Assembly (NCBI GenBank): GCA_963082975.1
Contig: OY720348.1
Location: 60,735,461-60,799,460, forward strand
Reading direction: 5' to 3'
Length of the DNA stretch: 64,000 bases
Origin: Labia minor
Taxonomy: Eukaryota > Arthropoda > Insecta > Dermaptera > Spongiphoridae
The notes beneath the pieces were generated by a model. It was not told the DNA's origin, made no database searches, and saw nothing but the letters and a program-made list of their open reading frames with translations. The translations under genes and the position numbers were made by a program. Within the stretch, counting starts at the first letter, position 1. The number at the start of each line of letters is the position of its first letter. This document shows positions 1 through 64,000 of the stretch, piece after piece.

Positions 1-301
1 CTAGGTCCTTATCTTAAAAAATATTTTTTTCATTTTTTTTAATATTCCAATTCCTTCAGGGTAAATCTCAACCCCTTATTTTTAACTTTCAATTCAAAAA
101 ATAAAACATTTCCAATAATAATTTTTAAATTATTTTTCTTTTAAATTATTTACAAAAATGTATATTTTTATATTAAATTATTTCTAATTTACAAAAAACA
201 TCAATTAAAGAACCCTTATAAAAAACCACCCTTTTATCAAATTAATAAAATTTCTATTAGAAATGCTGTAATTAATTTGATTATCTATAGCTTACTCTTA
301 T
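1..301 (+). repeat. Type A monomer (reference example)
   Basis: Plain 301-bp monomer. Diagnostic features are ttaatattccaattcc, caaccccttattttt, aaaacatttccaataataat, aaattatttttcttttaaatt and a 3' part with cttataaaaaaccaccc. Type A almost always directly follows the E monomer in a unit. The many A and T tracts could favour intrinsic curvature (inference). Confidence 0.9.
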
Positions 302-602
302 CTAGGTCCTTATCTTAAAAAATATTTTTTTCATTTTTTTTAATATTCGAATTCCTTCAGGGTAAATCTCAACCCCTTATTTTTAACTTTCAATTCAAAA
401 AATAAAACATTTCCAATAATAATTTTTAAATTATTTTTCTTTTAAATTATTTACAAAAATGTATATTTTTATATTAAATTATTTCTAATTTACAAAAAAC
501 ATCAATTAAAGAACCCTTATAAAAAACCACCCTTTTATCAAATTAATAAAATTTCTATTAGAAATGCTGTAATTAATTTGATTATCTATAGTTTACTCTT
601 AT

Positions 603-903
603 CTAGGTCCTTATCTTAAAAAATATTTTTTTCATTTTTTTTAATATTCGAATTCCTTCAGGGTAAATCTCAACCCCTTATTTTTAACTTTCAATTCAAA
701 AAATAAAACATTTCCAATAATAATTTTTAAATTTTTTTTCTTTTAAATTATTTACAAAAATGTATATTTTTATATTAAATTATTTCTAATTTACAAAAAA
801 CATCAATTAAAGAACCCTTATAAAAAACCACCCTTTTATCAAATTAATAAAATTTCTATTAGAAATGCTGTAATTAATTTGATTATCTATAGTTTACTCT
901 TAT
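603..903 (+). repeat. Type C monomer (reference example)
   Basis: Like type A but with ttcgaattcc in place of ttccaattcc, creating a GAATTC site, and usually with an uninterrupted T run in aaattttttttctttt. Type C occurs in the 1580-bp units and gives a convenient marker for unit type. Confidence 0.85.
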
Positions 904-1122
904 CTAGGTCCTTATCTTAAAAAATATTTTTTTCATTTTTTTTAATATTCCAATTCCTTCAGGGTAAATCTCAACCCCTTATTTTTAACTTTCAATTCAA
1001 AAAATAAAACATTTCCAATAATAATTTTTAAATTTTTTTTCTTTTAAATCATTTACAAAAATGTATATTTTTATATTAAATTATTTCTAATTAACAAAAA
1101 AGATCAATTAAAGAACCCTTAT

Positions 1123-1503
1123 ATAATAATTATAATATATATAAAGTATATGAATTGGAAATAGTGAAATGGGATAAAGAATAATATTTAATAATTAGAA
1201 ATGAAATTTGGTTGAAATTGGATGAAAAATATAGAAATTATATTGATAAATATGTAAAGCGGGTGGAAAGTGGGTGGTGAATGCGCGCGAGCAGCCGTAG
1301 ATTAGGTTGCCTAACTCCAAGGGGCAAAGTAAAAATTTCAATTTTTCTATGAAAAAAACATGAAATTTTATAACAATCAACCCCTATTTTTTATGATTGG
1401 ATATTGTTTTAATTGGTATTTCTGACAGGGGGTGTGCTCAATAGGGGGAATAAAAATTTCATCCATTTTGCTCTAAATCACCCCTAAGTACGTTTTTTCT
1501 TAG
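1123..1503 (+). repeat. Inserted module of about 376 bp (reference copy of 34)
   Basis: Sits between gaacccttata and the aaaaacaccctttttt part of a monomer, so module-bearing monomers are 677 bp instead of 301. It is more complex and richer in G/C than the monomer. It holds a G-rich stretch (1261-1277), a gcgcgcg CpG run, a short hairpin with arms ttgcct/ggggcaa (1307-1327) and CCCC/GGGGG tracts near its 3' end. A diverged relative lies outside the array at about 60,505-60,895, so the module was probably captured from a dispersed repeat (inference). Confidence 0.9.
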
Positions 1504-1582
1504 AAAAACACCCTTTTTTGAATTTATTCAAATTTCTCTTAAAATGATTTAATTAATTTCATTATCTATAGTTCAATCTTAT

Positions 1583-1881
1583 CTAGATCCTTTTTTTGAA
1601 CAATGATTTTTTCATTTTTTTAAAATTCCAATTCCTTCAGGGTAAATTTCAACCCCTTATTTTTTACATTCAATTCAAAAAATAAAACATTTCCAATAAT
1701 AATTTTTAAATTATTTTTCTTTTAAATCATTTACAAAAATGTATATTTTTATATTAAATTATTTCTAATTTACAAAAAACATCAATTAAAGAACCCTTAT
1801 ATAAAACCACCCTTTTTCAAATTATTAAGATATTTTTTAGAAATGCTGTAATTAATTTGATTATCTATAGTTTACTCTTAT
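1583..1881 (+). repeat. Type E monomer, first monomer of each unit (reference example)
   Basis: Begins ctagatcctttttttgaac rather than ctaggtccttatcttaaa. It has gtaaatttcaacccc, ttttttacattcaatt and a 3' part with accaccctttt...caaattattaag. It always follows the module-bearing monomer and so marks the start of each higher-order unit. The same 5' end is present next to the diverged module copy at 60,896-61,040. Confidence 0.9.
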
Positions 1882-2182
1882 CTAGGTCCTTATCTTAAAA
1901 AATATTTTTTTCATTTTTTTTAATATTCCAATTCCTTCAGGGTAAATCTCAACCCCTTATTTTTAACTTTCAATTCAAAAAATAAAACATTTCCAATAAT
2001 AATTTTTAAATTATTTTTCTTTTAAATTATTTACAAAAATGTATATTTTTATATTAAATTATTTCTAATTTACAAAAAACATCAATTAAAGAACCCTTAT
2101 AAAAAACCACCCTTTTATCAAATTAATAAAATTTCTATTAGAAATGCTGTAATTAATTTGATTATCTATAGTTTACTCTTAT

Positions 2183-2481
2183 CTAGGTCCTTATCTTAAA
2201 AAATATTTTTTTCATTTTTTTTAAAATTCCAATTCCTTCAGGGTAAATCTCAACCCTTTATTTTTAACTTTCAATTCAAAAAATAAACCATTTCCAATAA
2301 TAATTATTAAATTTTTTTCTTTTTATTATTTACAAAAATGTATATTTTTATATTAAATTATTTCTAATTTACAAAAAACATCAATTAAAGAACCCTTATA
2401 AAAAACCACCCTTTTATCAAATTAATAAAATTTCTATTAGAAATGCTGTAATTAATTTGATTATCTATAGTTTACTCTTAT
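2183..2481 (+). repeat. Type B monomer (reference example)
   Basis: 299-bp variant marked by ttaaaattccaattcc, caaccctttattttt, aataaaccatttcc, aataattattaaa and ctttttattatttac. Two subtypes recur. B' has aataacaattatt and ends in tatccatag. B'' has a longer T run and is found in the 2181-bp units and towards the right edge. Confidence 0.88.
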
Positions 2482-3461
2482 CTAGGTCCTTATCTTAAAA
2501 AATATTTTTTTCATTTTTTTTAATATTCCAATTCCTTCAGGGTAAATCTCAACCCCTTATTTTTAACTTTCAATTCAAAAAATAAAACATTTCCAATAAT
2601 AATTTTTAAATTTTTTTTCTTTTAAATCATTTACAAAAATGTATATTTTTATATTAAATTATTTCTAATTAACAAAAAAGATCAATTAAAGAACCCTTAT
2701 AAAAAACCACCCTTTTATCAAATTAATAAAATTTCTATTAGAAATGCTGTAATTAATTTGATTATCTATAGTTTACTCTTATCTAGGTCCTTATCTTAAA
2801 AAATATTTTTTTCATTTTTTTTAATATTCCAATTCCTTCAGGGTAAATCTCAACCCCTTATTTTTAACTTTCAATTCAAAAAATAAAACATTTCCAATAA
2901 TAATTTTTAAATTTTTTTTCTTTTAAATCATTTACAAAAATGTATATTTTTATATTAAATTATTTCTAATTAACAAAAAAGATCAATTAAAGAACCCTTA
3001 TATAATAATTATAATATATATAAAGTATATGAATTGGAAATAGTGAAATGGGATAAAGAATAATATTTAATAATTAGAAATGAAATTTGGTTGAAATTGG
3101 ATGAAAAATATAGAAATTATATTGATAAATATGTAAAGCGGGTGGAAAGTGGGTGGTGAATGCGCGCGAGCAGCCGTAGATTTGGTTGCCTAACTCCAAG
3201 GGGCAAAGTAAAAATTTCAATTTTTCTATGAAAAAAACATGAAATTTTATAACAATCAACCCCTATTTTTTATGATTGGATATTGTTTTAATTGGTATTT
3301 CTGACAGGGGGTGTACTCAATAGGGGGAATAAAAATTTCATCCATTTTGCTCTAAATCACCCCTAAGTACGTTTTTTCTTAGAAAAACACCCTTTTTTGA
3401 ATTTATTCAAATTTCTCTTAAAATGATTTAATTAATTTCATTATCTATAGTTCAATCTTAT

Positions 3462-4741
3462 CTAGATCCTTTTTTTGAACAATGGTTTTTTCATTTTTTT
3501 AAAATTCCAATTCCTTCAGGGTAAATTTCAACCCCTTATTTTTTACATTCAATTCAAAAAATAAAACATTTCCAATAATAATTTTTAAATTATTTTTCTT
3601 TTAAATCATTTACAAAAATGTATATTTTTATATTAAATTATTTCTAATTTACAAAAAACATCAATTAAAGAACCCTTATATAAAACCACCCTTTTTTCAA
3701 ATTATTAAGATATTTTTTAGAAATGCTGTAATTAATTTGATTATCTATAGTTTACTCTTATCTAGGTCCTTATCTTAAAAAATATTTTTTTCATTTTTTT
3801 TAATATTCCAATTCCTTCAGGGTAAATCTCAACCCCTTATTTTTAACTTTCAATTCAAAAAATAAAACATTTCCAATAATAATTTTTAAATTATTTTTCT
3901 TTTAAATTATTTACAAAAATGTATATTTTTATATTAAATTATTTCTAATTTACAAAAAACATCAATTAAAGAACCCTTATAAAAAACCACCCTTTTATCA
4001 AATTAATAAAATTTCTATTAGAAATGCTGTAATTAATTTGATTATCTATAGTTTACTCTTATCTAGGTCCTTATCTTAAAAAATATTTTTTTCATTTTTT
4101 TTAATATTCCAATTCCTTCAGGGTAAATCTCAACCCCTTATTTTTAACTTTCAATTCAAAAAATAAAACATTTCCAATAATAATTTTTAAATTTTTTTTC
4201 TTTTAAATCATTTACAAAAATGTATATTTTTATATTAAATTATTTCTAATTAACAAAAAAGATCAATTAAAGAACCCTTATATAATAATTATAATATATA
4301 TAAAGTATATGAATTGGAAATAGTGAAATGGGATAAAGAATAATATTTAATAATTAGAAATGAAATTTGGTTGAAATTGGATGAAAAATATAGAAATTAT
4401 ATTGATAAATATGTAAAGCGGGTGGAAAGTGGGTGGTGAATGCGCGCGAGCAGCCGTAGATTAGGTTGCCTAACTCCAAGGGGCAAAGTAAAAATTTCAA
4501 TTTTTCTATGAAAAAAACATGAAATTTTATAACAATCAACCCCTATTTTTTATGATTGGATATTGTTTTAATTGGTATTTCTGACAGGGGGTGTGCTCAA
4601 TAGGGGGAATAAAAATTTCATCCATTTTGCTCTAAATCACCCCTAAGTACGTTTTTTCTTAGAAAAACACCCTTTTTTGAATTTATTCAAATTTCTCTTA
4701 AAATGATTTAATTAATTTCATTATCTATAGTTCAATCTTAT
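3462..4741 (+). repeat. Higher-order unit U2, 1280 bp: E-A-D
   Basis: Short unit; monomer starts at 3462, 3762 and 4063; module 4282-4662 with attaggttgcc and ggtgtgctc, as in U0 and U4. Confidence 0.85.
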
Positions 4742-6321
4742 CTAGATCCTTTTTTTGAACAATGGTTTTTTCATTTTTTTAAAATTCCAATTCCTTCAGG
4801 GTAAATTTCAACCCCTTAATTTTTACATTCAATTCAAAAAATAAAACATTTCCAATAATAATTTTTAAATTATTTTTCTTTTAAATCATTTACAAAAATG
4901 TATATTTTTATATTAAATTATTTCTAATTTACAAAAAACATCAATTAAAGAACCCTTATATAAAACCACCCTTTTTTCAAATTATTAAGATTTTTATTAG
5001 AAATGCTGTAATTAATTTGATTATCTATAGTTTACTCTTATCTAGGTCCTTATCTTAAAAAATATTTTTTTCATTTTTTTTAATATTCCAATTCCTTCAG
5101 GGTAAATCTCAACCCCTTATTTTTAACTTTCAATTCAAAAAATAAAACATTTCCAATAATAATTTTTAAATTATTTTTCTTTTAAATTATTTACAAAAAT
5201 GTATATTTTTATATTAAATTATTTCTAATTTACAAAAAACATCAATTAAAGAACCCTTATAAAAAACCACTCTTTTATCAAATTAATAAAATTTCTATTA
5301 GAAATGCTGTAATTAATTTGATTATCTATAGCTTACTCTTATCTAGGTCCTTATCTTAAAAAATATTTTTTTCATTTTTTTTAATATTCGAATTCCTTCA
5401 GGGTAAATCTCAACCCCTTATTTTTAACTTTCAATTCAAAAAATAAAACATTTCCAATAATAATTTTTAAATTTTTTTTCTTTTAAATTATTTACAAAAA
5501 TGTATATTTTTATATTAAATTATTTCTAATTTACAAAAAACATCAATTAAAGAACCCTTATAAAAAACCACCCTTTTATCAAATTAATAAAATTTCTATT
5601 AGAAATGCTGTAATTAATTTGATTATCTATAGTTTACTCTCATCTAGGTCCTTATCTTAAAAAATATTTTTTTCATTTTTTTTAATATTCCAATTCCTTC
5701 AGGGTAAATCTCAACCCCTTATTTTTAACTTTCAATTCAAAAAATAAAACATTTCCAATAATAATTTTTAAATTTTTTTTCTTTTAAATCATTTACAAAA
5801 ATGTATATTTTTATAATAAATTATTTCTAATTAACAAAAAAGATCAATTAAAGAACCCTTATATAATAATTATAATATATATAAAGTATATGAATTGGAA
5901 ATAGTGAAATGGGATAAAGAATAATATTTAATAATTAGAAATTAAATTTGGTTGAAATTGGATGAAAAATATAGAAATTATATTGATAAATATGTAAAGC
6001 GGGTGGAAAGTGGGTGGTGAATGCGCGCGAGCAGCCGTAGATTTGGTTGCCTAACTCCAAGGGGCAAAGTAAAAATTTCAATTTTTCTATAAAAAAACAT
6101 GAAATTTTATAACAATCAACCCCTATTTTTTATGATTGGATATTGTTTTAATTGGTATTTCTGACATGGGGTATACTCAATAGGGGGAATAAAAATTTCA
6201 TCCATTTTGCTCTAAATCACCCCTAAGTACGTTTTTTCTTAGAAAAACACCCTTTTTTGAATTTATTCAAATTTCTCTTAAGATAATTTAATTAATTTCA
6301 TTATCTATAGTTCAATCTTAT
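4742..6321 (+). repeat. Higher-order unit U3, 1580 bp: E-A-C-D with a degenerate module
   Basis: Module about 5862-6241 is the most altered inside the left array: attaaatttgg, a 1-base loss in ctataaaaaaac, and ctgacatggggtatactc instead of ctgacagggggtgt. D carries ttataataaatt. Confidence 0.85.
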
Positions 6322-7902
6322 CTAGATCCTTTTTTTGAACAATGGTTTTTTCATTTTTTTAAAATTCCAATTCCTTCAGGGTAAATTTCAACCCCTTATT
6401 TTTTACATTCAATTCAAAAAATAAAACATTTCCAATAATAATTTTTAAATTATTTTTCTTTTAAATCATTTACAAAAATGTATATTTTTATATTAAATTA
6501 TTTCTAATTTACAAAAAACATCAATTAAAGAACCCTTATATAAAACCACCCTTTTTTCAAATTATTAAGATTTTTATTAGAAATGCTGTAATTAATTTGA
6601 TTATCTATAGTTTACTCTTATCTAGGTCCTTATCTTAAAAAATATTTTTTTCATTTTTTTTAATATTCCAATTCCTTCAGGGTAAATCTCAACCCCTTAT
6701 TTTTAACTTTCAATTCAAAAAATAAAACATTTCCAATAATAATTTTTAAATTATTTTTCTTTTAAATTATTTACAAAAATGTATATTTTTATATTAAATT
6801 ATTTCTAATTTACAAAAAACATCAATTAAAGAACCCTTATAAAAAACCACCCTTTTATCAAATTAATAAAATTTCTATTAGAAATGCTGTAATTAATTTG
6901 ATTATCTATAGTTTACTCTTATCTAGGTCCTTATCTTAAAAAATATTTTTTTCATTTTTTTTAATATTCGAATTCCTTCAGGGTAAATCTCAACCCCTTA
7001 TTTTTAACTTTCAATTCAAAAAATAAAACATTTCCAATAATAATTTTTAAATTTTTTTTCTTTTAAATTATTTACAAAAATGTATATTTTTATATTAAAT
7101 TATTTCTAATTTACAAAAAACATCAATTAAAGAACCCTTATAAAAAACCACCCTTTTATCAAATTAATAAAATTTCTATTAGAAATGCTGTAATTAATTT
7201 GATTATCTATAGTTTACTCTTATCTAGGTCCTTATCTTAAAAAATATTTTTTTCATTTTTTTTAATATTCCAATTCCTTCAGGGTAAATCTCAACCCCTT
7301 ATTTTTAACTTTCAATTCAAAAAATAAAACATTTCCAATAATAATTTTTAAATTTTTTTTCTTTTAAATCATTTACAAAAATGTATATTTTTATATTAAA
7401 TTATTTCTAATTAACAAAAAAGATCAATTAAAGAACCCTTATATAATAATTATAATATATATAAAGTATATGAATTGGAAATAGTGAAATGGGATAAAGA
7501 ATAATATTTAATAATTAGAAATGAAATTTGGTTGAAATTGGATGAAAAATATAGAAATTATATTGATAAATATGTAAAGCGGGTGGAAAGTGGGTGGTGA
7601 ATGCGCGCGAGCAGCCGTAGATTAGGTTGCCTACCTCCAAGGGGCAAAGTAAAAATTTCAATTTTTCTATGAAAAAAACATGAAATTTTATAACAATCAA
7701 CCCCTATTTTTTATGATTGGATATTGTTTTAATTGGTATTTCTGACAGGGGGTGTGCTCAATAGGGGGAAAAAAAATTTCATCCATTTTGCTCTAAATCA
7801 CCCCTAAGTACGTTTTTTCTTAGAAAAACACCCTTTTTTGAATTTATTCAAATTTCTCTTAAAATGATTTAATTAATTTCATTATCTATAGTTCAATCTT
7901 AT
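6322..7902 (+). repeat. Higher-order unit U4, 1581 bp: E-A-C-D
   Basis: Monomer starts at 6322, 6622, 6923 and 7224; module 7443-7823 with the private change gcctacctcc. Together with U5 it parallels U0-U1, about 6.32 kb upstream. Confidence 0.85.
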
Positions 7903-9481
7903 CTAGATCCTTTTTTTGAACAATGATTTTTTCATTTTTTTAAAATTCCAATTCCTTCAGGGTAAATTTCAACCCCTTATTTTTTACATTCAATTCAAAA
8001 AATAAAACATTTCCAATAATAATTTTTAAATTATTTTTCTTTTAAATCATTTACAAAAATGTATATTTTTATATTAAATTATTTCTAATTTACAAAAAAC
8101 ATCAATTAAAGAACCCTTATATAAAACCACCCTTTTTTCAAATTATTAAGATATTTTTTAGAAATGCTGTAATTAATTTGATTATCTATAGTTTACTCTT
8201 ATCTAGGTCCTTATCTTAAAAAATATTTTTTTCATTTTTTTTAATATTCCAATTCCTTCAGGGTAAATCTCAACCCCTTATTTTTAACTTTCAATTCAAA
8301 AAATAAAACATTTCCAATAATAATTTTTAAATTATTTTTCTTTTAAATTATTTACAAAAATGTATATTTTTATATTAAATTATTTCTAATTTACAAAAAA
8401 CATCAATTAAAGAACCCTTATAAAAAACCACCCTTTTATCAAATTAATAAAATTTCTATTAGAAATGCTGTAATTAATTTGATTATCTATAGTTTACTCT
8501 TATCTAGGTCCTTATCTTAAAAAATATTTTTTTCATTTTTTTTAAAATTCCAATTCCTTCAGGGTAAATCTCAACCCTTTATTTTTAACTTTCAATTCAA
8601 AAAATAAACCATTTCCAATAATAATTATTAAATTTTTTTCTTTTTATTATTTACAAAAATGTATATTTTTATATTAAATTATTTCTAATTTACAAAAAAC
8701 ATCAATTAAAGAACCCTTATAAAAAACCACCCTTTTATCAAATTAATAAAATTTCTATTAGAAATGCTGTAATTAATTTGATTATCTATAGTTTACTCTT
8801 ATCTAGGTCCTTATCTTAAAAAATATTTTTTTCATTTTTTTTAATATTCCAATTCCTTCAGGGTAAATCTCAACCCCTTATTTTTAACTTTCAATTCAAA
8901 AAATAAAACATTTCCAATAATAATTTTTAAATTTTTTTTCTTTTAAATCATTTACAAAAATGTATATTTTTATATTAAATTATTTCTAATTAACAAAAAA
9001 GATCAATTAAAGAACCCTTATATAATAATTATAATATATATAAAGTATATGAATTGGAAATAGTGAAATGGGATAAAGAATAATATTTAATAATTAGAAA
9101 TGAAATTTGGTTGAAATTGGATGAAAAATATAGAAATTATATTGATAAATATGTAAAGCGGGTGGAAAGTGGGTGGTGAATGCGCGCGAGCAGCCGTAGA
9201 TTAGGTTGCCTAACTCCAAGGGGCAAAGTAAAAATTTCAATTTTTCTATGAAAAAAACATGAAATTTTATAACAATCAACCCCTATTTTTTATGATTGGA
9301 TATTGTTTTAATTGGTATTTCTGACAGGGGGTGTACTCAATAGGGGGAATAAAAATTTCATCCATTTTGCTCTAAATCACCCCTAAGTACGTTTTTTCTT
9401 AGAAAAACACCCTTTTTTGAATTTATTCAAATTTCTCTTAAAATGATTTAATTAATTTCATTATCTATAGTTCAATCTTAT
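7903..9481 (+). repeat. Higher-order unit U5, 1579 bp: E-A-B-D
   Basis: Same E variant (caatgatttttt) as U1 but without the extra module-less D' monomer; module 9022-9402. Confidence 0.85.
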
Positions 9482-10760
9482 CTAGATCCTTTTTTTGAAC
9501 AATGGTTTTTTCATTTTTTTAAAATTCCAATTCCTTCAGGGTAAATTTCAACCCCTTATTTTTTACATTCAATTCAAAAAATAAAACATTTCCAATAATA
9601 ATTTTTAAATTATTTTTCTTTTAAATCATTTACAAAAATGTATATTTTTATATTAAATTATTTCTAATTTACAAAAAACATCAATTAAAGAACCCTTATA
9701 TAAAACCACCCTTTTTTCAAATTATTAAGATATTTTTTAGAAATGCTGTAATTAATTTGATTATCTATAGTTTACTCTTATCTAGGTCCTTATCTTAAAA
9801 AATATTTTTTTCATTTTTTTTAATATTCCAATTCCTTCAGGGTAAATCTCAACCCCTTATTTTTAACTTTCAATTCAAAAAATAAAACATTTCCAATAAT
9901 AATTTTTAAATTATTTTTCTTTTAAATTATTTACAAAAATGTATATTTTTATATTAAATTATTTCTAATTTACAAAAAACATCAATTAAAGAACCCATAT
10001 AAAAAACCACCCTTTTATCAAATTAATAAAATTTCTATTAGAAATGCTGTAATTAATTTGATTATCTATAGTTTACTCTTATCTAGGTCCTTATCTTAAA
10101 AAATATTTTTTTCATTTTTTTTAAAATTCCAATTCCTTCAGGGTAAATCTCAACCCTTTATTTTTAACTTTCAATTCAAAAAATAAACCATTTCCAATAA
10201 CAATTATTAAATTTTTTTTCTTTTTATTATTTACAAAAATGTATATTTTTATATTAAATTATTTCTAATTTACAAAAAACATCAATTAAAGAACCCTTAT
10301 ATAATAATTATAATATATATAAAGTATATGAATTGGAAATAGTGAAATGGGATAAAGAATAATATTTAATAATTAGAAATGAAATTTGGTTGAAATTGGA
10401 TGAAAAATATAGAAATTATATTGATAAATATGTAAAGCGGGTGGAAAGTGGGTGGTGAATGCGCGCGAGCAGCCGTAGATTTGGTTGCCTAACTCCAAGG
10501 GGCAAAGTAAAAATTTCAATTTTTCTATGAAAAAAACATGAAATTTTATAACAATCAACCCCTATTTTTTATGATTGGATATTGTTTTAATTGGTATTTC
10601 TGAAAGGGGGTGTGCTCAATAGGGGGAATAAAAATTTCATCCATTTTGCTCTAAATCACCCCTAAGTACGTTTTTTCTTAGAAAAACACCCTTTTTTGAA
10701 TTTATTCAAATTTCTCTTAAAATGATTTAATTAATTTCATTATCTATAGTTCAATCTTAT
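9482..10760 (+). repeat. Higher-order unit U6, 1279 bp: E-A/B-B' carrying the module
   Basis: The last monomer (from 10083) has B' sequence (aaaccatttccaataacaatt) yet carries the module at 10301-10681. The monomer at 9782 begins as A but ends like B (gaacccatataaaaa). Both are recombinant forms. Confidence 0.85.
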
Positions 10761-12639
10761 CTAGATCCTTTTTTTGAACAATGGTTTTTTCATTTTTTTA
10801 AAATTCCAATTCCTTCAGGGTAAATTTCAACCCCTTATTTTTTACATTCAATTCAAAAAATAAAACATTTCCAATAATAATTTTTAAATTATTTTTCTTT
10901 TAAATCATTTACAAAAATGTATATTTTTATATTAAATTATTTCTAATTTACAAAAAACATCAATTAAAGAACCCTTATATAAAACCACCCTTTTTTCAAA
11001 TTATTAAGATTTTTATTAGAAATGCTGTAATTAATTTGATTATCTATAGTTTACTCTTATCTAGGTCCTTATCTTAAAAAATATTTTTTTCATTTTTTTT
11101 AATATTCCAATTCCTTCAGGGTAAATCTCAACCCCTTATTTTTAACTTTCAATTCAAAAAATAAAACATTTCCAATAATAATTTTTAAATTATTTTTCTT
11201 TTAAATTATTTACAAAAATGTATATTTTTATATTAAATTATTTCTAATTTACAAAAAACATCAATTAAAGAACCCTTATAAAAAACCACCCTTTTATCAA
11301 ATTAATAAAATTTCTATTAGAAATGCTGTAATTAATTTGATTATCTATAGTTTACTCTTATCTAGGTCCTTATCTTAAAAAATATTTTTTTCATTTTTTT
11401 TAAAATTCCAATTCCTTCAGGGTAAATCTCAACCCTTTATTTTTAACTTTCAATTCAAAAAATAAACCATTTCCAATAATAATTATTAAATTTTTTTCTT
11501 TTTATTATTTACAAAAATGTATATTTTTATATTAAATTATTTCTAATTTACAAAAAACATCAATTAAAGAACCCATATAAAAAACCACCCTTTTATCAAA
11601 TTAATAAAATTTCTATTAGAAATGCTGTAATTAATTTGATTATCTATAGTTTACTCTTATCTAGGTCCTTATCTTAAAAAATATTTTTTTCATTTTTTTT
11701 AAAATTCCAATTCCTTCAGGGTAAATCTCAACCCTTTATTTTTAACTTTCAATTCAAAAAATAAACCATTTCCAATAACAATTATTAAATTTTTTTTCTT
11801 TTTATTATTTACAAAAATGTATATTTTTATATTAAATTATTTCTAATTTACAAAAAACATCAATTAAAGAACCCTTATAAAAAACCACCCTTTTATCAAA
11901 TTAATAAAATTTCTATTAGAAATGCTGTAATTAATTTGATTATCCATAGTTTACTCTTATCTAGGTCCTTATCTTAAAAAATATTTTTTTCATTTTTTTT
12001 AATATTCCAATTCCTTCAGGGTAAATCTCAACCCCTTATTTTTAACTTTCAATTCAAAAAATAAAACATTTCCAATAATAATTTTTAAATTTTTTTTCTT
12101 TTAAATCATTTACAAAAATGTATATTTTTATATTAAATTATTTCTAATTAACAAAAAAGATCAATTAAAGAACCCTTATATAATAATTATAATATATATA
12201 AAGTATATGAATTGGAAATAGTGAAATGGGATAAAGAATAATATTTAATAATTAGAAATGAAATTTGGTTGAAATTGGATGAAAAATATAGAAATTATAT
12301 TGATAAATATGTAAAGCGGGTGGAAAGTGGGTGGTGAATGCGCGCGAGCAGCCGTAGATTTGGTTGCCTAACTCCAAGGGGCAAAGTAAAAATTTCAATT
12401 TTTCTATGAAAAAAACATGAAATTTTATAACAATCAACCCCTATTTTTTATGATTGGATATTGTTTTAATTGGTATTTCTGACAGGGGGTGTACTCAATA
12501 GGGGGAATAAAAATTTCATCCATTTTGCTCTAAATCACCCCTAAGTACGTTTTTTCTTAGAAAAACACCCTTTTTTGAATTTATTCAAATTTCTCTTAAA
12601 ATGATTTAATTAATTTCATTATCTATAGTTCAATCTTAT
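10761..12639 (+). repeat. Higher-order unit U7, 1879 bp: E-A-B-B'-D
   Basis: Monomer starts near 10761, 11061, 11362, 11661 and 11962; module 12180-12560. It is the same type as U8, U9, U12, U13, U18 and U19. Confidence 0.85.
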
Positions 12640-15600
12640 CTAGATCCTTTTTTTGAACAATGGTTTTTTCATTTTTTTAAAATTCCAATTCCTTCAGGGT
12701 AAATTTCAACCCCTTATTTTTTACATTCAATTCAAAAAATAAAACATTTCCAATAATAATTTTTAAATTATTTTTCTTTTAAATCATTTACAAAAATGTA
12801 TATTTTTATATTAAATTATTTCTAATTTACAAAAAACATCAATTAAAGAACCCTTATATAAAACCACCCTTTTTTCAAATTATTAAGATATTTTTTAGAA
12901 ATGCTGTAATTAATTTGATTATCTATAGTTTACTCTTATCTAGGTCCTTATCTTAAAAAATATTTTTTTCATTTTTTTTAATATTCCAATTCCTTCAGGG
13001 TAAATCTCAACCCCTTATTTTTAACTTTCAATTCAAAAAATAAAACATTTCCAATAATAATTTTTAAATTATTTTTCTTTTAAATTATTTACAAAAATGT
13101 ATATTTTTATATTAAATTATTTCTAATTTACAAAAAACATCAATTAAAGAACCCTTATAAAAAACCACCCTTTTATCAAATTAATAAAATTTCTATTAGA
13201 AATGCTGTAATTAATTTGATTATCTATAGTTTACTCTTATCTAGGTCCTTATCTTAAAAAATATTTTTTTCATTTTTTTTAAAATTCCAATTCCTTCAGG
13301 GTAAATCTCAACCCTTTATTTTTAACTTTCAATTCAAAAAATAAACCATTTCCAATAATAATTATTAAATTTTTTTCTTTTTATTATTTACAAAAATGTA
13401 TATTTTTATATTAAATTATTTCTAATTTACAAAAAACATCAATTAAAGAACCCATATAAAAAACCACCCTTTTATCAAATTAATAAAATTTCTATTAGAA
13501 ATGCTGTAATTAATTTGATTATCTATAGTTTACTCTTATCTAGGTCCTTATCTTAAAAAATATTTTTTTCATTTTTTTTAAAATTCCAATTCCTTCAGGG
13601 TAAATCTCAACCCTTTATTTTTAACTTTCAATTCAAAAAATAAACCATTTCCAATAACAATTATTAAATTTTTTTTCTTTTTATTATTTACAAAAATGTA
13701 TATTTTTATATTAAATTATTTCTAATTTACAAAAAACATCAATTAAAGAACCCTTATAAAAAACCACCCTTTTATCAAATTAATAAAATTTCTATTAGAA
13801 ATGCTGTAATTAATTTGATTATCCATAGTTTACTCTTATCTAGGTCCTTATCTTAAAAAATATTTTTTTCATTTTTTTTAATATTCCAATTCCTTCAGGG
13901 TAAATCTCAACCCCTTATTTTTAACTTTCAATTCAAAAAATAAAACATTTCCAATAATAATTTTTAAATTTTTTTTCTTTTAAATCATTTACAAAAATGT
14001 ATATTTTTATATTAAATTATTTCTAATTAACAAAAAAGATCAATTAAAGAACCCTTATATAATAATTATAATATATATAAAGTATATGAATTGGAAATAG
14101 TGAAATGGGATAAAGAATAATATTTAATAATTAGAAATGAAATTTGGTTGAAATTGGATGAAAAATATAGAAATTATATTGATAAATATGTAAAGCGGGT
14201 GGAAAGTGGGTGGTGAATGCGCGCGAGCAGCCGTAGATTTGGTTGCCTAACTCCAAGGGGCAAAGTAAAAATTTCAATTTTTCTATGAAAAAAACATGAA
14301 ATTTTATAACAATCAACCCCTATTTTTTATGATTGGATATTGTTTTAATTGGTATTTCTGACAGGGGGTGTACTCAATAGGGGGAATAAAAATTTCATCC
14401 ATTTTGCTCTAAATCACCCCTAAGTACGTTTTTTCTTAGAAAAACACCCTTTTTTGAATTTATTCAAATTTCTCTTAAAATGATTTAATTAATTTCATTA
14501 TCTATAGTTCAATCTTATCTAGATCCTTTTTTTGAACAATGGTTTTTTCATTTTTTTAAAATTCCAATTCCTTCAGGGTAAATTTCAACCCCTTATTTTT
14601 TACATTCAATTCAAAAAATAAAACATTTCCAATAATAATTTTTAAATTATTTTTCTTTTAAATCATTTACAAAAATGTATATTTTTATATTAAATTATTT
14701 CTAATTTACAAAAAACATCAATTAAAGAACCCTTATATAAAACCACCCTTTTTTCAAATTATTAAGATATTTTTTAGAAATGCTGTAATTAATTTGATTA
14801 TCTATAGTTTACTCTTATCTAGGTCCTTATCTTAAAAAATATTTTTTTCATTTTTTTTAATATTCCAATTCCTTCAGGGTAAATCTCAACCCCTTATTTT
14901 TAACTTTCAATTCAAAAAATAAAACATTTCCAATAATAATTTTTAAATTATTTTTCTTTTAAATTATTTACAAAAATGTATATTTTTATATTAAATTATT
15001 TCTAATTTACAAAAAACATCAATTAAAGAACCCTTATAAAAAACCACCCTTTTATCAAATTAATAAAATTTCTATTAGAAATGCTGTAATTAATTTGATT
15101 ATCTATAGTTTACTCTTATCTAGGTCCTTATCTTAAAAAATATTTTTTTCATTTTTTTTAAAATTCCAATTCCTTCAGGGTAAATCTCAACCCTTTATTT
15201 TTAACTTTCAATTCAAAAAATAAACCATTTCCAATAATAATTATTAAATTTTTTTCTTTTTATTATTTACAAAAATGTATATTTTTATATTAAATTATTT
15301 CTAATTTACAAAAAACATCAATTAAAGAACCCATATAAAAAACCACCCTTTTATCAAATTAATAAAATTTCTATTAGAAATGCTGTAATTAATTTGATTA
15401 TCTATAGTTTACTCTTATCTAGGTCCTTATCTTAAAAAATATTTTTTTCATTTTTTTTAAAATTCCAATTCCTTCAGGGTAAATCTCAACCCTTTATTTT
15501 TAACTTTCAATTCAAAAAATAAACCATTTCCAATAACAATTATTAAATTTTTTTTCTTTTTATTATTTACAAAAATGTATATTTTTATATTAAATTATTT

Positions 15601-18600
15601 CTAATTTACAAAAAACATCAATTAAAGAACCCTTATAAAAAACCACCCTTTTATCAAATTAATAAAATTTCTATTAGAAATGCTGTAATTAATTTGATTA
15701 TCCATAGTTTACTCTTATCTAGGTCCTTATCTTAAAAAATATTTTTTTCATTTTTTTTAATATTCCAATTCCTTCAGGGTAAATCTCAACCCCTTATTTT
15801 TAACTTTCAATTCAAAAAATAAAACATTTCCAATAATAATTTTTAAATTTTTTTTCTTTTAAATCATTTACAAAAATGTATATTTTTATATTAAATTATT
15901 TCTAATTAACAAAAAAGATCAATTAAAGAACCCTTATATAATAATTATAATATATATAAAGTATATGAATTGGAAATAGTGAAATGGGATAAAGAATAAT
16001 ATTTAATAATTAGAAATTAAATTTGGTTGAAATTGGATGAAAAATATAGAAATTATATTGATAAATATGTAAAGCGGGTGGAAAGTGGGTGGTGAATGCG
16101 CGCGAGCAGCCGTAGATTTGGTTGCCTAACTCCAAGGGGCAAAGTAAAAATTTCAATTTTTCTATGAAAAAAACATGAAATTTTATAACAATCAACCCCT
16201 ATTTTTTATGATTGGATATTGTTTTAATTTGTATTTCTGACAGGGGGTGTGCTCAATAGGGGGAATAAAAATTTCATCCATTTTGCTCTAAATCACCCCT
16301 AAGTACGTTTTTTCTTAGAAAAACACCCTTTTTTGAATTTATTCAAATTTCTCTTAAAATGATTTAATTAATTTCATTATCTATAGTTCAATCTTATCTA
16401 GATCCTTTTTTTGAACAATGGTTTTTTCATTTTTTTAAAATTCCAATTCCTTCAGGGTAAATTTCAACCCCTTATTTTTTACATTCAATTCAAAAAATAA
16501 AACATTTCCAATAATAATTTTTAAATTATTTTTCTTTTAAATCATTTACAAAAATGTATATTTTTATATTAAATTATTTCTAATTTACAAAAAACATCAA
16601 TTAAAGAACCCTTATATAAAACCACCCTTTTTTCAAATTATTAAGATTTTTATTAGAAATGCTGTAATTAATTTGATTATCTATAGTTTACTCTTATCTA
16701 GGTCCTTAACTTAAAAAATATTTTTTTCATTTTTTTTAATATTCCAATTCCTTCAGGGTAAATCTCAACCCCTTATTTTTAACTTTCAATTCAAAAAATA
16801 AAACATTTCCAATAATAATTTTTAAATTATTTTTCTTTTAAATTATTTACAAAAATGTATATTTTTATATTAAATTATTTCTAATTTACAAAAAACATCA
16901 ATTAAAGAACCCTTATAAAAAACCACCCTTTTATCAAATTAATAAAATTTCTATTAGAAATGCTGTAATTAATTTGATTATCTATAGTTTACTCTTATCT
17001 AGGTCCTTATCTTAAAAAATATTTTTTTCATTTTTTTTAATATTCGAATTCCTTCAGGGTAAATCTCAACCCCTTATTTTTAACTTTCAATTCAAAAAAT
17101 AAACCATTTCCAATAACAATTATTAAATTTTTTTTCTTTTTATTATTTACAAAAATGTATATTTTTATATTAAATTATTTCTAATTTACAAAAAACATCA
17201 ATTAAAGAACCCTTATAAAAAACCACCCTTTTATCAAATTAATAAAATTTCTATTAGAAATGCTGTAATTAATTTGATTATCCATAGTTTACTCTTATCT
17301 AGGTCCTTATCTTAAAAAATATTTTTTTCATTTTTTTTAATATTCCAATTCCTTCAGGGTAAATCTCAACCCCTTATTTTTAACTTTCAATTCAAAAAAT
17401 AAAACATTTCCAATAATAATTTTTAAATTTTTTTTCTTTTAAATCATTTACAAAAATGTATATTTTTATATTAAATTATTTCTAATTAACAAAAAAGATC
17501 AATTAAAGAACCCTTATATAATAATTATAATATATATAAAGTATATGAATTGGAAATAGTGAAATGGGATAAAGAATAATATTTAATAATTAGAAATGAA
17601 ATTTGGTTGAAATTGGATGAAAAATATAGAAATTATATTGATAAATATGTAAAGCGGGTGGAAAGTGGGTGGTGAATGCGCGCGAGCAGCCGTAGATTTG
17701 GTTGCCTAACTCCAAGGGGCAAAGTAAAAATTTCAATTTTTCTATGAAAAAAACATGAAATTTTATAACAATCAACCCCTATTTTTTATGATTGGATATT
17801 GTTTTAATTTGTATTTCTGACAGGGGGTGTACTCAATAGGGGGAATAAAAATTTCATCCATTTTGCTCTAAATCACCCCTAAGTACGTTTTTTCTTAGAA
17901 AAACACCCTTTTTTGAATTTATTCAAATTTCTCTTAAAATGATTTAATTAATTTCATTATCTATAGTTCAATCTTATCTAGATCCTTTTTTTGAACAATG
18001 GTTTTTTCATTTTTTTAAAATTCCAATTCCTTCAGGGTAAATTTCAACCCCTTATTTTTTACATTCAATTCAAAAAATAAAACATTTCCAATAATAATTT
18101 TTAAATTATTTTTCTTTTAAATCATTTACAAAAATGTATATTTTTATATTAAATTATTTCTAATTTACAAAAAACATCAATTAAAGAACCCTTATATAAA
18201 ACCACCCTTTTTTCAAATTATTAAGATTTTTATTAGAAATGCTGTAATTAATTTGATTATCTATAGTTTACTCTTATCTAGGTCCTTATCTTAAAAAATA
18301 TTTTTTTCATTTTTTTTAATATTCCAATTCCTTCAGGGTAAATCTCAACCCCTTATTTTTAACTTTCAATTCAAAAAATAAAACATTTCCAATAATAATT
18401 TTTAAATTATTTTTCTTTTAAATTATTTACAAAAATGTATATTTTTATATTAAATTATTTCTAATTTACAAAAAACATCAATTAAAGAACCCTTATAAAA
18501 AACCACCCTTTTATCAAATGAATAAAATTTCTATTAGAAATGCTGTAATTAATTTGATTATCTATAGTTTACTCTTATCTAGGTCCTTATCTTAAAAAAT

Positions 18601-19558
18601 ATTTTTTTCATTTTTTTTAATATTCGAATTCCTTCAGGGTAAATCTCAACCCCTTATTTTTAACTTTCAATTCAAAAAATAAAACATTTCCAATAATAAT
18701 TTTTAAATTTTTTTTCTTTTAAATTATTTACAAAAATGTATATTTTTATATTAAATTATTTCTAATTTACAAAAAACATCAATTAAAGAACCCTTATAAA
18801 AAACCACCCTTTTATCAAATTAATAAAATTTCTATTAGAAATGCTGTAATTAATTTGATTATCTATAGTTTACTCTTATCTAGGTCCTTATCTTATAAAA
18901 TATTTTTTTCATTTTTTTTAATATTCCAATTCCTTCAGGGTAAATCTCAACCCCTTATTTTTAACTTTCAATTCAAAAAATAAAACATTTCCAATAATAA
19001 TTTTTAAATTTTTTTTCTTTTAAATCATTTACAAAAATGTATATTTTTATATTAAATTATTTCTAATTAACAAAAAAAATCAATTAAAGAACCCTTATAT
19101 AATAATTATAATATATATAAAGTATATGAATTGGAAATAGTGAAATGGGATAAAGAATAATATTTAATAATTAGAAATGAAATTTGGTTGAAATTGGATG
19201 AAAAATATAGAAATTATATTGATAAATATGTAAAGCGGGTGGAAAGTGGGTGGTGAATGCGCGCGAGCAGCCGTAGATTTGGTTGCCTAACTCCAAGGGG
19301 CAAAGTAAAAATTTCAATTTTTCTATGAAAAAAACATGAAATTTTATAACAATCAACCCCTATTTTTTATGATTGGATATTGTTTTAATTGGTATTTCTG
19401 ACAGGGGGTGTACTCAATAGGGGGAATAAAAATTTCATCCATTTTGCTCTAAATCACCCCTAAGTACGTTTTTTCTTAGAAAAACACCCTTTTTTGAATT
19501 TATTCAAATTTCTCTTAAAATGATTTAATTAATTTCATTATCTATAGTTCAATCTTAT
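12640..19558 (+). repeat. 6,919-bp block, copy 1 (units U8-U11)
   Basis: Units of 1879, 1879, 1580 and 1581 bp start at 12640, 14519, 16398 and 17978; modules at 14059, 15938, 17518 and 19099. Private markers recur in copies 2 and 3: attaaatttgg in the second module, ccttaactt in the third unit, caaatgaataaa and cttataaaat in the fourth. Confidence 0.9.
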
Positions 19559-22500
19559 CTAGATCCTTTTTTTGAACAATGGTTTTTTCATTTTTTTAAA
19601 ATTCCAATTCCTTCAGGGTAAATTTCAACCCCTTATTTTTTACATTCAATTCAAAAAATAAAACATTTCCAATAATAATTTTTAAATTATTTTTCTTTTA
19701 AATCATTTACAAAAATGTATATTTTTATATTAAATTATTTCTAATTTACAAAAAACATCAATTAAAGAACCCTTATATAAAACCACCCTTTTTTCAAATT
19801 ATTAAGATATTTTTTAGAAATGCTGTAATTAATTTGATTATCTATAGTTTACTCTTATCTAGGTCCTTATCTTAAAAAATATTTTTTTCATTTTTTTTAA
19901 TATTCCAATTCCTTCAGGGTAAATCTCAACCCCTTATTTTTAACTTTCAATTCAAAAAATAAAACATTTCCAATAATAATTTTTAAATTATTTTTCTTTT
20001 AAATTATTTACAAAAATGTATATTTTTATATTAAATTATTTCTAATTTACAAAAAACATCAATTAAAGAACCCTTATAAAAAACCACCCTTTTATCAAAT
20101 TAATAAAATTTCTATTAGAAATGCTGTAATTAATTTGATTATCTATAGTTTACTCTTATCTAGGTCCTTATCTTAAAAAATATTTTTTTCATTTTTTTTA
20201 AAATTCCAATTCCTTCAGGGTAAATCTCAACCCTTTATTTTTAACTTTCAATTCAAAAAATAAACCATTTCCAATAATAATTATTAAATTTTTTTCTTTT
20301 TATTATTTACAAAAATGTATATTTTTATATTAAATTATTTCTAATTTACAAAAAACATCAATTAAAGAACCCATATAAAAAACCACCCTTTTATCAAATT
20401 AATAAAATTTCTATTAGAAATGCTGTAATTAATTTGATTATCTATAGTTTACTCTTATCTAGGTCCTTATCTTAAAAAATATTTTTTTCATTTTTTTTAA
20501 AATTCCAATTCCTTCAGGGTAAATCTCAACCCTTTATTTTTAACTTTCAATTCAAAAAATAAACCATTTCCAATAACAATTATTAAATTTTTTTTCTTTT
20601 TATTATTTACAAAAATGTATATTTTTATATTAAATTATTTCTAATTTACAAAAAACATCAATTAAAGAACCCTTATAAAAAACCACCCTTTTATCAAATT
20701 AATAAAATTTCTATTAGAAATGCTGTAATTAATTTGATTATCCATAGTTTACTCTTATCTAGGTCCTTATCTTAAAAAATATTTTTTTCATTTTTTTTAA
20801 TATTCCAATTCCTTCAGGGTAAATCTCAACCCCTTATTTTTAACTTTCAATTCAAAAAATAAAACATTTCCAATAATAATTTTTAAATTTTTTTTCTTTT
20901 AAATCATTTACAAAAATGTATATTTTTATATTAAATTATTTCTAATTAACAAAAAAGATCAATTAAAGAACCCTTATATAATAATTATAATATATATAAA
21001 GTATATGAATTGGAAATAGTGAAATGGGATAAAGAATAATATTTAATAATTAGAAATGAAATTTGGTTGAAATTGGATGAAAAATATAGAAATTATATTG
21101 ATAAATATGTAAAGCGGGTGGAAAGTGGGTGGTGAATGCGCGCGAGCAGCCGTAGATTTGGTTGCCTAACTCCAAGGGGCAAAGTAAAAATTTCAATTTT
21201 TCTATGAAAAAAACATGAAATTTTATAACAATCAACCCCTATTTTTTATGATTGGATATTGTTTTAATTGGTATTTCTGACAGGGGGTGTACTCAATAGG
21301 GGGAATAAAAATTTCATCCATTTTGCTCTAAATCACCCCTAAGTACGTTTTTTCTTAGAAAAACACCCTTTTTTGAATTTATTCAAATTTCTCTTAAAAT
21401 GATTTAATTAATTTCATTATCTATAGTTCAATCTTATCTAGATCCTTTTTTTGAACAATGGTTTTTTCATTTTTTTAAAATTCCAATTCCTTCAGGGTAA
21501 ATTTCAACCCCTTATTTTTTACATTCAATTCAAAAAATAAAACATTTCCAATAATAATTTTTAAATTATTTTTCTTTTAAATCATTTACAAAAATGTATA
21601 TTTTTATATTAAATTATTTCTAATTTACAAAAAACATCAATTAAAGAACCCTTATATAAAACCACCCTTTTTTCAAATTATTAAGATATTTTTTAGAAAT
21701 GCTGTAATTAATTTGATTATCTATAGTTTACTCTTATCTAGGTCCTTATCTTAAAAAATATTTTTTTCATTTTTTTTAATATTCCAATTCCTTCAGGGTA
21801 AATCTCAACCCCTTATTTTTAACTTTCAATTCAAAAAATAAAACATTTCCAATAATAATTTTTAAATTATTTTTCTTTTAAATTATTTACAAAAATGTAT
21901 ATTTTTATATTAAATTATTTCTAATTTACAAAAAACATCAATTAAAGAACCCTTATAAAAAACCACCCTTTTATCAAATTAATAAAATTTCTATTAGAAA
22001 TGCTGTAATTAATTTGATTATCTATAGTTTACTCTTATCTAGGTCCTTATCTTAAAAAATATTTTTTTCATTTTTTTTAAAATTCCAATTCCTTCAGGGT
22101 AAATCTCAACCCTTTATTTTTAACTTTCAATTCAAAAAATAAACCATTTCCAATAATAATTATTAAATTTTTTTCTTTTTATTATTTACAAAAATGTATA
22201 TTTTTATATTAAATTATTTCTAATTTACAAAAAACATCAATTAAAGAACCCATATAAAAAACCACCCTTTTATCAAATTAATAAAATTTCTATTAGAAAT
22301 GCTGTAATTAATTTGATTATCTATAGTTTACTCTTATCTAGGTCCTTATCTTAAAAAATATTTTTTTCATTTTTTTTAAAATTCCAATTCCTTCAGGGTA
22401 AATCTCAACCCTTTATTTTTAACTTTCAATTCAAAAAATAAACCATTTCCAATAACAATTATTAAATTTTTTTTCTTTTTATTATTTACAAAAATGTATA

Positions 22501-25500
22501 TTTTTATATTAAATTATTTCTAATTTACAAAAAACATCAATTAAAGAACCCTTATAAAAAACCACCCTTTTATCAAATTAATAAAATTTCTATTAGAAAT
22601 GCTGTAATTAATTTGATTATCCATAGTTTACTCTTATCTAGGTCCTTATCTTAAAAAATATTTTTTTCATTTTTTTTAATATTCCAATTCCTTCAGGGTA
22701 AATCTCAACCCCTTATTTTTAACTTTCAATTCAAAAAATAAAACATTTCCAATAATAATTTTTAAATTTTTTTTCTTTTAAATCATTTACAAAAATGTAT
22801 ATTTTTATATTAAATTATTTCTAATTAACAAAAAAGATCAATTAAAGAACCCTTATATAATAATTATAATATATATAAAGTATATGAATTGGAAATAGTG
22901 AAATGGGATAAAGAATAATATTTAATAATTAGAAATTAAATTTGGTTGAAATTGGATGAAAAATATAGAAATTATATTGATAAATATGTAAAGCGGGTGG
23001 AAAGTGGGTGGTGAATGCGCGCGAGCAGCCGTAGATTTGGTTGCCTAACTCCAAGGGGCAAAGTAAAAATTTCAATTTTTCTATGAAAAAAACATGAAAT
23101 TTTATAACAATCAACCCCTATTTTTTATGATTGGATATTGTTTTAATTTGTATTTCTGACAGGGGGTGTGCTCAATAGGGGGAATAAAAATTTCATCCAT
23201 TTTGCTCTAAATCACCCCTAAGTACGTTTTTTCTTAGAAAAACACCCTTTTTTGAATTTATTCAAATTTCTCTTAAAATGATTTAATTAATTTCATTATC
23301 TATAGTTCAATCTTATCTAGATCCTTTTTTTGAACAATGGTTTTTTCATTTTTTTAAAATTCCAATTCCTTCAGGGTAAATTTCAACCCCTTATTTTTTA
23401 CATTCAATTCAAAAAATAAAACATTTCCAATAATAATTTTTAAATTATTTTTCTTTTAAATCATTTACAAAAATGTATATTTTTATATTAAATTATTTCT
23501 AATTTACAAAAAACATCAATTAAAGAACCCTTATATAAAACCACCCTTTTTTCAAATTATTAAGATTTTTATTAGAAATGCTGTAATTAATTTGATTATC
23601 TATAGTTTACTCTTATCTAGGTCCTTAACTTAAAAAATATTTTTTTCATTTTTTTTAATATTCCAATTCCTTCAGGGTAAATCTCAACCCCTTATTTTTA
23701 ACTTTCAATTCAAAAAATAAAACATTTCCAATAATAATTTTTAAATTATTTTTCTTTTAAATTATTTACAAAAATGTATATTTTTATATTAAATTATTTC
23801 TAATTTACAAAAAACATCAATTAAAGAACCCTTATAAAAAACCACCCTTTTATCAAATTAATAAAATTTCTATTAGAAATGCTGTAATTAATTTGATTAT
23901 CTATAGTTTACTCTTATCTAGGTCCTTATCTTAAAAAATATTTTTTTCATTTTTTTTAATATTCGAATTCCTTCAGGGTAAATCTCAACCCCTTATTTTT
24001 AACTTTCAATTCAAAAAATAAACCATTTCCAATAACAATTATTAAATTTTTTTTCTTTTTATTATTTACAAAAATGTATATTTTTATATTAAATTATTTC
24101 TAATTTACAAAAAACATCAATTAAAGAACCCTTATAAAAAACCACCCTTTTATCAAATTAATAAAATTTCTATTAGAAATGCTGTAATTAATTTGATTAT
24201 CCATAGTTTACTCTTATCTAGGTCCTTATCTTAAAAAATATTTTTTTCATTTTTTTTAATATTCCAATTCCTTCAGGGTAAATCTCAACCCCTTATTTTT
24301 AACTTTCAATTCAAAAAATAAAACATTTCCAATAATAATTTTTAAATTTTTTTTCTTTTAAATCATTTACAAAAATGTATATTTTTATATTAAATTATTT
24401 CTAATTAACAAAAAAGATCAATTAAAGAACCCTTATATAATAATTATAATATATATAAAGTATATGAATTGGAAATAGTGAAATGGGATAAAGAATAATA
24501 TTTAATAATTAGAAATGAAATTTGGTTGAAATTGGATGAAAAATATAGAAATTATATTGATAAATATGTAAAGCGGGTGGAAAGTGGGTGGTGAATGCGC
24601 GCGAGCAGCCGTAGATTTGGTTGCCTAACTCCAAGGGGCAAAGTAAAAATTTCAATTTTTCTATGAAAAAAACATGAAATTTTATAACAATCAACCCCTA
24701 TTTTTTATGATTGGATATTGTTTTAATTTGTATTTCTGACAGGGGGTGTACTCAATAGGGGGAATAAAAATTTCATCCATTTTGCTCTAAATCACCCCTA
24801 AGTACGTTTTTTCTTAGAAAAACACCCTTTTTTGAATTTATTCAAATTTCTCTTAAAATGATTTAATTAATTTCATTATCTATAGTTCAATCTTATCTAG
24901 ATCCTTTTTTTGAACAATGGTTTTTTCATTTTTTTAAAATTCCAATTCCTTCAGGGTAAATTTCAACCCCTTATTTTTTACATTCAATTCAAAAAATAAA
25001 ACATTTCCAATAATAATTTTTAAATTATTTTTCTTTTAAATCATTTACAAAAATGTATATTTTTATATTAAATTATTTCTAATTTACAAAAAACATCAAT
25101 TAAAGAACCCTTATATAAAACCACCCTTTTTTCAAATTATTAAGATTTTTATTAGAAATGCTGTAATTAATTTGATTATCTATAGTTTACTCTTATCTAG
25201 GTCCTTATCTTAAAAAATATTTTTTTCATTTTTTTTAATATTCCAATTCCTTCAGGGTAAATCTCAACCCCTTATTTTTAACTTTCAATTCAAAAAATAA
25301 AACATTTCCAATAATAATTTTTAAATTATTTTTCTTTTAAATTATTTACAAAAATGTATATTTTTATATTAAATTATTTCTAATTTACAAAAAACATCAA
25401 TTAAAGAACCCTTATAAAAAACCACCCTTTTATCAAATGAATAAAATTTCTATTAGAAATGCTGTAATTAATTTGATTATCTATAGTTTACTCTTATCTA

Positions 25501-26477
25501 GGTCCTTATCTTAAAAAATATTTTTTTCATTTTTTTTAATATTCGAATTCCTTCAGGGTAAATCTCAACCCCTTATTTTTAACTTTCAATTCAAAAAATA
25601 AAACATTTCCAATAATAATTTTTAAATTTTTTTTCTTTTAAATTATTTACAAAAATGTATATTTTTATATTAAATTATTTCTAATTTACAAAAAACATCA
25701 ATTAAAGAACCCTTATAAAAAACCACCCTTTTATCAAATTAATAAAATTTCTATTAGAAATGCTGTAATTAATTTGATTATCTATAGTTTACTCTTATCT
25801 AGGTCCTTATCTTATAAAATATTTTTTTCATTTTTTTTAATATTCCAATTCCTTCAGGGTAAATCTCAACCCCTTATTTTTAACTTTCAATTCAAAAAAT
25901 AAAACATTTCCAATAATAATTTTTAAATTTTTTTTCTTTTAAATCATTTACAAAAATGTATATTTTTATATTAAATTATTTCTAATTAACAAAAAAAATC
26001 AATTAAAGAACCCTTATATAATAATTATAATATATATAAAGTATATGAATTGGAAATAGTGAAATGGGATAAAGAATAATATTTAATAATTAGAAATGAA
26101 ATTTGGTTGAAATTGGATGAAAAATATAGAAATTATATTGATAAATATGTAAAGCGGGTGGAAAGTGGGTGGTGAATGCGCGCGAGCAGCCGTAGATTTG
26201 GTTGCCTAACTCCAAGGGGCAAAGTAAAAATTTCAATTTTTCTATGAAAAAAACATGAAATTTTATAACAATCAACCCCTATTTTTTATGATTGGATATT
26301 GTTTTAATTGGTATTTCTGACAGGGGGTGTACTCAATAGGGGGAATAAAAATTTCATCCATTTTGCTCTAAATCACCCCTAAGTACGTTTTTTCTTAGAA
26401 AAACACCCTTTTTTGAATTTATTCAAATTTCTCTTAAAATGATTTAATTAATTTCATTATCTATAGTTCAATCTTAT
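19559..26477 (+). repeat. 6,919-bp block, copy 2 (units U12-U15)
   Basis: Same order, lengths and markers as the preceding block; units start at 19559, 21438, 23317 and 24897; modules at 20978, 22857, 24437 and 26018. The third unit again has a C/B' chimeric monomer. Confidence 0.9.
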
Positions 26478-29400
26478 CTAGATCCTTTTTTTGAACAATG
26501 GTTTTTTCATTTTTTTAAAATTCCAATTCCTTCAGGGTAAATTTCAACCCCTTATTTTTTACATTCAATTCAAAAAATAAAACATTTCCAATAATAATTT
26601 TTAAATTATTTTTCTTTTAAATCATTTACAAAAATGTATATTTTTATATTAAATTATTTCTAATTTACAAAAAACATCAATTAAAGAACCCTTATATAAA
26701 ACCACCCTTTTTTCAAATTATTAAGATATTTTTTAGAAATGCTGTAATTAATTTGATTATCTATAGTTTACTCTTATCTAGGTCCTTATCTTAAAAAATA
26801 TTTTTTTCATTTTTTTTAATATTCCAATTCCTTCAGGGTAAATCTCAACCCCTTATTTTTAACTTTCAATTCAAAAAATAAAACATTTCCAATAATAATT
26901 TTTAAATTATTTTTCTTTTAAATTATTTACAAAAATGTATATTTTTATATTAAATTATTTCTAATTTACAAAAAACATCAATTAAAGAACCCTTATAAAA
27001 AACCACCCTTTTATCAAATTAATAAAATTTCTATTAGAAATGCTGTAATTAATTTGATTATCTATAGTTTACTCTTATCTAGGTCCTTATCTTAAAAAAT
27101 ATTTTTTTCATTTTTTTTAAAATTCCAATTCCTTCAGGGTAAATCTCAACCCTTTATTTTTAACTTTCAATTCAAAAAATAAACCATTTCCAATAATAAT
27201 TATTAAATTTTTTTTCTTTTTATTATTTACAAAAATGTATATTTTTATATTAAATTATTTCTAATTTACAAAAAACATCAATTAAAGAACCCTTATAAAA
27301 AACCACCCTTTTATCAAATTAATAAAATTTCTATTAGAAATGCTGTAATTAATTTGATTATCTATAGTTTACTCTTATCTAGGTCCTTATCTTAAAAAAT
27401 ATTTTTTTCATTATTTTTAATATTCCAATTCCTTCAGGGTAAATCTCAACCCCTTATTTTTAACTTTCAATTCAAAAAATAAAACATTTCCAATAATAAT
27501 TTTTAAATTATTTTTCTTTTAAATTATTTACAAAAATGTATATTTTTATATTAAATTATTTCTAATTTACAAAAAATATCAATTAAAGAACCCTTATAAA
27601 AAACCACCCTTTTATCAAATTAATAAAATTTCTATTAGAAATGCTGTAATTAATTTGATTATCTATAGTTTACTCTTATCTAGGTCCTTATCTTAAAAAA
27701 TATTTTTTTCATTTTTTTTAAAATTCCAATTCCTTCAGGGTAAATCTCAACCCTTTATTTTTAACTTTCAATTCAAAAAATAAACCATTTCCAATAATAA
27801 TTATTAAATTTTTTTTCTTTTTATTATTTACAAAAATGTATATTTTTATATTAAATTATTTCTAATTTACAAAAAACATCAATTAAAGAACCCTTATAAA
27901 AAACCACCCTTTTATCAAATTAATAAAATTTCTATTAGAAATGCTGTAATTAATTTGATTATCTATAGTTTACTCTTATCTAGGTCCTTATCTTAAAAAA
28001 TATTTTTTTCATTTTTTTTAATATTCCAATTCCTTCAGGGTAAATCTCAACCCCTTATTTTTAACTTTCAATTCAAAAAATAAAACATTTCCAATAATAA
28101 TTTTTAAATTTTTTTTCTTTTAAATCATTTACAAAAATGTATATTTTTATATTAAATTATTTCTAATTAACAAAAAAGATCAATTAAAGAACCCTTATAT
28201 AATAATTATAATATATATAAAGTATATGAATTGGAAATAGTGAAATGGGATAAAGAATAATATTTAATAATTAGAAATGAAATTTGGTTGAAATTGGATG
28301 AAAAATATAGAAATTATATTGATAAATATGTAAAGCGGGTGGAAAGTGGGTGGTGAATGCGCGCGAGCAGCCGTAGATTTGGTTGCCTAACTCCAAGGGG
28401 CAAAGTAAAAATTTCAATTTTTCTATGAAAAAAACATGAAATTTTATAACAATCAACCCCTATTTTTTATGATTGGATATTGTTTTAATTTGTATTTCTG
28501 ACAGGGGGTGTACTCAATAGGGGGAATAAAAATTTCATCCATTTTGCTCTAAATCACCCCTAAGTACGTTTTTTCTTAGAAAAACACCCTTTTTTGAATT
28601 TATTCAAATTTCTCTTAAAATGATTTAATTAATTTCATTATCTATAGTTCAATCTTATCTAGATCCTTTTTTTGAACAATGGTTTTTTCATTTTTTTAAA
28701 ATTCCAATTCCTTCAGGGTAAATTTCAACCCCTTATTTTTTACATTCAATTCAAAAAATAAAACATTTCCAATAATAATTTTTAAATTATTTTTCTTTTA
28801 AATCATTTACAAAAATGTATATTTTTATATTAAATTATTTCTAATTTACAAAAAACATCAATTAAAGAACCCTTATATAAAACCACCCTTTTTTCAAATT
28901 ATTAAGATTTTTATTAGAAATGCTGTAATTAATTTGATTATCTATAGTTTACTCTTATCTAGGTCCTTATCTTAAAAAATATTTTTTTCATTTTTTTTAA
29001 TATTCCAATTCCTTCAGGGTAAATCTCAACCCCTTATTTTTAACTTTCAATTCAAAAAATAAAACATTTCCAATAATAATTTTTAAATTATTTTTCTTTT
29101 AAATTATTTACAAAAATGTATATTTTTATATTAAATTATTTCTAATTTACAAAAAACATCAATTAAAGAACCCTTATAAAAAACCACCCTTTTATCAAAT
29201 GAATAAAATTTCTATTAGAAATGCTGTAATTAATTTGATTATCTATAGTTTACTCTTATCTAGGTCCTTATCTTAAAAAATATTTTTTTCATTTTTTTTA
29301 ATATTCGAATTCCTTCAGGGTAAATCTCAACCCCTTATTTTTAACTTTCAATTCAAAAAATAAAACATTTCCAATAATAATTTTTAAATTTTTTTTCTTT

Positions 29401-30239
29401 TAAATTATTTACAAAAATGTATATTTTTATATTAAATTATTTCTAATTTACAAAAAACATCAATTAAAGAACCCTTATAAAAAACCACCCTTTTATCAAA
29501 TTAATAAAATTTCTATTAGAAATGCTGTAATTAATTTGATTATCTATAGTTTACTCTTATCTAGGTCCTTATCTTATAAAATATTTTTTTCATTTTTTTT
29601 AATATTCCAATTCCTTCAGGGTAAATCTCAACCCCTTATTTTTAACTTTCAATTCAAAAAATAAAACATTTCCAATAATAATTTTTAAATTTTTTTTCTT
29701 TTAAATCATTTACAAAAATGTATATTTTTATATTAAATTATTTCTAATTAACAAAAAAAATCAATTAAAGAACCCTTATATAATAATTATAATATATATA
29801 AAGTATATGAATTGGAAATAGTGAAATGGGATAAAGAATAATATTTAATAATTAGAAATGAAATTTGGTTGAAATTGGATGAAAAATATAGAAATTATAT
29901 TGATAAATATGTAAAGCGGGTGGAAAGTGGGTGGTGAATGCGCGCGAGCAGCCGTAGATTTGGTTGCCTAACTCCAAGGGGCAAAGTAAAAATTTCAATT
30001 TTTCTATGAAAAAAACATGAAATTTTATAACAATCAACCCCTATTTTTTATGATTGGATATTGTTTTAATTGGTATTTCTGACAGGGGGTGTACTCAATA
30101 GGGGGAATAAAAATTTCATCCATTTTGCTCTAAATCACCCCTAAGTACGTTTTTTCTTAGAAAAACACCCTTTTTTGAATTTATTCAAATTTCTCTTAAA
30201 ATGATTTAATTAATTTCATTATCTATAGTTCAATCTTAT
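26478..30239 (+). repeat. 3,762-bp block, copy 1 (units U16-U17)
   Basis: U16 (26478, 2181 bp) reads E-A-B''-A'-B''-D, where A' has ttcattatttttaat and aaaaaatatcaa. U17 (28659, 1581 bp) is E-A-C-D with caaatgaataaa and cttataaaat. Modules at 28199 and 29780. Confidence 0.9.
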
Positions 30240-33200
30240 CTAGATCCTTTTTTTGAACAATGGTTTTTTCATTTTTTTAAAATTCCAATTCCTTCAGGGT
30301 AAATTTCAACCCCTTATTTTTTACATTCAATTCAAAAAATAAAACATTTCCAATAATAATTTTTAAATTATTTTTCTTTTAAATCATTTACAAAAATGTA
30401 TATTTTTATATTAAATTATTTCTAATTTACAAAAAACATCAATTAAAGAACCCTTATATAAAACCACCCTTTTTTCAAATTATTAAGATATTTTTTAGAA
30501 ATGCTGTAATTAATTTGATTATCTATAGTTTACTCTTATCTAGGTCCTTATCTTAAAAAATATTTTTTTCATTTTTTTTAATATTCCAATTCCTTCAGGG
30601 TAAATCTCAACCCCTTATTTTTAACTTTCAATTCAAAAAATAAAACATTTCCAATAATAATTTTTAAATTATTTTTCTTTTAAATTATTTACAAAAATGT
30701 ATATTTTTATATTAAATTATTTCTAATTTACAAAAAACATCAATTAAAGAACCCTTATAAAAAACCACCCTTTTATCAAATTAATAAAATTTCTATTAGA
30801 AATGCTGTAATTAATTTGATTATCTATAGTTTACTCTTATCTAGGTCCTTATCTTAAAAAATATTTTTTTCATTTTTTTTAAAATTCCAATTCCTTCAGG
30901 GTAAATCTCAACCCTTTATTTTTAACTTTCAATTCAAAAAATAAACCATTTCCAATAATAATTATTAAATTTTTTTCTTTTTATTATTTACAAAAATGTA
31001 TATTTTTATATTAAATTATTTCTAATTTACAAAAAACATCAATTAAAGAACCCATATAAAAAACCACCCTTTTATCAAATTAATAAAATTTCTATTAGAA
31101 ATGCTGTAATTAATTTGATTATCTATAGTTTACTCTTATCTAGGTCCTTATCTTAAAAAATATTTTTTTCATTTTTTTTAAAATTCCAATTCCTTCAGGG
31201 TAAATCTCAACCCTTTATTTTTAACTTTCAATTCAAAAAATAAACCATTTCCAATAACAATTATTAAATTTTTTTTCTTTTTATTATTTACAAAAATGTA
31301 TATTTTTATATTAAATTATTTCTAATTTACAAAAAACATCAATTAAAGAACCCTTATAAAAAACCACCCTTTTATCAAATTAATAAAATTTCTATTAGAA
31401 ATGCTGTAATTAATTTGATTATCCATAGTTTACTCTTATCTAGGTCCTTATCTTAAAAAATATTTTTTTCATTTTTTTTAATATTCCAATTCCTTCAGGG
31501 TAAATCTCAACCCCTTATTTTTAACTTTCAATTCAAAAAATAAAACATTTCCAATAATAATTTTTAAATTTTTTTTCTTTTAAATCATTTACAAAAATGT
31601 ATATTTTTATATTAAATTATTTCTAATTAACAAAAAAGATCAATTAAAGAACCCTTATATAATAATTATAATATATATAAAGTATATGAATTGGAAATAG
31701 TGAAATGGGATAAAGAATAATATTTAATAATTAGAAATGAAATTTGGTTGAAATTGGATGAAAAATATAGAAATTATATTGATAAATATGTAAAGCGGGT
31801 GGAAAGTGGGTGGTGAATGCGCGCGAGCAGCCGTAGATTTGGTTGCCTAACTCCAAGGGGCAAAGTAAAAATTTCAATTTTTCTATGAAAAAAACATGAA
31901 ATTTTATAACAATCAACCCCTATTTTTTATGATTGGATATTGTTTTAATTGGTATTTCTGACAGGGGGTGTACTCAATAGGGGGAATAAAAATTTCATCC
32001 ATTTTGCTCTAAATCACCCCTAAGTACGTTTTTTCTTAGAAAAACACCCTTTTTTGAATTTATTCAAATTTCTCTTAAAATGATTTAATTAATTTCATTA
32101 TCTATAGTTCAATCTTATCTAGATCCTTTTTTTGAACAATGGTTTTTTCATTTTTTTAAAATTCCAATTCCTTCAGGGTAAATTTCAACCCCTTATTTTT
32201 TACATTCAATTCAAAAAATAAAACATTTCCAATAATAATTTTTAAATTATTTTTCTTTTAAATCATTTACAAAAATGTATATTTTTATATTAAATTATTT
32301 CTAATTTACAAAAAACATCAATTAAAGAACCCTTATATAAAACCACCCTTTTTTCAAATTATTAAGATATTTTTTAGAAATGCTGTAATTAATTTGATTA
32401 TCTATAGTTTACTCTTATCTAGGTCCTTATCTTAAAAAATATTTTTTTCATTTTTTTTAATATTCCAATTCCTTCAGGGTAAATCTCAACCCCTTATTTT
32501 TAACTTTCAATTCAAAAAATAAAACATTTCCAATAATAATTTTTAAATTATTTTTCTTTTAAATTATTTACAAAAATGTATATTTTTATATTAAATTATT
32601 TCTAATTTACAAAAAACATCAATTAAAGAACCCTTATAAAAAACCACCCTTTTATCAAATTAATAAAATTTCTATTAGAAATGCTGTAATTAATTTGATT
32701 ATCTATAGTTTACTCTTATCTAGGTCCTTATCTTAAAAAATATTTTTTTCATTTTTTTTAAAATTCCAATTCCTTCAGGGTAAATCTCAACCCTTTATTT
32801 TTAACTTTCAATTCAAAAAATAAACCATTTCCAATAATAATTATTAAATTTTTTTCTTTTTATTATTTACAAAAATGTATATTTTTATATTAAATTATTT
32901 CTAATTTACAAAAAACATCAATTAAAGAACCCATATAAAAAACCACCCTTTTATCAAATTAATAAAATTTCTATTAGAAATGCTGTAATTAATTTGATTA
33001 TCTATAGTTTACTCTTATCTAGGTCCTTATCTTAAAAAATATTTTTTTCATTTTTTTTAAAATTCCAATTCCTTCAGGGTAAATCTCAACCCTTTATTTT
33101 TAACTTTCAATTCAAAAAATAAACCATTTCCAATAACAATTATTAAATTTTTTTTCTTTTTATTATTTACAAAAATGTATATTTTTATATTAAATTATTT

Positions 33201-36200
33201 CTAATTTACAAAAAACATCAATTAAAGAACCCTTATAAAAAACCACCCTTTTATCAAATTAATAAAATTTCTATTAGAAATGCTGTAATTAATTTGATTA
33301 TCCATAGTTTACTCTTATCTAGGTCCTTATCTTAAAAAATATTTTTTTCATTTTTTTTAATATTCCAATTCCTTCAGGGTAAATCTCAACCCCTTATTTT
33401 TAACTTTCAATTCAAAAAATAAAACATTTCCAATAATAATTTTTAAATTTTTTTTCTTTTAAATCATTTACAAAAATGTATATTTTTATATTAAATTATT
33501 TCTAATTAACAAAAAAGATCAATTAAAGAACCCTTATATAATAATTATAATATATATAAAGTATATGAATTGGAAATAGTGAAATGGGATAAAGAATAAT
33601 ATTTAATAATTAGAAATTAAATTTGGTTGAAATTGGATGAAAAATATAGAAATTATATTGATAAATATGTAAAGCGGGTGGAAAGTGGGTGGTGAATGCG
33701 CGCGAGCAGCCGTAGATTTGGTTGCCTAACTCCAAGGGGCAAAGTAAAAATTTCAATTTTTCTATGAAAAAAACATGAAATTTTATAACAATCAACCCCT
33801 ATTTTTTATGATTGGATATTGTTTTAATTTGTATTTCTGACAGGGGGTGTGCTCAATAGGGGGAATAAAAATTTCATCCATTTTGCTCTAAATCACCCCT
33901 AAGTACGTTTTTTCTTAGAAAAACACCCTTTTTTGAATTTATTCAAATTTCTCTTAAAATGATTTAATTAATTTCATTATCTATAGTTCAATCTTATCTA
34001 GATCCTTTTTTTGAACAATGGTTTTTTCATTTTTTTAAAATTCCAATTCCTTCAGGGTAAATTTCAACCCCTTATTTTTTACATTCAATTCAAAAAATAA
34101 AACATTTCCAATAATAATTTTTAAATTATTTTTCTTTTAAATCATTTACAAAAATGTATATTTTTATATTAAATTATTTCTAATTTACAAAAAACATCAA
34201 TTAAAGAACCCTTATATAAAACCACCCTTTTTTCAAATTATTAAGATTTTTATTAGAAATGCTGTAATTAATTTGATTATCTATAGTTTACTCTTATCTA
34301 GGTCCTTAACTTAAAAAATATTTTTTTCATTTTTTTTAATATTCCAATTCCTTCAGGGTAAATCTCAACCCCTTATTTTTAACTTTCAATTCAAAAAATA
34401 AAACATTTCCAATAATAATTTTTAAATTATTTTTCTTTTAAATTATTTACAAAAATGTATATTTTTATATTAAATTATTTCTAATTTACAAAAAACATCA
34501 ATTAAAGAACCCTTATAAAAAACCACCCTTTTATCAAATTAATAAAATTTCTATTAGAAATGCTGTAATTAATTTGATTATCTATAGTTTACTCTTATCT
34601 AGGTCCTTATCTTAAAAAATATTTTTTTCATTTTTTTTAATATTCGAATTCCTTCAGGGTAAATCTCAACCCCTTATTTTTAACTTTCAATTCAAAAAAT
34701 AAACCATTTCCAATAACAATTATTAAATTTTTTTTCTTTTTATTATTTACAAAAATGTATATTTTTATATTAAATTATTTCTAATTTACAAAAAACATCA
34801 ATTAAAGAACCCTTATAAAAAACCACCCTTTTATCAAATTAATAAAATTTCTATTAGAAATGCTGTAATTAATTTGATTATCCATAGTTTACTCTTATCT
34901 AGGTCCTTATCTTAAAAAATATTTTTTTCATTTTTTTTAATATTCCAATTCCTTCAGGGTAAATCTCAACCCCTTATTTTTAACTTTCAATTCAAAAAAT
35001 AAAACATTTCCAATAATAATTTTTAAATTTTTTTTCTTTTAAATCATTTACAAAAATGTATATTTTTATATTAAATTATTTCTAATTAACAAAAAAGATC
35101 AATTAAAGAACCCTTATATAATAATTATAATATATATAAAGTATATGAATTGGAAATAGTGAAATGGGATAAAGAATAATATTTAATAATTAGAAATGAA
35201 ATTTGGTTGAAATTGGATGAAAAATATAGAAATTATATTGATAAATATGTAAAGCGGGTGGAAAGTGGGTGGTGAATGCGCGCGAGCAGCCGTAGATTTG
35301 GTTGCCTAACTCCAAGGGGCAAAGTAAAAATTTCAATTTTTCTATGAAAAAAACATGAAATTTTATAACAATCAACCCCTATTTTTTATGATTGGATATT
35401 GTTTTAATTTGTATTTCTGACAGGGGGTGTACTCAATAGGGGGAATAAAAATTTCATCCATTTTGCTCTAAATCACCCCTAAGTACGTTTTTTCTTAGAA
35501 AAACACCCTTTTTTGAATTTATTCAAATTTCTCTTAAAATGATTTAATTAATTTCATTATCTATAGTTCAATCTTATCTAGATCCTTTTTTTGAACAATG
35601 GTTTTTTCATTTTTTTAAAATTCCAATTCCTTCAGGGTAAATTTCAACCCCTTATTTTTTACATTCAATTCAAAAAATAAAACATTTCCAATAATAATTT
35701 TTAAATTATTTTTCTTTTAAATCATTTACAAAAATGTATATTTTTATATTAAATTATTTCTAATTTACAAAAAACATCAATTAAAGAACCCTTATATAAA
35801 ACCACCCTTTTTTCAATTTATTAAGATTTTTATTAGAAATGCTGTAATTAATTTGATTATCTATAGTTTACTCTTATCTAGGTCCTTATCTTAAAAAATA
35901 TTTTTTTCATTTTTTTTAATATTCCAATTCCTTCAGGGTAAATCTCAACCCCTTATTTTTAACTTTCAATTCAAAAAATAAAACATTTCCAATAATAATT
36001 TTTAAATTATTTTTCTTTTAAATTATTTACAAAAATGTATATTTTTATATTAAATTATTTCTAATTTACAAAAAACATCAATTAAAGAACCCTTATAAAA
36101 AACCACCCTTTTATCAAATGAATAAAATTTCTATTAGAAATGCTGTAATTAATTTGATTATCTATAGTTTACTCTTATCTAGGTCCTTATCTTAAAAAAT

Positions 36201-37158
36201 ATTTTTTTCATTTTTTTTAATATTCGAATTCCTTCAGGGTAAATCTCAACCCCTTATTTTTAACTTTCAATTCAAAAAATAAAACATTTCCAATAATAAT
36301 TTTTAAATTTTTTTTCTTTTAAATTATTTACAAAAATGTATATTTTTATATTAAATTATTTCTAATTTACAAAAAACATCAATTAAAGAACCCTTATAAA
36401 AAACCACCCTTTTATCAAATTAATAAAATTTCTATTAGAAATGCTGTAATTAATTTGATTATCTATAGTTTACTCTTATCTAGGTCCTTATCTTATAAAA
36501 TATTTTTTTCATTTTTTTTAATATTCCAATTCCTTCAGGGTAAATCTCAACCCCTTATTTTTAACTTTCAATTCAAAAAATAAAACATTTCCAATAATAA
36601 TTTTTAAATTTTTTTTCTTTTAAATCATTTACAAAAATGTATATTTTTATATTAAATTATTTCTAATTAACAAAAAAAATCAATTAAAGAACCCTTATAT
36701 AATAATTATAATATATATAAAGTATATGAATTGGAAATAGTGAAATGGGATAAAGAATAATATTTAATAATTAGAAATGAAATTTGGTTGAAATTGGATG
36801 AAAAATATAGAAATTATATTGATAAATATGTAAAGCGGGTGGAAAGTGGGTGGTGAATGCGCGCGAGCAGCCGTAGATTTGGTTGCCTAACTCCAAGGGG
36901 CAAAGTAAAAATTTCAATTTTTCTATGAAAAAAACATGAAATTTTATAACAATCAACCCCTATTTTTTATGATTGGATATTGTTTTAATTGGTATTTCTG
37001 ACAGGGGGTGTACTCAATAGGGGGAATAAAAATTTCATCCATTTTGCTCTAAATCACCCCTAAGTACGTTTTTTCTTAGAAAAACACCCTTTTTTGAATT
37101 TATTCAAATTTCTCTTAAAATGATTTAATTAATTTCATTATCTATAGTTCAATCTTAT
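30240..37158 (+). repeat. 6,919-bp block, copy 3 (units U18-U21)
   Basis: Units start at 30240, 32119, 33998 and 35578; modules at 31659, 33538, 35118 and 36699. One private change seen is ttcaatttattaag in U21, where copies 1 and 2 have ttcaaattattaag. Confidence 0.9.
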
Positions 37159-40100
37159 CTAGATCCTTTTTTTGAACAATGGTTTTTTCATTTTTTTAAA
37201 ATTCCAATTCCTTCAGGGTAAATTTCAACCCCTTATTTTTTACATTCAATTCAAAAAATAAAACATTTCCAATAATAATTTTTAAATTATTTTTCTTTTA
37301 AATCATTTACAAAAATGTATATTTTTATATTAAATTATTTCTAATTTACAAAAAACATCAATTAAAGAACCCTTATATAAAACCACCCTTTTTTCAAATT
37401 ATTAAGATATTTTTTAGAAATGCTGTAATTAATTTGATTATCTATAGTTTACTCTTATCTAGGTCCTTATCTTAAAAAATATTTTTTTCATTTTTTTTAA
37501 TATTCCAATTCCTTCAGGGTAAATCTCAACCCCTTATTTTTAACTTTCAATTCAAAAAATAAAACATTTCCAATAATAATTTTTAAATTATTTTTCTTTT
37601 AAATTATTTACAAAAATGTATATTTTTATATTAAATTATTTCTAATTTACAAAAAACATCAATTAAAGAACCCTTATAAAAAACCACCCTTTTATCAAAT
37701 TAATAAAATTTCTATTAGAAATGCTGTAATTAATTTGATTATCTATAGTTTACTCTTATCTAGGTCCTTATCTTAAAAAATATTTTTTTCATTTTTTTTA
37801 AAATTCCAATTCCTTCAGGGTAAATCTCAACCCTTTATTTTTAACTTTCAATTCAAAAAATAAACCATTTCCAATAATAATTATTAAATTTTTTTTCTTT
37901 TTATTATTTACAAAAATGTATATTTTTATATTAAATTATTTCTAATTTACAAAAAACATCAATTAAAGAACCCTTATAAAAAACCACCCTTTTATCAAAT
38001 TAATAAAATTTCTATTAGAAATGCTGTAATTAATTTGATTATCTATAGTTTACTCTTATCTAGGTCCTTATCTTAAAAAATATTTTTTTCATTATTTTTA
38101 ATATTCCAATTCCTTCAGGGTAAATCTCAACCCCTTATTTTTAACTTTCAATTCAAAAAATAAAACATTTCCAATAATAATTTTTAAATTATTTTTCTTT
38201 TAAATTATTTACAAAAATGTATATTTTTATATTAAATTATTTCTAATTTACAAAAAATATCAATTAAAGAACCCTTATAAAAAACCACCCTTTTATCAAA
38301 TTAATAAAATTTCTATTAGAAATGCTGTAATTAATTTGATTATCTATAGTTTACTCTTATCTAGGTCCTTATCTTAAAAAATATTTTTTTCATTTTTTTT
38401 AAAATTCCAATTCCTTCAGGGTAAATCTCAACCCTTTATTTTTAACTTTCAATTCAAAAAATAAACCATTTCCAATAATAATTATTAAATTTTTTTTCTT
38501 TTTATTATTTACAAAAATGTATATTTTTATATTAAATTATTTCTAATTTACAAAAAACATCAATTAAAGAACCCTTATAAAAAACCACCCTTTTATCAAA
38601 TTAATAAAATTTCTATTAGAAATGCTGTAATTAATTTGATTATCTATAGTTTACTCTTATCTAGGTCCTTATCTTAAAAAATATTTTTTTCATTTTTTTT
38701 AATATTCCAATTCCTTCAGGGTAAATCTCAACCCCTTATTTTTAACTTTCAATTCAAAAAATAAAACATTTCCAATAATAATTTTTAAATTTTTTTTCTT
38801 TTAAATCATTTACAAAAATGTATATTTTTATATTAAATTATTTCTAATTAACAAAAAAGATCAATTAAAGAACCCTTATATAATAATTATAATATATATA
38901 AAGTATATGAATTGGAAATAGTGAAATGGGATAAAGAATAATATTTAATAATTAGAAATGAAATTTGGTTGAAATTGGATGAAAAATATAGAAATTATAT
39001 TGATAAATATGTAAAGCGGGTGGAAAGTGGGTGGTGAATGCGCGCGAGCAGCCGTAGATTTGGTTGCCTAACTCCAAGGGGCAAAGTAAAAATTTCAATT
39101 TTTCTATGAAAAAAACATGAAATTTTATAACAATCAACCCCTATTTTTTATGATTGGATATTGTTTTAATTTGTATTTCTGACAGGGGGTGTACTCAATA
39201 GGGGGAATAAAAATTTCATCCATTTTGCTCTAAATCACCCCTAAGTACGTTTTTTCTTAGAAAAACACCCTTTTTTGAATTTATTCAAATTTCTCTTAAA
39301 ATGATTTAATTAATTTCATTATCTATAGTTCAATCTTATCTAGATCCTTTTTTTGAACAATGGTTTTTTCATTTTTTTAAAATTCCAATTCCTTCAGGGT
39401 AAATTTCAACCCCTTATTTTTTACATTCAATTCAAAAAATAAAACATTTCCAATAATAATTTTTAAATTATTTTTCTTTTAAATCATTTACAAAAATGTA
39501 TATTTTTATATTAAATTATTTCTAATTTACAAAAAACATCAATTAAAGAACCCTTATATAAAACCACCCTTTTTTCAAATTATTAAGATTTTTATTAGAA
39601 ATGCTGTAATTAATTTGATTATCTATAGTTTACTCTTATCTAGGTCCTTATCTTAAAAAATATTTTTTTCATTTTTTTTAATATTCCAATTCCTTCAGGG
39701 TAAATCTCAACCCCTTATTTTTAACTTTCAATTCAAAAAATAAAACATTTCCAATAATAATTTTTAAATTATTTTTCTTTTAAATTATTTACAAAAATGT
39801 ATATTTTTATATTAAATTATTTCTAATTTACAAAAAACATCAATTAAAGAACCCTTATAAAAAACCACCCTTTTATCAAATTAATAAAATTTCTATTAGA
39901 AATGCTGTAATTAATTTGATTATCTATAGTTTACTCTTATCTAGGTCCTTATCTTAAAAAATATTTTTTTCATTTTTTTTAATATTCGAATTCCTTCAGG
40001 GTAAATCTCAACCCCTTATTTTTAACTTTCAATTCAAAAAATAAAACATTTCCAATAATAATTTTTAAATTTTTTTTCTTTTAAATTATTTACAAAAATG

Positions 40101-40920
40101 TATATTTTTATATTAAATTATTTCTAATTTACAAAAAACATCAATTAAAGAACCCTTATAAAAAACCACCCTTTTATCAAATTAATAAAATTTCTATTAG
40201 AAATGCTGTAATTAATTTGATTATCTATAGTTTACTCTTATCTAGGTCCTTATCTTATAAAATATTTTTTTCATTTTTTTTAATATTCCAATTCCTTCAG
40301 GGTAAATCTCAACCCCTTATTTTTAACTTTCAATTCAAAAAATAAAACATTTCCAATAATAATTTTTAAATTTTTTTTCTTTTAAATCATTTACAAAAAT
40401 GTATATTTTTATATTAAATTATTTCTAATTAACAAAAAAAATCAATTAAAGAACCCTTATATAATAATTATAATATATATAAAGTATATGAATTGGAAAT
40501 AGTGAAATGGGATAAAGAATAATATTTAATAATTAGAAATGAAATTTGGTTGAAATTGGATGAAAAATATAGAAATTATATTGATAAATATGTAAAGCGG
40601 GTGGAAAGTGGGTGGTGAATGCGCGCGAGCAGCCGTAGATTTGGTTGCCTAACTCCAAGGGGCAAAGTAAAAATTTCAATTTTTCTATGAAAAAAACATG
40701 AAATTTTATAACAATCAACCCCTATTTTTTATGATTGGATATTGTTTTAATTGGTATTTCTGACAGGGGGTGTACTCAATAGGGGGAATAAAAATTTCAT
40801 CCATTTTGCTCTAAATCACCCCTAAGTACGTTTTTTCTTAGAAAAACACCCTTTTTTGAATTTATTCAAATTTCTCTTAAAATGATTTAATTAATTTCAT
40901 TATCTATAGTTCAATCTTAT
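37159..40920 (+). repeat. 3,762-bp block, copy 2 (units U22-U23)
   Basis: U22 (2181 bp) and U23 (1581 bp); modules at 38880 and 40461. U23 has caaattaataaa where U17 has caaatgaataaa, so the two copies are not identical. Confidence 0.9.
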
Positions 40921-42200
40921 CTAGATCCTTTTTTTGAACAATGGTTTTTTCATTTTTTTAAAATTCCAATTCCTTCAGGGTAAATTTCAACCCCTTATTT
41001 TTTACATTCAATTCAAAAAATAAAACATTTCCAATAATAATTTTTAAATTATTTTTCTTTTAAATCATTTACAAAAATGTATATTTTTATATTAAATTAT
41101 TTCTAATTTACAAAAAACATCAATTAAAGAACCCTTATATAAAACCACCCTTTTTTCAAATTATTAAGATATTTTTTAGAAATGCTGTAATTAATTTGAT
41201 TATCTATAGTTTACTCTTATCTAGGTCCTTATCTTAAAAAATATTTTTTTCATTTTTTTTAATATTCCAATTCCTTCAGGGTAAATCTCAACCCCTTATT
41301 TTTAACTTTCAATTCAAAAAATAAAACATTTCCAATAATAATTTTTAAATTATTTTTCTTTTAAATTATTTACAAAAATGTATATTTTTATATTAAATTA
41401 TTTCTAATTTACAAAAAACATCAATTAAAGAACCCTTATAAAAAACCACCCTTTTATCAAATTAATAAAATTTCTATTAGAAATGCTGTAATTAATTTGA
41501 TTATCTATAGTTTACTCTTATCTAGGTCCTTATCTTATAAAATATTTTTTTCATTTTTTTTAATATTCCAATTCCTTCAGGGTAAATCTCAACCCCTTAT
41601 TTTTAACTTTCAATTCAAAAAATAAAACATTTCCAATAATAATTTTTAAATTTTTTTTCTTTTAAATCATTTACAAAAATGTATATTTTTATATTAAATT
41701 ATTTCTAATTAACAAAAAAAATCAATTAAAGAACCCTTATATAATAATTATAATATATATAAAGTATATGAATTGGAAATAGTGAAATGGGATAAAGAAT
41801 AATATTTAATAATTAGAAATGAAATTTGGTTGAAATTGGATGAAAAATATAGAAATTATATTGATAAATATGTAAAGCGGGTGGAAAGTGGGTGGTGAAT
41901 GCGCGCGAGCAGCCGTAGATTTGGTTGCCTAACTCCAAGGGGCAAAGTAAAAATTTCAATTTTTCTATGAAAAAAACATGAAATTTTATAACAATCAACC
42001 CCTATTTTTTATGATTGGATATTGTTTTAATTGGTATTTCTGACAGGGGGTGTACTCAATAGGGGGAATAAAAATTTCATCCATTTTGCTCTAAATCACC
42101 CCTAAGTACGTTTTTTCTTAGAAAAACACCCTTTTTTGAATTTATTCAAATTTCTCTTAAAATGATTTAATTAATTTCATTATCTATAGTTCAATCTTAT
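40921..42200 (+). repeat. Higher-order unit U24, 1280 bp: E-A-D
   Basis: Short unit between two 3,762-bp blocks. D has the cttataaaat and aaaaaaaatcaa markers of U11-type units, as if the A and C monomers of such a unit had been fused by deletion; module 41741-42121. Confidence 0.85.
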
Positions 42201-45200
42201 CTAGATCCTTTTTTTGAACAATGGTTTTTTCATTTTTTTAAAATTCCAATTCCTTCAGGGTAAATTTCAACCCCTTATTTTTTACATTCAATTCAAAAAA
42301 TAAAACATTTCCAATAATAATTTTTAAATTATTTTTCTTTTAAATCATTTACAAAAATGTATATTTTTATATTAAATTATTTCTAATTTACAAAAAACAT
42401 CAATTAAAGAACCCTTATATAAAACCACCCTTTTTTCAAATTATTAAGATATTTTTTAGAAATGCTGTAATTAATTTGATTATCTATAGTTTACTCTTAT
42501 CTAGGTCCTTATCTTAAAAAATATTTTTTTCATTTTTTTTAATATTCCAATTCCTTCAGGGTAAATCTCAACCCCTTATTTTTAACTTTCAATTCAAAAA
42601 ATAAAACATTTCCAATAATAATTTTTAAATTATTTTTCTTTTAAATTATTTACAAAAATGTATATTTTTATATTAAATTATTTCTAATTTACAAAAAACA
42701 TCAATTAAAGAACCCTTATAAAAAACCACCCTTTTATCAAATTAATAAAATTTCTATTAGAAATGCTGTAATTAATTTGATTATCTATAGTTTACTCTTA
42801 TCTAGGTCCTTATCTTAAAAAATATTTTTTTCATTTTTTTTAAAATTCCAATTCCTTCAGGGTAAATCTCAACCCTTTATTTTTAACTTTCAATTCAAAA
42901 AATAAACCATTTCCAATAATAATTATTAAATTTTTTTTCTTTTTATTATTTACAAAAATGTATATTTTTATATTAAATTATTTCTAATTTACAAAAAACA
43001 TCAATTAAAGAACCCTTATAAAAAACCACCCTTTTATCAAATTAATAAAATTTCTATTAGAAATGCTGTAATTAATTTGATTATCTATAGTTTACTCTTA
43101 TCTAGGTCCTTATCTTAAAAAATATTTTTTTCATTATTTTTAATATTCCAATTCCTTCAGGGTAAATCTCAACCCCTTATTTTTAACTTTCAATTCAAAA
43201 AATAAAACATTTCCAATAATAATTTTTAAATTATTTTTCTTTTAAATTATTTACAAAAATGTATATTTTTATATTAAATTATTTCTAATTTACAAAAAAT
43301 ATCAATTAAAGAACCCTTATAAAAAACCACCCTTTTATCAAATTAATAAAATTTCTATTAGAAATGCTGTAATTAATTTGATTATCTATAGTTTACTCTT
43401 ATCTAGGTCCTTATCTTAAAAAATATTTTTTTCATTTTTTTTAAAATTCCAATTCCTTCAGGGTAAATCTCAACCCTTTATTTTTAACTTTCAATTCAAA
43501 AAATAAACCATTTCCAATAATAATTATTAAATTTTTTTTCTTTTTATTATTTACAAAAATGTATATTTTTATATTAAATTATTTCTAATTTACAAAAAAC
43601 ATCAATTAAAGAACCCTTATAAAAAACCACCCTTTTATCAAATTAATAAAATTTCTATTAGAAATGCTGTAATTAATTTGATTATCTATAGTTTACTCTT
43701 ATCTAGGTCCTTATCTTAAAAAATATTTTTTTCATTTTTTTTAATATTCCAATTCCTTCAGGGTAAATCTCAACCCCTTATTTTTAACTTTCAATTCAAA
43801 AAATAAAACATTTCCAATAATAATTTTTAAATTTTTTTTCTTTTAAATCATTTACAAAAATGTATATTTTTATATTAAATTATTTCTAATTAACAAAAAA
43901 GATCAATTAAAGAACCCTTATATAATAATTATAATATATATAAAGTATATGAATTGGAAATAGTGAAATGGGATAAAGAATAATATTTAATAATTAGAAA
44001 TGAAATTTGGTTGAAATTGGATGAAAAATATAGAAATTATATTGATAAATATGTAAAGCGGGTGGAAAGTGGGTGGTGAATGCGCGCGAGCAGCCGTAGA
44101 TTTGGTTGCCTAACTCCAAGGGGCAAAGTAAAAATTTCAATTTTTCTATGAAAAAAACATGAAATTTTATAACAATCAACCCCTATTTTTTATGATTGGA
44201 TATTGTTTTAATTTGTATTTCTGACAGGGGGTGTACTCAATAGGGGGAATAAAAATTTCATCCATTTTGCTCTAAATCACCCCTAAGTACGTTTTTTCTT
44301 AGAAAAACACCCTTTTTTGAATTTATTCAAATTTCTCTTAAAATGATTTAATTAATTTCATTATCTATAGTTCAATCTTATCTAGATCCTTTTTTTGAAC
44401 AATGGTTTTTTCATTTTTTTAAAATTCCAATTCCTTCAGGGTAAATTTCAACCCCTTATTTTTTACATTCAATTCAAAAAATAAAACATTTCCAATAATA
44501 ATTTTTAAATTATTTTTCTTTTAAATCATTTACAAAAATGTATATTTTTATATTAAATTATTTCTAATTTACAAAAAACATCAATTAAAGAACCCTTATA
44601 TAAAACCACCCTTTTTTCAAATTATTAAGATTTTTATTAGAAATGCTGTAATTAATTTGATTATCTATAGTTTACTCTTATCTAGGTCCTTATCTTAAAA
44701 AATATTTTTTTCATTTTTTTTAATATTCCAATTCCTTCAGGGTAAATCTCAACCCCTTATTTTTAACTTTCAATTCAAAAAATAAAACATTTCCAATAAT
44801 AATTTTTAAATTATTTTTCTTTTAAATTATTTACAAAAATGTATATTTTTATATTAAATTATTTCTAATTTACAAAAAACATCAATTAAAGAACCCTTAT
44901 AAAAAACCACCCTTTTATCAAATTAATAAAATTTCTATTAGAAATGCTGTAATTAATTTGATTATCTATAGTTTACTCTTATCTAGGTCCTTATCTTAAA
45001 AAATATTTTTTTCATTTTTTTTAATATTCGAATTCCTTCAGGGTAAATCTCAACCCCTTATTTTTAACTTTCAATTCAAAAAATAAAACATTTCCAATAA
45101 TAATTTTTAAATTTTTTTTCTTTTAAATTATTTACAAAAATGTATATTTTTATATTAAATTATTTCTAATTTACAAAAAACATCAATTAAAGAACCCTTA

Positions 45201-45962
45201 TAAAAAACCACCCTTTTATCAAATTAATAAAATTTCTATTAGAAATGCTGTAATTAATTTGATTATCTATAGTTTACTCTTATCTAGGTCCTTATCTTAT
45301 AAAATATTTTTTTCATTTTTTTTAATATTCCAATTCCTTCAGGGTAAATCTCAACCCCTTATTTTTAACTTTCAATTCAAAAAATAAAACATTTCCAATA
45401 ATAATTTTTAAATTTTTTTTCTTTTAAATCATTTACAAAAATGTATATTTTTATATTAAATTATTTCTAATTAACAAAAAAAATCAATTAAAGAACCCTT
45501 ATATAATAATTATAATATATATAAAGTATATGAATTGGAAATAGTGAAATGGGATAAAGAATAATATTTAATAATTAGAAATGAAATTTGGTTGAAATTG
45601 GATGAAAAATATAGAAATTATATTGATAAATATGTAAAGCGGGTGGAAAGTGGGTGGTGAATGCGCGCGAGCAGCCGTAGATTTGGTTGCCTAACTCCAA
45701 GGGGCAAAGTAAAAATTTCAATTTTTCTATGAAAAAAACATGAAATTTTATAACAATCAACCCCTATTTTTTATGATTGGATATTGTTTTAATTGGTATT
45801 TCTGACAGGGGGTGTACTCAATAGGGGGAATAAAAATTTCATCCATTTTGCTCTAAATCACCCCTAAGTACGTTTTTTCTTAGAAAAACACCCTTTTTTG
45901 AATTTATTCAAATTTCTCTTAAAATGATTTAATTAATTTCATTATCTATAGTTCAATCTTAT
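42201..45962 (+). repeat. 3,762-bp block, copy 3 (units U25-U26)
   Basis: U25 (2181 bp, E-A-B''-A'-B''-D) and U26 (1581 bp, E-A-C-D); modules at 43922 and 45503. Confidence 0.9.
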
Positions 45963-48143
45963 CTAGATCCTTTTTTTGAACAATGGTTTTTTCATTTTTT
46001 TAAAATTCCAATTCCTTCAGGGTAAATTTCAACCCCTTATTTTTTACATTCAATTCAAAAAATAAAACATTTCCAATAATAATTTTTAAATTATTTTTCT
46101 TTTAAATCATTTACAAAAATGTATATTTTTATATTAAATTATTTCTAATTTACAAAAAACATCAATTAAAGAACCCTTATATAAAACCACCCTTTTTTCA
46201 AATTATTAAGATATTTTTTAGAAATGCTGTAATTAATTTGATTATCTATAGTTTACTCTTATCTAGGTCCTTATCTTAAAAAATATTTTTTTCATTTTTT
46301 TTAATATTCCAATTCCTTCAGGGTAAATCTCAACCCCTTATTTTTAACTTTCAATTCAAAAAATAAAACATTTCCAATAATAATTTTTAAATTATTTTTC
46401 TTTTAAATTATTTACAAAAATGTATATTTTTATATTAAATTATTTCTAATTTACAAAAAACATCAATTAAAGAACCCTTATAAAAAACCACCCTTTTATC
46501 AAATTAATAAAATTTCTATTAGAAATGCTGTAATTAATTTGATTATCTATAGTTTACTCTTATCTAGGTCCTTATCTTAAAAAATATTTTTTTCATTTTT
46601 TTTAAAATTCCAATTCCTTCAGGGTAAATCTCAACCCTTTATTTTTAACTTTCAATTCAAAAAATAAACCATTTCCAATAATAATTATTAAATTTTTTTT
46701 CTTTTTATTATTTACAAAAATGTATATTTTTATATTAAATTATTTCTAATTTACAAAAAACATCAATTAAAGAACCCTTATAAAAAACCACCCTTTTATC
46801 AAATTAATAAAATTTCTATTAGAAATGCTGTAATTAATTTGATTATCTATAGTTTACTCTTATCTAGGTCCTTATCTTAAAAAATATTTTTTTCATTATT
46901 TTTAATATTCCAATTCCTTCAGGGTAAATCTCAACCCCTTATTTTTAACTTTCAATTCAAAAAATAAAACATTTCCAATAATAATTTTTAAATTATTTTT
47001 CTTTTAAATTATTTACAAAAATGTATATTTTTATATTAAATTATTTCTAATTTACAAAAAATATCAATTAAAGAACCCTTATAAAAAACCACCCTTTTAT
47101 CAAATTAATAAAATTTCTATTAGAAATGCTGTAATTAATTTGATTATCTATAGTTTACTCTTATCTAGGTCCTTATCTTAAAAAATATTTTTTTCATTTT
47201 TTTTAAAATTCCAATTCCTTCAGGGTAAATCTCAACCCTTTATTTTTAACTTTCAATTCAAAAAATAAACCATTTCCAATAATAATTATTAAATTTTTTT
47301 TCTTTTTATTATTTACAAAAATGTATATTTTTATATTAAATTATTTCTAATTTACAAAAAACATCAATTAAAGAACCCTTATAAAAAACCACCCTTTTAT
47401 CAAATTAATAAAATTTCTATTAGAAATGCTGTAATTAATTTGATTATCTATAGTTTACTCTTATCTAGGTCCTTATCTTAAAAAATATTTTTTTCATTTT
47501 TTTTAATATTCCAATTCCTTCAGGGTAAATCTCAACCCCTTATTTTTAACTTTCAATTCAAAAAATAAAACATTTCCAATAATAATTTTTAAATTTTTTT
47601 TCTTTTAAATCATTTACAAAAATGTATATTTTTATATTAAATTATTTCTAATTAACAAAAAAGATCAATTAAAGAACCCTTATATAATAATTATAATATA
47701 TATAAAGTATATGAATTGGAAATAGTGAAATGGGATAAAGAATAATATTTAATAATTAGAAATGAAATTTGGTTGAAATTGGATGAAAAATATAGAAATT
47801 ATATTGATAAATATGTAAAGTGGGTGGAAAGTGGGTGGTGAATGCGCGCGAGCAGCCGTAGATTCGGTTGCCTAACTCCAAGGGGCAAAGTAAAAATTTC
47901 AATTTTTCTATGAAAAAAACATGAAATTTTATAACAATCAACCCCTATTTTTTATGATTGGATATTGTTTTAATTGGTATTTCTGACAGGGGGTGTACTC
48001 AATAGGGGGAATAAAAATTTCATCCATTTTGCTCTAAATCACCCCTAAGTACGTTTTTTCTTAGAAAAACACCCTTTTTTGAATTTATTCAAATTTCTCT
48101 TAAAATGATTTAATTAATTTCATTATCTATAGTTCAATCTTAT
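45963..48143 (+). repeat. Higher-order unit U27, 2181 bp: E-A-B''-A'-B''-D
   Basis: Last of the long units. Its module (47684-48064) has aaagtgggtgg instead of aaagcgggtgg, and attcggttgcc. Confidence 0.87.
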
Positions 48144-49122
48144 CTAGATCCTTTTTTTGAACAATGGTTTTTTCATTTTTTTAAAATTCCAATTCCTTCA
48201 GGGTAAATTTCAACCCCTTATTTTTTACATTCAATTCAAAAAATAAAACATTTCCAATAATAATTTTTAAATTATTTTTCTTTTAAATTATTTACAAAAA
48301 TGTATATTTTTATATTAAATTATTTCTAATTTACAAAAAACATCAATTAAAGAACCCTTATAAAAAACCACCCTTTTATCAAATTAATAAAATTTCTATT
48401 AGAAATGCTGTAATTAATTTGATTATCTATAGTTTACTCTTATCTAGGTCCTTATCTTAAAAAATATTTTTTTCATTTTTTTTAATATTCCAATTCCTTC
48501 AGGGTAAATCTCAACCCCTTATTTTTAACTTTCAATTCAAAAAATAAAACATTTCCAATAATAATTTTTAAATTTTTTTTCTTTTAAATCATTTACAAAA
48601 ATGTATATTTTTATATTAAATTATTTCTAATTTACAAAAAATATCAATTAAAGAACCCTTATATAATAATTATAATATATATAAAGTATATGAATTGGAA
48701 ATAGTGAAATGGGATAAAGAATAATATTTAATAATTAGAAATGAAATTTGGTTGAAATTGGATGAAAAATATAGAAATTATATTGATAAATATGTAAAGT
48801 GGGTGGAAAGTGGGTGGTGAATGCGCGCGAGCAGCCGTAGATTAGGTTGCCTAACTCCAAGGGGCAAAGTAAAAATTTCAATTTTTCTATGAAAAAAACA
48901 TGAAATTTTATAACAATCAACCCCTATTTTTTATGATTGGATATTGTTTTAATTGGTATTTCTGACAGGGGGTGTACTCAATAGGGGGAATAAAAATTTC
49001 ATCCATTTTGCTCTAAATCACCCCTAAGTACGTTTTTTCTTAGAAAAACACCCTTTTTTGAATTTATTCAAATTTCTCTTAAAATGATTTAATTAATTTC
49101 ATTAACTATAGTTCAATCTTAT
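48144..49122 (+). repeat. Higher-order unit U28, 979 bp: E/A hybrid-D, the minimal unit
   Basis: The first monomer starts as E but switches to A-type sequence (ttttaaattattt, cttataaaaaaccacccttttatc). D ends with the A' marker aaaaaatatcaa before its module (48663-49043), which has aaagtgggtgg and attaggttgcc. Confidence 0.87.
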
Positions 49123-50702
49123 CTAGATCCTTTTTTTGAACAATGGTTTTTTCATTTTTTTAAAATTCCAATTCCTTCAGGGTAAATTTCAACCCCTTAT
49201 TTTTTACATTCAATTCAAAAAATAAAACATTTCCAATAATAATTTTTAAATTATTTTTCTTTTAAATCATTTACAAAAATGTATATTTTTATATTAAATT
49301 ATTTCTAATTTACAAAAAACATCAATTAAAGAACCCTTATATAAAACCACCCTTTTTTCAAATTATTAAGATATTTTTTAGAAATGCTGTAATTAATTTG
49401 ATTATCTATAGTTTACTCTTATCTAGGTCCTTATCTTAAAAAATATTTTTTTCATTTTTTTTAATATTCCAATTCCTTCAGGGTAAATCTCAACCCCTTA
49501 TTTTTAACTTTCAATTCAAAAAATAAAACATTTCCAATAATAATTTTTAAATTATTTTTCTTTTAAATTATTTACAAAAATGTATATTTTTATATTAAAT
49601 TATTTCTAATTTACAAAAAACATCAATTAAAGAACCCTTATAAAAAACCACCCTTTTATCAAATTAATAAAATTTCTATTAGAAATGCTGTAATTAATTT
49701 GATTATCTATAGTTTACTCTTATCTAGGTCCTTATCTTAAAAAATATTTTTTTCATTTTTTTTAAAATTCCAATTCCTTCAGGGTAAATCTCAACCCTTT
49801 ATTTTTAACTTTCAATTCAAAAAATAAACCATTTCCAATAATAATTATTAAATTTTTTTTCTTTTTATTATTTACAAAAATGTATATTTTTATATTAAAT
49901 TATTTCTAATTTACAAAAAACATCAATTAAAGAACCCTTATAAAAAACCACCCTTTTATCAAATTAATAAAATTTCTATTAGAAATGCTGTAATTAATTT
50001 GATTATCTATAGTTTACTCTTATCTAGGTCCTTATCTTAAAAAATATTTTTTTCATTTTTTTTAATATTCCAATTCCTTCAGGGTAAATCTCAACCCCTT
50101 ATTTTTAACTTTCAATTCAAAAAATAAAACATTTCCAATAATAATTTTTAAATTTTTTTTCTTTTAAATCATTTACAAAAATGTATATTTTTATATTAAA
50201 TTATTTCTAATTAACAAAAAAGATCAATTAAAGAACCCTTATATAATAATTATAATATATATAAAGTATATGAATTGGAAATAGTGAAATGGGATAAAGA
50301 ATAATATTTAATAATTAGAAATGAAATTTGGTTGAAATTGGATGAAAAATATAGAAATTATATTGATAAATATGTAAAGCGGGTGGAAAGTGGGTGGTGA
50401 ATGCGCGCGAGCAGCCGTAGATTCGGTTGCCTAACTCCAAGGGGCAAAGTAAAAATTTCAATTTTTCTATGAAAAAAACATGAAATTTTATAACAATCAA
50501 CCCCTATTTTTTATGATTGGATATTGTTTTAATTGGTATTTCTGACAGGGGGTGTGCTCAATAGGGGGAATAAAAATTTCATCCATTTTGCTCTAAATCA
50601 CCCCTAAGTACGTTTTTTCTTAGAAAAACACCCTTTTTTGAATTTATTCAAATTTCTCTTAAAATGATTTAATTAATTTCATTATCTATAGTTCAATCTT
50701 AT
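49123..50702 (+). repeat. Higher-order unit U29, 1580 bp: E-A-B''-D
   Basis: Monomers near 49123, 49424, 49725 and 50025; module 50243-50623 with attcggttgcc and ggtgtgctc. Confidence 0.85.
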
Positions 50703-52282
50703 CTAGATCCTTTTTTTGAACAATGGTTTTTTCATTTTTTTAAAATTCCAATTCCTTCAGGGTAAATTTCAACCCCTTATTTTTTACATTCAATTCAAAA
50801 AATAAAACATTTCCAATAATAATTTTTAAATTATTTTTCTTTTAAATCATTTACAAAAATGTATATTTTTATATTAAATTATTTCTAATTTACAAAAAAC
50901 ATCAATTAAAGAACCCTTATATAAAACCACCCTTTTTTCAAATTATTAAGATATTTTTTAGAAATGCTGTAATTAATTTGATTATCTATAGTTTACTCTT
51001 ATCTAGGTCCTTATCTTAAAAAATATTTTTTTCATTTTTTTTAATATTCCAATTCCTTCAGGGTAAATCTCAACCCCTTATTTTTAACTTTCAATTCAAA
51101 AAATAAAACATTTCCAATAATAATTTTTAAATTATTTTTCTTTTAAATTATTTACAAAAATGTATATTTTTATATTAAATTATTTCTAATTTACAAAAAA
51201 CATCAATTAAAGAACCCTTATAAAAAACCACCCTTTTATCAAATTAATAAAATTTCTATTAGAAATGCTGTAATTAATTTGATTATCTATAGTTTACTCT
51301 TATCTAGGTCCTTATCTTAAAAAATATTTTTTTCATTTTTTTTAAAATTCCAATTCCTTCAGGGTAAATCTCAACCCTTTATTTTTAACTTTCAATTCAA
51401 AAAATAAACCATTTCCAATAATAATTATTAAATTTTTTTTCTTTTTATTATTTACAAAAATGTATATTTTTATATTAAATTATTTCTAATTTACAAAGAA
51501 CATCAATTAAAGAACCCTTATAAAAAACCACCCTTTTATCAAATTAATAAAATTTCTATTAGAAATGCTGTAATTAATTTGATTATCTATAGTTTACTCT
51601 TATCTAGGTCCTTATCTTAAAAAATATTTTTTTCATTTTTTTTAATATTCCAATTCCTTCAGGGTAAATCTCAACCCCTTATTTTTAACTTTCAATTCAA
51701 AAAATAAAACATTTCCAATAATAATTTTTAAATTTTTTTTCTTTTAAATCATTTACAAAAATGTATATTTTTATATTAAATTATTTCTAATTAACAAAAA
51801 AGATCAATTAAAGAACCCTTATATAATAATTATAATATATATAAAGTATATGAATTGGAAATAGTGAAATGGGATAAAGAATAATATTTAATAATTAAAA
51901 ATGAAATTTGGTTGAAATTGGATGAAAAATATAGAAATTATATTGATAAATATGTAAAGCGGGTGGAAAGTGGGTGGTGAATGCGCGCGAGCAGCCGTAG
52001 ATTTGGTTGCCTAACTCCAAGGGGCAACGTAAAAATTTCAATTTTTCTATGAAAAAAACATGAAATTTTATAACAATCAACCCCTATTTTTTATGATTGG
52101 ATATTGTTTTAATTGGTATTTCTGACAGGGGGTGTACTCAATAGGGGGAATAAAAATTTCATCCATTTTGCTCTAAATCACCCCTAAGTACGTTTTTTAT
52201 TAGAAAAACACCCTTTTTTGAATTTATTCAAATTTCTCTTAAAATGATTTAATTAATTTCATTATCTATAGTTCAATCTTAT
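50703..52282 (+). repeat. Higher-order unit U30, 1580 bp: E-A-B''-D
   Basis: B'' has ttacaaagaacatc, found again in U32. The module (51823-52203) has attaaaaatgaa, gggcaacgta and cgttttttattag. Confidence 0.85.
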
Positions 52283-53562
52283 CTAGATCCTTTTTTTGAA
52301 CAATGGTTTTTTCATTTTTTTAAAATTCCAATTCCTTCAGGGTAAATTTCAACCCCTTATTTTTTACATTCAATTCAAAAAATAAAACATTTCCAATAAT
52401 AATTTTTAAATTATTTTTCTTTTAAATTATTTACAAAAATGTATATTTTTATATTAAATTATTTCTAATTTACAAAAAACATCAATTAAAGAACGCTTAT
52501 AAAAAACCACCCTTTTTTCAAATTATTAAGATTTTTATTAGAAATGCTGTAATTAATTTGATTATCTATAGTTTACTCTTATCTAGGTCCTTATCTTAAA
52601 AAATATTTTTTTCACTTTTTTTAATATTCCAATTCCTTTAGGGTAAATCTCAACCCCTTATTTTTAACTTTCAATTCAAAAAATAAAACATTTCCAATAA
52701 TAATTTTTAAATTATTTTTCTTTTAAATTATTTACAAAAATGTATATTTTTATATTAAATTATTTCTAATTTACAAAAAACATCAATTAAAGAACCCTTA
52801 TAAAAAACCACCATTTTATCAAATTAATAAAATTTCTATTAGAAATGCTGTAATTAATTTGATTATCTATAGTTTACTCTTATCTAGGTCCTTATCTTAA
52901 AAAATATTTTTTTCATTTTTTTTAATATTCCAATTCCTTCAGGGTAAATCTCAACCCCTTATTTTTAACTTTCAATTCAAAAAATAAAACATTTCCAATA
53001 ATAATTTTTAAATTTTTTTTCTTTTAAATCATTTACAAAAATGTATATTTTTATATTAAATTATTTCTAATTAACAAAAAAGATCAATTAAAGAACCCTT
53101 ATATAATAATTATAATATATATAAAGTATATGAATTGGAAATAGTGAAATGGGATAAAGAATAATATTTAATAATTAGAAATGAAATTTGGTTGAAATTG
53201 GATGAAAAATATAGAAATTATATTGATAAATATGTAAAGCGGGTGGAAAGTGGGTGGTGAATGCGCGCGAGCAACCGTAGATTTGGTTGCCTAACTCCAA
53301 GGGGCAAAGTAAAAATTTCAATTTTTCTATGAAAAAAACATGAAATTTTATAACAATCAACCCCTATTTTTTATGATTGGATATTGTTTTAATTGGTATT
53401 TCTGACAGGGGGTGTACTCAATAGGGGGAATAAAAATTTCATCCATTTTGCTCTAAATCACCCCTAAGTACGTTTTTTATTAGAAAAACACCCTTTTTTG
53501 AATTTATTCAAATTTCTCTTAAAATGATTTAATTAATTTCATTATCTATAGTTCAATCTTAT
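52283..53562 (+). repeat. Higher-order unit U31, 1280 bp: E-A-D
   Basis: A has ttcactttttttaat and cctttagggtaa. E has gaacgcttat. The module (53103-53483) has gcaaccgtag and cgttttttattag. It carries more private changes than central units. Confidence 0.85.
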
Positions 53563-55443
53563 CTAGATCCTTTTTTTGAACAATGGTTTTTTCATTTTTT
53601 TAAAATTCCAATTCCTTCAGGGTAAATTTCAACCCCTTATTTTTTACATTCAATTCAAAAAATAAAACATTTCCAATAATAATTTTTAAATTATTTTTCT
53701 TTTAAATCATTTACAAAAATGTATATTTTTATATTAAATTATTTCTAATTTACAAAAAACATCAATTAAAGAACCCTTATATAAAACCACCCTTTTTTCA
53801 AATTATTAAGATATTTTTTAGAAATGCTGTAATTAATTTGATTATCTATAGTTTACTCTTATCTAGGTCCTTATCTTAAAAAATATTTTTTTCATTTTTT
53901 TTAATATTCCAATTCCTTCAGGGTAAATCTCAACCCCTTATTTTTAACTTTCAATTCAAAAAATAAAACATTTCCAATAATAATTTTTAAATTATTTTTC
54001 TTTTAAATTATTTACAAAAATGTATATTTTTATATTAAATTATTTCTAATTTACAAAAAACATCAATTAAAGAACCCTTATAAAAAACCACCCTTTTATC
54101 AAATTAATAAAATTTCTATTAGAAATGCTGTAATTAATTTGATTATCTATAGTTTACTCTTATCTAGGTCCTTATCTTAAAAAATATTTTTTTCATTTTT
54201 TTTAAAATTCCAATTCCTACAGGGTAAATCTCAACCCTTTATTTTTAACTTTCAATTCAAAAAATAAACCATTTCCAATAATAATTATTAAATTTTTTTT
54301 CTTTTTATTATTTACAAAAATGTATATTTTTATATTAAATTATTTCTAATTTACAAAGAACATCAATTAAAGAACCCTTATAAAAAACCACCCTTTTATC
54401 AAATTATTAAGATTTTTATTAGAAATGCTGTAATTAATTTGATTATCTATAGTTTACTCTTATCTAGGTCCTTATCTTAAAAAATATTTTTTTCACTTTT
54501 TTTAATATTCCAATTCCTTTAGGGTAAATCTCAACCCCTTATTTTTAACTTTCAATTCAAAAAATAAAACATTTCCAATAATAATTTTTAAATTATTTTT
54601 CTTTTAAATTATTTACAAACATGTATATTTTTATATTAAATTATTTCTAATTTACAAAAAACATCAATTAAAGAACCCTTATAAAAAACCACCCTTTTAT
54701 CAAATTAACAAAATTTCTATTAGAAATGCTGTAATTAATTTGATTATCTATAGTTTACTCTTATCTAGGTCCTTATCTTAAAAAATATTTTTTTCATTTT
54801 TTTTAATATTCCAATTCCTTCAGGGTAAATCTCAACCCCTTATTTTTAACTTTCAATTCAAAAAATAAAACATTTCCAATAATAATTTTTATTTTTTTTT
54901 TCTTTTAAATCATTTACAAAAATGTATATTTTTATATTAAATTATTTCTAATTAACAAAAAACATCAATTAAAGAACCCTTATATAATAATTATAATATA
55001 TATAAAGTATATGAAGTGGAAATAGTGAAATGGGATAAAGAATAATATTTAATAATTAGAAATGAAATTTGGTTGAAATTGGATGAAAAATATAGAAATT
55101 ATATTGATAAATATGTAAAGCGGGTGGAAAGTGGGTGGTGAATGCGCGCGAGCAGCCGTAGATTTGGTTGCCTAACTCCAAGGGGCAAAGTAAAAATTTC
55201 AATTTTTCTATGAAAAAAACATGAAATTTTATAACAATCAACCCCTATTTTTTATGATTGGATATTGTTTTAATTGGTATTTCTGACAGGGGGTGTACTC
55301 AATAGGGGGAATAAAAATTTCATCCATTTTGCTCTAAATCACCCCTAAGTACGTTTTTTCTTAGAAAAACACCCTTTTTTGAATTTATTCAAATTTCTCT
55401 TAAAATGATTTAATTAATTTCATTATCTATAGTTCAATCTTAT
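53563..55443 (+). repeat. Higher-order unit U32, 1881 bp: E-A-B''-A-D
   Basis: B'' has cctacagggtaa and an E-like end (caaattattaag). The second A repeats the ttcactttttttaat and cctttaggg markers of U31. D has an altered T-rich run. The last complete module (54984-55364) reads gaagtggaaatag. Confidence 0.85.
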
Positions 55444-55821
55444 CTAGATCCTTTTTTTGAACAATGGTTTTTTCATTTTTTTAATATTCCAATTCCTTCA
55501 GGGTAAATCTCAACCCCTTATTTTTAACTTTCAATTCAAAAAATAAAACATTTCCAATAATAATTTTTCTTTTTTTTTTCTTTTAAATCATTTACAAAAA
55601 TGTATATTTTTATATTAAATTATTTCTAATTAACAAAAAACATCAATTAAAGAACTCTTATATAATAATTATAATATATATAAAGTATATGAAGTGGAAA
55701 TAGTGAAATGGGATAAAGAATAATATTTAATAATTAGAAATGAAATTTGGTTGAAATTGGATGAAAAATATAGAAATTATATTGATAAATATGTAAAGCG
55801 GGTGGAAAGTGGGTGGTGAAT
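55444..55821 (+). repeat. Terminal truncated unit U33: E/D hybrid with a cut module
   Basis: It starts as E (ctagatcctttttttgaac) and quickly switches to D-type sequence (ttaatattcc, aaatcattt, ctaattaac). It carries only the first ~159 bp of the module (55663-55821), which breaks off after gggtggtgaat, just before the CpG run. Confidence 0.9.
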
Positions 55822-55966
55822 TTCGAAAAACTTTACAATTTTGTTGAAAAAATGTCTAAATATTTCATCAAATTTCAAATAAGTTTTATTTCTAATCATT
55901 AAATAATATTTATATCCTATTTCACTATTTCAATTTTATTTACTTATACGATATTTATTATTATTA
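55663..55966. repeat. Fold-back (inverted repeat) at the array boundary
   Basis: The module start at 55,663-55,799 is followed, after about 35 bp, by its diverged reverse complement at about 55,833-55,966. Matching blocks include atttctaatcattaaataat, tatttcatcaaatttca and cctatttcactattt against the complement of the module. The array thus ends at a palindromic junction. Confidence 0.8.
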
Positions 55967-56240
55967 ATTACCTCTTCCTTCTGATTCTCTGTTGTCTCAG
56001 CATCTTTATGTATCTTTTCTTAATTTATTAAAATATTATTTAATTTCTATTTTTTTATCATATCAATTAATTTAGTATATAAGAATAAAAATGTTTATCT
56101 CATCTATAATTTTTATCTCTTTCTCTCTCTCACTCTCTAAGACAAAATTTTTATTTCTAGATTATGCTTGTTTTATTTATATTTATAAGTTAATATATTA
56201 TACATCGATATTATTTAATCAAATTTTGTTTTTTATTTAA
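55822..56240 (-). repeat. Dispersed-repeat copy, inverted: I, X and following segments
   Basis: After the inverted module fragment comes gattctctgttgtctcagca (near 55,983-56,002), matching the complement of tgctgagtcaacagagaatc near 60,461-60,480. Next is atcaattaatttagtatat, matching the complement of 60,400-60,420. Then a CT-rich tract and tagattatgc...ataagtt match the complement of 62,000-62,075. No coding potential is seen. Confidence 0.75.
56150..56215 (-). other. Paralogous empty site of the downstream SINE insertion
   Basis: Read on the complementary strand this stretch gives attaacttataaatataaat, then aacaagcataatctagaaat. It corresponds to the two sides of the SINE at 61,816-61,997, with no SINE present. 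Confidence 0.75.
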
Positions 56241-56445
56241 ACAGGGTTGTCAAAAAAAATAACAATTGAAATCTCCCATGAACCTTGTATTAAAAACACA
56301 ATCATCCTACATTTTCTTATCAGCATCTCAGTTCTTCTTTTTAGATATCTAATAATTAATAATAAAAATGAAAATCTCAACTCTCATTTAATTTTATTTA
56401 TTTATTTATTTTTTTTTATTCCTATCTATCTATCTGTCTATAACT
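56240..56445 (+). repeat. P segment, copy 1
   Basis: Contains gaaatctcccatgaac, catcctacattttcttatc and aaaatgaaaatctcaactct. It is the reverse complement of 61,540-61,770 with substitutions and small indels, and is partly repeated directly at 56,574-56,672. A 122-codon frame here starts at TTG and is low-complexity F/I/Y-rich sequence, so I do not call a gene. Confidence 0.75.
56423..56442 (+). repeat. Short CTAT/CTGT microsatellite
   Basis: ctatctatctatctgtctat, an imperfect tetranucleotide run. A related TAGA run occurs at 59,980-59,994 on the opposite orientation of the same repeat family. Confidence 0.7.
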
Positions 56446-56501
56446 TTTATTTATTCTATCTATTCTATATGCTATTTTTATTTTTCTGGCATAATTCAAT
56501 T

Positions 56502-56502
<1 letters not shown>

Positions 56503-56555
<53 letters not shown>
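56503..56555. repeat. (TA)n microsatellite, about 26 units
   Basis: Uninterrupted TA dinucleotide run. It lies between segments P and R, where the other copies also carry simple repeats, so the microsatellite appears to be an internal part of the dispersed element. Confidence 0.95.
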
Positions 56556-56559
<4 letters not shown>

Positions 56560-56573
56560 TGTTTTTTTATCTA

Positions 56574-56672
56574 AAGTGTGTAAATATAGGGTTGTTTAGA
56601 AAAAAGAACATTTAAATTTCCCATGAACCCGTATTAAAAACTCAATCATCCTACATTTTCTTATCAGCATCA
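56574..56672 (+). repeat. P segment, partial copy 2
   Basis: Starts gtgtaaatatagggttg and contains tttcccatgaaccc and catcctacattttcttatc, then breaks at tatcagcat into ...aaggaatagaaattt of segment R. Its first part matches the complement of 61,715-61,760 better than P copy 1 does. Confidence 0.7.
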
Positions 56673-56682
56673 TATATATAAG

Positions 56683-57050
56683 GAATAGAAATTTAAAAGG
56701 AAAGGATAGGAAATTTAACTTCAAATAAAAACATCATAATTATTTACATTTGTTTATTTTATTTGTATTTTTTCAAAAATTAAAACAAGTTACATATTAT
56801 AATTATATATAAATAATTACAATAACAAATACAATAAATACAATAAATAAATACATAAAAATAAAAATTGATGGATATTTCTTGAAAGATCTCATCTTGC
56901 CTTCTTTTTCTACTTTCTTATTGATGTATGGAGTTATCTTTCTGAAAAAATTAAAAAATAAAATTAGATCTATTTTAGTTAAGTATATTAAAGATATAAA
57001 TTATTAAAAAATAAAATTTAAAATCTCAATTCTCAAATCTCATTATTATA
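56683..57050 (-). repeat. R segment, copy 1
   Basis: Begins aaggaaaggatagg. On the complementary strand it contains ttttttcagaaagataact, followed by an open stretch reading FFRKITPYINKKVEKEG. Copies 2 and 3 lie at 58,016-58,370 (same orientation) and 59,575-59,957 (opposite). The tttttcag before the conserved stretch resembles a splice acceptor (inference). Confidence 0.75.
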
Positions 57051-57380
57051 ATAAATAACTAATTAACTATGTAAGAATGACTTTAATTTGAAACTTTAAA
57101 AGAAAATATTTTTGAAAACATAACTCTTGTTTTATTATTATTTAATTTAAATATTTAAATAATTTGAATCCACTTTAAAGAAAAAAATAAAATAAATTCT
57201 AGGGATGATTTTAGAAAACATTCTATTTTCATTTTATGTAAATTGAAATATTATTTTTTTAAAAATTATGCTGTAAAAATGTTTTCCTTTTAAAAATTGA
57301 AAGTTAAAATAATTAAAATTTTAAAAGTTATACTGATTGCATAATACACTTAATCCTGGAACTAAAAACTTAATGGATAA
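57051..57380. other. AT-rich stretch with no recognised feature
   Basis: Poly-A/T-rich low-complexity sequence without long frames or repeats that I could match elsewhere in the window. Confidence 0.6.
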
Positions 57381-57475
57381 ATTAATTAATGTTTTTATAT
57401 AGATAAACCGTCAAAAAATCGTCAACAAACCTGTTAGTTTTCAACGATTCAAATATACTTTAAATAATATATAAA
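57381..57475 (+). repeat. T segment, copy 1
   Basis: attaatgtttttata, then gataaaccgtcaaaaaatcg and ttttcaacgattcaaatata; matched by 58,761-58,920 with substitutions and an internal length difference. Confidence 0.65.
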
Positions 57476-57785
57476 ATCTAAATTATTTTTGTATTTATCC
57501 AAATATTAGATGTTTAATAAAAAAGACAATCTAATAGATGAAAAAATAAAGAATAGTAATAATATAACATAATATAAAAAGAAATCTAATTTAAATTGAA
57601 TAAGTATTAAAATAATTGATATACAAGTATAATTGATTGACATTTAATATTTGCTATTATTAAAATAATAAATTGATTTCTTTTCAAATTATTTTATTTG
57701 TTTCAATAACAAAAGAAGAGAATTATCGGATTAGAATTGTAATATTATCTTTTTTCTATTTAAGCTGAAGTGAGATCTTTCACTC
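57476..57785. other. AT-rich stretch with no recognised feature
   Basis: No frame, tRNA-like structure or clear repeat partner seen. Confidence 0.55.
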
Positions 57786-57890
57786 ATTCTGACAAGAACT
57801 CTCAAGGAAGCAATATCTCCAATCGAATACTCATGGATAATAACATTCAAATATTATAGTTTCAGATTATTGAATCAAATTTTATTTTTA
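57786..57890 (+). repeat. S segment, copy 1
   Basis: tgacaagaactctcaagga, atatctccaatcgaatactc and ttattgaatcaaatttt recur in diverged form at 58,380-58,484. Confidence 0.6.
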
Positions 57891-58015
57891 ATAATTCTAT
57901 TACATCTTATTTATACAGAGGTCTATAGAAATACATAAAATTACATACATTTTGATTATTGATTTTAATTCTAATTTATACTGGTAAATATATATATATT
58001 GAGTATATATGATGA

Positions 58016-58370
58016 ATAGGAGTATAAAAGGAAAGGATAGGAATTTTTACTTCAAATTAAAACTTCATAGTTATTTAAATTTTTTTGTTTTATTATTAGC
58101 AGTAATTCACAAATTACAGAAAAAGTTACATATGATAATTATACATAAATAAATAGATAAAAAATTCATCAATGCTTTTTGAAAGATTCCCCTTCTTCTT
58201 TCTCACCGATATACGGAGCTATCTTTCTGAAAAATGAAAAATTAATATTAGTCCAATTTTTATTAAGTATATTAAATATATCAATTTTTTCGGAAAAATT
58301 AAATAAAAAAATAACTAAAAAAATCATAATAAAATATTTTGAAATCTCATTGAAATAATAAATATATAAT
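58016..58370 (-). repeat. R segment, copy 2
   Basis: Same orientation as copy 1. The complementary strand carries tttttcagaaagatagctcc, open as FFRKIAPYIGEKEEGESFKK and then a stop. Compared with copy 1 the length difference inside this stretch is 12 bases, which keeps the frame. A 68-codon minus-strand frame spans it, but its upstream part is low-complexity and I do not call a gene. Confidence 0.75.
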
Positions 58371-58379
58371 CTCAAGGAA

Positions 58380-58484
58380 GCAACACTTTGACAAGAAATG
58401 GTTCGGAAACAACATCTCCAATCAAAAACCCATGAATAACACTATAAAAATTTTATACCCACCATTGAATCAAAAATTTAGAGA
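58380..58484 (+). repeat. S segment, copy 2
   Basis: tttgacaagaaatgg, acaacatctccaatcaaaaa and ccattgaatcaaaaattt align with 57,786-57,890. The S copy follows R directly here but precedes it in copy 1, so the segments have been rearranged. Confidence 0.6.
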
Positions 58485-58760
58485 GATAAATAATAATTTC
58501 AATTATAACTTTATTTGAGAAAAGATATTAAAACACCACCCTTTATTTATTATTTACTCTCTCTACTTTCATATTATTTTTTTAAATTTTATTTTTTTAA
58601 AAATTATTTTTTCTTACAAAGACAAATCCATTCTGCTGAATGGTGATAGAAATTTGTTGAAATACCCAAAATAGGAAATAATTTATATATATTATTAAAA
58701 AATTATTGTCTTTTTGACAAATCTTATTTGCTTTCACTTACTATATTTGATTCGCTGTCA
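58485..58760. other. AT-rich stretch with no recognised feature
   Basis: No gene or repeat partner seen. Confidence 0.5.
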
Positions 58761-58920
58761 AATTAATGTTTTTATTTAGAAAAATACCATTATTTAATTT
58801 TAAGTAATAAATTTATTGAATACAAAATAATAATGATAAACCACGGTTTTGACCGTCGAAAAATCACCAAGTTCAATTTTCAACGGTTAAAATATAAATA
58901 ATATTAATAATATAAATATG
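58761..58920 (+). repeat. T segment, copy 2
   Basis: aattaatgttttta, gataaaccacgg, gaccgtcgaaaaatcacc and ttttcaacggttaaaatata, matching 57,381-57,475. Confidence 0.65.
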
Positions 58921-59150
58921 TAAAATAATTATTTAATTATACAAAGACAAGGGAAGATACAAATCTCATTGAAAAAAGTGATCAAATATCGAAAAATGTT
59001 ACCAAAAATATATTATTTCATTAAAAATAATAATTTACATAGTAGATACTCCGAAAAAAGTCAGTGAAAGAAGTCTTGCAAGATTTAACAAACACCCTTC
59101 CCATTTATTTATAAAAACACTCCAATTTTTTCACTAATACACCTTAAAAG
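58921..59150. other. AT-rich stretch with no recognised feature
   Basis: No frame or repeat partner seen. Confidence 0.5.
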
Positions 59151-59415
59151 AAAAGTCGTTGAGCCAACGTGTTCATATGTATGGAAATATCTATGGAAAT
59201 ATGAAAAAACAATGAAAATTCTTTAAAAAGTTTTGCCATACATTTTACAAAAACGTCCGACTCCAAGTAGGAGTAATAGGTTGCCTATATGCAAGGCGCA
59301 ATAAAAAAAATAAAAAAGTCAACGAATGTTTTCATGTGTAAAGAAAAATCTTTTTTCAAAAAACAATAAAAATTCTTTAAAACTTTTTGCCATACATTTT
59401 AAAAAAACATATATC
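59150..59415 (+). repeat. Two-copy tandem repeat, period about 154 bp
   Basis: aaaaaacaatgaaaattctt and ttttgccatacattttacaa near 59,203-59,250 recur as aaaaaacaataaaaattctt and tttgccatacattttaaaa near 59,358-59,404. Between them lies taggttgcctatatgcaagg, which resembles the hairpin region of the satellite module. Confidence 0.7.
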
Positions 59416-59574
59416 TTCTAGGCTGGTGTTAGACTTTAGATGTTAAATTATGAATTTGGAAAATCCTAATAATTTTCAATTTTCTACCAACTAAAAGTAA
59501 GTTTTTCATAACGAATATTTTTGAATTTTTTATTAAAATATTATATTTCATCAATTTTTTCCATTAAGTTTTTT
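59416..59574. other. AT-rich stretch with no recognised feature
   Basis: Contains ctaggctggtgttagac but nothing I can classify. Confidence 0.5.
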
Positions 59575-59957
59575 CATATTATTTAATTTATTTATTTATT
59601 ATTTCAATGAAATATCAAAATATTTTATTATCATAATAATTATTTTTTTTTATATTTTCTAAAAATTTATATATTTAATATACTTGGACTAATCTTAATT
59701 ATTGGTTTTTCAGAAAGATAACTTCATACATTAATGAGAAAAAAGAATGAAGAAAAAGAAGGGGAAGATGGAATCTTTCAAGAAATATTGATTGAATTTT
59801 TATTTATTTATTTATTTATTTATAACTATCATATGTAACTTTCTGTAATTTGTGAATTGCTAATAATAATAATAAAGCAAACAAATATAAATAATTATGA
59901 AGTTTTAAATTGAAATTAAAATTCCTATCCTTTCCTTTTATATTATTCTCTTCATCA
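59575..59957 (+). repeat. R segment, copy 3 (inverted relative to copies 1 and 2)
   Basis: Reverse complement of copies 1 and 2, ending tcctatcctttcctttta. It contains ggtttttcagaaagataact; the open stretch reads FFRKITSYINEKKE and is then stopped by TGA, with a frame-breaking length difference. With copy 2 it forms an inverted pair with arms of about 350 bp and a loop of about 1.2 kb. A 76-codon minus-strand frame at 59,816-60,046 is low-complexity and not called. Confidence 0.75.
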
Positions 59958-59971
59958 AATAAACTCAATAG

Positions 59972-59996
59972 ATATATATATAGATAGATAGATATA
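59972..59996. repeat. TA/TAGA microsatellite
   Basis: atatatatatagatagatagatata between segments R and Q, in the same relative place as the (TA)n run at 56,503. Confidence 0.85.
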
Positions 59997-60344
59997 CCAG
60001 TATAAAGAAAATAGATGCAAATAGAAATAGAAAGAGAAAATATCAAAATAATAAATTATAGGTCATCTAATAATTGAAGTATATATTCAAAGAAAAATAA
60101 ATAGTACGTATATACATCTAGGTAAATAGAATATAGGAGAGACTAAAATACCATATATATCATGTAGTATAAAAACAAGATGAAGGAAAATTTGAAAATT
60201 AATAAAAATGAAAGATGAGATTTTCATTTTTATTATTTCATTTTTATTTAATTTGATAAAAGTTTCAAACTGATAAGAAAAAATAAATAAAGTTACGAAA
60301 AGAAAGGTTCAAATGAGACTAATAGTATTAGATTAAGACTATTT
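59994..60344 (+). repeat. Q segment, copy 1 (direct repeat)
   Basis: Runs from ataccagtataaagaaaat to gattaagactattt. Repeated directly at 61,048-61,392 with scattered substitutions and small indels. Its distal part (aaatgagattttcattttta, ctgataagaaaa) is related to the complement of segment P. Confidence 0.85.
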
Positions 60345-60504
60345 AATTATATTATTTATTTATATTATATTTAAAGATGAGATATACGTTTTTATTATTA
60401 ATATATACTAAATTAATTGATGTAAAAAAGAAAAGATGCTAGAAAGAAAAGACTCATAAGATGCTGAGTCAACAGAGAATCATAAGAAAGGTGATCAATA
60501 AGAT
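60345..60504 (+). repeat. X segment
   Basis: Contains gagatatacgtttttatta, actaaattaattgatgt and tgctgagtcaacagagaatc. Its reverse complement is seen at about 55,970-56,110, so the order Q-X-I here is a mirrored equivalent of I-X-P by the array boundary. Confidence 0.7.
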
Positions 60505-60895
60505 TAATAATATATTGAAATTTATAATATATATAAGTAAATGAAGCTGAAATAGAGAATTGCGATAAAGAATAATATTTAATAATTAGAAATGAAATTT
60601 GGTTGAAATCGGATGAAAAATATAGAAATTATGAGGATAAATATGAAAAGCGGGTGGAAAGTGGGTGGTAAATGCGCGCGTGCAGCCGTAGGTCTAATTG
60701 CCTAACTTCAAGGGGCAAAGTAAAAAAATGACTTTTTCTATGAAAAACTCTTATGAAATTTTATAACAATCAACCCCTATTTTTGATCATTGGATATTGT
60801 TTTAACTGATATTGCTGACGTGGGGTGTACTCAATAGGGGGGATAAAAATTTCATCCATTTTGCTCTAACTCACCCCTAAATACGTTTTTTCTTA
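60505..60895 (+). repeat. Diverged stand-alone copy of the satellite module (I)
   Basis: Matches the array module nearly end to end. Nearly unchanged blocks are 60,563-60,631 (one difference seen, ggttgaaatcgg), gcgggtggaaagtgggtgg (60,650-60,668), aatgcgcgcg, gcagccgtag, ttttataacaatcaacccct and ttcatccattttgctctaa. Differences such as atgaggataaatatgaaaag and gacgtggggtgtactc show it is not a recent array copy. The 61-codon frame of array copies is interrupted here. Confidence 0.9.
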
Positions 60896-61040
60896 GAAAC
60901 ACACCCTTTTTTCAATTTATTAAATTTGCTCTTAGATATGATTTAATTAATTCCATTATCTATCGTTCAATCTTATCTAGGTTCTTATCTTTGAACAAAG
61001 GTTTTTTCATTTTTTTAAAATTCCAATTCCTTCAGGGTAT
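60896..61040 (+). repeat. Diverged fragment of the satellite monomer joined to the module
   Basis: Continues as in the array: acacccttttttcaattt, ttaattccattatctatcg, ttcaatcttatctaggttc, gaacaaaggttttttc, and stops at ttccttcagggta. It is E-like (gaacaaaggttt) but has ctaggttcttatc, intermediate between E and A. It then joins segment Q at 61,048. Confidence 0.88.
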
Positions 61041-61047
61041 AATGTTT

Positions 61048-61392
61048 ATACCAGTATAAAGAAAATAGATGCAAAAATAAAAATAGAAAGAGAAAATACC
61101 AAAATAATAAATTATAGGTCATCTAATAATTGAACTATAGAGAAATAAATAGTAAGAATATACATCTAGGTAAATAGAATATAGGAGAGACTAAATTACA
61201 ATATATATCATGTAGTATAAAAACAAGATGAAGAAAAATTAGAAAATTAATAAAAATGAAAGATGAGATTTTCATTTTTATTATTTCATAGATATTTAAT
61301 TTGATAAAAAAATCAAACTGATAAGAAAAAAAAAATAAAGTTAAGAAAAGTTAGGTTCAAATGAGACTAATAGTATTAGATTAAGAATATTT
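61048..61392 (+). repeat. Q segment, copy 2 (direct repeat)
   Basis: Second copy of 59,994-60,344; the offset of about 1,054 bp defines a short tandem unit Q-X-I-monomer start. Confidence 0.85.
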
Positions 61393-61539
61393 CGTTTTTT
61401 TTAAAAATTAATGAAAACCAACTTTTATATTTAAGTTTTAATTTAAATTTCTACTTTACATATTAATCTATACGATTATATTTTTGAATAAATCATGCTT
61501 GAAAAATAAAAATCTCATCTCTCATTTTTATTATTATAT
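61393..61539. other. AT-rich stretch between repeat segments
   Basis: Contains aaaaatctcatctctcattt near 61,508, a further degenerate P/Q-like piece, otherwise nothing recognised. Confidence 0.5.
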
Positions 61540-61800
61540 TTAAATTAATAAGATATATTCTTTTTTTTTATTCCTATCTATTCTTATTTTAATAATAAAA
61601 ATGAGAGATGAGATTTTAATTTGTATTATTAATTATTATAGATCTAAAAAATAGAGGCGAAATGCTGATAAGAAAATGTAGGATTATTGTATTATTAATA
61701 CAATAAGTTTATGGGAGATTTCATTTGTTCTTTTCTATACATCCGATATTTACACCCTTTAAATAAAATACAAAATTAATTTTAAAATTATTGTTGTATT
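61540..61800 (-). repeat. P segment, inverted copy
   Basis: Complement of 56,222-56,445: gctgataagaaaatgtagg, tatgggagatttcatttg and ctttaaataaaatacaaaat correspond to the complement of cctacattttcttatcagc, gaaatctcccatgaac and ttttgttttttatttaaa. Confidence 0.75.
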
Positions 61801-61815
61801 AACTTATAAAAAAAA
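61801..61815 (+). repeat. SINE target-site duplication, left
   Basis: aacttataaaaaaaa, identical to 61,998-62,012. Confidence 0.85.
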
Positions 61816-61997
61816 CCGGGAGCTTAGCCGCGAGGTTATAGTGACCGGTCCGCCGACTCGAGTTCGAGTGTTCAAACCTCGCTGAGTGCATCGATATATA
61901 AATCGATATATATAAGTATAGATATAAGAATAATAAAGAAGGCTGGCTAAAATGGTGATAATCCGAAAGCCAAATAAATAAAATAAAAAAAAAAAAA
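61816..61997 (+). mobile_element. tRNA-related SINE with poly(A) tail
   Basis: The head ccgggagcttagccgcgagg carries an A-box-like tagccgcgagg at 61,825-61,835. A B-box-like gttcgagtg lies at 61,862-61,870, at the spacing usual for RNA polymerase III internal promoters. A middle part with tcgatatataaatcgatat is followed by a tail with gaaggctggctaaaatgg, gataatccgaaagcc and an A-rich end. Flanking 15-bp perfect direct repeats show target-primed insertion. The surroundings are a repeat segment whose paralogue at 56,150-56,215 lacks the insertion. SINEs encode no protein and depend on a LINE partner; the family name is not known to me. The minus-strand frame across it is not a gene. Confidence 0.85.
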
Positions 61998-62012
61998 AAC
62001 TTATAAAAAAAA
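61998..62012 (+). repeat. SINE target-site duplication, right
   Basis: aacttataaaaaaaa, followed by gcataatctagaaat, which resumes the interrupted repeat segment. Confidence 0.85.
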
Positions 62013-62075
62013 GCATAATCTAGAAATAATTATTTGAAGTTAGAGTTTGTAAGAGAGAGAGAGATTTAAAAATTA
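62013..62075 (-). repeat. Continuation of the inverted dispersed-repeat copy after the SINE
   Basis: gcataatctagaaataatt and the agagagagagaga tract correspond to the complement of 56,100-56,170. Confidence 0.65.
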
Positions 62076-62640
62076 AAAATGAAATTATATTTTGCGTAAT
62101 ACATAAACACACACACAGACATTTTTCACAACTTTAAAGAAAATGATTCAGGAACTTTGAAAACGTATAAAAACATCAAAATCACGATATCGAAATATTA
62201 TCTCTGGCGAGATAGTAAAGATTGTGGTGATTATAATTAAAACCATTACAGATTATTTCACTATTAAAACAATCATGATTGTTCGTAAAATAAATATGAA
62301 ACGTATGAAAAGAAAATTTAGGTAAATATTTTTTGTATATATATATACAAAAGCCAAAGTTTTTAAATTCATTAATTTTATGCGAATTATTGATAGAATT
62401 AGTAAATATATAGTCATTATAAGATATGTTTTTAATCATAAATATTCTAATCTTGATTGGTTGGTAGGTGACGAAAGGACATATTCGATCGATACGAGAC
62501 CCGATTACCTAACTCACTTCAATTTTGAATTTTCGCGGACTGTGTACATTCGATTATCGAATTTTTTTTTTTGTTATGTTGATACACATAAGTTTCTCAT
62601 ATGTTGACATTATCAGCCATTAAGGATTAGTAGTTTGTCG
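62076..62640. other. Higher-complexity unique sequence without a supported gene
   Basis: Base composition is less extreme than in the neighbouring DNA. A 75-codon ATG frame on the plus strand (62,380-62,607) and an overlapping 85-codon frame on the minus strand exist; neither shows a motif, signal peptide or family I recognise. A short cacacacaca run lies near 62,106, and a TA run near 62,335. Confidence 0.5.
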
Positions 62641-62749
62641 ATGAAAAGTGAAAAAGATAGTCACGTTTTTGTATGTTTGGTAAATGTTTAATTTGATGTA
62701 TGTATAATGGATTTTGATAAAAGTTTTAAAATTATTACTAACTATAAAT

Positions 62750-63030
62750 AATCACCTACTGGTTGGAAAATTCAAGCGCAGCGGTGAAGGTGCCACGTTC
62801 TGCTGGGCGAATCAATAAATTCAATAGAAAATGGCGAAAAATTCACCTTTTATAAGTACTGTATGTGTCAAATTTTTATAACTTTTATCTGGTAAACTAG
62901 AAGCGACCGCCTCATACTACTTAAGGAAAGTTTGTTTGGAATCAAAAAAGGAATATACTGGTAAAGTTTTGTCAAAATCAAATCCATAATACATACGTTA
63001 AACTGAACAATTAACAAAAAATTCAAAATG
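62750..63030 (+). repeat. Possible tail of a dispersed element
   Basis: Locally G/C-richer, with aagcgcagcggtgaaggtgc, gaagcgaccgcctcatac and then gtaaagttttgtcaaaatca. Phrases of the last kind are frequent near the ends of arthropod transposable elements. No second copy, terminal repeat or coding frame is in the window, so this is a weak call. Confidence 0.3.
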
Positions 63031-63141
63031 CTCATCTCGTGTAAGAATTAAAAAATAAGAATATTTATAAAATTTCTTAAAAATTATAATAAGGACTTTT
63101 ATAAAGTTTCTTTTTTATTTACAATTATAGACTAGTAAAAA

Positions 63142-63270
63142 GAAGAATCATTAGAGATAATTTAGGCTTGTGTAAATAAATAATAAATAAACTAACATGA
63201 ATAATAAAATGATTGGATTCTTAAATTTAATAGATAATTAGTAAAATTGTATTTATTAATAGAACAAATA
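63142..63270 (+). repeat. Direct repeat, copy 1 (partner at 63,877-64,000)
   Basis: agaatcattagagat, taataaataaactaacatga, ggattcttaaatttaatag and tgtatttattaatagaac recur about 730 bp downstream with few changes. Confidence 0.75.
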
Positions 63271-63876
63271 AAATAGTAAATATAAATATTAAATTAAATA
63301 AATCATATTTTTATTGATTTAAACTATAATTTGAGCTATAAAGTATATAAGATGTATTCAAAGAAAATCTTATTTTCATTATTAAGTCTATTTTTGAAAT
63401 ATTATGTATTAATAAATGTCTTGCTAAATGTGATACTTGATTAAATTTAATTTCTCAATAATTGCATTCATAAGGTTTTTCTCTTGTAATAAATTAATGA
63501 TTGTGTCTTCTGATTAAATTTAGTTAAAAATAGTTTATAAATATAAAAATAAAAAAAATTATTCTATAAATATAAAAAAATATTATTTTGAATAGGATTA
63601 AATGTTATTTGAATAAAAATTAAATATTTTTATAATTCGAATTATATATTTTATAAAAAAATATTAATATATTATTGAATATATATCCTTATAAGAAGAT
63701 GTATTCAAGAACAGTGTTTAGTTGTTTTTTAATTATTCAACCTGTATCTATTCACACACAGATATATTCTATTATTAATATTAACAGTAAAATATTTTAT
63801 AAAAAATTAATATGTTTTATTAATAAATAAATTTCTGTTTATAACTATGAAGAAGTCATTGGATTTAACCACAATC

Positions 63877-64000
63877 CAAAGAATCATTAGAAATATTGTA
63901 TAAATAATTAATAAATAAACTAACATGGATAATAAAATGAAAGGATTCTTAAATGTAATAGATAATTAGTAATAATGTATTTATTAATGAACCAAATAAT
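63877..64000 (+). repeat. Direct repeat, copy 2, cut by the window end
   Basis: agaatcattagaaat, taataaataaactaacatgg, ggattcttaaatgtaatag and tgtatttattaatgaacc. Similarity continues to the last base, so a tandem unit of about 728 bp may continue beyond the window. Confidence 0.72.

Follow-up and report, generated by a model that had tools for sequence, protein, structure and literature searches.

Probable origin of a Labia minor satellite array from a piece of a dispersed repeat element

The satellite array and the module-bearing copy beside it

The window analysed here, the whole stretch of 64,000 nucleotides at positions 60,735,461-60,799,460 of contig OY720348.1 (hereafter C10), comes from the 604-Mb, AT-rich assembly of Labia minor, which comprises 71 contigs. 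The main features of the window are the right part of an array built of a module (M) and monomers and, beyond its right edge, several blocks of a dispersed repeat family (Table 1). The full array extends over C10:60,729,134-60,791,281, with 55.8 kb of it inside the window; for its length of 62.1 kb, the sequence read within C10:60,730,001-60,735,460 was one 0.5-kb sample overlapping the first bases of that interval. A BLAST search of 59,400-62,200 against the window found 33 full modules and one truncated module, spaced by 979-2,181 bp, and five array modules compared are 99.2-100% identical to one of the full modules. The array is thus long, homogeneous and arranged head to tail, as expected for a satellite. 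The tRNA and Rfam scans gave no matches. An ancient duplication relating the module to the monomer was considered and rejected, as the local score of 14 was not significant against a shuffle mean of 15.4, and the same holds for the resemblance of 59,040-59,420 to the module (score 15, shuffle mean 12.2, maximum 18).

Table 1. Positions of the annotated features within the window.
Feature	Position	Strand	Remark
Satellite array, right part	1..55821	+	module M (~380 bp) and 301-bp monomers; whole array 62.1 kb
Last array module, truncated, right edge	55669..55821	+	BLAST against window
Old X and module-start copy, 71% identical, inverted relative to array edge	55851..56109	-	next to array right edge
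R-type segment, old family	56182..56389	-	
Second R-type segment, old family	56554..56670	-	
P segment, old family copy	56675..57024	-	
P segment, old family copy	57985..58369	-	
Segmentally duplicated block	59433..63388	+	right limit set by fetched stretch
P segment	59588..59982	+	
Q, first copy	59993..60344	+	
X, element sequence upstream of module, missing from arrays	60345..60521	+	
Module M, seed-type	60522..60896	+	
E-type (post-module) monomer, first 143 bp	60897..61039	+	
Q, second copy	61047..61392	+	
R-type segment after second Q	61599..61810	+	

The initial annotation had flagged the module copy situated 4.7 kb beyond the array's right edge as a possible seed of the satellite, and most of its description of this copy is borne out. 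Module and monomer start are joined outside the array at 60,522-61,039, the module match beginning at 60,522 and not at 60,505, and the module runs leftwards into X sequence that has no counterpart in the array copies. The copy is diverged from the array as described, its identity to the array module+monomer units being 89-90% (E=0, BLAST within the window), and the monomer part alone (60,897-61,039) is 81-84% identical to ordinary monomers. The short tandem with a period of about 1,054 bp stands as far as the two Q segments are concerned, which are 91.2% identical with starts 1,054 bp apart, but what they enclose is a single X-M-monomer unit and not a multi-copy tandem. A reading of the Q...Q structure as an LTR or TRIM element was rejected, since no TG...CA ends were seen and Q is also flanked by P and R in L021/L047 and L042.

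The block around this copy (59,433-63,388) recurs at C10:60.82 and 60.84 Mb with 94-98% identity, colinear apart from indels, and parts of it are found at 60.94 Mb (94-96%) and 60.65 Mb (83-93%). Because the flanking DNA beyond the repeat is duplicated as well, these four relatives are segmental duplicates, and among the best candidates of the genome search the Q-X-M-monomer-Q arrangement occurs only in these four, within 0.29 Mb. Array sequence was found in one of twenty 500-bp samples taken around the region, the one adjoining the left end of the array. The same block holds, at 61,816-61,998, what we take from its box-like motifs to be a tRNA-like SINE, which is missing from the duplicate at C10:60.82 Mb, where the two flanks overlap by ~15 bp in what looks like a target-site duplication. 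A direct repeat (84% identical) lies at 63,143-63,271 and 63,879-63,999.

A dispersed family concentrated on C10

The genome search with the stretch containing the flagged copy, in which the best 9 of 362 candidates were scored, recovered the neighbouring duplicates at C10:60.65-60.94 Mb (93-98% identity), more distant copies with 85% identity on C9 and at C10:35.25 Mb, and arrays at 62.83 and 68.24 Mb. With the C9 copy as query, 123 matches were obtained from the best 38 of 429 candidates scored, of which those outside C10 lie on C4, C5 and C9. The initial annotation had proposed that dispersed copies with consistent ends and an array-free context would identify a parent element, and that a genome without further dispersed copies would refute its reading: array-free copies do exist on C4, C5, C9 and at C10:35.25 Mb, but consistent outer termini were not found among the annotated copies, one side running into Z and the other into S. 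When the places found with these two queries were grouped by hand, 15 of 18 clusters fell on C10 (16 of 19 if 60.65 Mb is counted separately), a contig that makes up 12.7% of the genome; the corresponding binomial values of ~2e-11 and ~3e-12 ignore the bias of the search towards the best matches and are indicative only. An older branch of the family, searched with window positions 55,851-58,400 (minus strand), gave at least 317 matches (best 38 of 690 candidates scored), which are all on C10 among the matches listed, and 42 of these listed places, copied by hand, form 20 clusters on C10 from 0.98 to 68.4 Mb. In numbering order the large contigs measure 126.3, 95.4, 86.4, 83.5, 70.8 and 60.0 Mb, followed by C10 with 76.9 Mb, these seven together amounting to ~599 of the 604 Mb; the position of C10 out of size order would be explained if it were a sex chromosome listed last.

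Blocks were annotated in 48 loci and in the window end, some of the loci overlapping (L007/L009/L043, L008/L023/L044 and L011/L045). The younger copies have the recurring block order Lf-R-X-M-mo-mo-Z, mo being the monomer, and the older ones the order P-R-X-Z, with blocks ~67-83% identical to the young ones. In the old C4 copy the first ~110 bp of M pass directly into Z, with neither the 3' part of M nor a monomer, and in the old copies at C10:62.83 and 68.25 Mb the gap between X and Z measures 183 and 218 bp. Since old copies join X or the 5' part of M to Z, the module is composite, its start being old element sequence and the rest having arrived or evolved later. Several copies have a further, inverted stretch of M from about base 79 with monomers, placed across LL/Lf from the first. 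The inverted arms that flank this LL/Lf-R interior are 97.2% (monomer) and 94.1% (M) identical in L044 and 94.7% in L016, and the element copies have one to two monomers per arm. Two further inverted pairs were rejected as arms: that of L048 (93.6%) links two neighbouring copies, and that of L012 (99.6%) flanks the Z-S side. Dyad units of ~3.1-3.7 kb, each an inverted pair of element parts, stand in tandem at C10:13.48, 14.41-14.44 and 66.28-66.30 Mb. The reading frames in LL-Lf of one copy are all short, and the dispersed repeat is apparently non-coding.

No target-site duplication of 8-10 bp was found at the ends of L044, the sole copy examined, the other copies being without defined ends. 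The element in L044 (C10:35.25 Mb) is split by ~1.7 kb of other DNA, which presumably starts with a mariner-type end and whose other end abuts a retroelement integrase-like frame, as judged by reading of the frame. At C5:7.76 Mb, the sequence L045:534-1600, of which related pieces are seen in several fetched loci, borders a monomer with what we assume to be a hAT-like end.

Array edges and trees

The left edge of the window array, at C10:60,729,134, is 6.3 kb to the left of the window and falls within an element copy (L090), in its inverted arm. The order there is Z-mo-mo, fragments of Lf/LL, Lf, and then M from base 79, which continues into the array. Along the first module and monomer, the 42 diagnostic columns read in order as 16 of element type, 2 of array type, 7 of element type and 17 of array type, so that 23 of the first 25 diagnostic sites are of element type and the following 17 all of array type, the two out-of-order sites falling in an A-rich run. 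This amounts in essence to one homologous switch, located at C10:60,729,359-60,729,419. A chimeric module of this kind would look alike if array sequence had converted the resident arm. At the right edge of the window array there is no homologous switch and an old copy lies 29 bp away; at the right edge of the 68.24-Mb array an old copy lies 93 bp away.

In the first module of the array at 62.83 Mb, 40 nt of the X tail match those of the flagged copy without a difference, and both carry an ATTG insertion that is missing from the five element copies compared. The site counts for this edge module are small and restricted to the module, because the monomer of this edge is of another type: it has three of five states shared by the flagged copy and the arrays, none of three private to the flagged copy, one of five private to the arrays, and at the single three-way site it agrees with the flagged copy. 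This array is interrupted by a ~5.07-kb retrotransposon (L040:1180-6240), BEL/Pao-like by reading of its frames. The 5.23-Mb array is bordered left and right by Lf-R-M-mo copies, those at the right including rearranged pieces, and the best block matches shift there from element to array type. At the 6.07-Mb array an arm is present at the left edge, and no family copy was found within 1.1 kb of the right edge. A hairpin-like junction core occurs four times across the 5.23- and 6.07-Mb loci. The five M+monomer arrays have ten edges, a possible further array at 48.70 Mb being outside this count; eight of the edges were seen, and seven of these eight are within 93 bp of family copies. The family was found in none of the control stretches, 10 on C10 and 10 on other chromosomes (1.5 kb each) and 19 local ones (0.5 kb), which are small in number, were placed at selected round coordinates and were searched more stringently than the edges.

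The main tree was built from 56 distinct rows over X, M and the first monomer part, the modules of the window array being thinned to six. The group of the flagged copy (5 rows, 100/99) is sister to the arrays (20 rows, 100/99) with a support of 97/88, these together stand apart from 29 element rows (85/82), and two old rows, one of them the copy at 55,851-56,109, lie across the root; the midpoint root rests on these two partial rows, and the bootstrap is unsettled. Earlier trees from M alone also place the flagged copy with the arrays and apart from the element copies. The copy thus falls outside the array clade, as the initial annotation had predicted, and is not nested within it. This test is weak when taken alone, because concerted evolution makes arrays look monophyletic whichever direction the sequence moved. 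When six second monomers are added as an outgroup (62 rows), the arrays come nearest the root; these rows have ~22% of their columns filled, one of them is very long, and they were dropped from the main tree, a choice that favours the element-first reading. In a tree of 99 of the 128 distinct monomers, those from arrays cluster together (SH-aLRT 99) with the first monomers of the element, and the second monomers from L012, L028 and L029 are placed on this side as well. Apart from single bases, the arrays at 60.7, 62.8 and 68.2 Mb have an identical join between monomer end and module start. As judged from these comparisons, the copy at 60,522-61,039 appears to be a sister of the arrays and a side branch within a local segmental duplication, not their founder.

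Origin of the satellite and comparison with known systems

Taken together, these data suggest that the satellite is probably an amplified piece, module M and the first monomer, of a dispersed and apparently non-coding repeat element. The more general proposal of the initial annotation, namely common ancestry of the array and part of a dispersed repeat, is supported by the array-free copies, by the place of the flagged copy outside the array clade and by the recurrence of its X tail at the 62.83-Mb edge. We infer that the direction was from element to satellite. The path would start from the old P-R-X copies, which reach Z within ~220 bp, and lead to a later form in which, as the comparison of copies indicates, the 3' part of M and one to two monomers lie between the 5' part of M and Z. 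The M sequence from about base 79 and the monomers, seen inverted beyond the interior, give a foldback-like copy with M-mo arms, which may have originated by inverted duplication. In one lineage, which also gave the Q-X-M-monomer copy, the monomer end was joined to the module start, a junction common to the three arrays compared, and repeated tandem duplication by unequal crossing over or rolling circles could have produced the M+monomer arrays. The satellite may have reached, or expanded within, resident C10 element copies by homologous recombination in the shared M. The arrays would thus have reached their sites by recombination with resident arms, and the switch preserved in the first module of the window array is one such event, its direction being presumed.

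The opposite course, a satellite that came first and whose M-monomer pieces moved into resident elements and into the locus of the flagged copy, seems improbable to us. Satellite arrays can shed monomers, array sequence is able to enter an element arm, as seen in the chimeric left-edge module, and the arrays are nearest the root once second monomers are added; but the flagged and dispersed copies have X, R and Lf attached to M in a recurring order, with X lacking in the arrays, the X-M5'-Z structure of the old C4 copy identifies the first ~110 bp of the module as element sequence, and the arrays form one clade beside the group of the flagged copy and apart from the elements. A founding of the adjacent array by the flagged copy (60,522-61,039), or by the tandem that it forms with Q, is very unlikely, despite the short distance of the copy from the array edge and the sister position of its group, since it has private states of its own and a monomer cut at 143 bp, the 62.8- and 68.2-Mb arrays belong to the same array clade with the same junction, and the left edge of the window array joins a different, Lf-type element. 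The role of seed given to it by the initial annotation is therefore not supported for a sister of the arrays that lacks the second monomer half and whose arrangement, among the best candidates scored, is confined to four segmental duplicates. What physically links the array to its parent is its left end, which lies beyond the window at C10:60,729,134, and not the flagged copy.

We also considered that the family is not mobile, its spread being due solely to segmental duplication and to ectopic exchange, for the most part along C10, with satellites as one outcome. This is possible, if doubtful: the relatives of the flagged copy are segmental duplicates, dyad units stand in tandem at 13.48, 14.41 and 66.28 Mb, the old-family places are all on C10 among the matches listed, and L044, the sole copy examined, has no target-site duplication; the copies on C4, C5 and C9, on the other hand, are easier to explain by transposition. 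No consistent termini were found, nor, in L044, a target-site duplication, and transposition is therefore a candidate route at most.

How a satellite originated is in most cases deduced from nothing more than similarity between sequences. For an origin from the element, a single assembly here preserves several stages: the old element, the element with monomers, the inverted-arm element, a sister lineage still attached to element sequence, arrays with one common junction, and an array that starts with a module half element, half satellite in type. Growth of a satellite in place and its landing by homology thereby become directly testable. A further idea, which we consider unlikely, is that a family largely confined to one chromosome, perhaps a sex chromosome, offers inverted arms as resident 'landing pads' that capture and seed arrays by homologous crossover and so build a private satellite network. 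If true, such a network could mark C10 for recognition, as in proposals for X-linked satellites, and the concentration on one chromosome allows testing whether satellite networks follow sex chromosomes.

Like the 1.688 (359-bp) satellite of Drosophila (PMC7642928), the family has long and short dispersed arrays and is enriched on one chromosome, in the case of 1.688 the X; 1.688, however, is treated there as a satellite family and not as the arm of a larger element, and C10 is only a possible sex chromosome. Helentron-associated elements (HINE, pearl, Cg_HINE; PMC7492417, PMC4067079) share the flanking modules around a short satellite-like array and the tetranucleotide microsatellite in the left part, represented here by a GATA-type run in R together with two monomers in L007, but differ in that our copies have inverted M-mo arms and no defined ends at which the sub-terminal inverted repeats, 3' palindrome and T-rich insertion site of such elements could be recognised. 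Helitron ends (5' TC, 3' CTRR, insertion between A and T) were not found, the apparent A/TC start of L007 being a truncation past which other copies extend leftwards. Our literature search, made on titles and abstract openings, returned no account of an element/array switch at an array edge, which does not prove its absence.

The closest parallel comes from foldback elements. The repeat has long inverted arms around a middle region and tandem repeats inside the arms, and we do not claim that it is a foldback transposon, because the search for a target-site duplication in L044 was negative. In Tetris of Drosophila virilis, the foldback arm repeats became the TIR-220 satellite (PMC4079207). The differences are that the satellite unit here adds module M from the inner part of the arm, that no target-site duplication (in the one copy examined) and no constant outer flanking domain were found, that an element/array switch lies within one module at an array edge, and that the old copies are all on one chromosome among the matches listed. 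In both cases the element, apparently also here a non-coding one, has long inverted arms containing tandem repeats and many rearranged forms, and the arm repeats also form kilobase-size arrays that originate, here probably, inside the element. By analogy, the route to the satellite proposed here resembles that of Tetris, from a foldback structure to a satellite.
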